A stretch of DNA of 64,000 nucleotides from Vigna angularis (taxonomy: Eukaryota > Streptophyta > Magnoliopsida > Fabales > Fabaceae), in assembly GCF_016808095.1 (NCBI RefSeq), contig NC_068970.1, positions 45,667,630-45,731,629 on the forward strand, read 5' to 3'. The notes below the pieces were generated by a model. It made no database searches and had not been told where the DNA came from. It saw only the letters and a program-made list of their open reading frames with translations. Made by a program: the position numbers and the translations under genes. Positions 1 through 64,000 of this stretch are shown here, piece after piece. Within the stretch, counting starts at the first letter, position 1; every line of letters begins with the position of its first letter.

Positions 1-519
1 TGCTCGCCCCTCTGTCGCGTGCTCGTCCCTCTGTTGCGTGGTCGTCCCTCTCGTTGCGTCAAAGGTCACGCTGCTACAGTTCGTCCACCACCGGCGCCTC
101 CATTGTCTCCGACGAAGTCCTTCCTTGCGGCGACACGAATTGGTTCTATGTAGGTGCAAATTCGCGATTAGGGTTTCCATCTAATTTAGGGTTTTTTCTG
201 GAGATGGTGGTAATGGTGGGTTTTGGTGGTTCATGGTGGTTTCTAGGATGAGATTGCTGGTGTGAGGTGTTTTTGCAGGTCTGTAAATTTCTGATGATGA
301 ACGAAGAAGATGGTGGTTCACAAATTGGGTGGTAGGGCGATTCTCGCGAAGGATGAAGGTGGTCTATGGTGGTGTTTTGGGTGGTCTGATGTGAGAAAGA
401 CGGTGGTGTTTGGCGGCGTGAGGTGTTTGGAAGCGTGAGAAGGACGGATGGTGGTCGGCGGTGGGGAAACCAGTGTTTGGAAGCGTGCACTAGTGCAGCG
501 AGGGGCTTTTACCGCGGTT

Positions 520-880
520 GATTTTCACTATACGTCGCGGTTCACGAACCGCGGCATATTCAGCCGCGATAGTAAGTCAGACACTTTATGCCGCGGTTCT
601 AACCGCGGTATATAGGCTGAGGAATATGCCGCGGTTGACTAGGGAACCGCTGCCTAAATTCATTTTTTTTTAAAAAAAAAAATTAAAAAAAAAATTAAAA
701 AATGCACTATATGCCGCGGTTGAACCGCGGCATATAGGCCGACTAGTATGCCGCGGTTAGTGTCAAAACCGCGGCCATATGTCTCGTTTTTAAAAAAAAA
801 ACGAAGCACTATATGCCGCGGTTGTGGTTTGAACCGCGGCATATTCCCCTTATATGCCGCGGTTGTGGTTAGAACCGCGG
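520..880. repeat. Left subterminal palindromic CCGCGG array of the nested CACTA element
   Basis: Units of the form TATGCCGCGGTT...AACCGCGGCATA recur in alternating orientation, so neighbours can pair into hairpins. In En/Spm-type elements such subterminal arrays are the binding sites for the element's own DNA-binding protein; applying that role here is inference. Confidence 0.75.
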
Positions 881-1046
881 CATATTCCCCTGCAGTTTTT
901 TAAAATAGCAGGTCTGTTTTTGTGATATCCACTACCACAAAAACAGACCTGCATATAAAAACATTTACAGAAATTCAATTTCAACATAACAAACACATGT
1001 TCAAATGTATTTCAACATCAAATAAAGTAGAGAGTCTAAGAAAATT

Positions 1047-1280
1047 CTATCTAATCAAATGCATTGTTGTATAGCATCTTAGAAAACCATCACATATAAG
1101 ATGTTCTCTAATTTGAGTTGCGTTCAACTTTCTCTCATTCAAACAGTTCACACAAGGACATCTAAACTTCACTTCATCATTAGTTCTCCCCTCATTACGT
1201 TGCGCAAATTGTATAAATTCCTCCACACCTCTCTCGTACTCAGCACTAATACGTGGTAAATTAATCCAATTTCGATCCAT
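1047..1280 (-). pseudogene. CACTA transposase-associated (TNP2-type) N-terminal domain fragment
   Basis: A 77-codon open frame starting MDRNWINLPR matches the start of the transposase-associated domain that precedes the En/Spm TNP2-type transposase in plants. The hallmarks are a Trp at residue 5, an EYERGVEEF segment, a Cys cluster C-P-C-x-x-C (FRCPCVNCLN) and a following IREHLICDGF block. In autonomous elements this module leads into a transposase several hundred residues long; here the frame stops within the domain and no catalytic transposase domain follows. It lies inside the element at 488-2523 and is a relic of the gene the element lost. Expression is not indicated. Confidence 0.75.
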
Positions 1281-1799
1281 ATTCCTAAATATTACATAAA
1301 TAATATTTTAAGGTTTATAAATAATACAAGAACTACAACACACATTACCAAAACTATAGCAAAAACCATATCATACATTACCAAAACTATAACAATTTCA
1401 TGCACTATCAAAATTAAAGCAAAAATTATACCAAAACTATAGAAACTTCATACATTACCAAAACTATAACATTATGCAAAAATTAATGAAGCAAACACGT
1501 TAAAAATGCAAATGGTCATAAATACCTGGAAGAGGAACTGCGAAAACGCTTGGTGCAAAAAAAACCAAATCGCAGCAGAGATGGAATGACTCGTTTTGAA
1601 ACGATTTTGATCGGCTAAAACTGTTTCAAATGCGTCATACATGAGAAAGGACCGAATAATTTCAAGTTTAAACGGTGCAAAAACACGTACCTGAGATGAT
1701 GGCTGTCGGAGGAGAAGAGAAAACGCGAAAACAGTGAAAACCCGCGAGGAAGACGACACTGTTCCAACGTTTTGTTTTTTAACTCAGAACGGGAGAATC

Positions 1800-2505
1800 T
1801 ACCGCGGTTCACTACTTAACCACGGTATAAAAGGGGTATATGCCGCGGTTTAACCCCCAACCGCGGCATATACTAATTTAAAAAATTATCAGAAATGGCA
1901 TTTTTGAAATTATATTCAAACTATATGCCGCGGTTCAGCGGGCAACCGCGGCATATACCTCGAAATATTTGAAATGAACATTAAATTAATTTCATATAGG
2001 AGAATATGCCGCGGTTCCCCAGAGAACCGCGTCATATACCCCTGAAACGTGTTCAACACAACTGTCTCCCCAACTGCCTTTCAGAGAATTTCAGAAGTTA
2101 CAGGGGGTATATGCCGCGGTTCTCTGGGGAACCGCGGCATATACCCCCTGTAACTTCTGAAATTCTCTGACTGACAGAGAAGTTGAGACGTTACAGGGGT
2201 ATATGCCGCGGTTCCCCAGAGAACCGCGGCATATACCCCCTGTAACTTTTCAAATTCTCTGACCCAGTCAGCACCTGCAATAAATTGGCAGGGTATATGC
2301 CGCGGTTCTCTGCACAACCGCGGCATATACTCTGTTATTTAATTTTTTATTCATACGTGGCGTCAAAGGCAATGGTTGACTGGGGTATATGTCGCGGTTC
2401 CCAGTAGAACCGCGGCATATATGTTCGTTTTATTTACAAAACTGCCACCGCGCATCATTATGCTGCGGTTTTCGTTGAACCGCGGCATAATGTGCGCTGT
2501 AAAAT
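1800..2505. repeat. Right subterminal palindromic CCGCGG array of the nested CACTA element
   Basis: At least seven TATGCCGCGGTT...AACCGCGGCATATAC hairpin-like pairs occur, some joined by longer duplicated arms such as the inverted CAGGGGGTATATGCCGCGG blocks near 2100-2250. The density is higher than in the left array. Confidence 0.75.
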
Positions 2506-3119
2506 CCCGATTTTTTACTAGTGGTGAGAAGGACGGATGATGGTCGGCAGTGGGGAAACCAGGAAGACCATACTACCTCGGTTCCCTTTTAACCGAGTTC
2601 TAATCCTATATCATTTTGCCTCGGTTTATAACCGAGGCATAAAAAGGCATGCTTTTTACCTCGTCTAGATATACTTCGGGTCAAGAACCGGTCCCTAAAG
2701 ACTAAAATAACCGGTGCCATAACCTCTAAATGCACTAGTGCCTGGTCAAACAACTCAACCCAACTAAATAACCCAGCTCGACCAAAGATCACAACTTGAT
2801 CATACAACCCATCCTGGCTAACGTCAAATATATACCTAAAAATAAAACATTTATTTAATATAAGTAACTAGATACATTAATTAAATATAAATAATGGTTC
2901 AAAGACTTGTATCATCCATAATCCAGTAAGTGTAATATTCAATTATTCTTTCCCCAACACAATTTCTAACATTCTTCCCTATGTAAGTACAATATGATTT
3001 CATTATAACTCTCCCAAATATAACTTCATCCTATGAAACCACAATTAGCTTATCGCTTATGATCTTAACAAGTTGGTGTAATACATCAATAAAATTGTTC
3101 ACAGGTAAAAAAAAACTTC

Positions 3120-3470
3120 TTTATTAGAAAGTGGTTTTTTTAAGCCTAACTCAACTCTACAAAACTGGCTTATAAGGTGAGGTTTATCTCACTTATATAT
3201 ATTCCCTTTACGCCGAGGTATAAATATCTCGTGCGTGAGAGTAGAAATTGATGGGATGGTCCGATAGTGGCCTAACAACGAGTGGAAATAGAAATGCCCA
3301 CATAGAACTCGCTAGGATAGGTTCTAACCATGACTCTCATATCATATTACAAAGTAATTTTTTTAAGCTTAACTCAACCCCACAAAACCGGCTTGAAAGG
3401 TGAGGTTTACACCTCACTTATATATTATAAATTGGCCTTATTTCTAGTCGATATGAGACTTCAAACATTT
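3120..3470. repeat. Dispersed legume repeat, two copies of its conserved block
   Basis: The block 'CTCAACTCTACAAAACTGGC...AAGGTGAGGTTT' at about 3148-3190 recurs as 'CTCAACCCCACAAAACCGGC...AAGGTGAGGTTT' at about 3371-3408, followed by a TCTAGTCGATATGAGACTTC segment. I know this combination as a very common dispersed sequence in legume genomes; its transposon class is not clear to me. The stretch between the copies (ATGGTCCGATAGTGGCC, GAACTCGCTAGGATAGG) belongs to the same repeat. Confidence 0.55.
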
Positions 3471-4499
3471 TTTATGAATTTAAGACTTTCTTCTCTAATG
3501 TGACTATTATTACATGAAAACAATTTAAGTAATTATGAACACAAATAACATGAAAACATAAAAACAAAGTAGTGTATGCCATTAAATGAAATTAGAGTTA
3601 TTATTAGATTCTAACATTATTAGAGTTATTGTTAAAAATACAAAACTGTGTAAAAAACAAACACAGGTTGTCAAATCATAATATTAAAATCAAATCCGTA
3701 TCTTAGAATTTCAAATCAATAAATATAAACTATTTTTTGAAATAAATAGTTTTGAATGAAAGTTTACAGAGAGAGAAAGGGACATTTTATTTTAAAACCA
3801 AATGATAAAATATAATCCATTCAAAATCAATGTTTTAACATTTTAATCATATTTTTTAAATTTTTTAACTTTTTTTTTAATTTAAATTAGAGTTTAGTGG
3901 GATACAAATACTATGATATTCGTACGAGTCTCATTAATGTACAGCTATAAACAATACCTATATCTGTTATTTGTAGAAAATCATTTATATATCTATTTCC
4001 TACCGATTTTTATCTTTAAATATCTGCAGTTATGATATTTTTTTTTATATCTTTAGTTAGAAAAAAGTGGACTTAAGAGTCATACAATGTCAACACTATC
4101 ACAGCCATACCAACGAGGACTATGCCTTCAAACAAGACAATCTCCATAATGATCGCCTTCCATAGACAAATTCATTTTGATAAAGTTTCAGGTTGACTAT
4201 AACAACTGAATAGATATACTCCAGCGGAAAACCTTTAAACGTCTAGAAGTGTTCGAATATGCCATCCTGAAATAGATTAACTTCGACACCAAGTTTGGAG
4301 AGAACAACATTATTGAACCATCAAAGTTGACCACAACACATCAACACATCATGGAATGTCTTTCTCGACCAAACATTTCGACCATTAAATTAAAAATAAT
4401 CTACATCATTTATTTTCATCAATATAAATGGATTCATAAATATATAATTTATCATTTATTCTCAACAAACGAATTTATAATATATATTTTAGTGTCGAT

Positions 4500-4930
4500 C
4501 TAATTCATGCAAATGTTATTTTTATTTTAATATTATGTCTACTAATATTTATAAAAAATAAAATTTCTTTTAATATTTAACGTGGACTTAGTCAATACTG
4601 ATTATTTATGAATAAAAATTATTTATTTTATTACTGGGCTTCACCCATACTACTTCTTTATAGGTTAAAATCATTTTTTTTATTCTTTGACACTGATTTG
4701 ACTGAGACGATTCTTTTATAAATAAAAATATTGTTTTTATTACTTAAGGTGGTTTAAATGACATTACATCTTCGTAAATAAAAAATAAATTTTTTGTATT
4801 ACTTTGTGTTAGCGTGGATCTGATACTAGTATTTTATAAATAAATATTAATATTTTAATGTGGACTTGACCAACACTAACTTTTTATGAATAAAAATTAA
4901 ATTTAGTTTTACTATGAGACTGACTTTAAC
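4500..4930. repeat. Diverged tandem repeat, unit roughly 80-100 bp
   Basis: The phrase 'GTGGACTTAGTCAATACTGA...TTATGAATAAAAATTA' recurs in altered form about four or five times, for example near 4583, 4688, 4812 and 4860. The copies have drifted strongly, so the array is old. Confidence 0.4.
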
Positions 4931-5296
4931 ATCTAAAAAATGTGTCCAATACCGATGTTACTATATAAACCAATGCTGCATTGTGAAAGCTAATTCATTG
5001 ATTTCTTTTATGAATTTTTATGTTAGACATAATGCATATGATGTCAGACATAATGAGTTTGACATCAAAGATAAACATATTAGAAAAAAAAAGATGTTAC
5101 CACACTTTCTTAAAAAAACATGTAATCAAACTTTTTCCACAATATATCAGAATCTAGCATAAATTTAGTGATGAAATTGTCATATTTTTCATTAGTGAGC
5201 TTTTCTGAATCTAATTTTTTTCTCAAAACTATTAAACTTTCTTGAAGAGCTTTCTTGGGAATACACTTCTCTAATTTTGAATATCTAGATAACCAT

Positions 5297-5300
<4 letters not shown>

Positions 5301-5360
<60 letters not shown>
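5301..5360. repeat. (TA)n microsatellite
   Basis: About 29 uninterrupted TA units. Confidence 0.95.
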
Positions 5361-5365
<5 letters not shown>

Positions 5366-5648
5366 TATTATATTATGTTTCCTAATAAGTCAAAACATAT
5401 TCTTCGCACAGATTTTGGTGTTCCAAATTTAATCATATATCTTCATATTTCATACTTCCTCAAATCTGTAATCTATGTATTTCTTCCTCAAACGATAAAA
5501 TAATTGGAATGACAACAGATGCACATGAGTCTTTGTTATGAATGATCTTTCTATGTTTTATCTTATAAAAGTATTATTAGTTGCATGTTTTATATTATAA
5601 AGGTAATCATTAGTATCACATGTTATGTAATTAGAGTTTGAAGACTTA

Positions 5649-7891
5649 GGCTGTGTTCGCATGAACCGAATTTACTGTTCATGCGAATTACAGAGCGAAG
5701 AATTGAAAGTTACGTCGTGTTCGTATGAAAGGATTGGCGAGGAAAAGCGCGGACGGATTTGCGGGATTCATCCAGTTTTCATCACCCGCGGATGTGAGAA
5801 GATTTGCACTGATTTTAAGTGAAATGTCGAGTGTGCCCCGAGCTTTATATTAAATTCCACGTACGTAAATGGTATCCAGATAGCACAGTGCACCGAATAA
5901 CCGATTACATGAAGGGTAACCGATTACATGAAGGGTAACCGATTACATGGTGAAGGGTACATATCAATAACCGATTCCAAAGCTCAGAAAAAAGTTAAAA
6001 CATGCACTGTGGTTTCACGAGAAAGAAGCAATGCACAGAGTAAAGTGGATGTAGCTTGGTGAAAGAAGAACAGGGTCAGCAGCACGCGTACTCGGTTACA
6101 AGATATCGTAACCGGTTACGGTTGGCGTAACCGATTACAGCAGCCATAACCGGTTACAAGGTGATTCAGGTTTTTCGAAGAAACCCGTATTCGGTTACAG
6201 AGGCTTGTAACCGGTTACAATTTTCCAGAACGTGTTACAGACCGGCTCCGGTTGCAGGCGTGGTGTGCATGAGTTGGTCCCTTTTGGCAGGTTGTGGTGT
6301 GTGAGTTGGTTACACATTCATTTGTGCATGGCTTCCTCCGTCGTTGGTTAGGTCCAGGGTGTTAAGGTTGATGCATGGAGGTGGTGGCACCGTTGGGGTT
6401 GTAGAGAAGACAACACATGATGAAGGGTGGTTTGGTAGCACTACCCTTGGAGGCAGAGACTGAGTTACAGATGACATAAAGAAGGGGATGCGTGAGGGGA
6501 GGGACATGTGTTCCATGGAGAAGAAGATGTTGATGGGGATGGAGTTGGAGAGGAGGAGGAGTACGGTGGTGTGGAGGTTTTAAAAAACTGTTTTTTAACG
6601 TGTTAAAGCAGGCAGAGTTGGAGTTCAAGGATTTTGTTTATTTCTGAAGCAACATGCTAACCATGTCTTGCAGGTTTATGTTTTGGACTGAGAGGTGCAT
6701 TGGTAAGGTGGTGGTAAGCTTTCCTCTCTAATCATAGTTGTTTGCAATCAGGTTGGAAATTTTCCGATGTTTGTTACATCTTCAGCTGTTCATTTCTTTT
6801 CTTCTGTTCTTTAATACATACGTAATAATAATGCTTAAATTGCTTTCATTATTTCATTCATCATTATTTATTTTGCAGATTGATATTACTGTTATATCAT
6901 TATTCTTTTAGTATACAATTTTGGCTTTAAAATAATACGAGGCTTGTTAATATTTTAAAGCAAACAAAGTATTATATGGTTGTTTTTTACGCAGGTAACA
7001 ACAATTTTTATGTGCAAATCTTCTAAATTAATATGCCATTGTGATATGTGAAATTTATATATATTTGTAAAAATATATGCTTTTGACACATTTTTTCTAA
7101 AATGGCAATGAGTTGGATTACAAATACTTTACCTATGACTCGATTTATAATAAAAAAATCTGTCTTGTTATAGGTTGAATATTCATTTAGAAAATATTTA
7201 TAAATGTTTTAAAGTCTACACTACAGGTAAATAATCACAAATATTTTAAAACATATATATTTTATAAATTTTTAAAATAAAATTACAAAATAAAATATAA
7301 AATATAATATATAATATAATATAAATTTACTTTAAAATTATGAAGTAACATGCTAACCATTGTATTTCTCAAACAATATTTGTATGTTGAATTCTTTCAA
7401 CTTTTTTTTAGGTCGTGTGATATTATAACTTAGTACTTAATTGTGGTTGTTTGATTAATGTTAATCATTCTCACATGCGTGATAAATAAATTGATATCAC
7501 TTCGTACTTAATAATGTTACAATTTAATTCTACAATTTAAAATACATTCATTTTACTACAATTTAATTTTTATAATATTTAAAAATTAATTTTTACAATT
7601 TTTCATAATTTTTTTCTCTTTTTAAACATTTATACAATTAAATATAACATTACAAAATAACATTTTAAAATACTTTTATAAGTAGGGGCAATTTGGTAAT
7701 CTTAATTTTCTACCAATTAAACAAATTTTTAAAATCTATCACATCAATCAAATCCTACACTAATTCTCACAAACTTTACTTCCAAATCCACTCAAAAAAA
7801 CAACAAAAAAATTACCCTCAAATCCACTCAAATCCATTCAAATCATCTCCCCCAAATCATCTCCCCCAAATACCCCCAAAAGAACACACCC
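5649..7891. mobile_element. PIF/Harbinger-like element, non-autonomous
   Basis: The left end reads GGCTGTGTTC and the right end reads GAACACACCC, a 10-bp terminal inverted repeat with one mismatch (GGSTGTGTTC). TTA flanks both ends (5646-5648 and 7892-7894), the target duplication typical of PIF/Harbinger and Tourist-type elements. No transposase frame is recognisable. The interior holds an array of AACCGATTAC/AACCGGTTAC palindromes at 5895-6225 and ends in a Pu/Py-biased tail. A second, degraded relative starts near 19157. Confidence 0.6.
5895..6225. repeat. Clustered TAACCGATTACA / TAACCGGTTACA palindromes
   Basis: About ten copies of the core TAACCGRTTACA occur in 330 bp. The form TGTAACCGGTTACA is a perfect 14-bp palindrome. 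Three early copies are in a short direct tandem (unit AACCGATTACATGAAGGGT). I cannot assign a role; repeated palindromic sites could bind protein or fold. Confidence 0.7.
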
Positions 7892-7894
7892 TTA

Positions 7895-9409
7895 ATGCGT
7901 GGGTGTTGGGTTGAGCAGCTTTACGTACGTGAATTCATTTTAGGTGTCAGTGGGACCATCTTAATTATGAGTATTGGGGCATTAATACGCTTTATAATTG
8001 GCATATATTAATACTCTCATGATGGAAGTAGTGGTAAAACCCAATCATATGATAAATTAATTTGACGCGTCTTTGAAAGATAGGCATTCTGTAGAATCAG
8101 AAATTGTCGATTCTGTCCTCATCCTCACGTTTTTTTCATTGACTGAAGGCCTGAAAGGTCAAAAGAAACGACAAGTTGTAGTTTTGGTCTAAAACAATGA
8201 AGATAACGAGAGTACTATGTTGGTTGGGTGCGTGCAAACCGGGACCATGAATACTGTTTATTCATAGCCACTAGCAACTTTAGTTCTTTAATAGTATTCA
8301 ATGGTGCTTACTAGTTAAGTATTTAATTATTTGTCTCATTTTCTCCATGTTGGTTGGTGTAAGTAAAACAACGTTAGAATGATAATCCAATTGCTATCTA
8401 TCCTCGTAAAAAAATATTCAAAGCTTTTGCATTGATGCCAGGAATGCCAGCTTTTTGAATAATCTTTGTGGACGGATGAGGTTAGGTATAGATTCGTTCA
8501 TAATCTTATTTCTAGATTAAGAGAATTCAAAAATAAAAGTAATCAAACTCTAAAGATAATTGCATAAAATTATAAGGATTAAACAGTTGGTTAGTGTAAA
8601 TACAACAAATAAAACACTTCGTTTAAGTTTATTAAACTTCATGTCTATTGGATTTGATTATGTTATATGTCTAGGGTTTGGTTTGCTTTTTCACATCTAA
8701 GAGTAAATCATAGGGTTTTTGGTGACAACAACTTTGTTTAATTTTGTAAAAAGGTTGAAGTATTCAAGTTTTATCTATTTATTGGTTTTTGTTAATAATA
8801 AGTAGTTAAAATTTTGATAAGTAATTATTCCAAAAAAAAAAATTGCTTTAGGTCATAGCATAAAATCATAGCCTAAAACATGAAAACTATGACCTAAAAT
8901 TTAGGTTACTTTTTTTCCAGCCGAGGATTAGATTTTCCTGGCCGTAAATAGTAACTCAGTCTATGTAACAATATTTTCAAAATCGTGGATTAAAATCTTA
9001 GCAATCACTACAGTTTTAAACCTGCTTTAGACTACATTTATTAAACTCTTCTTTTATGTTTTAGATTACACTAATACATGTTTTGACTTTGAGTCTAAAC
9101 CACATTTAGTAAATTATGGTTTTAGGTAATTGGTATTTTTTTTTTAAAAAAATTGCATAAATTGTTTATACAAAACTTCATGATGAGAAAATTGTAAATA
9201 TCTTCGACTCATAATATTATATAATTAGAGATCACACATCAACAGTTCAAACAATATTACCATCCATAACCAAATCCATAATAAATATGATTCATCCGTA
9301 TAATTCAAACCACTTAATTAAAATAACTAAAACTACAACAAATGTCTCCCCTAATATTTAGTCTACACTATAAATTTTATCGTATAATCTTGTTTCCTTT
9401 GAATGATTC
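7895..9409. other. Intergenic, no recognisable gene
   Basis: AT-rich sequence with frequent stops in all frames. A short inverted TTAGGTCATAG/CTATGACCTAA pair occurs at about 8852-8900, suggesting a small transposon remnant, but I cannot define ends. Confidence 0.5.
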
Positions 9410-9760
9410 GAAGTCTACAACCTTTTGCCAAATGGCCATTTTAGGTTTCTCTGACCTCTTCACCCAACAAAGTTTCTTAACAACCTATTCACTCTTTATT
9501 TTTCTTGAAGGTCTTTCTTAGGTCTTTTTCTAGGCTTTGCAGTTAACCTTCCAATTGATTGGTTGACTCGAAAGCACCCAATATCCACCAGGTCTTAGAG
9601 CTCGATCAACTTCAATGATATATGTTATCTGAAATGAAGAGTCCAAAATGCAGTTTTAAACAACTTTTAAACTTTATGCTCCCCAAAACGCCAATGACAA
9701 CAGGTACACCTCTTTCAAGAGCAAACTGAACTAATGCTTCATGATTAACCTGAGCAAACA
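9410..9760 (-). pseudogene. Fragment of a PMT-type methyltransferase gene (probable pectin methyltransferase family)
   Basis: On the minus strand, 9749 downward reads VNHEALVQFALERGVPVVIG, then [20 protein letters not shown] near 9605-9545, then a degraded tail with KRSEKPKMAIWQK near 9425. These match, in the right order, conserved blocks of plant PMT proteins (Golgi type II membrane S-adenosylmethionine-dependent methyltransferases of the QUASIMODO2 group): the HEAQVQFALERG block, the EVDRVLRPGGYW methyltransferase motif and the WEK...IAIWQK block. The section between the first two blocks, which normally carries the LPYPSRAFDMAHCSRC region, is missing or replaced, and the third block is broken by stops (for example KA*). 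No promoter or upstream exons are evident. It is a dead fragment. Confidence 0.75.
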
Positions 9761-11040
9761 ACCTGACATAATATAGCAAAAAGTAATGATGCAGGAACAC
9801 AACCATCACATATAAGTGTAGCTATATTGGATCTTATCGCATAAACTAAAACTATTTGATGCGTATGTTTTTGATCCTACACCATCTGTAATCCAATGCC
9901 AACGTAAAGCCAGCAAAACTGCAGGATTTTTCCTCATCTACATAGAAGCATTGCATAGTATGAATTCTTTATGATTGAGGAGTCAGAGTAAAAAAATGAA
10001 CAGACCGAATGGTAAAGTAGAAAGAAAGGTGGAAACAGAATTGTACAAGAAAACTACATAACTAATGCTACACCAGTTACCAAAATTAATCACACTATGC
10101 TTAAAAGAAGGCAAGGGAATTCAAAATAATGTTTTCTGGAGATATAACCAGCTTATCTAATCCTAATTTTTCACTAAAAAAAACTTTCATACTCCTAAAT
10201 GCCAACATCAATGTTCTCATTTCAGCTTTTGCTTCTAATGAAGCAAACAAAAACGTTGCAAGTTTATGATACATTCACAAAGAAAAAAAAATCCAGTTAT
10301 TGATCATCAACTCATCAGTTACCACTTAATCAACGATGAGGGTAAGGAGTTGTTAACAAAATGTTAGACGGATACAACTTATGATTACATAGAGAAGGAA
10401 ATAAGTGCGAAAAATAAATATTTATATGATTAAATTGATGTTAATGTTCATGTAAAACATAGACAGTAATGTAACTGGATAACAAAGATAATAGTTTAAT
10501 TATATGTGCTTAACAATTAGTTTACAAGTATAATAGGAGGTCTATGAAATCTAACGTAAAACATTATCGTATATAGGTGTTTAATTGCTAAGACCATTGT
10601 TTATATATGAATAATTGTGTGTCTCTATCTCTAGACACAACTAAGATGGAGATAATATTTAATATATGTTTACTAAAAGTATAATTTACATGAATTAAAA
10701 GAAAAAAGACTTGTGTTTTTATCACCAAAATTTTCCTTATTAATTATCCAGAGCACGAGCATTTCAATATATATATACATGTACTTTAACAAAGTGTGCA
10801 TAAAATATACACACATTTGTACAATATCTGAAGGTTCTGGATGGTAGACTTAATAGACACGGATCAGATCAGATAGTTTGACATTATATTTTCTTTATAT
10901 TACCACTTAATAGCTATTAATATTACTATTTTATTTCAAACTTTTACTTATGTTTATTTTTATTAGGGTTATTACTACCAGGAATTGTAAAGTGAGAGTT
11001 ATAAAAAAAATTTGGTGTGAAATGATCATTTTTCTTTTTT
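9761..11040. other. Intergenic, upstream of gene 1
   Basis: No coding frame I can support. The part nearest gene 1 (10700-11040) is AT-rich and probably holds its promoter; a specific TATA box cannot be chosen among many TATA-like strings. Confidence 0.4.
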
Positions 11041-11137
11041 TCTAATGACACTTATCCTTTTGTGTTACTTGGATTCCTTCCATACTCTTTTCCACACACT
11101 GGCTCTCTCTTTCTCCATTCTTTATTTTGGTGTCTCT

Positions 11138-11138
<1 letters not shown>

Positions 11139-11212
<74 letters not shown>
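11139..11212. repeat. (CT)n microsatellite in the likely 5' leader of gene 1
   Basis: About 36 CT units end 40 bp upstream of the proposed ATG at 11252. Pyrimidine-rich tracts are common in plant 5' leaders. The tract may vary in length between individuals. Confidence 0.95.
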
Positions 11213-11214
<2 letters not shown>

Positions 11215-11251
11215 GCAGAAAATAGAAAGGAGCGTCTTTCTGCATAGTTTG

Positions 11252-13455
11252 ATGGAAATGAAGGAGAATTCAGTTAAGGTATGAGTTCCCAAGCTTGCAT
11301 CTAAAGAATATTTTCTTGCTGTTCCTGTTTCATTTTCCTCTCATATTAGTGTTACTAATTATTAGATCTGTTATATTTACTTCTGTGCTTTCAACTCTCT
11401 TTCTAATCAACGAAAAATGAAAAAAAAGAAAAATGATTACTTCTGTACTTCTGTAACACTATCAATCTTGTGCCTGAGTTGGTGAATTGAAGATCCGCAC
11501 TAGAGAAACCCATAACACAAACATCTCAAGCTTGTTTTCACTCGTTTGTAGACATGGAGGTTCAGTTTTGGTTCTCCAATTAAAGCTTAGAGGTTTCATT
11601 GAAACCCTATTTTTACATCTTCGTCTGTTCTAACGGTGGATCTAATTTTTTTTTGGAAATTGGACCAATTTTTCCCTTCTTGTCATACAGTTATAGGGCA
11701 CCTACCATGTAGTCTTTTTCCTTTTCGTTGTACATGGCTGATCCACGAGATCGACGCTGTTGTGTAAGGAGATAAACCAAAACCCTTTTTCTTTTTATAA
11801 GAGTTCAGTCCTTTTCCCTGTCTCTCTCTTAATTGCTTCCCGTTTACTACATTAAAATTTCTATATTCGCAAAGGGTTTCGAGCTCCAAGTTTTCTACTC
11901 CTGGGATGCTCTGGCAGGTGTTGGATCTTGTCCTTAGACAATATGGGCTAACACAAATTATGGTATAAAACAATGATCCGTTGAGATCGAAATCAATGAT
12001 TAGGTAAACTCATAAAGTGAAAACTGATTAGGGCTGTCTCAAATTAATGACGGGGTAAAAGATTAAGACATGATGACAAAACTACGACACAGACTTCTTC
12101 TCTTGGGTAGCTGCAATAGGTGTGACCGTCTTTCACATATCTTCCCATTCCCTTAATATTTTATCATCAGTTACTTTGTGTATCCTTTTTTTTTTCCTCT
12201 CCTAATCAATGTTATATATATATTGTTAACTTTTTCTCTCTTTCTTTATTACAACCATTCTTCACTAAAATAAGTTGTAATCCCGGATATAATACAAACA
12301 AAAATAATGAAGCATATTCTGTATTCCCCATTTTCCAACTAAACAAGTGATACGCCTAATATAACACAAAAAATTGAAATCATATATAATATGTATGAAG
12401 TTGTGTTTTGTTAAATATAGTTATAACACCTTTGTTATGCATATATTTTATAATATCATTATAGTACCCTATATCCTTCTTCTAGCCACAAATTTATTTA
12501 TTAATCTTTTAAGAAACTCATGTTGTAGGAACCAATTTGGGAACCTGTTGAACCTGTAGCTCCAACAACCAGGACCAAAACCAAGTCCGTGGAATTTGAA
12601 GGTACATACTCTTCTTTACATGAACGGATTCATTCATATTAATTACTTTGAATATTCTCACTCCTCTTTGCTAGAATCCATTCAAATTTGCTTTAGTAGA
12701 AGAAGAGTAATCTTTGATCACCTTTTTATTCTTCAAACTCTAAAAACATTGCAGAACTCTCCTTGGACAAGCCAATTTTTGAAGCTTCCCCATTCGTCGT
12801 CATTAGCCGAGCTCTATCTGTTATATCTGCGTTCATCGCTATGCTCTTTTCGCTTCTTGTATTCGCAGCTTGTGTCCTCATTTTTTGTCTAGATGCCGCT
12901 AACAAATGGCTAATGAAAACCACAGAGAAATTAAACGCCAAGGGTAAGGAAAGAGAGAGCCACGTGAATCGTGGCGAAACCAAAAATTTTCTGGAAGCTA
13001 GTTTCAGTGGGAAAGATAAAGAGACAAGGAACACAGAAACCAATAACCCTAACCGACATGGCAACTACAAAGAGAATCGAAGATTGTATGCTTCCGTCAT
13101 TACTGGCAGCCAAACTGTCAATTCTGTTGACCATGGCTATGCAATTGATAACTGCTTTAACAACTATGGCGACGGGGAGCAAGATTACAGCTATTGTGAG
13201 GTTAACAGTTCTACAAGTAGAGATTCCTATAACAACCATGCATCGGGCCTACAAGCTCTCAGCGGTGCAAACATTTGGACTTCTAAAAGTGAAGATGCCT
13301 TTAACAACATGAGCATATACTCACAAACTTACAGGGGTGCAAAAATTGGCAATTCTGAGGAGCGCAAAGCAATTCGTCGTGCCTACAACAATGGAAAGAA
13401 CGGAGTCCAAAACTACGATGGTTATACAAATTTGCTGGGGAAACATAATGAATGA
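11252..13455 (+). CDS. Gene 1: membrane-anchored member of a repeat-motif protein family, function unknown
   Basis: I do not recognise this family. Proposed exons are 11252-11278, 12529-12601 and 12755-13455 (266 codons). Donors are AAG|GTATGA and GAAG|GTACAT; acceptors are TTGTAG|GAA and TTGCAG|AA; phases 0 and 1 keep the frame open throughout. Residues 1-55 are polar and then mildly hydrophobic; residues 56-79 form one clear membrane segment, followed by the basic stretch NKWLMKTTEKLNAKGK, so the N-terminus and the C-terminal half probably lie on opposite sides of a membrane. From residue 144 to the end there are five units of 22-29 residues with a consensus near D-x-[FY]-N-N-x-x-x-G-x-Q-x-[FY]-x-G-x-x-I (starts at about 144, 166, 190, 214 and 243). 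The last unit is degraded at its end. Genes 2-4 share the motif but lack the membrane segment. Start choice is uncertain: the frame is open upstream of 11252 through the CT tract. Confidence 0.7.
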
Positions 13456-16400
13456 ACACCAAAGTCCTTGTTGACATTCAAGAGAGAGAAAAAGTATGGA
13501 TTTTACAGACAGTTATTGTTATCATGCAATTTATTTATCATGTATCTCAAGACTATGTTTATTGTTGGTATGCATGCATGGACACCATATCGAACTGTTT
13601 GATGTTAATAGCTATATGTTCTACTCTTCTTTCCCATATGATTTCTCCTTCGTTTCAGTTTCACACATTTTTAAATGTGCGTGACATGTTCTAAACAGAT
13701 TCATTAAGGATTCATCTAAATGTAATTAGTTTAGTTTAATTAAGATCAGAACTGTTCTTTCATCAGTTGCAGCTAGTACGATTGGGACCAGAAGTTAGTT
13801 TTTACAATTATGAAAAACAACTTGTTGGAGTTAAAGTTTATTTTTTAGAAGGATTAGGTAACCTTATTGTTATATATATTATACTATATAATATATTTAT
13901 GTAGTTGTTTAAAATAAACTCGGATCAAATCATGTTTAAGAAAATCAGTTTAAAGCACTATTGGTCTTTGTGAGTTTTTTTTTTCTTAATCACATTGGTC
14001 TTTGTAAGTACGGGAAATGAAGACAGTATTTAAAATTGATGTTGGAAATTAGTTGCTGAGTATAATTTAATTTAAATTTACCAAACCAATTTAAATTTTA
14101 AAAAATCTATCAGTAATTTTTTTTATCTCACAATTCTTTCTTAATTTTATCTCTATTTTCATTTTCAATTCTAATAAACTGGTACAATAAAATTTTCACT
14201 AACGAACGCTGTTATCGTCTGATTAAGTCATGCACGCAAGAAAAGAGAAATCACATATAAAATGCACTAATATTTTTTACAAATATATTATACATCACAC
14301 ACTTATACAAAAAAGTTTGCTATTTATAATTTTTTATATACAAAAGAAATAAGTTTATTTGAAGATTACCCATTTACTATTTACCAAAAGCTTTTTTGCT
14401 TCTTTACAGCATAATTTTTTAATATATTGTTTTGAGAATAGTATTAGTATTTCTTTTCGATATTAAAGAATATAAATTATAAAAAGCATTTATAGTACTC
14501 TTATAGGGAATGTTTTTACAATAGATAACAAAATCAATATTTTTGGAAACTGTTTTTGGAGACCTAAATTAAATTGGGCCTTAATCCAATCCTTGCTCTA
14601 GTCCTAGACACTTCAAAAGTCACAAGTTAGGAAAGAGAAAAAAACTGTAAAAGACTTCAATGATTGTTTGAAGGTGAATTCTATATGTTTGGATAATGGT
14701 GTACAATACAGAACCTATCAGAACCACATGTTCTTCCTCGCATTTTCATTTGTCCTATCAAAATACTGATTGGTCATTTATTTTCTGTGGTGGACCATCT
14801 CTTAATTGGTGTTTTTCTTTTGTCGGCTGTTGTATGATACCAATGCTACGTAGGGTTGGTATCCTTCAAGTTCTTCAATTTCCACGAATTTTCTACGAAA
14901 CTACATCTATTCCACACATAAAAAACCTAATATATTTACTTATTTATTTATTCTTCCTTAAATTATATTATATTTAAGAATAAAAATATAATTTTAATAG
15001 TGTTAAATACGTAAGAAAAAATGAAATGTCTATGTACCATTGTTCATAAAAACTATTTTAATTTATTAACTGTTTAGGTAGGTATTGTAACTAAATGCAT
15101 TCCATACAACTTCTCAAGTTTCTCAGATTTGCGGAAACCAGACTTTCAGCCAATACTTTGGCAAAGTAAATATTTATTTTAACAAATACAAAAAATTTAG
15201 AGACAAAATTTCAGTGCAAAAATATATAATATAATCACGAGAGAATCCAATCATGCAACTTCAGGCAAAGTAACATATGCTCATATTCAACACAAAATAT
15301 TTTCATGAAGAATCGGAAATCTTCCCTTAGCCAAGAAGCAAACAAGTTGTGAAGCATATGGATGGAGAAAATGGAGAATCTTGGAGCAATCTTCTCGAAT
15401 GGAAGCAACATATATATAGCACCACCAGCTAAGATTTTCATTGACAAAAATCAAAGCATTAAACATGGTTAGAGAGGGTTAGCCAAGAAAGGAGAAGAAA
15501 ATAAGTGAAGTACTCACCAAAGAATTTTATTTCCAAACACTGAAAGGAAGGAATAAAAGTTTATTTGAAGGTTCACCTTAGCTTCAGAGTTTTGGAGACA
15601 AGGGAAAATAAATAGGTGGAAGATGGAAGAAATGAGGAAAAGTCAACTAGTTGATACTAAGACAAAAATATATAAGTCTAACTTATTTTAATCAATTTTT
15701 CATAAATATTTTATTTCTAAAACCATCCATTGTAAACAAGACTGATTTGGCTAGTACTCTCCAGTAGACCAATTGACTAGTTAAAAAAAAAAATTAATAA
15801 ATCTTCAATAATTTTTAAATAATTTTTATCTTGATCTTGAAAATTTAAAAATTTGTTTTAATTTTTAAAAGTGTAAACTGAACCAATTTTATTCTTTAAC
15901 TTTACAAGAATACACATTTTATACCTTAAAATAGCTAATTTTAACAATGATATTATACTTATACTTCAATTTAAGTCACTTATCGTGTTTGACATGTATG
16001 TATATGATGCTTTACGATACTTTAAAGATATTTATTAATTATTAATAAATTATTAATGAAGTATCTCATTTATATAAAATAGTATTTTGATGATGAAAAT
16101 AATTTATAATTTTTCATGTTGATAATGTTAATATATATATAATTTTAATTCTGATTCACACAAACAATCATTAAATTTTTTTTATAAACTATTACATAGA
16201 TTTCAATATCTATATATTAAGTACAGTATCTTATTATTTCTAAATAAATATATTTTCAAGTATCATATGTTTAACTCAAATTATAATAATTATAAGGCTT
16301 AAATGTTTATAATTCCTAAACTTAGACGTTGGATACATAACAAGTTAATTAAAATAAATATTCATCAATATAAAACATTAATCAAAATAAATATTAAAAA

Positions 16401-16792
16401 TAAATAATTTATATAAATTTAATAAATATTAAAAATAAATAGTTAGTAGTAGTTTAAACATTAATTAAATATTGAAAATAAATACAATTAGCAAGTAGAG
16501 ATTATAAAGTCTATATTAAGATAAGATTATAAATCTCAAATATAGAGACTCATATCATTTTTTTACCGTTTTTTTCTCTTGTAGAAATAACAGATAAAAT
16601 ACTTTTGTAATTAATTGTTCATCAAATAAGTGTGATCACAATATAGGATAAAAAAATTATATTCTATAACAACATTTATTAAAATAAGAAAATTATTCTT
16701 AACACACTTATTAGTAAAACCATATATTCAACTAAAAGGTAATGTTAGTTTGTTTCCTTTTCATTTCATTTTTTCTATAATAATATCAAACT
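13456..16792. other. 3' flank of gene 1 and AT-rich intergenic DNA
   Basis: Roughly the first 250 bp probably include the 3' untranslated region of gene 1. The rest is AT-rich with many stops. Short frames near 14696-14977 and, on the minus strand, 15235-15447 match nothing I know and have no supporting context. Confidence 0.5.
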
Positions 16793-16997
16793 AACCACTA
16801 GTGCAGTTAAGGAAAATGACAGCGGTTATTTTCGTCCATAGACAGCGATTCCTGAACCGAGACATATACAGACGAGACAAAAAGGGGTAGGATTTTGTCT
16901 CGATTCAAAGGTAACCGAAGCATTATGTTTTTGCTTTTTTTATTTTTCTTTTTCAAATGACTTTTCGCCTCGGTTCCTTTTGAACTGAGGCAGTATC

Positions 16998-17462
16998 TTG
17001 CAAAAGTCACCATCAATTGCTACCAAAGGAGGAGCTACTACAGCTGTGCTTCTTGAGTTTGCAGCTTTTATTACTTTGAGGTTGAACAAGCCAATACTTT
17101 ACAAACCTTACAAAGTTTTGTTGCCAACATTTTGGGCGGCCATGTTGTGTTTGCCTCCTACTTTATTGCTTATTCTTGTGATGTGTTTGGCTTCTTCGAG
17201 AACTTTCTTTGCGAGTGGAGTTGTAATTCTCCTGGGGTTCATCTTGTACCCTGTCTTAGTTCAACCCAAAAATAAGAACTGGATTCTATTTGAAGAAGAC
17301 TCACCTACCTTGCATTCCTCTAGCTGGTAGCAATGCCACTTAGTTGTTTCAGAACTGACTGACCTCGACCAAGAAAATAAGGGTGTTGAGCTTCTTGTGA
17401 CCTCGCCATTTGCTAGTGGGGAAGACGAGTTGTGTTTAGTGCACAATGATTCTAAAGTCTAA
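16998..17462 (+). pseudogene. Captured C-terminal fragment of a polyamine uptake transporter (PUT/LAT family)
   Basis: The frame reads GGATTAVLLEFAAFITLRLN, then KPYKVLLPTFWAAMLCLPPT, then LLILVMCLASSRTFFASGVV and ILYPVLVQ. This corresponds to the last two or three membrane helices and cytosolic tail of plant polyamine/H+ symporters of the amino-acid/polyamine/organocation superfamily (PUT or RMV1 group, plasma membrane or organelle membranes). Intact members are about 480-530 residues long; only about 155 codons are here. An in-frame TAG at 17328-17330 interrupts the tail, after which the same frame continues (LVTSPFASGEDELC...) to a natural-looking TAA at 17460-17462. There is no start, promoter or N-terminal helix. 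It lies inside the CACTA element and is a passenger fragment. Confidence 0.8.
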
Positions 17463-17659
17463 ACCAACATGGCAGGATCTTCTCTTCACATTATTTTTTG
17501 CAACAACCTAAGCATATGATGTGTCTCACAACCTTGGACACTGCTCAAGCAGCAAGAACAGGGGCGTGGTTTTCTGTTATGCTAGGGCTTATTAATTCCA
17601 ATAAGCTGAGAAAAACGAATATTAAGGAGCAGAGGTGGGAATCGGTGATAGTGAGAACA

Positions 17660-18103
17660 TGGGCATGGTACAAGAGGGTCTTCTTCATCCCCATGGTGCG
17701 GTCGTCATGGGCCACAGGGCGGTCCTTTCCAGTGGTCTTCCAATAGCCCTTCTCGATGGCGCGGTTGGTCCTAGAACCATTTCCATACTTACGGTCCATC
17801 ATGCTGAAGAAGTACCATTCCAAGTCCTTGGTCTTCAACTTTGACAGAGCTGAAAAACAAAAAATAAGTTAAGAAACACTTTGAATCCTTGGAACCAAAC
17901 CCTATTGCTAACAATTCGATACCACAAAAAAGGGTAAAATGCTAACGGAGAAGGTCCCATGGCTCGAGCTTGTAGATATCAACCACTGTGATGTGGTCGT
18001 ACCGGGACAAGTTTTCGGTGATCTTGCGCTTCAGGTTCAGGTAGAATACCACCAGCTCTTCGTCGGTGCGGTGGAATCAAAAGCAAGGACCCATCCGTGC
18101 CAT
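17660..18103 (-). pseudogene. Captured 5' part of a NAC transcription factor gene with intron
   Basis: Minus-strand exon 1 (18103-17947) starts MARMGPCF, then a TGA (18077-18079), then [14 protein letters not shown] and [17 protein letters not shown] subdomains A and B. The intron ends at TTTTTCAG (17850-17852). Exon 2 (from 17849) reads LSKLKTKDLEWYFF, then DRKYGNGSRTNRAIEKGYWK and TTGKDRPVAHDDRTMGMKKT: subdomains C and D with the DNA-contacting WKTTGKDRPV block. Homology fades after GMKKTLLYH near 17665. Defects are the TGA where family members have Arg (GFRFHPTDEEL), a donor changed to GTTAGC, and loss of everything after subdomain D. Intact NAC proteins bind DNA as dimers in the nucleus. 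GC-rich sequence at 18104-18350 may be captured 5' leader. Retention of the intron shows capture from DNA, not from mRNA. Confidence 0.85.
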
Positions 18104-18636
18104 GGATTGGATTTAAGAGAGATGAATCGCTGAGAGAGAAAAAGAGTGAAAGATAATTGGGGATTAGGGCTTTCGTTTATGATTGGTGAAGAGGGAGACG
18201 GTGACGGCGAGAATAGCAGGTGGCGGCGACGTCGACGAACAACGGAGACGACAACGACGCTAGATGACGACGCTGGAGACAATGAAGGTGAGAGGAGAGG
18301 ACGCTCATCCGCGAGAGGGAGAAGTGGAATAGTGGATTCGTGAGGAAGAAGAAAATTGTTTTCACGTAAATGAAACCCTATATGCGTTTGTGAAAGTAAA
18401 TAAACGATATTACCTTGATTAAGTATATAACCAAGGCAATAACACCCTACCATATCGGTTAAGTTTACAACTGATACCTATTCCTTTCAGTAGAGCTTTT
18501 ATAATTCGGTTTTTAGTAAACTAAGACATCTAACTTCGTCATATTTACGAAAATGTCACCGCGTTTTTCTATATTTCGGTTTCGTAGAAACCGAAGAGTA
18601 TATGGCGCGTTAAAAAGGTGTTTTTTGCTGGTGAAC

Positions 18637-19153
18637 ATTACATATTTGTTCTTTCTTTTAACATGTTTATCTTAAAAAATTAAAGAAGAATAAAAAAATA
18701 TAAGTGATTAATAACTTTTGAACTCTATTTTTAGAAAAAAAAAATTAAATATATATATATATATATAATTTATAACAGATGTCATTGCAAATTAATAATA
18801 AATTATAATCAATATTAAATTATATGTTATAAATTTTATTTAATAACATAACAATAAATATGATATAAAAATATTAAAAATTATAATATATTAAGTTATC
18901 TAATAAAATATATAATTTTGTATATATAAATGATATTGTTTTTAAAAATTAATTAAACTTTTAGTAGAATCATATTTTAATTATATTTCTAACTTTTTGA
19001 GAGAGAGCTTTTAAATATTGGAGTTTTTTTTTAATTTCATTTAAGAGGATCTCTTAAAAGAGAATCGTTTAAAAAATAGATTAGAGTTGGCCTAAAGGTG
19101 ATGCGTCCATAAACTATTATTACGTAAACGTGGAGATGATCTAATCTATATCT
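18637..19153. other. AT-rich intergenic DNA
   Basis: I see no gene or defined element, only short TA runs (18751-18768). Confidence 0.6.
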
Positions 19154-19156
19154 TTA

Positions 19157-20287
19157 TTGTCGTGTTCACATGAAGAGAATGTATTGTTTATGTATTTTTG
19201 TGAGCAAAGAAATGAAGTGAATTTTGTATTCATTTGAAAAGAAATGAAAAGAAATATAGAGAACGATTTGAAGGGATTTGTGGGATGAATCACTTTTCAA
19301 TCACTCATGAATGTGGTGAGATTTGGAGGGATCGAATTTTAAAAGTCTGAATTGCCCCTCTGTCTAGACATAATTCCACTTGTAATTATGATGTTAATAT
19401 ATGTGTTGGGTGCGGACGAAGAGAAAGTTGAGGTGAGGTTAATATGAAAGTAGTGTTGTTTAGGCAAGTATTGGTTGTTTTTTATGTTGCATGGTTGGTG
19501 GTAGATGAAAAAGATAAGGTTGATGGCCATATGAAGATGAAGAAGAAAGTGATTGATGAAGAACACGAGTGTTTGAAGTTGAAGAACATGAAACCATATT
19601 CGGTTCCAAGGAACCCATATTCGGTTCCAAGGAACCCGTATTCGGTTCCAACCGTATGAAGGCGAATAAAGGAACCTGTATTTGGTTCCCATTTCTTTGT
19701 ATTCAGTTCCCCCTAGTTGTTTAGAAGAGGTGTATCTGATTCCCAAGTGCTTTATTCGATTCCCAAGGCTATGGTCTCCACGTTCGATGCTTTATTCAGT
19801 TCTAGAGTGGGTGTAGTCGGTTCCCTTTGAGGAAATTGTGTTGCAAGCTTTGTGGTTGGTGCCATCATGTTTGACGAAGGTGGAGGTTGCAAGGTTGGTG
19901 GTGGACGCTCCATTATATGTGATAAAGGTGGAAGATGCAAGCTAGCGTTTGGTTCCAAGATTGGTGGTGGAAGCACCATGATCCGTGATGATGGAGGATG
20001 CAACGAGCATCCCATGGTCGTTGAAGCAATCCACGAAGTTGTTCGTGATGGTGGAGGATGCAACGAGCATCCCATGATTGTTGAAGCAATAGATGAAGTT
20101 GGAGGATGCAGATAACATTTGTGTAGGGTAGCGAAGCACATTGTGTCGAGGTATTGAATGATTTCTTGCGACTTTTGTTTGTTGATATTTAACATATGTA
20201 TTATGAAATTTACTACAATGTAAATTTTGCAACAATAGCTATGATGAACCACAACTGATAACACTAATGAATTACTATGCTACTAAC
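19157..20287. mobile_element. Degraded Harbinger-like element, left part; target of the LTR element
   Basis: A TTA (19154-19156) is followed by TTGTCGTGTTCACATGAA, similar to the left end of the 5649 element (GTGTTCGCATGAA). Both then carry GGATTTG(C/T)GGGAT, a CATCACCCGCGG- or CAATCACTCATG-like segment and GGTTAC/GGTTCC-type motif clusters. After the LTR element, 40845-41250 resembles the AT-rich right part of the 5649 element (CAATTAAACA near 41230 and near 7711), but I cannot find a right terminal repeat. The insertion point at 20288-20292 is inside this relic. Long open frames here are low-complexity and not credible genes. Confidence 0.35.
19976..20105. repeat. Two 60-70-bp tandem copies inside the Harbinger-like relic
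   Basis: The phrase GTGGAGGATGCAACGAGCAT followed by CCCATG(G/A)T and GTTGAAGCAAT occurs twice. Upstream, 19597-19650 carries three copies of a 21-bp unit (CATATTCGGTTCCAAGGAAC) and further GGTTCC motifs lie up to about 19825. Confidence 0.7.
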
Positions 20288-20292
20288 CTACC
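20288..20292. other. Left target-site duplication CTACC
   Basis: The five bases before the 5' LTR equal the five bases after the 3' LTR (40840-40844). Five base pairs is the duplication size made by plant LTR-retrotransposon integrases. Confidence 0.9.
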
Positions 20293-20451
20293 TGTCAACA
20301 CTCAATTTCGTCCGGGTTGATTAAATAAAATTTATTTTCACCAACAAAGGAAATAAATATCAAAAATACAAAAAAAGGGTATATAATAACAAAAATTAAA
20401 AAAATAAAATAAAATAGCAAAAAAAATAAATAATAAAAAAGGGGGGGTATC

Positions 20452-20830
20452 AAACGTTCGTCCAAATAGTGAGCGTACGTCCTTCCTCACTGTTGCTGAA
20501 AGCGTTCGTCCTTCCCCACTGTTGTTGAGGCCGTTCGTCCAAATTGTTCAACCGTTCGTCCAAACTGTTCAAGCGTTCGTCCTTCCCCACTGTTGCTGAG
20601 GCCGTTCGTCCAAATTGTTCAACCGTTCGTCCAAACTGTTCAACCGTTCGTCCTTCCCCACTATTCAACCGTTCGTCCTTCCAAATTGTTCAACCGTTCG
20701 TCCAAACTGTTCAACCGTTCATCCTTCCCCACTGTTCAACCGTTCGTCCTTCCTCACTGTTCAATCGTTCGTCCTTCACCATTGTTCAACCGTTCGTCCA
20801 AGCTGTTCAACCGTTCGTCCTCATCATCAA
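20452..20830 (+). repeat. CGTTCGTCC-based tandem array in the 5' LTR
   Basis: Units of 18-27 bp share CCGTTCGTCC followed by AAAYTGTTCAA or TTCCCCACTGTTCAA. The array is about 380 bp here and about 547 bp in the 3' LTR. Its translation in any frame is a repetitive artefact. Confidence 0.9.
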
Positions 20831-22024
20831 GCGTTCGGTCATGTTTGTTAACGTTCGGTTTTGATGCGTTTTGTGTTAGTGAGCGTTCAGTTTTATTGTT
20901 TTTCGAGCGTTCGGTTTTTGTTTGTTTAATGAGCGTTCGGTCATCACTTGAACGCTCGATTTCTCTTTTGAACGTTCGGTCTCCAGCGTTCGTATTTCTT
21001 GCGTTCGGTTTTGAACGCTATTCTACCACTCGTCCTCGCTATCCTGGCGCTCGTCCTAATCCTTCTGCCATTCGTCCAAATCGTCCTTAGTCTTCCGCGG
21101 CCGCTCGTCCTGATCTCCCGTGGCTCTAGGGCACCATCAACCTCCCATTACGATGAGTGCTCCACTCACCATTTCACAATCTCAGACCAACCCACTTCAT
21201 TATCATTGTCTACCTCTGACCTCACCACCTCCAGCACCGGACCTGCAAACAACCAAACCCGTGAACCACCACATCACCACCATTCAACCCAATTTCACCG
21301 TCCTCATCATCTCCTTCTACGTTCAACCTCCCTGCCACCACGACACACATTTTCTTCCTCTCCTCCAACCACGGCAGCTACCATCACCAGCCAACGCTTC
21401 ACGTCCAACTCCAGAAGTAGCGTCCAACAACCGTCCAGCACACACGGACAGCAGCTCCAGTTTCAATCAACTCATCTACACCAATTTCGGTTCACCATCC
21501 AACATGCACAGAAGAGGAAGCAACCACACGCACAGGGTGTCCACCGTATGAAGAAGAAGACAAGATTGAGGGGCCCTCACCCTGTTTTCTCACGGCCAAA
21601 AAACTGTAGCTCAGCATGCAAAAGAAAAGAGGGTCACGGGAAGATTTCTGAGTAGATTGGGAGGCTCACGGGTTCTAAGATTTGGCTATGAAAGAAGGCA
21701 AGCAGCAGAGGGAAAAGGGGGGGGAGACACCTGTGATGAAGACATCCCTTCCATCTTCACCTTACCTCACGGCTCCCAACCTACCATCCATATTCCCCAC
21801 TGTCACAGCCACCATAAGCAATTCCTCATTCTCATCATCCGATCTTGACCTCTCTGTTCAACCCTCTCTGATCACCTTCATCCTTACACACAGCCCATAT
21901 CATCACCATCACCATCAACACCAACACCCCCCACGGCCAACACCTTTCTTCCTCCATTTTCATCACCTCCAAACAATCCATTTTTCACCTTTACTCATCA
22001 TTTTCTCGTAATCGAATCAACTCA

Positions 22025-22789
22025 TTACACACAACAACACAGGCTTATTGTTTCCAATCCAATAGACAAAATGTGAAACAAGTGAATCACTACTGAATCA
22101 ATCAATAAAGGATAAAAAAAAGTGAAAAGAGGGAGAGTGATGCTGGCGGCACCAATCAGGAAACAAAGTCCGGCAAGGACAACGGTGGCCAGTTTTTGTC
22201 GCGGTGGCTGGTCTGGTTTGGAGGCGGCAGTCTGCACGTGCTGAGACGACGACTGTGGCTTGCGGCCTGAGTGCCGTTGTCGGCGGAGTCGTGGACCGGA
22301 TAGAAGACTCCCCGTAAGGGTCGTTTCGTCGTGGCGACTGGATCGGGGCTCGGCAGTGGCAGCAGTGGCCAGATCTAACAGTGACCCGTGACAGTCTCGG
22401 AGGCGGCGGCAGCCAGTATCAGTCCAGTGCAAATCTCCCGCGCGAGAAGAAAAGAAAGGGAGCTTGGAGCGGCGGCCGGCGGTGGTCTCGTCAAGGGGCA
22501 TCGGAAGTGGCGAAAACGCTGGTTGGAGCGGCGGCCGGCGAGCTGCTGGGAGAAGAAAGAGGCCCTGGATCTCTCTTAGATCTGGCGCGGAGAAGAACGG
22601 GAAGATTTTGAGACCCCTCCAAACCCTAAAAAAAAATAATAATAAAAGAGAAGGAACTTTATCTACACCCACGGTTTCATGTTTCACACCCCGTTTTCGT
22701 TTGGACTTAAAGCCCATTATGTGCAAACAAAATAAAAACAACCCTGGCAGCATTGACCCAAACAAAGGAGCATCAATTTCACACGTCAC
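22025..22789 (-). other. 254-codon open frame in the GC-rich part of the LTR, significance unclear
   Basis: The antisense frame (ATG at 22789) is open for 254 codons and is repeated identically in the 3' LTR at 38780-39544. The predicted product is Arg/Pro/Ser-rich in the middle, with a hydrophobic run LATVVLAGLCFLIGAASITL near the C-terminus. I recognise no family. The GC-rich base composition lowers stop frequency, so the length alone is weak evidence. It may be captured host sequence or chance. Confidence 0.2.
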
Positions 22790-23027
22790 TCCTGGTTTTA
22801 TCTCTACATCCCTGTCTTGTTTCTCTTGTTTTATTTTTAGGCTTTTGTATCTTTATTTTTATTATTTGTTTGGTTATTAAGTTTTTTTTTTACTGATGTA
22901 ACCCCTTGTAAGATACCCCACACCCCTTTGTTTTAGTGAATTTGTTCATTTCGTTTTATTTCAAAAAAGGAAAAAAAATGATAAATAATAAAAAATATAT
23001 AAAACATTAAAAAAACATTTAATGTAA

Positions 23028-23458
23028 TAAATCTCGGTATGAGTACTCGTGCGATCGTACGCATCAGCCTAGTACTTATTGCCCAAATATAAAATAAATA
23101 AAAAGCCGTGTGAGTGCTCGTGCGATCGTACGCATCAGCCTAGTACTCATTACGCAAAACAAAAGAAATAAAAAGCCGTGTGAGTGCTCGTGCGATCGTA
23201 CGCATCAGCCTAGTACTCATTACGCAAAACAATAAAAGGAAAAAAAAAGCCGTGTGAGTGCTCGTGCGATCGTACGCATCAGCCTAGTACTCATTACGCA
23301 AAAAATATGTTTCAAAGGTTTAGGCACATGTGTGATCGCACGCATCGTCCTTGTGCTAAAAACCTTTTCTCTTTTCTAAAATTAAAAATCCAAAAAAATA
23401 TGTTTTAAAGGTTTAGGCACATGTGTGATCGCACGCATCGTCCTTGTGCTAAAAACCT
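23028..23458 (+). repeat. Hairpin-forming tandem repeats in the 5' LTR
   Basis: Four units share GAGTRCTCGTGCGATCGTAC followed by GCATCAGCCTAGTACT; two further units share GGCACATGTGTGATCGCACG followed by CATCGTCCTTGTGCTAA. In each unit the ends can pair (GAGTACT with AGTACTC; GCACA with TGTGC). The same six units recur in the 3' LTR at about 39783-40213. Confidence 0.85.
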
Positions 23459-24086
23459 CTTCATTCTCCTAAATAAAAAATACCAAAAAATATAAAAATC
23501 TTCAAAACCTAAAAACATCTACTTTTCAAACAACAAACAATATCGCCTAGCAGAACTACGTGATCCTTGATTCTCCATCAAAAGTGGAGATACGTAGGAG
23601 CAAGGCCAGTCCTTGTCAAGCTCACTCTCCCAAAAATCCAAATCATTTTCCAAACAATTTTCCAAACAAATTTTCGAACAAGTTTCTCAAACAGTTTTCA
23701 AAAGAACTACGTAACCCTGATTTCTCACATGAGAATACGTAGGAGCAAGGTCAATCCTTGTCGGGCCCAAAAAAAACTAAAAAATATTGTTTGTTTCTTT
23801 AGAGTTTTATTTTAAGGGGAAGTTAAATACTTTGAAAACCACATCCACATTCGCACATTTAGTTAAAGGTACTGCCTTAGGGCAGGCGTTGTAGGGTGCT
23901 AATACCTTCCCTACACGTAACCGACTCCCGAACCAAGAATCTGGTTTAATTTGACCATGCCTTATCATTTTATGGTTTTTCCGTAGTTTTCCAGAATAAA
24001 CTATGGTGGCGACTCCAAAATCTCTTTTTCAATATTTTATTCTTTTATTTGGATCGTCGTCCCGTCGCGATTCCGGTTGCGACAGA

Positions 24087-24104
24087 TGGCGACTCCACTG
24101 GGGA
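24087..24104 (+). promoter_or_regulatory. Primer binding site for tRNA-Arg
   Basis: TGGCGACTCCACTGGGGA starts two bases after the LTR end. It is complementary to a plant tRNA-Arg 3' end of the type ...CCAGCGGAGTCGCCA with one mismatch. Ogre elements are known to use tRNA-Arg as reverse-transcription primer. Confidence 0.75.
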
Positions 24105-25280
24105 AGCCAGAGAGTCAGGCCATTTAATTAGATGTGCGAATTCAATGTGGTTTTTCTTTGTGTTTTTCTTCCCTTTCTTTTTCTTTATCTTTGTTGGATA
24201 TTTGTCATAATTGTATGTGTGTTTGTTTTGATTATATTGAACCCTAGGGTAGAAAACATGTTATATCTGCCTGGGAATTTTCTGGTTGTTTTGCAGGTGA
24301 GGGTTTGGGGTGTATAATTGCATTCTCCCTTCACACACACACATCATATGCATATCATGAGTGAGGCCCTATACCCGGGTCTGAGCGCAACTTAGAAATA
24401 GAGGGGTTGTGTAGCGGTGTCACTCTGGGATGTACTTCCTGTTTGGCTATCGTGAGAACCCCAGCCAGAGTCTGTTCTTTTCATTTGTGTCTCCACATCT
24501 AGTTGATTACTCTGACTGTTGTGGAGAAACAGTGAAAAGAGCCATAGCTCTGGTGGCCTGACTTAAGCATTAGGAAGCTATCCTTGTGAGTGCATATATT
24601 TGGCCTTAGAACTTCAGTCATCCAACCTTTGATAAGGCACAAAAGGGAGAAATGTGTTTTCCTATAACCCTCATGTTCGCTTAATAAAAATCACGCACCT
24701 TGTACATATCATCATATCTTTTTATCTTTTTTTCTTTCTTTCTTTTGCTTTTTCCTTTTTCTTCGCTCATTGTTTTTCTTCATAGTCTTGTCACATTTTG
24801 TGGATTCTAGTCAAAAATTATAAAGTTGTGATTAAGGCCCTTAAGCTAAAAAATGGAAATTAACATGGAATTTGAGTCAAGGGGTATAAGAATTTGGTGA
24901 GTTTGTCAGAGGGGAAGAATTTGGGAAAATATTAAATGCAAGTCTTGAGGCCAAAGCTCTATACAACTAAATCAGGCAATATACCCATGTCCCGTCCTGG
25001 CTGAAGTTTTATGGGACCCTTAATCGTTGTTACGAACTTAAAGAGGGAAAGATGTTATGTTGTCTACCAGTGGGTTATTTGTGGTTCATTTCCCGTGAGA
25101 CTGGAGACGCCTTAAATTCCCTGTACCCCATGGACGAATTATTGTAGTATGTAATCGATTACAAGGACATTGTAAACGATTACCCGAGAGAAAATTGGAT
25201 TTTGTACAAAAAGTCCATCACAGGTACTCAGTCAGGTGAACATGGGTCACCATTGGAAAAAGAAGTGACTTTTAGGCACT
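24105..25280 (+). other. Untranslated leader of the Ogre-like element
   Basis: No coding frame is credible. At 25147-25185 a pair of GTAATCGATTACA-like palindromes followed by a TTGTACAAAAA segment occurs; the same arrangement is found twice at 42.9-43.35 kb. Confidence 0.5.
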
Positions 25281-25317
25281 TTTGCGCTTGTCTTAGGTTG
25301 TTCCTTGTGAACCACAT

Positions 25318-26090
25318 GTGAAAAGAGTAAATGAATGGGCGCAACTTTGTGCAAGTTTAAATGAAGAGCAAGTTAAATGGTGTGTCCCTTGGGAGTATAG
25401 ATCGCAGATCACATATCATTGCGGGAGGTATCCTAATGTACCCCTAATGGGTATTAGGTGTTGTATTAATTGCAATCCTGTGTTAGCGCAAAAAATAATT
25501 TGAGTATCCTGAGAGGATCGCTAACACCTGCGTCTCTCGCCACATTGCAGATCATATGAGGAATGAATCTTCGCTGAAATGTTCCATCAAGTTAAAGACA
25601 ATTGGGGGCAATGTTGTTCGCTTCAATGAAAGGCCCAAGATCATGAACTATTAATGAAAGTTTCCCTTAGCCAATGAATCACAGAAAGGGTTAAGACAAT
25701 CAAGTTGTAATTAATTTCCCTTACCCAAATTGCGAAAAGAAATTTCAAAATGATGAGCAGTGGATAGAAGCAGCAATGACAAAACTAGAGAAGGAATGTT
25801 TCCATTTAGCTAAGAGGGAACATAAAAGATTGATTAGTCAGATGAAGAAAGAATATGTCATTGAACAAGGACAAGTTAAAGGAATTGGAAGAGAAGTCTC
25901 TCACAGCTGGCTTCCCTTGCCAATGGAGCCATTGAAAACGTCCTTAAGTTCTTAGTTGATGCTGAGTCTGTAATATCAATCATCAACCCGCCTAAGGGGA
26001 TTGAAACATTCCTCAATTACTGCAAGAAGCTGATCAGACAAATGAAGAATGTGATGACTAAAGCCTGCGATGGTTGACCAAGAATTCCTA
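25318..26090 (+). pseudogene. Relic of Ogre/Tat ORF1 (protein of unknown function upstream of gag)
   Basis: The frame at 25318-25503 contains VKWCVPWEYR, then YHCGRYPNVPLMGIRCCINC and NPVLA. I associate the combination of a Trp-rich PW segment, CG-x-x-PNVPLMG and INYNP with the extra protein (DUF7745-like) encoded before gag in many legume Ogre/Tat elements and in domesticated copies. Downstream to about 26090, Glu/Lys-rich pieces in shifting frames (for example LIRQMKNVM) look like its coiled-coil tail. Stops and frameshifts break it throughout. Intact ORF1 proteins are several hundred residues long; their role is unknown. The call is from memory of the family pattern and not from an alignment. 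Confidence 0.55.
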
Positions 26091-26237
26091 TGTCTCGCAT
26101 TTTGGGAACTTCTGAATGATGAATCACCTTATTGACTCAGTTTCGTGTTAATTTCCAAATTATACCGGGGCAATTATTTTCACAGCTTTATAATTTTTGA
26201 CTAAAGATTTTAAACTGCGTTGTGTGTTCTTTTCATT

Positions 26238-26238
<1 letters not shown>

Positions 26239-26272
<34 letters not shown>
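26239..26272 (+). repeat. Internal poly(A) tract of 34 A
   Basis: It lies between the ORF1 relic and gag. It may be replication slippage or a relic of a transcript end. Confidence 0.9.
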
Positions 26273-26274
<2 letters not shown>

Positions 26275-26329
26275 AAAATACAGCTAAACATCTAAGATAC
26301 CCTAAAGGACACGAACCAGTGGCAAAATC

Positions 26330-28266
26330 ATGGAGAACCAAGTAGAAGTTCAAGAAGGAATAGAAGCCGATATCCAACAGCTGAAGGAACAAATGAGACA
26401 AGTCTTAAGGACCCTGGATGCCTTACAAAGTCCTGGATGTTTATGCACACAACGATCACAACAAGGAGTTCCAGAAGCACGAACTTTCCCTTCCTATGGT
26501 CTTCCCCCCGAATTATACTCCACCCTCGGGAGTGGACTCGAGACATCTTGACACTCAAAAGGCCGAAGGTAATGCACGAGCCTGGGGCGTGATGATGAAA
26601 AAACAACCTGAGACGAAGTCTCCATCTTGTGTCATTACACCAGTAAATTTTAAGGATGATAAGAGCAGATTAGAAGTCCTTGAGAAGAGGTTGAGAGCCA
26701 TAGAGGGTGAAGGAAGTTTTGAATTTGGAGACGCTAAAAAACTACGTTTAGTTCCTGATGTGGTGATACCTCCAAAGTTCAGGCTGCCAGAGTTCGAGAA
26801 GTATCGGGGAAATACTTGCCCGAGGGGCCCTATAAGCATGTACTGCATGAAAATGGCAGCTTATGCCCGCAATGAAAAAACTTTTGATTCACTTCTTCCA
26901 AGAAAGTTTAACTGACGAGGCTCTAACTTGGCACATGCGCTTAGATACTACTCACATCTACTCATGGAAACATCTGGTTGAGACATTCCTAAGGCAGTAT
27001 GGATATGATAAAGATTTGACACCTGACAGAGCACAATTGCAGAACATGGTGAAGAAAGAATCTGAATCATTCAGAGAATATGCCCAAAGATGGAGAGAAA
27101 TTTCTGCTCAAGTAAAACCGCTTCTGAGCAACAAAAAGGTCACTACTGTATTTTTAAGTACTTTACAACCACCATGAACAATTAATAAGCAATGAGAGAT
27201 TGAAGGTGGAAGAGTCTCTGACAAGGTGTGGAGCCGAACCAAAGTGCAGAAACGCTCGACGCAAGCACACGGACAATCACCCTATGGACGACAGAGAGTA
27301 CCTCACTAAGAGCAGCGTGGGACGCTCGTCAAAACAACAACATGGGATGTTCGTCCAACGAGAGAGTTCAACGCTCGTCCAAGAGAAGTGGACGCTCGTC
27401 CACCAGAAGAGTTGGACGTTCGTTCGTGAAGTAGACGCTCGTGGATGCTTGCAGATGAGGACGTTCGCCCACCAAATTGAGTTGAACGCTCGTCCAGGTT
27501 GACACTCTTGACGCTCGTCCAAGAGAATCGGCCGCTCGACCTACATTATCAGGAGGACGCTCGTCCAGCACCAAGAGTTGGACGCTCGTCCGGCAACATA
27601 AGTTGACGCTCGTCTAAGTGGACGCTCGTCCTGAAAAACGCTCGACATAAGTGGACGCTCGTCAAGATATCGGTTCGTCAAGATTTCAGTGAACGCTCGG
27701 GCGCGATTTTTTCCAGAGAGCTTCATGCCCAGGCGCGAATGAGAGGGTGCCAGGCGCGACTTTTACCGATATGTCTATTTAACCTTAAGAGGCGGAGGGA
27801 AAAAACGTCTTTGGTTCGTTGGAGGCGAAATTTCACTGAAAGGAGAGCTTGGAGGACTGCTTGGGTCCTTCATCTTCTTGCATGGCCATGTTGCGTCCCT
27901 ACGGGTCCAATTGGGCATTGACCGAAGAAATTGCAAATCATGATGAGAAGGTCGACAACTTCACTCCGCTCCCCATGACCCATACCGAGCTATTGTTATA
28001 TCTTCTCCGCAGTAACCTCATCGAGGATTTGTCTAAATAGGCCTACACGACCCCCATACCCAAAGAACTAGGTCATAAATGCAAGGTGCGATTATCATGG
28101 AGGAGTGCGTGGACACTCAACAGAGGCACTCAAGGCTGTAAAACATAAAGTGCAATCTTTGATCGATTCAGTGGTCTTACATTTAGGATTTTTAAAGTTT
28201 GAAGAAAGTCAATTGAGCGTCGTGGCAAGGCTTGAGAATACCTCTACAAATGCCACAGACAAATGA
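26330..28266 (+). pseudogene. Broken gag of the Ogre-like element
   Basis: The start MENQVEVQEGIEADIQQLKE matches the usual coiled-coil N-terminus of plant Ty3/gypsy Gag. After a frameshift near 26430, a KFRLPEFEKYRG block (near 26775) marks the start of the capsid. A second frameshift near 26880 leads to a long capsid match with ESLTDEALTWH, WKHLVETFLRQYGYDKDLTP and ESFREYAQRWREISAQVKPL (to 27174). A repeat array (27245-27680) then intervenes. The C-terminal part resumes near 27930 with FTPLPMTHTELLLYL and, in another frame from 28078, ARCDYHGGVRGHSTEALKAV, the zinc-knuckle-like C-x-x-H-...-GH region, stopping at 28266. Gag normally forms the particle that packages the RNA. At least three frame changes, stops and the insertion make this copy unable to encode it. 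Confidence 0.85.
27245..27680 (+). repeat. Degenerate CGCTCGTCC array inside gag
   Basis: More than a dozen spaced copies of GACGCTCGTCC (variants GTTCGTCC, CGCTCGACC) lie between the capsid and C-terminal parts of gag. The core resembles the CGTTCGTCC array of the LTR, but spacers differ (AAGAGAA, AAGTGGA). Confidence 0.8.
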
Positions 28267-29119
28267 AGAGGTTTTGTTCGTGCTTTAAATCGTTTTGCTA
28301 TGAGGTTTATGCTCATTGATATCACACTTTCATCCATGACTGTTAATGTGAACTTTCATTACTTGGTATCCCCAAGGTTTACTGGGAATCATGTCCTAAT
28401 AGGGTGTCGTGAAAAAAAAAAACAAAAATAAAAAAAAAAACAAAAAAAATAAGGAAACAGATGAAAATCATGAGTCGCTTGTCTTTATTGCAAATTGCCA
28501 AACTCCTGTTTTTCAAAAATAGCAAATTTGAAAATAAAAAACAAGGTTAGAGTGACAGATTTTCCCGAATTTGTTGCGAGGCATGTTTTCCATCTTTACA
28601 GTGGTGTCAGCGTGTATTTCATCATGTTTTCCATCAAAGGCTTATCTTGAGCCCATTTCTTCGTTGTTTCATGCAAATAATTTTGAGTTTTACTCTCGTT
28701 CTCATTTTTTCGAAGTTAATTTTCCTTACTTTCCTTCATTGTAATTTTTTTTCAAAAGTCCTCTTCTTCTTTGTTTATTCGATTAGAATTTTTTTTCTTT
28801 GGACCAAATAAGAAGAAAAAGCACAAAAATCTAATTTCATTTCATCATCGGAGCAGGAAATTACAGTAAAGGTCGGATACACTTATACGATCTTGGCATC
28901 ATGATACATAAAATAAAAATGCATAAAAAAGAGAAAAAAGCAGATATAACAGAAAAGGTGCAAAGTCACAATTAAAAAAAAAGCAGCAAAAAAAAAAAAA
29001 GAAAAGCAAAAAAAAGCAAAGAAAATAAACAAAGGCAAATAAACAATGTTCGGGGTTCGATCACTGGTGATCGTTAAGTTACAGACCATGAAAATATCAA
29101 AATAATATAAAAGGGAAAT
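28267..29119 (+). other. Non-coding 3' region after gag
   Basis: A/T-rich with poly(A)-like runs at 28410-28450 and 28975-29035. In an autonomous relative, pol would start here; no pol motif is visible. Confidence 0.6.
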
Positions 29120-30655
29120 TCAGCGAAAAAATTCCCGAGCTGGTTGCGGTGGTCTGAGGGAGAGCTCCGTCGAGGGAGCTCTGGTCCGGAAGGTGAGAAG
29201 CATGGGTGGAGCGATTTGTCGTCCGTCCCTGTCGTCGTCAATGATGATCGGAACGGGGAACAAGTTCAGCAGCCTCGGCGCCCGCATGATCACCCAGTCG
29301 TATTCTTTCCAAAAAAAAAAAAAAAAAAAAAAACAAAGTAAAAAAATTTGTCAATAATAAGATGAGGAGAAATTTTCAAAAAAAAAAAGAAAGAAAGGAG
29401 ATGGAAGTGATCAGGGTGCTTACCATACATGTATAGCGGCAGTTGTGAAAACTGAGTGCCAGTAGGGTCTATCTCCGCTTGCAGCGCCTGACCCGATTGC
29501 CGTGGTTGTTAAACCAGCAGTGCACATTGTATTCGGTGACATCTGCGAAAACCCTTAGTCGAGACGCAATCTCGACGACTTGCGCTCTGCTGGGATGGGT
29601 GACCCCGTAATTGTAAATATTGGTCATCATTCTGACCTGATCGTCAGTAGGTCTCCACCGCTGACCGGTGTACCTATCCATCTCCATCTCGCTCATCTTT
29701 CTTCTCTAAGTTTTCTGAAACAAAAAAAATATATAAAAATAAAAAGAACAAAAACAAAACAAAAGCAAAAAAAAAAAAGTTTTTTCAGTGTTTTCTTTAC
29801 TCGTTTTTGTTTCCTTTTATGTTTATTTTGTTTGGTCGGTCTTTGTTATTTCAGTGTCCGGTCTCGGATATGTTTCACGGTCCTTGCAAGAGGGTCCTAA
29901 ACGGATCTATGTCCTTTTTGTCCTTGTCCTTTTGTCCTTGTCCATTTGTCCATGTTCGATTCATACTATTAAAATTATCTTTTTAAGTTTTCTGATTTTA
30001 TGGGGTACGTGGCGTTGTTCTACCCGATTGTCTCTGCCATACCTTCAATCGAAGGGAGATTAACGTCTGGTTTCCAGCCTATATACCCCTTAAGTTTAAG
30101 ACAGTTGTGTTTTTAAGTGTTTTGAGTTTTGTTTTTTAAATTAAAAAAAAAAGAGAAAAGAGAAAGAAGACTCAGAAAGAAAGGCAGAGAAAGGCGAGAA
30201 AGAAATAAAAGCAGACAAAGCAAAAAGCAGAAAAATAAATAAATAAATAAATGTGCAAGCATGAAAGAAAAGCGAAAAGGAAAGCATAAAAGAAAACAAA
30301 GAAAAGAAGAGCAGAAAGGAAATAAAAGGAAAACAGAAAGGGAAGAGGGGAAGGAAAGCAGGAAATAAAAAAGGGCAGAACGAAAAGAAGGACGGGAAAA
30401 CCGAATAACATAATGGAAAGAGAAAGCAGAAAAGAAAAACTGAAAGAGGAAAGGAAGAGCAAGAAAAGGAAAAACTTAAAGGAAAGAAAGAGGATTAAGA
30501 GCTTAGAGGACTTACCTGGAAGTGCAAGGCACACGGAAGCTCCTTGGAAGATACGGACGCCGTGGAAGGCGGGGACGGAGGAGCCTCGCAGAACTCAGAC
30601 GCTCAGAGAAAGAAGAGAGAAGGATAGAGAGAGAGCGAGATCGGGAAAATGTCGC
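29120..30655 (-). CDS. Antisense WOX-like homeobox gene carried by the retrotransposon (probably frameshifted)
   Basis: Proposed minus-strand structure: a leader exon (about 30650-30516, ending TTCCAG|GTAAGT), an intron, exon 2 (29714-29424; acceptor TTTGTTTCAG, donor TATG|GTAAGC) and exon 3 (29304-29120; acceptor after a T-rich tract). Exon 2 starts with ATG at 29696 and encodes a WUSCHEL-type homeodomain: QRWRPTDDQV, then IASRLRVF, NVHCWFNNHGNRVRR. W61, F62, N64 and R68 correspond to the WFQNHKAR recognition helix of WOX proteins, with changes at three variable or contact positions. In this frame a TAG (29469-29471) ends the protein at 75 residues. One frame over, the reading is open from near 29480 (QAEIDPTGTQFSQL) to the donor and joins exon 3 in phase. 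Exon 3 contains RLLNLFPVP, like the WUS box (TLxLFP), an acidic IIIDDDRDG and a partial EAR-like ELSL before TGA. WOX proteins are nuclear transcription factors in stem-cell control. I infer capture of a host WOX gene, with a small indel now splitting the frame. Confidence 0.6.
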
Positions 30656-30675
30656 TCGACCCCGAAGGGATAATC

Positions 30676-30682
30676 ATTTATA
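30676..30682 (-). promoter_or_regulatory. TATA box of the antisense WOX-like gene
   Basis: On the minus strand GGCTATAAATGATTATCC is followed after about 25-30 bases by a CT-rich leader (CTCGCTCTCTCTCTATCC) that runs into the proposed first exon. This is the classic plant TATA-plus-pyrimidine-patch arrangement. It is a sequence-based prediction only. Confidence 0.5.
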
Positions 30683-30689
30683 GCCTGAA

Positions 30690-31904
30690 ATTTCCCCCTG
30701 TTGCTACAGTTCCGGTCACTGCAACCGTTTGGTGTCGGTCTGATTTCTTTCTGAGTTTTTTTTTATAAAAAAAAAAAAAATTTGAAAATCTGAAAACGGG
30801 TAGGGTTTTGTTGGGTCGATCCGGCCCAATACCAGACTTCTTGGATGATCCGATTTCACCAAAAAAATAATAAAACAAAAAATCAAAAATGATAAATAGA
30901 AATTTTTCAAGAAAAAAATAATAAATGGAGTGATGTAAAATTTGAAGTGTTCAAAATTGTTTTCATTTGCATGATAAAGGACATTTTTCAGGTTCATTGG
31001 GCCTCATTGCCATGTAAGCCTTCTTTGAACCCAATTCTTTCTGAAATATAAATTTGAGTGAAGAATTATTTTGGCATGTTTGTAATTTCACATCACACCA
31101 TTTTGTTTGATTTTATTCCTTCTTCTTCTGCATTTTTGAATAAATCAAAAATATTGAGAAGGGAATAGTGCTCGAGCCCATTAAGCCCAATGGCCTTCGT
31201 GGTTTTCTCTCGAGCCTACTTCTTTTGAAAATATGTCAAAAATATTTTGTTTTCACATTTTTGATTTTGAATGATGTTTTGTACTTTTTTTCAAATTAGC
31301 TTGTGTAATTTTCTTTGCATTTGTAACAAAAAATTTGAGAATGAAAGATGAACAGTTTTTGAGCCCATTAGGCCCTTTGTCATATGTGGTTTCTCTTGAA
31401 CTGATGCATCTGAATTTTTGAAAAAAATACATGTTTGTGTGGATTTTGTGTTTTCGATTCATAATTTCCCTTTTTATTTGTATGAACAAGTATTTGTGCA
31501 AAAAAATAAAAATAAAGGAATTCAGACCCTTGTCTGAAGATTTTTGTCACGATTGCAAGAAGAACAGTGTTGGGCCCGTTGAGTCTAGTTGTGTTGCAAA
31601 ATTTTCTTTAGTTCAATCTTGTGATTTCCTCTCATAACAAAAAATGATGAATTTCTTTTAGCTTGTTCCGTAAACTATGAAAAATGAAAAATGTTTTCTT
31701 TGTCATCTTCTGGTGTTAAGTTCACACGGCTCAGGTCATCTGATCCATTGGGTCAATGTGCCTGGTAAGTCCAACCTCCTTCTATGTTACTTCTCCTCGG
31801 GGCCGATCCGATCTGGATTTTCCCATGTCATAAAGTAACCAAAAAAAAAACTTTTTTATTTTTCAAACGTTTTTTTCTCTAAATCAAAATTTTCTCATAT
31901 CATT
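30690..31904 (+). other. Non-coding 3' region of the element
   Basis: Loose repeats of a GAGCCCATTRRGCCC-type phrase occur near 31172 and 31360, with variants near 30995 and 31575, separated by AT-rich spacers. No credible frame is present. Confidence 0.4.
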
Positions 31905-32515
31905 TCCTGCATTGCTCACCAAGCCTAGTTTCTGCACTGGTTCCCAAGCCTTTGTTTCCATTTTAGCTCTCAAATCTTATTTCCCATACTGGTCTGCAAA
32001 GCTCAGTTTCCATACTGACCCGCAAGGCCCAGTTTCCACATTGGCCGAAAAAAAATCTCAGATGCCACAAAAAAAAAATCTCTCAATGTCCACATTAGCC
32101 CAGCAAGCCCGTTTCCTATACTGGTCTGCAAAGCTCAGTTCCCATGCTGACCCACAGGATCCAGTTTCCATTGGCCAAAAAAAAAAATCCCATTTTCCAC
32201 TGGCCAAGAAATCCCATTTTCCCCAATAGCTCACAAATCCTATTTCCCATAATGGCCCACCAAGCTCAGTTTCCCTACTGACCCACAAAAGCCCAGTTCC
32301 TACACTGGCCCATAAAAGCCCAGTTCCTACACTGGCCCATAAAAGCCCAGTTCCTACCCTGGCCCCAAAAGCCCAGTTTTCACACTGGCCCCAAAAGCCC
32401 AGTTTTCACACTGGCCCTCTAAGCCCAGCTCACACTAGCCCTCTAAGCCCAGCTCACACTGGCCCGTAAGCCCAGTTCTCACACTGGCCCCCAAGCCCAG
32501 TGTTCATACTGGCCA
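31905..32515 (+). repeat. Tandem repeat with AAGCCCAGTTYC-CACTGGCCC units
   Basis: About 20 units of roughly 24-30 bp share CCCAGTT(T/C)C followed by ACACTGGCCC. The units at 32285-32500 are the most regular, those at 31905-32100 the most diverged. Confidence 0.85.
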
Positions 32516-33756
32516 CCATACGTAATTTTCTCTTAAAAAAAAAAAAAATCTGTTTTTCAACTAGTATCATCATTTTCATTTCATTTTACTTTTCTTCATG
32601 CATAAAATCAAAAAAATACGCAAAAGTTGAGTCATTTGTTTTCGATGCAAATCATCCATTTTATGAGATTTCAAAAAAATATAATGGATGTCATAATCTC
32701 CTGGAGTCAAATGATCAAATCACATATTCTTAAGGGATATTTGTATGTGCATTGCTTGAAAGCATCATCCTTTAGCCTTCGCTATACCAATAGATTGGCC
32801 CAATCATGTTCTTGAGCCCAATTGATAAACACCAAGTTTTACACTGGGGCAGATTTTCCTTTACCTCCACTAGCGTTCATTTGGGAGATTCCTGAATCCG
32901 TTAGGGCAAGAAAAAAATGAAAATGAAAAAATGATGAATGACTCTTGTTGAGATCATTTAATCTTGTCTCCTAACTAATCTTTTGAAAATGAAACAACCA
33001 ATATTTGAAATGACGTGTGGCCATTTTTTTTCTTCATCCAAAAAAAAAAAAAAAACAAAAATATATCCTTAGATACCCAATTTGAGCCAATAGGAAATTT
33101 CTTTTCAGAATTTTACCCAAACAAGGGTTACCATCACGGTAGAAGTCTACTCAAATTGCAAGAGGAACACACTCAGTGATCAAATGAAGAAAATTCCTCA
33201 AAAGTGAAGCAAAAATGCAAAGAATCACAAAGTGATGGCGAGCAAAGAATGAAATTTGAGAAAGGGCAAAATAGTCAAAACAGTTTTGACGAATAATTGA
33301 TACAAAGTATAGATGGTAACTCTTGTTTTTCAAAAAAATACCCACAAAAATTTATTTGAACCTTTATATCTTTTCTTTCAATACCCTTTAGCCCAGGCCA
33401 CATTACAAGCCCAATAAAAGTCCACACAGATTGAATACTGGTTGCTTAAATTTTCATAAAGCTTAATTTTGAGACAAGACAAAAATGACCAACAATGCAA
33501 TCAAAAAAAAAATAAAAAAAATGATGAAAAAAAATGTCCTCGGATGAAGGGAACTCCCTATTGATCAAAATTATACAAAGGAAAATCGAACCATTTGGGG
33601 CAATCTGTTCAAGCCAATCCTTTCCATATCCATCACAAATTCTTGAACACATTCAAATCCCATCCAAACTCTTCCCCCGAGTCCCAAACTTGGGGCAACT
33701 TTGTAAGCTCTTCATAACCTTTTCGCCTGTTCTTCCAAACTGGGGCAACTATGTGA

Positions 33757-34400
33757 GTTTCATATGTTTCGGCCCGGCCCATTCAGAATACTGGTCGACT
33801 TTGTCAATCTCACATTTGTTTCATCTGTATATTCAAAGTTCGTACCAAGACCGGGGCATCCCTTGTTGGGCCTCTCAGATTGGTCCGTACTGAAATTCAT
33901 AAATCCACCCTCAAAACAGGGGCAGACGCTTTGGGGCATCCTTTGTATGATTTTGAGTCCATCTTATCATTCGTAAACCCAAAGTGGGGGGCAACTTCTT
34001 TTGGAACCTCGCTTAATTGACTCATGCCCAAAACCAAGGCGTGACTTTCATATGCTTCAGCCCATTCAGAATATGGTGCAACTTTGTTTGTCTCACATTT
34101 GTTTCATCTGTATACTCAAACTTCGTACCAGGACCGGGGCATCCCTTGTTGGGCCTCTCAGATTTGTCCGTACTGAAATTCATAAATCCACCCTCAAAAC
34201 AGGGGCAGACGCTTTGGGGCATCCTTTGTATGATTTTGAGTCCATCTTATCATTCGTAAACCCAAAGTGGGGGGCAACTTCTTGTGGAACCTCGCTTAAT
34301 TGACTCATACCCAAAACCAAGGCGTGACTTTCATATGCTTCAGCCCATTCAGAATATTGAGCAATTTTGTTAAATCTCAAAATTTTTTTCATCTGAACAT
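33757..34400 (+). repeat. Tandem repeat of about 285-290 bp, 2.3 copies
   Basis: The unit CAGCCCATTCAGAATA...GGGGCATCCCTTGTTGGGCC...CCAAAACCAAGGCGTGAC begins near 33765, 34056 and 34342. The first two copies are highly similar. A related GGGGCAACT motif is scattered upstream from 33690. Confidence 0.85.
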
Positions 34401-35367
34401 TCAAAGCTCATACAAAGACTGAGGCATCCCTTGTTGAGCCTTGCATGATCTTGGTTCGCCCCGAACTTCAGAAATCCATCACCACCAAAATTGGGGCAAT
34501 TTGCAAAACCCCCATGATATTCTCACTCCCCGGGTTCATGACTTATTCCCTCACAATTCACAGATACATTTGTCCATGCAAATACTTTTAGCATGCTCCA
34601 AACTGGAGCAGCTTCTGGGTATCTACTACTTCACAATGGCCTTTGTAGCCGTTTTAAGGAGTAAGAGGCTCGAGTGGCCCACCCGGTACTCTCCAAATCC
34701 TTCCAATCATCCTCCACATATTTTTCCAACCCCTGATATCAAGCATGTACACACTAGTATCTCGTCAAGAAATGCGTAGCACACAAGCTTCATTTTGCAC
34801 AGTTGACTTTAGGATTGGACATCCATTGAAGGAAATTGGAAGTCTAGATCGTCATAAATTTGATGATTTCAAAGAAAGCAAATTGACTCAAAAAAAAAAA
34901 ATGTCATAGTTTCATAATCTTCCAATACATCATGTACGTATTTTCATCAACTTTGAATTTGCCTCCATGTATTCATCAAATTTTCTTCTTCAAAAAGACA
35001 AAAAAATGCATCAAAGTTTTCCTCTCTAATTTCAAAAATTTCACCAAATTTTTCTTCCTTCAAAAAGAAAAAAATGCATCAAAGTTTTCCCTTCCATGTA
35101 TATTACATCATTTTTTCTTCCTTCAAAAAGACAAAAAAAATCAACATTCATCAAAGTTTTCTTCTCTAAATTTCAAAATTTTCATCAACCAAGTTTCTCT
35201 TGCATATCAAGATTCCATACTTGTACAAAAATGCAACACCTTGTTTCTTAATTTCAAAATTTTCCAAAAAAAAAAAATCAATCAAAATCAAAAAAATTTT
35301 CAACATCTCAAAATTTCAACCAATTCCAATTGTCAATTTCAAAGCAATCAAACATTTTTCTCTCTGC

Positions 35368-36330
35368 CATTTTATCTCGGCCATCTGCAAGATAATGGTC
35401 GAAACCTTTTGTTCTGTTTTTTTATCTCGGCCATCTGCTAGATAATGGTCGAGCGCACTTTTCAATTTTGTTTTATCTCGGCCATCTGCAAGATAATGGT
35501 CGAAAGCACCTTTTCAATTTTGTTTTATCTCGACCATCTGCAAGATAATGGTCGAAAGCACCTTTTGTTCTGTTTTTTATCTCGGCCATCTGCTAGATAA
35601 TGGTCGAGCGCACGTTTCAATTTTGTTTATCTCGGCCATCTGCAAGATAATGGTCGAAAACACCTTTTCATTTTTGTTTTATCTCGACCATCTGCAAGAT
35701 AATGGTCGAAAGCACCTTTTGAGTTTTGTTTTATCTCGGCCATCTGCAAGATAATGGTCGAGCGCACTTTTCTTTTGTTTTACCTCGGCCATCTGCTAGA
35801 TAATGGTCGATCGCACTTTGTTCAATTCCATTTTATCTCGACCATCTGCAAGATAATGGTCGAAAGCACCTTTTGAGTTTTGTTTTATCTCGGCCATCTG
35901 CAAGATAATGGTCGAGCGCACTTTTCAGTTTTGTTTTACCTCGGCCATCTGCTAGATAATGGTCGATCGCACTTTGTTCAATTCCATTTTATCTCGGCCA
36001 TCTGCTAGATAATGGTCGAAAGCACCTTTTGAGTTTTGTTTTATCTCGGCCATCTGCAAGATAATGGTCGAGCGCACTTTTCAGTTTTGTTTTATCTCGG
36101 CCATCTGCTAGATAATGGTCGAAAGCATCTTTTGAGTTTTGTTTTATCTCGGCCATCTGCAAGATAATGGTCGAGCGCACTTTTTCAGTTCCATTTTATC
36201 CCGGCCATCTGCAAGATAATGGTCGAAAGCAGTTTTCAGTTTTATTTTGTCTCGACCCTCTGCATGGCAATGGTCAGGTACAGAGTTTAATTTTTTTTCA
36301 AACGACCCTCTGCATGACAATGGTCGAACC
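35368..36330 (+). repeat. Tandem array of about 52 bp, about 19 copies, each with an inverted repeat
   Basis: Each unit contains TCGRCCAT, a 10-base CTGCWAGATA spacer, then ATGGTCGA, followed by a variable AAGCACCTTTTG...TTTTATC segment. The arms form an 8-bp stem. Two diverged units at the end carry CTGCATGRCA. Tandem repeats in this 3' position are a known feature of Ogre elements and a source of plant satellites. Confidence 0.9.
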
Positions 36331-36479
36331 CAATCAAATTCAAATTTCTCATTCATTTAATCTTGTTCATTTTATTTGAAAAAAAAACAAAAAAAAAAAC
36401 AACAAACAAATTTTTTTTTTAATTAATTCAAAAAAATTTTCCTGTTTGTTCCTGTTTCTTTGTCATTGAAAATTCTCTG

Positions 36480-36640
36480 TTTTTCCTTGTGTATTTTGAA
36501 ATCCGAACGAAATTAATATTTCTATCTTTACTTATCTTTTACTCTGATAATATGAAAACTTTGTTTATCATATGATCTAGTAAAATCTAAGTAAAGAGGG
36601 GCAACACTCAATTTCGTCCGGGTTGATTAATAAATTTACT
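36480..36640 (+). repeat. Tandem duplicate of the polypurine tract and LTR start
   Basis: The sequence from about 36498 (TGAAATCC, TTACTTATCTTTTACTCTGA, ..., AGAGGGGC) is repeated 276 bp downstream at about 36774-36880. Directly after the upstream tract, CAACACTCAATTTCGTCCGG and about 12 further bases reproduce the LTR start without its first TGT. Confidence 0.85.
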
Positions 36641-36867
36641 TTTATAAAAAAAAAAAAATATTTCCTCGTTCACTGCATCTGTAGCATTGGTGGACCTTCC
36701 ACGAGGTTGTCGCACTTCATTTCTCTCAGCTTTGTTTGTTTGTTTTATTCTATGTTTGTTTCTTGTTCATCTTGAAATCCAGACGAAATTGGTATTTCTA
36801 TCTTTACTTATCTTTTACTCTGATAATATGAAAACTTTGTTTATCATATGATCTAGTAAAATCTAAG

Positions 36868-36881
36868 TAAAGAGGGGCAGC
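36868..36881 (+). promoter_or_regulatory. Polypurine tract
   Basis: AAAGAGGGGCAGC directly precedes the 3' LTR (TGTCAACAC at 36882), the position of the plus-strand DNA primer in LTR retrotransposons. Confidence 0.85.
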
Positions 36882-37039
36882 TGTCAACACTCAATTTCGT
36901 CCGGGTTGATTAAATAAAATTTATTTTCACCAACAAAGGAAATAAATATCAAAAATACAAAAAAAGGGTATATAATAACAAAAATTAAAAAAATAAAATA
37001 AAATAGCAAAAAAAATAAATAATAAAAAAGGGGGGTATC

Positions 37040-37585
37040 AAACGTTCGTCCAAATAGTGAGCGTACGTCCTTCCTCACTGTTGCTGAAAGCGTTCGTCCT
37101 TCCCCACTGTTGCTGAGGCCGTTCGTCCAAATTGTTCAACCGTTCGTCCAAACTGTTCAAGCGTTCGTCCTTCCCCACTGTTGCTGAGGCCGTTCGTCCA
37201 AATTGTTCAACCGTTCGTCCAAACTGTTCAACCGTTCGTCCTTCCCCACTGTTCAACCGTTCGTCCTTCACCATTGTTCAACCGTTCGTCCAAATTGTTC
37301 AACCGTTCGTCCTTCCAAATTGTTCAACCGTTCGTCCAAACTGTTCAACCGTTCGTCCTTCCCCACTGTTCAACCGTTCGTCCTTCACCATTGTTCAACC
37401 GTTCGTCCAAACTGTTCAACCGTTCGTCCTTCCTCACTGTTCAACCGTTCGTCCTTCACCATTGTTCAACCGTTCGTCCTTCCCCACTGTTCAACCGTTC
37501 GTCCTTCCTCACTGTTCAATCGTTCGTCCTTCACCATTGTTCAACCGTTCGTCCAAGCTGTTCAACCGTTTGTCCTCATCATCAA
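37040..37585 (+). repeat. Expanded CGTTCGTCC array in the 3' LTR
   Basis: Same units as at 20452-20830, with about eight more CGTTCGTCC units. Confidence 0.9.
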
Positions 37586-39782
37586 GCGTTCGGTCATGTT
37601 TGTTAACGTTCGGTTTTGATGCGTTTTGTGTTAGTGAGCGTTCAGTTTTATTGTTTTTCGAGCGTTCGGTTTTTGTTTGTTTAATGAGCGTTCGGTCATC
37701 ACTTGAACGCTCGATTTCTCTTTTGAACGTTCGGTCTCCAGCGTTCGTATTTCTTGCGTTCGGTTTTGAACGCTATTCTACCACTCGTCCTCGCTATCCT
37801 GGCGCTCGTCCTAATCCTTCTGCCATTCGTCCAAATCGTCCTTAGTCTTCCGCGGCCGCTCGTCCTGATCTCCCGTGGCTCTAGGGCACCATCAACCTCC
37901 CATTACGATGAGTGCTCCACTCACCATTTCACAATCTCAGACCAACCCACTTCATTATCATTGTCTACCTCTGACCTCACCACCTCCAGCACCGGACCTG
38001 CAAACAACCAAACCCGTGAACCACCACATCACCACCATTCAACCCAATCTCACCGTCCTCATCATCTCCTTCTACGTTCAACCTCCCTACCACCACGACA
38101 CACATTTTCTTCCTCTCCTCCAACCACGGCAGCTACCATCACCAGCCAACGCTTCACGTCCAACTCCAGAAGTAGCGTCCAACAACCGTCCAGCACACAC
38201 GGACAGCAGCTCCAGTTTCAATCAACTCATCTACACCAATTTCGGTTCACCATCCAGCATGCACAGAAGAGGAAGCAACCACACGCACAGGGTGTCCACC
38301 GTATGAAGAAGAAGACAAGATTGAGGGGCCCTCACCCTGTTTTCTCACGGCCAAAAAACTGTAGCTCAGCATGCAAAAGAAAAGAGGGTCACGGGAAGAT
38401 TTCTGAGTAGATTGGGAGGCTCACGGGTTCTGAGATTTGGCTATGAAAGAAGGCAAGCAGCAGAGGGAAAAGGGGGGGGAGACACCTGTGATGAAGACAT
38501 CCCTTCCATCTTCACCTTACCTCACGGCTCCCAACCTACCATCCATATTCCCCACTGTCACAGCCACCATAAGCAATTCCTCATTCTCATCATCCGATCT
38601 TGACCTCTCTGTTCAACCCTCTCTGATCACCTTCATCCTTACACACAGCCCATATCATCACCATCACCATCAACACCAACACCCCCCACGGCCAACACCT
38701 TTCTTCCTCCATTTTCATCACCTCCAAACAATCCATTTTTCACCTTTACTCATCATTTTCTCGTAATCGAATCAACTCATTACACACAACAACACAGGCT
38801 TATTGTTTCCAATCCAATAGACAAAATGTGAAACAAGTGAATCACTACTGAATCAATCAATAAAGGATAAAAAAAAGTGAAAAGAGGGAGAGTGATGCTG
38901 GCGGCACCAATCAGGAAACAAAGTCCGGCAAGGACAACGGTGGCCAGTTTTTGTCGCGGTGGCTGGTCTGGTTTGGAGGCGGCAGTCTGCACGTGCTGAG
39001 ACGACGACTGTGGCTTGCGGCCTGAGTGCCGTTGTCGGCGGAGTCGTGGACCGGATAGAAGACTCCCCGTAAGGGTCGTTTCGTCGTGGCGACTGGATCG
39101 GGGCTCGGCAGTGGCAGCAGTGGCCAGATCTAACAGTGACCCGTGACAGTCTCGGAGGCGGCGGCAGCCAGTATCAGTCCAGTGCAAATCTCCCGCGCGA
39201 GAAGAAAAGAAAGGGAGCTTGGAGCGGCGGCCGGCGGTGGTCTCGTCAAGGGGCATCGGAAGTGGCGAAAACGCTGGTTGGAGCGGCGGCCGGCGAGCTG
39301 CTGGGAGAAGAAAGAGGCCCTGGATCTCTCTTAGATCTGGCGCGGAGAAGAACGGGAAGATTTTGAGACCCCTCCAAACCCTAAAAAAAAATAATAATAA
39401 AAGAGAAGGAACTTTATCTACACCCACGGTTTCATGTTTCACACCCCGTTTTCGTTTGGACTTAAAGCCCATTATGTGCAAACAAAATAAAAACAACCCT
39501 GGCAGCATTGACCCAAACAAAGGAGCATCAATTTCACACGTCACTCCTGGTTTTATCTCTACATCCCTGTCTTGTTTCTCTTGTTTTATTTTTAGGCTTT
39601 TGTATCTTTATTTTTATTATTTGTTTGGTTATTAAGTTTTTTTTTTACTGATGTAACCCCTTGTAAGATACCCCACACCCCTTTGTTTTAGTGAATTTGT
39701 TCATTTCGTTTTATTTCAAAAAAGGAAAAAAAATGATAAATAATAAAAAATATATAAAACATTAAAAAAACATTTAATGTAA

Positions 39783-40213
39783 TAAATCTCGGTATGAGTA
39801 CTCGTGCGATCGTACGCATCAGCCTAGTACTTATTGCCCAAATATAAAATAAATAAAAAGCCGTGTGAGTGCTCGTGCGATCGTACGCATCAGCCTAGTA
39901 CTCATTACGCAAAACAAAAGAAATAAAAAGCCGTGTGAGTGCTCGTGCGATCGTACGCATCAGCCTAGTACTCATTACGCAAAACAATAAAAGGAAAAAA
40001 AAAGCCGTGTGAGTGCTCGTGCGATCGTACGCATCAGCCTAGTACTCATTACGCAAAAAATATGTTTCAAAGGTTTAGGCACATGTGTGATCGCACGCAT
40101 CGTCCTTGTGCTAAAAACCTTTTCTCTTTTCTAAAATTAAAAATCCAAAAAAATATGTTTTAAAGGTTTAGGCACATGTGTGATCGCACGCATCGTCCTT
40201 GTGCTAAAAACCT
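39783..40213 (+). repeat. Hairpin-forming tandem repeats in the 3' LTR
   Basis: Copy of the 23028-23458 array, with the same four plus two units. Confidence 0.85.
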
Positions 40214-40839
40214 CTTCATTCTCCTAAATAAAAAATACCAAAAAATATAAAAATCTTCAAAACCTAAAAACATCTACTTTTCAAACAACAAACAATATCG
40301 CCTAGCAGAACTACGTGATCCTTGATTCTCCATCAAAAGTGGAGATACGTAGGAGCAAGGCCAGTCCTTGTCAAGCTCACTCTCCCAAAAATCCAAATCA
40401 TTTTCCAAACAATTTTCCAAACAAATTTTCGAACAAGTTTCTCAAACAGTTTTCAAAAGAACTACGTAACCCTGATTTCTCACATGAGAATACGTAGGAG
40501 CAAGGTCAATCCTTGTCGGGCCCAAAAAAAACTAAAAAATATTGTTTGTTTCTTTAGAGTTTTATTTTAAGGGGAAGTTAAATACTTTGAAAACCACATC
40601 CACATTCGCACATTTAGTTAAAGGTACTGCCTTAGGGCAGGCGTTGTAGGGTGCTAATACCTTCCCTACACGTAACCGACTCCCGAACCAAGAATCTGGT
40701 TTAATTTGACCATGCCTTATCATTTTATGGTTTTTCCGTAGTTTTCCAGAATAAACTATGGTGGCGACTCCAAAATCTCTTTTTCAATATTTTATTCTTT
40801 TATTTGGATCGTCGTCCCGTCGCGATTCCGGTTGCGACA

Positions 40840-40844
40840 CTACC
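40840..40844. other. Right target-site duplication CTACC
   Basis: Matches 20288-20292 exactly. Confidence 0.9.
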
Positions 40845-41504
40845 TATAATCCAAGTTACTAAAATTATGGGTAACTTTATTGTAGTTGGGTATGGAAATT
40901 AATGTGAGGATAGGAGAGCCAAGAAAAAAAAAAGGGTTTATCATACTTCATTTTTCATTTTCCACAAAATAACACGTCTATGTTTTTTATAAGATTTTTT
41001 AGAATCATATAATTATTAAATGAATAAATTATAATGTTTATGTTATTACATTTAAAAAATAATTTTTTTATTTTACTAAATTACAATTCTTTTATATTTT
41101 AGGAAATAATATTTAATAATTAATTTTAATTTTTTTTTATAATCATTTTTACAATTAAACATAAAATTAATAATTATTATTTTATATTACTTTAATAACT
41201 AAGATTATTTTAATAATCTTTAATTTTTATCAATTAAACAGTTTTATTTTATATCTCACATCTTTTAAAGCTGAATTAATTCTTTCTCTCCCCCAATCTT
41301 TCCAATCCGGTGTAAACAAAGCAATAGAAAAAAGAAAGGGAAAGAGAGATTCTGAAATGACTTTCTAAGAACTGTATGAATGTAAGCATACGAAGTTGCC
41401 CCGAATTTCTCTTCCCACAGTCTTCCTTTCTGTCCTATATACCTGTGTACTCCGACTGGAAGAGAGGAAAACCAAAACCCAAATTCCACTTCCCTCTATG
41501 CAAC
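40845..41504 (+). promoter_or_regulatory. Upstream region and leader of gene 2
   Basis: 40845-41250 is AT-rich and partly resembles the right side of the Harbinger-like elements. 41280-41504 is CT-richer and suits a 5' leader; the frame is open from an ATG at 41376, but the ATG at 41505 fits the paralogs better. The LTR element inserted about 0.7 kb before the start codon. Confidence 0.4.
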
Positions 41505-41963
41505 ATGGCATATGGAAGCAACGGCAAGCGTGGCTCAACGAACAGCAATAACTCTACCCAAATCGACAACCAGAGAGGTAATAACCATCACATCGTGAGT
41601 GTCTCCACCCCTTCTGTTACCACCACCACCTCCTTTTCCCTCCCTAACAATCCACACCCCACTCCAAATCACATCCCCCAATTCTCTGCAACAGCTCAGT
41701 CCTTCAACAACTCCGAAGATGGGTCACAAGATTTTAGCCGGGCCAAGATCAAGAGCCCTGTAACTGGAAATTCCTTCAACAACCTCGGATCAGGCTCCCA
41801 AACTTTCAGAGATGCAGAGATTCGTTGTGCCAAGGAATCTAGCAAACAGAGTAGATCTATTTTCTCCTTGAAACAAGACCGTGTGCCCCACGGCGGAACT
41901 CTCCACTCCTTCAATAATAACGGTAAGGGATCCCAGTGTTTCGACGGTTTCAAGCTCAACTGA
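41505..41963 (+). CDS. Gene 2: small repeat-motif protein, same family as genes 1, 3 and 4
   Basis: A 152-codon single exon starting MAYGSNGKRGSTNSNNSTQ. I do not know the function. The first half is Ser/Thr/Asn/Pro-rich and probably disordered. Three motif units follow: SFNNSEDGSQDFSRAKI (about residue 65), SFNNLGSGSQTFRDAEI (about 87) and, after a basic linker, SFNNNGKGSQCFDGFKL (about 134 to the end). They match the consensus S-F-x-N-x-G-x-G-x-Q-x-F-x-x-x-x-[IL] of genes 3 and 4 and, more loosely, the units in gene 1. No signal peptide or membrane segment is visible. An in-frame ATG at 41376 would add 43 residues (MNVSIRSCPEF...), but the paralogs begin with a short hydrophilic head, so 41505 is preferred. 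Confidence 0.7.
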   Translation: MAYGSNGKRGSTNSNNSTQIDNQRGNNHHIVSVSTPSVTTTTSFSLPNNPHPTPNHIPQFSATAQSFNNSEDGSQDFSRAKIKSPVTGNSFNNLGSGSQTFRDAEIRCAKESSKQSRSIFSLKQDRVPHGGTLHSFNNNGKGSQCFDGFKLN

Positions 41964-42930
41964 CCACTTGTGAGTTTCCAATGTATCCATTTAAAGTTTC
42001 AGACTTTTAATTCAAAACTTCTATTGCAGCAGTCGGAAAAGATAGACTCCGATACTAATTTTATTTGCATATTGGTTAAAGATAGAACCAGTAAAAGGGA
42101 TAACTTTTAGATTTTATGCTTATGTTATTTGCATATTGGTGAAGAAGAGATGGAACGCATAAGAGAGATAGCCTGTTTGATTTTATGCTTAAATTTTATT
42201 GTAGGTTTTTACCTAACATTTATGATAACATTTATGAGAAAGAAAAAGGTCTTTTGTATCATTTTACTACCATTTAATTGTTTTTATAGAGATAAAATAG
42301 TCTTAACGAAAATTAATTTTTATAATTTTTATAAAGAGTGTGTAATAATAATGAGAGAAACTCTCAAATGGTACTACAGGATGTGGTGTTAAAATACCGG
42401 TACTATGAGATACTTATGCAACACATTGAACGGTTTTATTTTTATTATCTCTTTTTTAATATTTATAATTTATATTCATTTTATTTTAATTATATTATAT
42501 TTTAATTTTATAATAAATTTAAATATTTTTAATTTAGTTTGCATTATATATAATTAAAAAATTTATATTATTTGTTATTTTATTTGATTGTTAACAACTT
42601 AAATGATTAACAATTAAAAACATTTAATATTTATAATTAGATTTAATAAAAATTTAATTAAAAATATCAATTTATAAGAAAAATAAAAGACACTAAATCT
42701 ATAAATATTAAATTTTAATTGATGAAATAAAGTACCTCTGTCACCACATTTGGATAAGGATCTCGATATGTTATAATAACGAAACATTTTTTGACAACGG
42801 ACAAGTGTCAAAATGCTATTGGATCATTTAAAATAATATTTTTTTTGAAAAAGTTGTCGTGCAAGACGGTTGAGAATTGGTTTCCGAAAATACTCCTCCC
42901 ACTTTATATCTTTTCATTCTCATTATCCTT
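41964..42930. other. 3' flank of gene 2 and AT-rich intergenic DNA
   Basis: No further gene is evident. Confidence 0.5.
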
Positions 42931-43345
42931 TTAGGTCATACAATCCCTTGTAATCAATTACAGTGATCTTGTAAACAATTACACATATAAAAATTTGGTT
43001 TTGTACAAAAATTTGTACTACAGTACCTAGCTATGAGAATGTCACTCCCCAAAGACAATTTAAGTATTTTTTTTTTCATATTTCTTCAATGGATGAGACT
43101 TCTTTTTAGTGTTTATGTGTGAGTAGGGTTTGAAAACTGAGGTTTGGGCAGTCCATATTGGAGGAAAGACTCAATGTTGGTGTGATGACCAAGTTAGGTG
43201 AAGTCCTCAAACAAGTGTAGGTCATACAGTTCCTTGTAATCGATTGCAATGGCCCTGTAAATGATTATACGTACACAAATTTGGTTTTATTCAAAGAATT
43301 GTACTGCAATACCCAACTTTGAGAACGTCACTACCCAAAGACAAT
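42930..43345. repeat. Two diverged copies of a TGTAATCGATTACA-containing unit
   Basis: Copy one (42935-43065) and copy two (43200-43345) share GTCATACA, CTTGTAATCRATTRCA, a second palindrome-like TGTAAAYRATTA, TTTGGTTTT and a CCCAAAGACAATTT end. The Ogre-like leader at 25147-25225 carries the same palindrome pair and a TTGTACAAAAA segment. Confidence 0.6.
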
Positions 43346-43384
43346 TTGAGTGAGATAACATGTAACTTTGATCTTTGCTGACTA

Positions 43385-43690
43385 TTTTAATCATAACTTT
43401 TCTCATAGACCTCCAAATGATGTGATTCTTTTTTATTGGAAAATAGACTCAACTCTTTACAATGACTACTAATTTGTGATTTTTGGACATCTGAGTGCAG
43501 TTAATTCCTTAAAGTTAACGTTTTATACATTCATGCCACCTTTGACCTTGTTTTTATCATAATTTTCTTCATCGAACTCCAAATGAGTTGATTCTTGTTT
43601 TGTTGGAATGTACTCAAAAATATTTCAAATGACTACTAACTCATAATTTTTAGACCACTTTAGTAGATGCAGTTAATTTCCCAAAAATAA
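43385..43690. repeat. Diverged tandem duplication of about 170-180 bp
   Basis: ATCATAACTTTTCTCATAGA...CAAATGA...GATTCTT recurs as ATCATAATTTTCTTCATCGA...CAAATGA...GATTCTT, and both are followed by ATGACTACTAA and GCAGTTAATT. Confidence 0.6.
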
Positions 43691-43699
43691 TGTTTTTCT

Positions 43700-46225
43700 A
43701 AGCTTTCCAAATGAGTTTCCTTTCAACGTTTTCTTATATGCTTGATTGATTTAAGTATTTCCACCACTTGTTGTGGAAGACTTATGTATTAAGCATAAGA
43801 AATTGGTAAAATCTTAAGTTAAACATTGATAAAGAAAACTTTGAAAACTCATAAAGCAATTGAGTCTTAAAAACCTTACAATATTTATGAAGCAATATAG
43901 TAATCATAATGTTCCTAATCAAAGTAAATAACATTATACTATCAAATCTAACTACGAGGTTGTTCATCAAAGTGACTGCATAAGTAATTCAGTTGTCCCT
44001 CAATATTTCCAACTCGAGTGAAAAATTTCTTTCGATAGAGAGGAAGACCCTTGGGAGTGAAAGTAATGCTCCAGACAAAGTAAAAATGGTGGAGAGAGAT
44101 GAAGAGTAAAATGCACCAACCCGAAAACAGGGATACACGATGACGAAATTTCTTTCGATGGACAAAAAGACATGCGAGAGTGAAAGCAATGTTACACAGA
44201 AAGTGAAAATGGTGGAGGGAGACAAAGAAGACAGAAATGAAAATGATGAAAAGAAAGAAAGTCTCAAACGAAACCGCAAAATGAAGAGGAGAATTTCAAA
44301 TGTCTTTCCAAAAATACCCTCACAACAAAATGCACCTTGTTAATAAAATATTACAAACCAACCAATAAGGAAACATCACGTGTCCTTGTCAAAGTTGACA
44401 ACTTTGGTTTGTCAAATAAACGTTTTCAACTATTTTGTTTTGTTATGATGTTCTCACAAGAATTGTTGTATTATAGTGGTATCCGATGTTATGCCACTAC
44501 ATGATTCTTAATACAAGGGATTCTTTATTAAATTATTTTTGTTCATAGTCGTATCCAATGCAATGCCATGATTCTTAACACTAGTGGTTTTTTATTAAAT
44601 GATTTTTGTTCATAGTGGTATCCAATGCTATGCCGCTACAGATCATGATTCTTAATAGAAGTTATTAATTAAGGTTAGGGTTAAATGTGCTATTCTTTGT
44701 CATAAGCTCATGTTAATCATAAAATTCATTAAAAAAATGAAATAACATAATACAAAGTATCAAATCACATTAAACTTGTTATAAGATTACATTAAATTTA
44801 TTATAAAATTTACACGATATTATAGGCAAATTATAATTATTATAAAAAAAAATTAATAAATATATAGAAGTAGAATATTAAATTATTTATATGGTTCTCT
44901 AAATTAAATTAGTTAATTTATTGGTAGAATAATTTGTTTTACAAAAAATATGAGAAACTTTAAATTGTATACAAAAATACAAGCACTATGTCATCCTTTT
45001 CTAAGCTCAAAGGAATCACTTATTGATTAAAGAAACCACGATAGACTAAAGAATAATCATTTTTCAATCAAATCCTTTAAAAGTAATTCTTTCAAGGATG
45101 CTTAAATCATAAATGGACTAATAAACTTACTATAAATAAAATTTGTATTCCTAAAAAAATTGAAAAACTATCGGCGTATTTATTCCAACTTTTTTATAGA
45201 AAACACTAGCACACATGAAGCCAAAACAAGACAATACCTAACTCCACCATTAATATTCACTTTAAGTTAATTAGCATATGGAACTTGCCATATATAAATA
45301 AAATTACTCAATCTTTCCTAGTTTGAATATTGAAAAATTTCAGCACCAAAAGTCAAAGATAATATTACTCATGCTTTTTAGATTTATTTTCTATCATACT
45401 CACAAACTCTTTAATTTGAAAATAGTTAAAGAAAACACAATTGGATCCTAAAATCTACTATAATTTCTCTTCATCCAAATCATCTGATTAACTACAATAA
45501 TAATAGTTACTTTAAGCAAAGGGCTATTTGAAGATTTCATAAATAGAACAACCAAATAAAAAAAATGAAAATCTTGAAAAACTTCCTTCAACCATTCCCA
45601 TAACCATATAACAATAAATTAATGAAAGAACAAGTGGGAGAAAGATTCAATATTATTACTCCACAAATAACACATAAAACATAAAATCACTTTTTTTTTT
45701 AACTTTCAAATCAATAGATAAGTAATACTTTTTTTGTAGCTTTTAAGAAAACATATCAGTATCGTCTAAAATCTAATTAGACATATCTTTCTCCTTATTA
45801 ACCGTTAAAAAGAAATTACATAAGATAACAATAAAAGAAAAAAGTTTCAATGAATATTTATTTAAGCCCAACTAACATCAAAGTATGATTTTACTATGTC
45901 TGAATAAGAAATTCTAGCTAATTTAGTTATACAAACATCATAACATCAACGATTTCTAAAAATTAATATAATCATTCTAATATCGAAAAAATATTATCCA
46001 AAATAAGATTATATAAATATTTGAAACAATATCAAATTAATAAAAATTTAAAGAAAATATAAATTTGTTGCTTAGACTTAATAAATCAAATTATATTAAA
46101 TATGATATTTATTTTTAGATATTTTTATCAAATTTTTTAATATATTTATTTTGTTAAATATTTTTATCTTTTTTAGTTATTCTTGTTTATTTATTTTCTT
46201 AAGTTGTGCTTAATTTCTTTCTTTG
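43700..46225. other. Intergenic with two small tandem arrays
   Basis: 44020-44225 carries two copies about 120 bp apart (AAATTTCTTTCGATRGA...GTGAAAGYAATG...AAAATGGTGGAG). 44465-44665 carries about three copies of a unit with GTGGTATCCRATGYTATGCC and ATGATTCTTAA. The rest is AT-rich with no gene. Confidence 0.5.
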
Positions 46226-46229
46226 GCCT

Positions 46230-46690
46230 GATAAATAAATACTTGACATGCATTAACCAATCTTTGGCCTCATAGGTGCTTGCCTTTCCTTTACATCAGA
46301 GATACTCCAATTTCCTTGGCATGACAGGTACATGACTTTCCTTAGCCAAACATGTGCTCTGTCTTTCTTGGCCTCATAGGTGCTCATACTTCATTGGCTT
46401 CACATGTGCTCAACATTCCTTGACTTCACAAGTCCTTGCCTTCCTTGCCCTCACAAGTACTCATCCTTCCCAGGCCTCAAAGGTTCTAGGCTAAACTTTG
46501 GCTCATAAGTGTTTAGCCTTCCTTAGCCCATAGGTGCTTGTCCTTCCTTGCCCTTACAGGTGGTCAACCTTCCTTGGTCTCTTACGTGCTCGATTTCCTT
46601 GACCTCATAAGTGTTCGACTAATCTCTAGCCTCGAAGGTGCTTGGCCTTCCTTAGCCTTATAGGTATTTGGTCTTCCTTGAGTATCAATA
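46230..46690. repeat. Minisatellite, unit about 30 bp (CCTTCCTTGGCCTCATAGGTGCT)
   Basis: About 15 imperfect units of a CTTCCTTGGCCTCATAGG-TGCTYG phrase with 5-20 percent differences. No open frame runs through it. Confidence 0.8.
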
Positions 46691-47509
46691 TCTCGCCTCA
46701 CATATACTTGTTTATATATATATATATGAATCGGTTTGATAAAATAGAATTGTCAAGAAAATGATCCATGTGAAAACAAAGAAAGTGGGAGAAATACGTG
46801 ATTATATGGATTGCTAAAATTCAAAATGATTGTACCCACTGTCGGCCACTAAAGCTTTAATAAATTATTTGGCTCTTGACGTTCATCATGGCGGAGCTTT
46901 CTTAATCTTGGCTCCTCAATTTTCATAATATAAATTAATATATAAAATATTTTTTACTTTTATATAGTTTATATATTTGATTCTCAAGTTTTTAGATACC
47001 TATAAGTCATTTTGACATCCCAAAAGAAGGTTAAGATCGTCATTTACTTACATAATCTTCATTTATTTTTAAATATGGATATTGAACCTTGGATAATGTG
47101 CATTACGAAAATTATAAATAACTATTGGATCTACTATATGCACCAAGCACCGTTTATATTTGACCTCAAGAGAAACGTGTCAGGAATGACTGACCAGACA
47201 TCAGAGTTTTGTCGTTGATGCTTTGTGACCTGTACTTGCAAATTTCCTTGAAACATACCTTTGCTTTTATAGGATATTTATCCAAGGTTTGGAGAAAGTT
47301 TCGGCATAGATAACGCAACTTTCATAATGAAAATTTGAATTTACTTTTCGTCTTTGTAACTTTACAAATGCAATTTTTAGTCCTATAAAAATTTTATTAT
47401 ATCTATTTCATCATTCAACTTTTAAATTAAATAATATTAAATTTTGTTGTTAATATACTACTATTTTTTCTTACACACAATGGAGGGTGTTACACACTTA
47501 ATAATTGAT
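46691..47509. other. Intergenic, no recognisable gene
   Basis: A short frame at 47012-47218 matches nothing I know. Confidence 0.5.
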
Positions 47510-47512
47510 TAT

Positions 47513-48621
47513 CACTAATGCGGAAATAACATTTAACGTCACATGTTTAACATCTAATGTAAGAAAATATAACATAAAAATGATCGGTAACAACTTTGTA
47601 AATAAAATATCATTATAGACGTTGATTAGGAGAGATCATTGACATCAAATATGGATAAGGCATTGACTTTCTCAAAGTAAGACGTTAAATGGTTTGCACC
47701 CAGAACTGAAAAATCACTGTTTTATTGACTTTGGATGTAGGCTATAGGTCCCTCGATGTCTAATTTGAAATAAACGTCAACTTCCCCTTCCCAAAGATGT
47801 AAAAAAGGTGCAAAATTACCTCATTTAGATGTTAATATTAATTTTTTTACCACTTATGCATCGGCCCCCTCCCTAGACATAAAAAAGGTGCACAATTACC
47901 TCATTTTGGGCGTCAATATTAATTTCTTTTACCACTTAGACGTCGGTTGGGAAGAGGACCTAACATCTTAGAGCAATTTGATGTCAGTTGAGAGGGGGGA
48001 TGACGTCAAATACCTTACATTTACACCTACTCCAGAACGCAAGCACTTGTTACGCGTTTTCTCTCTCGCTGTGTTCATCTTCTTCCTCTACTTTCTCTCG
48101 TTCGCCATTAAGGTGGCTAGTTTTCTTCCACTTTGCATCATTTAAAATCATTTTTCATGGATTATATTACGTTTGGAACCACTATCTTTCATTTACATCG
48201 ATTAAAATTCATTTTCATTGGCTTTTAGTACAGTTATTGTGCCTGAGTTCTCGGATATCGACGACGACACTTTCCCTTTTCATTACTTATGTTCATTCTA
48301 CATTGTTTGTGCCCATTCTCTTTCGGTGATTTCCATTTTCAACCCTTCAAGAAGATTAGTATTTTGGATTGTTTTTTAGATTGTTTAGTATTATAATGAC
48401 TTGAAACGCATAATTTTTTGATGTGCTAGGAACATTATATGTATTTCAGGTGTGATTTTATTGTAAAAATAAATTTATTTTTTTAAAAAAAATCAAATAA
48501 GACGTCGGTTAGTGTCAAAACCGTTCAACGTCAAATTGATGTCTACCAATAAGACATTGGTGCTCTATTGGACGTTGAATGTCCAAAATAACAGAAGTTA
48601 AAGGTCGTTTTTGCAGTGGTG
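47513..48621. mobile_element. Short non-autonomous CACTA-like element
   Basis: The left end is CACTAATGC and the right end is GCAGTGGTG (inverted CACCACTGC), flanked by TAT on both sides (47510-47512 and 48622-48624). Both subterminal regions carry AACGTC/GACGTC-type motifs: TTTAACGTCACATG near the left end, GACGTCGGTTRG and TTGAACG units inward and at the right. No transposase is present; the 113-codon frame at 47988-48329 is unrecognised. Confidence 0.45.
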
Positions 48622-49160
48622 TATCATTTTATTAAAATCAAAACCATGTAATGATACGATACGTATTATTTTGTGCAAGACAATTTGTAAATTAGAAAAA
48701 ATACCATGGACCTTATAATTAAAACGGTATATGGACTTTACCAATAAAAACTTAAAAGTTAAATTCTCTAATTTGGATAAATGCTTTTTTCTGTTTAAAT
48801 ATTTAATTAGTTATGAAAAAGAAGAGGCAAGAAAAGAGTGGTGTAACTTTGGTTGTGTTAAATTATCAATACAAGAACAATACGGTAGATCTTTCTAAAA
48901 GTTTTATGGGTGATATTCAGTTAGTTCTTTCATGACTGCATGAGACTCTTTATTTGGTAGATAAAATTGTTGGAATAAACTTAAAATAAGAAAAGGGTGT
49001 TTATGTAATTTTTCTTTGTTTTTATTTTAAATTGAAGAGTGGTAGAGAATATGTTGATTTGCATTTTTAGTTTTTATTTTATTAGGATAAAAAATAAAAA
49101 ATCTGATTTGATTTCTTAAGATTTTAGCTTTTATTCCCATAATATTGTAAGTGTCATGAC

Positions 49161-50561
49161 TGTTGAGATTGTTGATAGGGGAACACTGGTTTAGCTAGAC
49201 CCACAATCTCAGTGACATTTGAGTTTTTGATGATGACAACACATAATTAATAAAACACATGTATTTGGTGTTACGTGTTCTATGCTGACATGTTATATGC
49301 GTTTTTGAGAACATGATTGTGTTGTTTATGTTGTTCATTGCATTTCACTGTGTTATATATGTGATTTTATACATGAATGCATGACCCATGTTTTTGGAAA
49401 AGAAAAACCACAAGCACTTTTGTTGAACTTAAATTGTGTGACAAAACAACAATTTTAAGTCAATTTCATTATGGGATGAGTCGATTAAAACTCGTGTCTT
49501 TGCACAAAATTTTTCAAGTGTGTTGTGAGAGTTTTTCAAAGAGAAAAGTTTTCAAAAATGTTTTACTCTGTTATAAAGTCGATTACATGCGTGTTGTATT
49601 CGACTGAGTTTGTTATGTTTTGAATAACTGTTAATGCTTGATATAACTGTCACAACGACTATTTTTTTAAATATGTTGACCAAACATTAAATGAAATTCG
49701 ACTGTATTAATTGTACATTCAATTAACTACATTGATTGCTGCTAATTGCAATAACAGAATTGCTATATTCGACTACATTAGTACCTTAGTCGATTAAAAT
49801 GCGTTAGAGTTGTGTTTATCTATAAATTGACGCGAATTTGATTTCTGTAAGAACTTTTGTGAATCTAACAATTTGTGATATCTTTTGCAGAAAGTGAATT
49901 CTTAAAGAAAGAGAGAAAGAGCTCCCAGAAACAAGAAGTGACCGTGGTGATCATCTACTTGTGAATTCTTGAAGAACAAGTTAACTACACGTACAAAGGC
50001 TGATCATATCTGCATATTGGGTGTAACTGAGAGATCAGAGGCTACAATCTTGTGAAGATTGGACTGAGGTTCCCTGTTGTGATTACAGGAAGAAGAGCGT
50101 GTTGCGTTCTTGACTTTGAGGGTGACTCAAAGGGTTTGGACTTCAGGAGAGGGGATTCTTGCTGCTAGTGTGTTTGTATACTGCCTATATTTTGATTAGA
50201 GGGTTAGAGAGGTGTTTTATATTTTTGACGTGAGGTTGTTATAAAAGCCTTGTTGTAAAAACTTTGATCATTATAGTGCATTGGCTTCCTATGGTTAGAA
50301 GTACACTAGATGTAGGGTTGGTCGAACCAGTATAAAAACTCAGTGTTTGATCTTTCTATCCCTACACTCTTTTATTCAGTCGACTTCTGACTGTACTCTA
50401 TCGATTTAATTTTCGTTGCATAAACAAGTCTTTTTCCTTGCATTTCAAGAAAGTTATAAAGGCATTACTTTTGGTGAAAAAGATTTTGAAAGTTTTAAAT
50501 TTTATACTTCACCAATTCACCCCCCTATTGGTGTGAGAAATTGAGCCATTCTTTTTTAACA
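49161..50561 (+). repeat. Copia-type 5' LTR remnant
   Basis: The region starts TGTTGAGATTG, ends ...TTTTTTAACA and is immediately followed by a primer-site-like sequence. The CCAATTCACCCCCCTATTGG stretch just before the end is typical of LTR ends of SIRE/Tork-like Copia elements in legumes. Several TCGATTAAAA or TCGACTNNATT units lie in 49480-49800. No matching 3' LTR is visible in the window. Confidence 0.5.
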
Positions 50562-50562
50562 A

Positions 50563-50578
50563 TTGGCACCAGAGCTGG
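50563..50578 (+). promoter_or_regulatory. Probable primer binding site (initiator tRNA-Met type)
   Basis: TTGGCACCAGAGCTGG resembles the usual TTGGTATCAGAGC primer site of Copia elements with two changes. Confidence 0.5.
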
Positions 50579-50655
50579 TTTTCATAAAATATTTGAAAAA
50601 CTAGTCGATTATTGTTTGCATAAATAGAAAGTGGAATGTAGGTGTATCTAGATCC

Positions 50656-50874
50656 ATGGCTTATAGGACAAAAGCCATTGCTTCAGACCATGTTGATGGG
50701 TCTTTCAAAGAGCAATATTTAAGGATCTATGATTATGTGAATGAGCTCCTAACCCATAATCCTAGATCCATAGTGAAGGTGAAAGTTGAAGAGAATGAGG
50801 GTAAACATATTTTCAGGAGGTTTTATGTTTGTCTAAAGGCCTGCAAGTCTATTCATCTATGTTTTCACATTTGA
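50656..50874 (+). pseudogene. Mutator-like (MULE) transposase N-terminal fragment
   Basis: The 72-codon frame reads AYRTKAIASDHVDGSFKEQY, then LRIYDYVNELLTHNPRSIVK and FRRFYVCLKACK. This is the block that in plant MULE/MuDR transposases links the DNA-binding N-terminus (AYRAKKKAL, EQY..IYDYAHEL, NPGSTVK) to the FERFYVCLDACK start of the catalytic domain. The frame ends TGA at 50872, and neither the catalytic DDE region nor the SWIM zinc finger follows. It sits 78 bp after the Copia-type primer site, where gag would be expected. It may be a MULE piece captured or inserted there. Not functional. Confidence 0.7.
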
Positions 50875-51289
50875 CACAAATTTGTCTAGTTTTTCTTCTC
50901 TTCAACTAAGACAAACACATTAGGATTGGCTCTTTAAGAGCCCATGTGTAGTAAGGTGGAATCTAGTCGTCAATAGTTTCTCACTATTGAATGACTAGTC
51001 CTATCAACAGTTTTGCATACCCCATAATTTCCACATCATTATATTTGTCATAACATCAAAAGATTTTGTACAGAAAAATTAGGATATACTATTTGATTTC
51101 CATGTCTATTAGCCTACCTATAGAAACATAAAAAAATACTTAATTTATGAAATTGAGCTTTCAATTGGTGATTATACATTAAGTCAACATGATAAAATTC
51201 AAGAACCTTTAAGGCTTTTTTTTATTGGGTGGGTAATGGATGAAAACCTAGAGGCCAATAATGATCGTGTTGTCCTTGCACTCTGCGGA

Positions 51290-52370
51290 GTTACTAACAT
51301 TCTCCACCAACTTTACCAAGCTCTACACTTCCTTTGCCAACATTGCCAAGCTCCTCCAAAGTGACCTCATTATTGACCAAGCTATTATTGTCCATAATCG
51401 AGCTTTGCACGTCCTTTTTTGGACTATCTGAGCTATTCAACCTCTCTATCATGCTTTCTACACTCTCTAGGCATCTCAATGCGCTGGCCAAACTTGCCTT
51501 ACACTTCTCTGAGTTATGTAGTCGTTAAACCAATGAAGTCAAGCTCTCCAATTGCTCGTCTGAGCTTCCTTAATGCTTTCCTAGCTCGATAGGCTCTCCA
51601 ACTACTCATCGCCCAATGATACGCGGGGACCAAGCATCATGACACACCAAGCTCCCATCACTCGAGGCATGGTAAAAAAAACTCCAACAAGACCTTGAAG
51701 ATTCCCCTCCAGAAGGTCAAGTGCTTTTTGCATGATTTGAGAATCTCTGCTGATGCAATTTCCAGCCATGTTCTCTGCAGCCAAGAATCATTCCCTTGCT
51801 TCCCCATTCACCCCTATAGCTTCCTTCCTTGATGGATGGTCGTTTGAGCTATAGCCACTTCACTTAAGCACTTCACCCACTCCAAACAGCCAGCAAACAA
51901 CACCTTATCCGCTACCAGTTTTCAACTACTTTCGCTGATCCAGATTTCATGAAGGTTTTGCTAGTTTCTACACCTGGACGAAGCTATCACTCGATCTCCC
52001 AACGAACAATGCCAAGCTCTCGATCCACAATGTTGGGTTCCCCACACTACTCGGCTCTATTGTTGTTCTCTCCTTACTATTCAACGAGCTTGCTGAGTTC
52101 TCCTTGTTCCTGTCTTTTGGCCTCTTGCTTAGATTCAACTCGACATCAATCAACTCAACATCAACTAGCTCAACACTAACGCGAAAACAACTCGGCACAT
52201 CCTTGAAACAACTAGAATTGAGCTCGACAACCCGGTCTTGCAGCTCGACGATCAGGCCTTGTAGCTCTGTAACACTGCATCCAAGCTCTTTCAGCTTAGA
52301 AACCCGAAAGTTGGGCTCACACTTGGAAGCTCAATGTTTGGGCTTCTTTCCATCATCAAAATTTTTATTC
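51290..52370. repeat. CAAGCTC/AGCTCG-rich degenerate repeat region
   Basis: The strings CCAAGCTC, GAGCT and CTCGAC recur at irregular spacing over about 1 kb. Frames are broken. It may be part of the neighbouring minus-strand Copia relic. Confidence 0.35.
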
Positions 52371-52429
52371 TTCAACTACTTCTTCAGTAAGAAGATATGT
52401 CTTCTCCTTTCTCTTATCTCGTCAATATT

Positions 52430-53410
52430 TTGCAATATGACTAGCCTTACCATAATAGTAACATTTGATTTATCTGTAGTCATTCGCATAGTGGTTGTGC
52501 TTGCCACACTTATAACAATCAATGTTAAAATTATTTAATCGACCTCCTCGGTCTTTTCGTTTTCCACGACCATGCCTGTTTTGCAGACTAGTTTTCTCTT
52601 CGTCGTCTTCAACATCTCCTTGGCCATAACCTCTTCATCCACACGGCCTCTTCCTCTAGGACCACCTCGACCTCGAGTGTTTAAGCACCTCTCTTTAGGT
52701 CAAGCTTGGCCTAAAGTACTTCATCGAGTGGCTCAAACATCGTCCTTCTTTGTTGCTCATGTGCTTTCCAAGACCTAGCAAGCTCTTCAACCAAGAGAAT
52801 GGTGAAGTCCTTGGACTCCTCAATGGCATACAAAATATTCTCGAAGTCTTTAGTCAATAACCTAAAGATCTTCTCCACAGTCTAGTTGGTAGGAAACTCT
52901 TCTCCATTTTTTTCAGTTGATTCAATACTGCCTCTACCCGAGATATATACTCGACCACTCGTTCTCTTCCCTCCATTTTCAGACTTTCAAACTCGTCTCT
53001 AAAAGTTTAAGTTTAACTTGCAAGCACAATTATCACCTTTGTAAAGTTTCCCAAAAGTTTGCACTCTTTGTTTGAAGATTTTGCATTCATTATCTTCTCA
53101 AAGCTAGATTAGTCAAAAGCTTGGTACAACATGTACAAAGCTAATTGATCCTTCGCATGTGATTTTTTTAATGTCTCAACTTAAGCCATTGTCTACTCTT
53201 CATCTTTCATTGACTCTTAGTAGTCATTCGTAACAATCCCACACGTCTTGGGATCTAAGAAAGACTCTCATCTGCACACTTTAGTTGAAAAAGTTGACTT
53301 TCTTTGTCACTTAGGTAGGAACATACTATTTTCTAGGTTAGCTATCTCTTTCTCACTGTCTTTTTCTCATTTAAACACTTTGACTATGTCAACTCTTATA
53401 CTAATTTGTT
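52430..53410 (-). pseudogene. Degraded Copia gag on the minus strand with primer-site relic
   Basis: Minus-strand pieces in Gag order: EKIFRLLTKDFENILYAIEE and SKDFTILLVEELARS near 52890-52760 (the UBN2-type Gag domain; compare I-E-E-x-K-D-x-x-x-L-x-x-E-E-L), then CYKCGKHNHYANDYR at 52517-52473 (a CCHC knuckle whose last Cys is lost). Stops occur throughout. At about 53380-53410 the minus strand reads AACAAATTAGTATAAGAG, like an LTR end plus a decayed primer site. Nothing intact remains. Confidence 0.6.
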
Positions 53411-53459
53411 AAAAAGTGACAGTTGAACTCACTTTAATATTTTGAATATGATTTTCATT

Positions 53460-55440
53460 TCACATAAGCTTTACAAGTTATACTATTAACATTATATCTT
53501 TCATCTACAAATCATAATATTTCCCGTTATTACAAATCAAACATTATAATGACCATAAATTAAAAAATCATAATAATGTATCTTCGTGACTCTTCTTCTC
53601 CCAATACTATAAAATGGTCACTCATAATAATGTATCTAATAGCCTTAAATTTAAGTCTATGCCTAATTGTTTCATTCCGAAGGGTTATTGGCATTTAAGT
53701 TTTACCTTGTTGTTGGTTAATTGTTTTGAATCTATAATTGCTGATAGTCATTTCAGCCTCGTGTTTATTTTATCATTACTATTTTAAAGGTGGGTGACAG
53801 GAAAACGACGACGACAAAGTTAAAACATAGTTCACGCCAAAACTTGAAAGGGATGGTTCAAAGAGATGAGAAAAAGTTCTAAAGAATTGGAAATAATACG
53901 CAGAATAATCTCTTGTTCACATGTTACTAGAAACAAACTAAATTCATCTCCATCTGCACACATCAATAAAAAACCAAACAAAATGAACAACAGCCAAAGT
54001 GTAATCACATCACATATGATACTGTTCATGACCACGATCATCTTTATCAGATAAAAGCAGACGAAGAATAGTTTCTTAAAAGGACAGGACCACTTATTTT
54101 CATTGTAATAATTACACTGACCCACACGGTTGTGTAGCGAAGACCCTTTGATTTTCTCCCCGACAACGTCAACCAAAATAATTTAACAACCACAAGATGT
54201 AAATGTGGAAGATACATACATTGAATCAATGAATATAACATCCCATCATAGTTCATCGCAATATTATTCTACCCATTCACAAGACTTTGTATGCTGCAAA
54301 TGGCTCATATAGAGAAATTTCCTTGCAAAAATCTACCCCAACCACTTATTAGCATCTACTTGTGAGTTCTTCAACCTGTTAACTGTTTTTCTTTCTTTAA
54401 TTTCCACAAATACCACATAATTCAAAAATCTGAACTTAAAATGAATGTTATAACATCCATAAACATCAACACAACCAAACAAAATGAATGACATTAATCC
54501 CTATACAAAAGAATGATTCCTTTCCGAACAGAAACGGCCGGGGGAGTCAACTCTTGACTAATTGTATCAGACTTTTCTATGGAACCAATTATAAAGCATA
54601 AACTAAATGTAAAAGAAAATAAACTTATTTTTATCTTTTTAAAAGCCGAAGCAAAAAATAACTTGAACTTATTTTAATAAACAACTGGAATAACTTACTA
54701 AAATTAGCTCTTATATTTTTAACAATACGAAAGACATTTAACAAAGAAATTAACTTTTTTATAACTATAATAAAACATAGGCAATTTCTATGTTTATAAA
54801 AATTAATTATTACCAATCGTTTGATAAAACACTTTATTTTTAAACTTTAACAAAATCACCCTTTATTTAGCAACTTTATTTTTAGTATCATAGGAAGATA
54901 CGAACAAAGTTGAGGTAATTCTGCAGTTTAAGAAGCACATATCTTACTCGTGAATACGAAGGCTGTAGATAAAACTTAAGCGTTAGAGGAAAGACAAAGA
55001 ATGGCATAGTTTGTAAGTGCTATTTACAAACTCACTGCGATTTTCAGATGGAGTTCATTTGACAATACAAAATGTCTGTTGTTGAGTTGCAGGGGCATTA
55101 ACTTACATATGATGTCGTATTCTATGTTTGTGATTAAAACGTATATAGAAAATTTGGGCGAAAACACCCTATTTGCTTCATTAAATATAATTTTTGTACG
55201 ATAAAAAATCATTTAAAAAATAGATTTGAGTTGGAAGTTATTAGTTACAATCAGAAGATTATTGGTTCGTTTCTAATCCTTCTTTAGCATTTTCATCTTT
55301 ATGCGTAGAAAATAATTAGTTCATTATGATTCACTTTTTGATTATATTTACAAAACATTAAACTCGATGTTAGATACATATACTTAACGTATACAAAAAA
55401 TAATTAATGAATAACAAGTTTGTAACTAATACAATAAAAA
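53460..55440. other. Intergenic, no recognisable gene
   Basis: Overlapping frames on the minus strand at 53832-54256 (hydrophobic, ending near FQVLA) match no family I know. The rest is AT-rich. Confidence 0.45.
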
Positions 55441-55936
55441 GTATTACTTTGATTTGCGAATTTGGGTGAGTAAACCATTACATATATTTTACACTCATGC
55501 ACAGCTAACTTAATCATTGGCTCGAAATACCTTCATCACAAAGAACGCTATATAATATAAACGGGACGAGTGTAAAACGTATGAAAATATAAGAAACAAG
55601 AATGGAAGAGTATAGGACTCGATGGGAGAACATGTTATTTAAAAGACAGACTAAAAACATGCACAACTAAAAAGTTCACTCAATCATTGGAAATACCATA
55701 ATCACAAACAGAACTATATTTAAAAGACAAAGCAGATAAAAGGAAATCGAAGTAGATCACATTCCAACACTCATGGTGTTATTTAGAGCATAAAAGTTGT
55801 AGGAGATATGAGTTGTTGATAAAAAGGAAAGGCATAACAAGACACACAAATATCCATGAGGGAGGCCTAGGTCGTTAAACTCCACTGTAAAACTTAACAC
55901 AAACAAACACCAAACACAAAACACAGACAGCACATC

Positions 55937-56008
55937 TTATTGGCTTGCCAGTACCAATCTGGCCCTCTTGCGACCTGCTCCCCCACCACTGTTTAAACCA
56001 AACAAAAC
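55937..56008 (-). other. Candidate 3' exon linked to gene 3
   Basis: On the minus strand an acceptor-like GCGTTTTCAG is followed by an open frame VLFGLNSGGGAGRKRARLVL ending ASQ and TAA. The corresponding place in copy B (about 60715-60772) has TTTTCTGG in place of the AG acceptor and a disrupted frame. A conserved donor-like GTGAG|GTAAGAAG lies just after the stop codons of genes 3 and 4, so this could be a spliced untranslated exon or belong to another transcript. Confidence 0.3.
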
Positions 56009-56340
56009 CTGAAAACGCAGACAAGGAAGAGTCAGATTTGTTCTAATGTAAGCCAAAGGCAAGAAATAAATAAAGATGTAACCTTTTCATGCAAAGAATG
56101 GTTACAAATTTAACAACTTTAAAGACAACACTCTCATACAACACTACTATTTTCTAAGTGCACTCAATCAAAGTTAGTCATACATATGGAGTCTACAGAT
56201 CAATGAATATTGTGCCTAAAGACAATCATAAAAAATATAACAAGGTCTCTTAGCAAAACGATACATTGTTTTACACATGTTGTAATGTTGACTATTATCT
56301 AAAAGGGTTGAGACACAATAAATATCTATTGTTCATAATT

Positions 56341-56344
<4 letters not shown>

Positions 56345-56402
<58 letters not shown>
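56345..56402. repeat. (TA)n microsatellite
   Basis: About 29 TA units. Confidence 0.95.
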
Positions 56403-56405
<3 letters not shown>

Positions 56406-57596
56406 TAGTCATGATCCTCATGGATTATACAGCATATACCAAAACTAATGGAACTCCTTTCCTTTTATAGTTGACAGTTCGCGATATCTGATTGAGAACA
56501 CTCCTAGTTTTGTGTAGTACAAAATTGTCAGACACATTATTTTAAAAAAGTTAAATCATAATGTCATAATATTATAAAAACACCAAAGATGATCAAGTGA
56601 CTTTAGACATATAAATAATTAATTGATGTGATATATATCTATAACAAAAATTAATTTTATATTTTACACACACAAAAAGTAAACAACCTTCATTAAAACT
56701 GTTTTAAAAGGAATAAAAAACATATTTAATGTCTTACATCGATGTCTCCTTTACAAGAGGTGGAAGTTGTGATGGTTAGTTTAAAATCAGCGTCAATACT
56801 AACATAATCCAAGTTTGATAAAAGTAAATTAAAAGATTACAGAAACCAACAAAGATGCGGCTAAGTGCCCTTGCATGAAACGTATTTAAGATCTATTACT
56901 CGGATCATGCACTTAGATAAAAACATAGCAAAACACCTCTATAACAGTAACAGATATATATAACTATGCAACTTCTCTCACATTTTTGTCTTCTCACTTT
57001 CACTTTAAAACAGTTATATTTGCTAATTATTTTAATTTTACCCTTTTAATACAAATACCTGAAAATCATAAAATATGAAGCAAAAGTAGATTACGACTTT
57101 TTTTTTTAACGAACCACCGTTTTCTATCAAAGAATATCTGACGGCCGTATGAATGAAAATATTCAATTAAAGGACAACACTACAATAATGCCTAATTAAA
57201 TTTTCCTTTCTTAGTAAAACTTCATATTTAGTACAACATTTCCTTTAAATTTTTCTCATTTTGTTTTTCATTTTCATAATATTAAATTTTTGTCTTTCGT
57301 GCTATCTTAACAGATATTGATAATGCTTAATCAGACCTGATTCGCGCTGACCCAATCTTCCACATCTCAAAGGTGGGTCAAATAGGCACGGAAAATAAGG
57401 GAACCAATCATCATTTGTAGGCTAGACCAAGAGTAAAAGCTTGAGGATTTTTATTTTATTTTTTAATATTTTCTTTTGTCATTGAAAATCAGACATGAAT
57501 CCCAGAAAACATAATAGAAAAGTTAAAAAATTCATTATCATATATTGAGTCGTAAAACACTAAGGGGAGTGCTTCTTACCTCACTGTTAGGTTACC

Positions 57597-57968
57597 TTAG
57601 TTTGAACCGTTATTCAACACGAAACCTTGGAAATTCTGGGATCCAGTTCCAAGGTTCATGAAGGATCTACAAGTTGTGCAATAGATCTCACCGCCTGTGG
57701 TCTTTGATTCAGAAGATGATGTGGTCTCCGATTTCACTTTTACGCCGTTTATAATTGAATTTTCGAATATTTGGCCAGCTCCACCGTTGAAAACCACTTT
57801 ACCAGACTTATTTCTTCTTAGAACACATGAACATGAATCGCTTTTAATCTGTGAATCTTTGAAATTTTGATTCCCTTCTTTGTTGTAGTTTTTGAAGGAA
57901 AGTTCTCTCGAAGGAGACACACCGGAAGAGGAAGCGTTCCTCTGGGGCAGGGGGTTAGGGTTTCCCAT
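57597..57968 (-). CDS. Gene 3: small repeat-motif protein with paired cysteines
   Basis: A 123-codon single exon starting MGNPNPLPQRNASSSGVSPS. I do not recognise the function. Motif units: SFKNYNKEGNQNFKDSQI (about residue 24), VFNGGAGQIFENSIINGV (about 58) and SFMNLGTGSQNFQGFVL (about 102). Between units lie two cysteine pairs, SCSC near residue 46 and CTTC near 97, both kept in gene 4, suggesting metal binding or disulfides. No signal peptide or membrane segment is present. The leader on the minus strand contains about four 10-bp repeats (57971-58003) and a TATATTA-like box near 58093. The stop at 57597-57599 is followed by a donor-like GTGAGGTAAG. It is about 70 percent identical to gene 4 by eye over the aligned part; they arose by tandem duplication. 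Confidence 0.75.
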   Translation of the reverse strand: MGNPNPLPQRNASSSGVSPSRELSFKNYNKEGNQNFKDSQIKSDSCSCVLRRNKSGKVVFNGGAGQIFENSIINGVKVKSETTSSSESKTTGGEIYCTTCRSFMNLGTGSQNFQGFVLNNGSN

Positions 57969-58261
57969 GGCTCAAAGACTCAAAGACTCAAAGACTCAAA
58001 GATTAAAAAAAAATACTTTACGACTAGTCAGCATCTTGAAAGATTCCCTTGCTTGGGGTCTTTATTATTATTTGAATTTGAAAATCTTAATATAAGACGA
58101 CTTTGACGTGCTTAAGAAAAAAGACAACAACTTGGAAAGAGTTAAAAACAAATAAAATCAGCAATATATGTTTAAACCTAAATTAATATGTAAAAGTTAC
58201 TTTTTTTCTTTAAAGTGTAAAAATATGTGTCATAGGAACAATGAGAGAGGGTTTCACCCCT

Positions 58262-58836
58262 TCCAAAACTAACATGAATATACGAAAATTTGTCCTTCCA
58301 TTTTTCTCCTCTGTTTGCCAGACAAAAACATTATATATTTTTCACTCCTTCACATGTGTACATATTCAGTGCTTGAGGCGGTTTCATCTTCTCTCTTCTT
58401 CCTCTCAACTCCACCATAGCAGCTCTTCATCTTTGTTCAGTCGGATCGTCATCTCCGTTCAGTTTGGTCGTGGTCTCTATTCAGTCACGCTGCTGTCTCC
58501 ATTCAGCTAGTCTGTCGTCTCTTTTTAAATAAGAAAAAATTAAAAAAAATAAGAAAAAAAAGAACGAAAAAAAAATATCATACCGCAATATTTATCGATG
58601 AATTTTTCTGTCCATAATTATTAAAGTAAAAATATATCGATAATGTTTTACCAATATTTTTGTCAATAATTATTAACAGATCAACATTGATATATTTATC
58701 GAAAATGATATTACCAACGAAATTTTGAACATAATATAATTTTCTTTTAGTTTGTAAAGCAAGATAAGAAAATTAGTTGAGGTGCATAATTGGGTAAACT
58801 CACAAATGAAAACTCAAAGTATGTCTACATAGAATG

Positions 58837-58904
<68 letters not shown>

Positions 58905-58905
58905 T
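58262..58905. other. Sequence present only in duplication copy A
   Basis: After GAGGGTTTCACCC, copy B continues directly into the GTTTAGTATA segment, while copy A has about 640 extra bases. They include CT-rich sequence (58380-58510), AT-rich repeats of the ATATTTATCGATGAA type and a TA microsatellite at 58841-58901. No clear terminal repeats are seen. Confidence 0.5.
58841..58901. repeat. (TA)n microsatellite
   Basis: About 30 TA units at the edge of the copy-A-specific insertion. Confidence 0.95.
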
Positions 58906-59654
58906 TTAGTATATATGGGTTTAGTATATAAGTTATTAATATGTCAACCTCTTTAATCATCTTTTGCTCAAAATTAACGAGTTATGCAAAGATAAAAAAA
59001 GAAAGAAAACTATTCTCCTTTATCTCATTTTATTTGTGAAGATTTTTTAACAAAAACAAAAAAGTTTTAATCTAGTATGAATAATCCATACATTTCAGTG
59101 TGTATTAATTTGTGAGAAATTTTTTTTTAAGTATATATATTTTAGCCAAAAGCGTTAAAGTGACTTATAGTTAAAAAAATCTAAATTATTTGACTGCAAC
59201 TATAAATGGAACTTCTTTTCCACGTTATATAATGGTTTCTATATATAAACTCTTAAAATCAACTTTCTTAATTATTTTTTGCGATAAGGCTTTGTAGAAC
59301 AGTAAATTGGTCATAGAGTTAATACTTTTTTATCTCTTAGTGTTATCTCATGTCTCATTATAATTACAAATTTGGTATAAATAACAGTCATCTTTTCCAA
59401 CTTAAAATTTTAAGATAAAGAACTTATATGATGTTTTCCTTAAATAGTATTAAATTTTCTCAATTTTATTTAACATGAAAATTTCAGCTCTTAATATTAA
59501 GCTAATTCTTCCGAAATAAGTTTTTTCCCTCTCTTTCTTCTGTGTGTCTTTTCTTAATCTATAAGCAATGTGAATGACAGAACATTTTATAAGTTTGGGC
59601 TGCAAAGGTAGGATCGATCCAATGGTGGTTATTTGGGCTTACTAAGTAGCAAGA

Positions 59655-60290
59655 TAGAGGCGCTTCTCACTATTTTCTTCCTGCACCCTCCAACTTTATT
59701 TAATGTCCCATTTTACCCTTTAGTTTTTTTGTTTTTAAAAATAATTTATAGGAAAATTAATTATATTCTTGTTAAATGCAGAAAGAAGCGCCCAAGGTAG
59801 AGAAGAGAATAAGCAGGCAGTTTCTTCCTCATATGTATCTCCCCGCAGTACCTTCAAATTAAAGAAACTTTCCATATATTCTTCTTTAATTGGATAATCC
59901 AAGAATAGAAAGTCACTGCAGAATATATAATTTGAAAACTTAAAATTATACGATTTAAAGGTCATTTATAAATTTTAGATATTTTAAAGATCGTCTTTTT
60001 TTTCCCAATGAAATGATTTTTTGAATTGTGCAATTCAAAAATGAAAAATAATTTCCAATTTATTGAAAAATAAAAGATAGCTTTCAAATTATGTAATTTA
60101 AAAACTAAAAATAGCTAAGAATAGCTTCAATCCGGAAGTATTTTGCTGAAAAAATAATTGCTTCCGGATTATATAATCTTAAAAATATATTTTTTTACCT
60201 TGGGATTCTATAATCTGAAAAGGAAAAAATTATAGTTAACATGGAGGTGCAGGGAAAAATATATGGAAATGCAGAAAGAAGCTGCCGAAT
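59655..60290. mobile_element. Possible MITE-like inverted-repeat element
   Basis: GCGCTTCTC...CTTCCTGCACCCTCCA at about 59660 is roughly the inverse of TGGAGGTGCAGGGAAAAA...GCAGAAAGAAGC at 60244-60287. A further GCAGAAAGAAGCGCCC lies at 59779, and inverted TCCGGAAG/CTTCCGGA pairs occur at 60130-60170. The two copies A and B flank it. Ends and target duplication are not firm. Confidence 0.3.
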
Positions 60291-60399
60291 ATAGTCTGTG
60301 TAATGTCCACATATACTCTGTACTTAGCGTGCAGTTTGACTAGATTCATTAGCTCACTGTATTTGACCAAGCTGATCACTCCCAATTCAAATTACTTTG

Positions 60400-63300
60400 A
60401 TAATAATAAATATTACTTTGATATTCGCGAATTTGGGTGGGTAAGCCATCACATTTTAAAAACATGTATAGCTAAAAAGTTCACTTAATCATTCGCTTGA
60501 AATACCTTAATCACAAACAACAATATATTTAAAAGACAAATCAGATAAAAGGAAATCCAAGTACATCATATATGTTATTTAGAGCATAAAAGTTTTACAA
60601 GATATGAGTTGTTGATAAAAAGGAAAGGCATAAAAGTTTGGGTCTCTAGGTCATTAGAAAAATTTAACACAAACAAACACCAAACACAAAGTACGAAAAC
60701 ACAGACATCAGAACATCATTCGCCCTCTTGCCAACCTGCTCTCCCGACACAGCTTAAAACCAAACAAAACCAGAAAACACAGACGAGGAAGAGTCAGATT
60801 TGTTGTAATATAAGCCAGAGACAAGAAAGATATAAACAGGTGACATTTACGTGCAAAGAATGGTTGCAAAACAATTTTCAAGACAACTCTCATACAATAG
60901 TAAAATTATGTAAGGAGTCAAACTAAGTCGTACATATAGAGTTCAGATATCAATGAATATTGTGCCTAAAAACAATCATAAAAAATAGAACAAGGTCTCA
61001 TAGCATCAAAAGTTGTGAGAAGCTACAAAATCTAGCTGCCCAGGGAATTCAAGTTTGCATCACTTACACATGTAAAGTGTTAGCAAAGCGATCCATGAAA
61101 GTCAGTGAGAAAAGCACCGATAACTCTCATACCAATATACAGCTCTGGGGTCTCCTACTGTTTCGAAATAGGTTGTCATTAATTGTTATTATTAGAAGAA
61201 CTGTGATCAACTGGTGATAAAGAAGTATTAAAATCTAATGTAACTAGCTTTTGTGGAAATAGATAGCACATGAAGTTCTTTTGTAGGACTAGAATCTGTG
61301 AGTGACACAAATGAGAAGCTAAAATTACAATACATTTGTATTTACATACATACATACATTTTTACATATATATAATCTAATAAAAAAAGAATATCATAAT
61401 CATGAGCCTCATGGATTTTACAGCATATACCAAAACTCGTGGTACTTACTACAAAAGAGTCCGTGATATTTGATTGAGAACACTCCTTTCCCCGTACAGA
61501 CACATTATTTAAGAAACAATAACGTTAAATCATTTTGTCATATATGATCAAAATAAAATATTCATGTCAGTGTGCCATTTCATCCCTTTTATTGTCAATT
61601 TAACATGAAACAACAGTTGACTTTTTATTTTCAAATTTTAAACAGCATATAGAATTAGTTTATAAAGAAATTGTCAGTGGAAATTTGAGAAATTGAAAAA
61701 AATAAAAAAAGTAAAGAGTATATTTAAGCCTAACATTAATTTGCGGATAACAAATTCCAGTCTCGTTATTATATAATTGATGTGATATAAAGCTAAAACA
61801 ATAATTAATTTTATATTTTAAAACACAAAAGTAAAAAACCTTTATAAAAGCTAAAACTAAAGTCTACTCATTTAAAAAGGAAAAAAATAACTTATTTAAC
61901 CTATACTTTTCTTACACACAGATATTTTTACATCAATGTCTCCTTACAAGAGCTGAAAGTTGTGCTGCATGGTTTGTTTAATATCAACCTCGAATTTTGT
62001 GATAGGTTAATCGTACCAATATAATCCAACTTACAAAAAGGTAAATTAAAAAATTACTGAAACCAACAAAGATGCCGCTAGATGCCCTTCACAAACTCTA
62101 TTGCAAGAAACTTATTTAACGGAGCATGCACCTACATATAAACACAACAAAATACCTCTATAACAGAAACATATACATAACTATGAAGACTTCACTCACA
62201 TTTTTGTCTTCTCACTTTCACTTTAAAACAATTATATTTTACTAATTATTTTAATTTTACTCTTTTAATACAAATACCTGAAAATCATAAAATAGCATAT
62301 GAAGTAAAAGTAGATTGCGACCTTATTTTTCAACGAACCACTGTTTTCTATCAAAGAATGTCTGACGCCCGTTTGAATGAAAATATTCAATTAAAAGACA
62401 ACACTACAATAGTGCCTAATTAAAAAATTTCCTTTCTTAGCTAAAACTTCATATTTAGTATAACATGTGTTCGTAGTATTTCATATTAACATTTCCTTTA
62501 AATATTTCTCATTTTTTGTTTTGTCTTCATTTTCATAACATTAGGTTTTTGTCTTTCATGCTATCTTAACAGATATTGATAATGCTAATAAGACCTAATT
62601 CACGCTGACCTAGTCTTCCTCCCCATCTCAAAGGTTGGTCAAATAAGCACGGAAAATAAGGGAACCAATGATCCTTTGTAGGCTAGACAAAGAGTAAAAG
62701 CTTGAGGATTTTTATTTTATTTTTTTTTATAATTTCTCTTGTCATTGAAAATCAGACATGAATCCCAGAAAACTTAATACAAAAGTTAAAAGATTCATTA
62801 TCATGTACACATTGAGTCGTAAAACACTAAGGAAGTGCTTCTTACCTCACTGTGGTCATAGGTTACTTTCAACCGATATTAATCACGGAACCTTCGAAAT
62901 TCTGGGATCCAGTTCCATGGTTGATGAAGGATCCACAAGTAGTGCAATAGATCTCACTGCTTGTGGTGTTTGATCCAGAATATGATGTGGTCTCCGATTC
63001 CACTTTAACACCGTTTATCTTTGAATTCTCGAACTTTTGGCCAGCTCCAACGTGGTAAACCACTTCACCAGACCCATTTCTGCTTAGAACACATGAACAT
63101 GAGTCGCTTTTAATCTGTGAATCTTGGAAATTTTGTTGCCCTGATCCGTAGTTCTTGAAGGAAGGTTCTCTCGAAGGAGTGGCACTTGAAGTGGGACCTT
63201 TCCCCTTGGCCTTAGGGTTTCTAGTTTCTTCCATGGCTATGGGATTACAGCGTTGATGATCTTTGCAATCTCACTTTCCCTCACTGATACACAAGATAAT

Positions 63301-64000
63301 TAAGAAGACTAAAAGGTTAAACAAAAATAATTTACGCCTAGTCAACTTTTGTAATTGGATATAGGTTATAATTTCCTTTCCTCTTGCGTTTTGAATGATT
63401 CCCCGCTTGGGTTCTTTATTATTTAAAATTGTTATCATAAGACGACTTTGACGAGGTTAACAAAAAGGGTAACAACTTGTAAAGATTTAAAAACAAATAG
63501 AATGAGCAATCTTTCATAAATTAGGATTTGTTTAAACATAAATTGATCTGTAAAAGTTAATTTTTCATAAAAATGAAAAAAAAATGTCATAGAAACAATG
63601 ACAGAGGGTTTCACCCATGAAAATACATCATAGATATATAAATGGTGTGTTTAGTATACTCAATGAATTAAATTATTAATATGTCAACCTCTTTAATCAT
63701 CCTTTGCTGCTAATTAGCGACTTCTCCAAAGATAACAAATTCTTCTCATTTATCTCATTATTTGTGAAATTTTCCTTCGAGACAAAAAAGTTTAAATAAT
63801 ATAATTAATGAAGGAATAATCAATGAATTGTAGTGTGTGTTAATTTGTGATAAAAAAAATTAAAAATATATGTTTTAGCCAAAAGTGGAAAGTGACTTCA
63901 GTTAAAAACATTCAAATTATACTGTTACTATAAAAGGAACTTCTTTTCCATGCTATATGCTGTAAAAGTTAATCAACTTTCTTAATAATAGTTTGGGAGG
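60400..64000. repeat. Segmental duplication copy B (contains gene 4), continues past the window
   Basis: Homologous to 55450-59290 as described there. Similarity still holds at 63960 (GGAACTTCTTTTCCAYG), so the copy probably extends beyond 64000. Copy B lacks the 640-bp insertion but has extra sequence between about 60900 and 61400. Confidence 0.8.
62869..63234 (-). CDS. Gene 4: small repeat-motif protein with paired cysteines
   Basis: A 121-codon single exon starting MEETRNPKAKGKGPTSSATP. I do not recognise the function. Motif units: SFKNYGSGQQNFQDSQI (about residue 25), VYHVGAGQKFENSKINGV (about 58) and SFINHGTGSQNFEGSVI (about 102), with cysteine pairs SCSC and CTTC at the same places as in gene 3. 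The N-terminal 20 residues are basic and differ from gene 3, while the motif regions are much better conserved, which suggests selection on the motifs. No membrane segment or signal peptide. The stop TGA (62869-62871) is followed by the same donor-like GTGAGGTAAGAAGCACTTCC as gene 3. Confidence 0.75.
   Translation of the reverse strand: MEETRNPKAKGKGPTSSATPSREPSFKNYGSGQQNFQDSQIKSDSCSCVLSRNGSGEVVYHVGAGQKFENSKINGVKVESETTSYSGSNTTSSEIYCTTCGSFINHGTGSQNFEGSVINIG

What the first reader, a model, noticed from the sequence alone, without database searches (positions are those of the whole stretch)
29120..30685. Antisense WUSCHEL-like homeobox gene inside an Ogre-like retrotransposon
Opposite to the direction of the element lie, in order, a TATA box, a CT-rich leader, a strong GT donor, a homeodomain exon with the WOX signature (RW-PT...RLR.F...NV..WFNNH...R) and a second coding exon joined in the correct phase that contains LNLFPV, close to the WUS box, and an EAR-like ELSL. 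Homeodomain plus WUS box in the same order as in WOX proteins makes chance very unlikely. Extra and antisense ORFs are known in Tat elements, but I know of no description of one derived from a stem-cell regulator. The element could spread a WOX-type repressor, or antisense RNA against its own transcripts. A small indel near 29480 appears to split the frame in this copy.
Basis: partly seen in the sequence, partly recalled or inferred. Interest (0 to 1): 0.88.

Follow-up and report, generated by a model that had tools for sequence, protein, structure and literature searches.

The report
WUSCHEL-type gene riding a bean retrotransposon
A recently inserted jumping element in the genome of an adzuki-type bean carries, on its opposite strand, a gene descended from the plant stem-cell regulator family WUSCHEL/WOX; this copy is broken, but intact relatives exist and their DNA-reading helix appears to be kept by selection.

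Summary
Observation confirmed. On the minus strand, 29120-30682 holds a TATA box, leader, two introns and two coding exons of a WOX gene: homeodomain Pfam E 3.2e-8, WUSCHEL/STENOFOLIA best in PDB, then WUS-box-like LLNLFPVP and EAR-like ELSLR. It lies inside a 20.5-kb LTR element (TSD CTACC; LTRs differ at 8 of 3792 aligned bases) with gag but no detectable pol. This copy's frame breaks after the homeodomain; 59 sister clusters, all named Vigna angularis, include intact ~152-aa proteins. Eight sister proteins carry element sequence from outside the coding exons. Two further subfamilies occur in V. angularis, V. umbellata and V. radiata; one keeps the strict WUS box. Within the window's subfamily the recognition helix is constrained (6 changes, 31-34 expected); WUS box and EAR are not. 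WOX amplification between LTRs in other Vigna species is already in print, as one paragraph of a 2023 meeting report (PMC10714607). New here: antisense gene anatomy, gag-only carrier, subfamilies, constraint. Expression and function are untested.

The parts
20288..20292 (.). target-site duplication CTACC (left)
   Evidence: matching 5 bp outside TG...CA ends
20293..24084 (+). 5' LTR
   Evidence: self-BLAST, 98.0% over 3653 columns counting gaps; aligned to the 3' LTR: 8 mismatches, all transitions, in 3792 ungapped columns, plus 168 gap columns
24087..24104 (+). putative primer binding site TGGCGACTCCACTGGGGA
   Evidence: position just inside the 5' LTR; tRNA partner not tested
25004..25695 (+). 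DUF7745 domain, upstream of gag, in two frames
   Evidence: PF24924: 1.6e-18 at 25321-25695; a second piece in another frame, 4.1e-5, below the Pfam cut-off, at 25004-25096
26409..27177 (+). gag, frame probably broken
   Evidence: PF03732 1e-14 on ORF 26851-27177, 1.4e-12; the overlapping ORF 26409-26915 in another frame looks like its upstream part but has no Pfam match, so the break is inferred
29120..29304 (-). WOX exon 3: WUS-box-like LLNLFPVP, EAR-like STELSLRPP, stop at 29122-29120
   Evidence: same order in sister proteins; no Pfam match of its own
29305..29423 (-). intron 2 (GTAAGC...AAAG), 119 nt
   Evidence: P0026 (A), P0067 and P0069 (B) and P0083 (C) read through an intron at the same aligned place
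29424..29714 (-). WOX exon 2: ATG at 29696, WOX homeodomain; frame lost after RVRR in this copy
   Evidence: Pfam 3.2e-8; STENOFOLIA 1.9e-11, WUSCHEL 5e-11
29715..30515 (-). intron 1 (GTAAGT...TTTCAG) in the 5' untranslated region
   Evidence: predicted from sequence, no RNA
30516..30675 (-). untranslated leader exon 1, CT-rich; start site not mapped
   Evidence: homologous leader in sister proteins P0047, P0056, P0058, P0060
30676..30682 (-). TATA box TATAAAT
   Evidence: sequence
31964..36275 (.). tandem-repeat arrays between the WOX gene and the 3' LTR
   Evidence: TRF; the part at about 31.8-32.5 kb recurs in sister proteins P0017, P0057, P0058, P0060
36882..40839 (+). 3' LTR
40840..40844 (.). 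target-site duplication CTACC (right)

Best explanation
This is one copy of a non-autonomous, gag-bearing LTR retrotransposon of an Asian Vigna that has captured a WUS-clade WOX gene and carries it antisense to its own RNA, with the gene's own promoter and introns. SHOWN: element ends and TSD, no detectable pol, WOX homeodomain, WUS-box-like and EAR-like motifs in the WOX order, many dispersed sister genes of which eight show the same element sequence beside them, two more distant subfamilies, and protein-level constraint on the DNA-recognition helix. INFERRED: because the gene is antisense, its introns are not removed when the element's RNA is copied, so it stays an expressible gene. Intact copies would make a small nuclear protein that binds TGA/TGAA-type sites through the residues equivalent to WUS R38, N90 and R94, and represses target genes through the WUS box and EAR motif (TOPLESS recruitment, known for WUS/WOX proteins; recalled). 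Acting in trans, it would change host or element transcription in favour of heritable transposition, so a copy with a broken WOX frame can still move.
For: Homeodomain. AlphaFold model: helices 18-29, 37-47 and 55-76, block pLDDT 82-94 for residues 11-70; ranks 1-11 of the PDB fold search are WUS or STENOFOLIA homeodomains. Element. Sister copies: 58 clusters, each named V. angularis, four with 30-62 members, one more; 27 of 59 cover at least 90% of P0002. Element sequence beside the gene: 6 of 83 sister proteins at E<=1e-4, plus P0047 (8e-6) and P0056 (4e-4) among 10 tested against the leader. Base-reading residues: R13 in 51 of 52, N64 in 51 of 52, R68 in 50 of 51 rows that cover the site, equivalent to the WUS base readers in PMC7203112 (passages). 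Recognition helix: 6 changes against 30.7-33.5 expected, reached in 0 of 20,000 simulations in each of three mutation settings. Homeodomain, WUS box and ELSLR in the same order in A, B and C; strict TL[DEQP]LFP[GITVL] in 8 of 11 C proteins. Tree: A plus window 100/100, A plus B 97/91.
Against: No RNA evidence. The window's own copy is broken. In the same test the WUS box (11 changes, 12.3-12.4 expected) and EAR region (13, 14.2-15.4 expected) show no significant constraint within A, and the whole homeodomain is only slightly low (93 against about 107, P 0.04-0.05); with the strongest CpG setting the overall unevenness over sites (59 unchanged sites, variance 4.12) lies inside the simulated range. 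The strict WUS box and LSLRL are absent from all 59 A proteins. Residues that contact the DNA backbone in WUS are changed (K82 to Y, Y86 to C, K92 to G) and Q89 is N. Known WUS/STF sites are not convincingly enriched in the LTRs or antisense promoter. Only predicted proteins were available, so dN/dS was not measured, and annotation favours open frames. The AlphaFold model is poor outside the homeodomain (mean pLDDT 65.9, pTM 0.43).
Confidence: 0.68

Rival explanations
1. Passenger: the element picked up a host WOX gene by chance and amplifies it with no benefit; the protein does nothing for the element, and apparent conservation is recent common descent.
For: This insertion is young and its WOX frame is broken, so a copy without an intact WOX frame either moved or was broken soon after moving; WUS box and EAR are not constrained within A.
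Against: Recent descent would spread changes by mutability, yet helix 3 has 6 of about 31-34 expected; subfamilies B and C, 33-49% identical to P0002, keep the same three modules in order.
Confidence: 0.2
2. The useful product is antisense RNA: transcription from the WOX promoter runs towards gag and tunes the element's own sense RNA or small RNAs; the protein is incidental.
For: Orientation and own TATA box; PMC7264820 discusses dsRNA roles of antisense ORFs (passages).
Against: Amino-acid constraint is concentrated on the DNA-reading helix, which an RNA role does not predict.
Confidence: 0.12
3. The protein mainly binds the element's own LTR or promoter and acts as a self-regulator, like retroviral antisense regulators.
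For: Regulatory roles are proposed for antisense proteins of Grande and Retand elements (PMC7264820, PMC11963269, passages); TGAnnnnnTCA is weakly in excess next to the WOX gene (z 2.3 at 27950-29119, z 2.1 at 30661-31700).
Against: No significant enrichment of TGAA pairs, TTAATSS or G-boxes in either LTR (largest z 1.7), and the weak excess is expected among the 90 comparisons made.
Confidence: 0.2
4. An ordinary host WOX gene into or beside which an element inserted; no mobile gene family.
For: Sister genes are annotated as host genes, some named WOX2, WOX4, WOX5-like or WOX8-like.
Against: The gene lies between paired LTRs with a TSD; sister proteins on different chromosomes and scaffolds carry element sequence from outside the coding exons.
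Confidence: 0.03

Closest known systems
LTR-flanked WOX amplification in Vigna marina and V. riukiuensis (talk by K. Naito, in PMC10714607; section 7 read)
   Same: WOX genes in many copies (over 1000 in V. riukiuensis), mostly between identical LTRs with target-site duplications, same genus; may be the same element family
   Different: That section gives no orientation, gene structure, element class, domain content or selection test; the species named differ from those found here
Antisense additional ORFs of plant LTR elements: maize Grande gene23, rice RIRE2, Silene Retand (PMC7264820, PMC11963269; passages)
   Same: Antisense gene before the 3' LTR, own promoter in Grande, tandem repeats in about half of the Retand elements, predicted DNA-binding product
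   Different: Those encode TRP28, Smc and other domains or unrecognised proteins; 'homeo', 'WUSCHEL' and 'WOX' occur 0 times in both main texts. No pol was found in this carrier
Orchid Ty3/gypsy (Tat) elements with a captured AlkB RNA demethylase (PMC9289625; passages)
   Same: Additional ORF with a recognisable enzyme domain kept in a large Tat element
   Different: Different domain; gag-pol present there
WUS-clade WOX transcription factors (WUSCHEL, STENOFOLIA)
   Same: WOX homeodomain, base-reading residues, WUS box then EAR order
   Different: Mobile and multicopy; altered backbone-contact residues; about 152 aa; WUS box and EAR altered in subfamily A
Rosa WOX expansion, 381 genes, 364 in Rosa-only clades (PMC11405225; section 3.2 read, other passages)
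   Same: Many dispersed WOX copies, most of clade V with a WUS box and an EAR-type end, no collinear pairs within rose
   Different: 'transposon' occurs 0 times in its main text; origin unexplained; sequences not examined here

Membership tests
WOX homeodomain family | WOX-type homeodomain | tested here: met
   PF00046 3.2e-8; WUS and STENOFOLIA are the best matches by sequence and fold
WOX homeodomain family | base-reading R, N, R (WUS R38, N90, R94) | tested here: met
   51 of 52, 51 of 52, 50 of 51 subfamily A rows covering the site; present in the window copy
WUS clade of WOX | strict WUS box TL[DEQP]LFP[GITVL] | tested here: not met
   0 of 59 A, 0 of 13 B, 8 of 11 C; A and B have LLxLFP. 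Descent from the WUS clade is inferred through C
WUS clade of WOX | C-terminal EAR-like motif | tested here: met
   ELSLR-like in 39 of 59 A, 10 of 13 B, 9 of 11 C, partial proteins included; LSLRL in 0 of 59, 9 of 13, 7 of 11
LTR retrotransposon | paired LTRs TG...CA with TSD | tested here: met
Ogre/Tat lineage (autonomous) | reverse transcriptase, RNase H and integrase of the Tat type | tested here: not met
   no pol domain in six frames of 24100-36901
Ogre/Tat lineage (origin) | extra ORF upstream of gag, long LTRs, antisense ORF, repeats before the 3' LTR | tested here: inconclusive
   DUF7745 upstream of gag, 3.8-4.0-kb LTRs, repeats; that these mark Ogre is recalled, not tested
Ogre/Tat lineage (origin) | primer binding site for tRNA-Arg | not tested
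   putative site at 24087-24104 seen; tRNA not compared
Expressed spliced gene | minus-strand spliced RNA | not testable with these tools
   no RNA data available

The most novel reading that the evidence does not exclude
A retrotransposon lineage has turned a plant stem-cell regulator into its own accessory gene: intact copies supply in trans a WUS-type repressor that acts in the meristem, the tissue from which new insertions are inherited, either holding cells in a stem-like state or repressing silencing genes, and non-autonomous broken copies ride on it.
Probability: 0.2. Interest if true: 0.92.

Novelty: new member of a known kind. Interest (0 to 1): 0.62.

Why it matters
Antisense genes are common in large plant retrotransposons, and the review and survey looked at (passages) leave their function open. 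Here the antisense product has a recognisable, structurally understood domain with a known type of target site, so the question 'what do antisense genes do for retrotransposons' becomes testable by binding and expression experiments. It also means that genes annotated as WUSCHEL-related in adzuki bean include transposon genes, which distorts gene-family counts and claims of adaptive expansion.

Tried and rejected
Chance similarity was rejected. A complete Ogre was rejected: no pol in six frames (the other matches listed there were weak and below their cut-offs). An antisense ORF repeated in both LTRs (22025-22852 and 38780-39607, minus; only the first tested) gave no Pfam match. Self-regulation through known WUS or STF sites was not supported. 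A scan of IMG/VR found no relative (30 stretches matched a pattern, none confirmed). Rfam: 0 matches in the window at gathering scores. The bacterial promoter/terminator scan of 30400-31000 does not apply to plant promoters and was not used. The preprint behind the meeting report is not held. Paper searches. Papers opened by term search and found not to bear on the question: PMC5501002, PMC6982007, PMC13175896, PMC12786077.

Rows dropped: alignment A1 held 48 of the 58 proteins; the tree used 29 of 59 A, 12 of 13 B and 10 of 11 C plus the window and two PDB stretches (the root rests on those two, each filling 45% of the columns); the constraint test used the 30 of 59 A rows covering at least 85% of P0002 plus the window's pieces. 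One search also listed P0052, whose match only runs on from exon 2 into intron 1; I did not count it. The division into A, B and C is mine, by identity and by eye; P0070 and P0084 are partial and were not in the tree. Species: 80 of 83 clusters are named V. angularis, two V. umbellata and one V. radiata, going by the first name shown for each cluster. Host WOX genes did not appear among the hits, so the donor gene was not identified. The window's own species is inferred from these hits.

Full report
OBSERVATION. The homeodomain exon matches PF00046 at 3.2e-8. Against PDB sequences its two best matches are STENOFOLIA (1.9e-11) and WUSCHEL (5e-11); the next is at 0.26. The last exon has no Pfam match. 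The frame of this copy is lost just after RVRR.

THE CARRIER. Self-comparison and end inspection give LTRs at 20293-24084 and 36882-40839 with TG...CA ends and a CTACC target-site duplication. They differ at 8 of 3792 ungapped aligned bases, all transitions; 168 further columns are gaps. At 1.3e-8 changes per site and year (a rate recalled, not looked up) this is about 80,000 years. Inside, six-frame Pfam scans of 24100-36901 find DUF7745 and Retrotrans_gag on the plus strand and the homeodomain on the minus strand; the other matches are weak, below their cut-offs and none is a polymerase, integrase, RNase H or protease. DUF7745 lies in two frames, the smaller piece below its cut-off; gag seems split as well, though only its second ORF has a Pfam match. 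The element is therefore taken as non-autonomous. That DUF7745 upstream of gag points to Ogre is recalled and was not tested.

SISTER COPIES. A search with the window's peptide pieces, joined with X, gave 58 protein clusters among 66 candidates, each named Vigna angularis, four with 30 to 62 members, on many chromosomes and scaffolds. Of 59 such clusters (one more), 27 cover at least 90% of the 152-residue P0002. A profile of nine of them returned 72 of 1814 candidates, and a profile of seven distant ones 39 of 1459. Together there are 83 sister clusters, which I divide by identity and by eye into A (59, the window's), B (13) and C (11). V. umbellata (P0076, P0080) and V. radiata (P0068) occur in B and C only. 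Some predicted sister proteins run into element sequence: 6 of 83 match the window element outside the WOX exons at E<=1e-4, among them P0003, whose tail is 96% identical to 24343-24188 minus, about 100 bp inside the 5' LTR (the P0038 match is to repetitive sequence and is weaker; P0052, which only runs on into intron 1, is not counted). In a looser test of 10 proteins, P0047, P0056, P0058 and P0060 match the untranslated leader. So the WOX unit travels with the element in several copies. This was seen for 8 of 83; for the rest it was not seen, many having no sequence beyond the WOX frame to test.

ARCHITECTURE AND DESCENT. The three subfamilies keep homeodomain, then WUS box, then ELSLR. C has the strict TL[DEQP]LFP[GITVL] box in 8 of 11 and LSLRL in 7 of 11; B mostly has LLDLFPIP; among the 41 A rows covering the site the commonest are LLDLFPIP (17), LLDLFPVP (14) and, as in the window, LLNLFPVP (6). 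In the tree, A plus the window is one group at 100/100, A plus B at 97/91, C at 94/90; B is not one group, since P0066 falls beside A; the root rests on two PDB homeodomains only. Read-through proteins P0026 (A), P0067 and P0069 (B) and P0083 (C) show an intron at the same aligned place, so the common ancestor probably had it; a gene antisense to the element's RNA would keep it through retrotransposition. The donor host gene was not found. Whether B and C also sit in LTR elements was not tested.

FUNCTIONAL SIGNS. The WUS-DNA structures give R38, N90 and R94 as base readers, with a less clear role for Q89 (PMC7203112, passages); STENOFOLIA uses the same three (PMC8329861, passages). In subfamily A the equivalents are kept in 51 of 52, 51 of 52 and 50 of 51 rows, while Q89 is N, K92 is G, K82 is Y and Y86 is C. 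A parsimony count over 30 A proteins and the window's pieces, compared with neutral mutability of the window's codons, gives 6 changes in helix 3 (55-71) against 30.7-33.5 expected, below all 20,000 simulations in each of three mutation settings. Of eight regions tested only this one is strongly low: the whole homeodomain is slightly low (93 against about 107, P 0.04-0.05), and the WUS box, EAR, linker, spacer and ends are not. With the strongest CpG setting the number of unchanged sites (59) and the variance over all sites lie within the simulated range. The result depends on predicted, mostly open proteins and on one tree; dN/dS could not be measured. The AlphaFold model has helices 18-29, 37-47 and 55-76, with block pLDDT 82-94 for residues 11-70 and a low-confidence tail (mean 65.9, pTM 0.43); ranks 1-11 of the PDB fold search are WUS or STENOFOLIA homeodomains, two of them at E<=0.001.

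MECHANISM. Most likely, intact copies express a small nuclear WOX protein that reads TGA-type sites and, if its motifs still work, represses through TOPLESS; it would act in trans for the element family, which explains why a recent copy can have a broken WOX frame. The DNA-binding step is inferred from conserved residues and constraint. Repression is inferred from motifs, and within A it may be decaying. The target is unknown; known WUS or STF sites are not convincingly enriched in the LTRs or the antisense promoter.

KNOWN OR NEW. The antisense-ORF review and the Retand survey contain no 'homeo', 'WUSCHEL' or 'WOX' in their main text. Ten paper searches were made. One result is decisive: a 2023 meeting report says that V. 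marina and V. riukiuensis have amplified WOX genes, over 1000 in V. riukiuensis, mostly between identical LTRs with TSDs (PMC10714607, section 7). The preprint it cites is not held, nor are most subscription papers. The phenomenon is therefore not new; its anatomy, its presence in V. angularis-type genomes, the three subfamilies and the constraint on the recognition helix were not found in the texts looked at. I file it as a new member of a known kind.

Noticed in passing
proteins P0049, P0061, P0064, P0065, P0068, P0072, P0074-P0076, P0080, P0081: Vigna proteins named WOX1 PFS2-like, WOX2, WOX4, WOX4-like, WOX5-like, WOX6-like, WOX7-like or WOX8-like belong to this multicopy family; such names may inflate counts of host WOX genes.
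   Followed up: partly
Rosa chinensis, PMC11405225: 364 of 381 reported rose WOX genes form Rosa-only clades with no collinear pairs; most of clade V has a TLPLFPMHGED box, and 359 of the 364 showed almost no expression during rooting. This looks like an independent, perhaps mobile, WOX amplification.
   Followed up: no
window 12718-13455 and 41361-41963 (+): Two open frames on either side of the element share, by eye, a repeated motif like FNN.G.G.Q.F..A.I; possibly related host genes or repeats. The second gave no Pfam match.
   Followed up: no
window 55652-57916 and 60457-63179: Second pair of direct repeats, 77-85% identical, about 5 kb apart; nature not determined.
   Followed up: no
window 20503-20821 and 37060-37576: Tandem repeats with units near 25 and 71 bp at the start of both LTRs, in arrays of different length, which probably account for most gap columns between the LTRs.
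   Followed up: no
subfamily A residues 49-54 (just before helix 3): Several of these sites change more often than most homeodomain sites, next to the nearly invariant helix 3; cause unknown.
   Followed up: no
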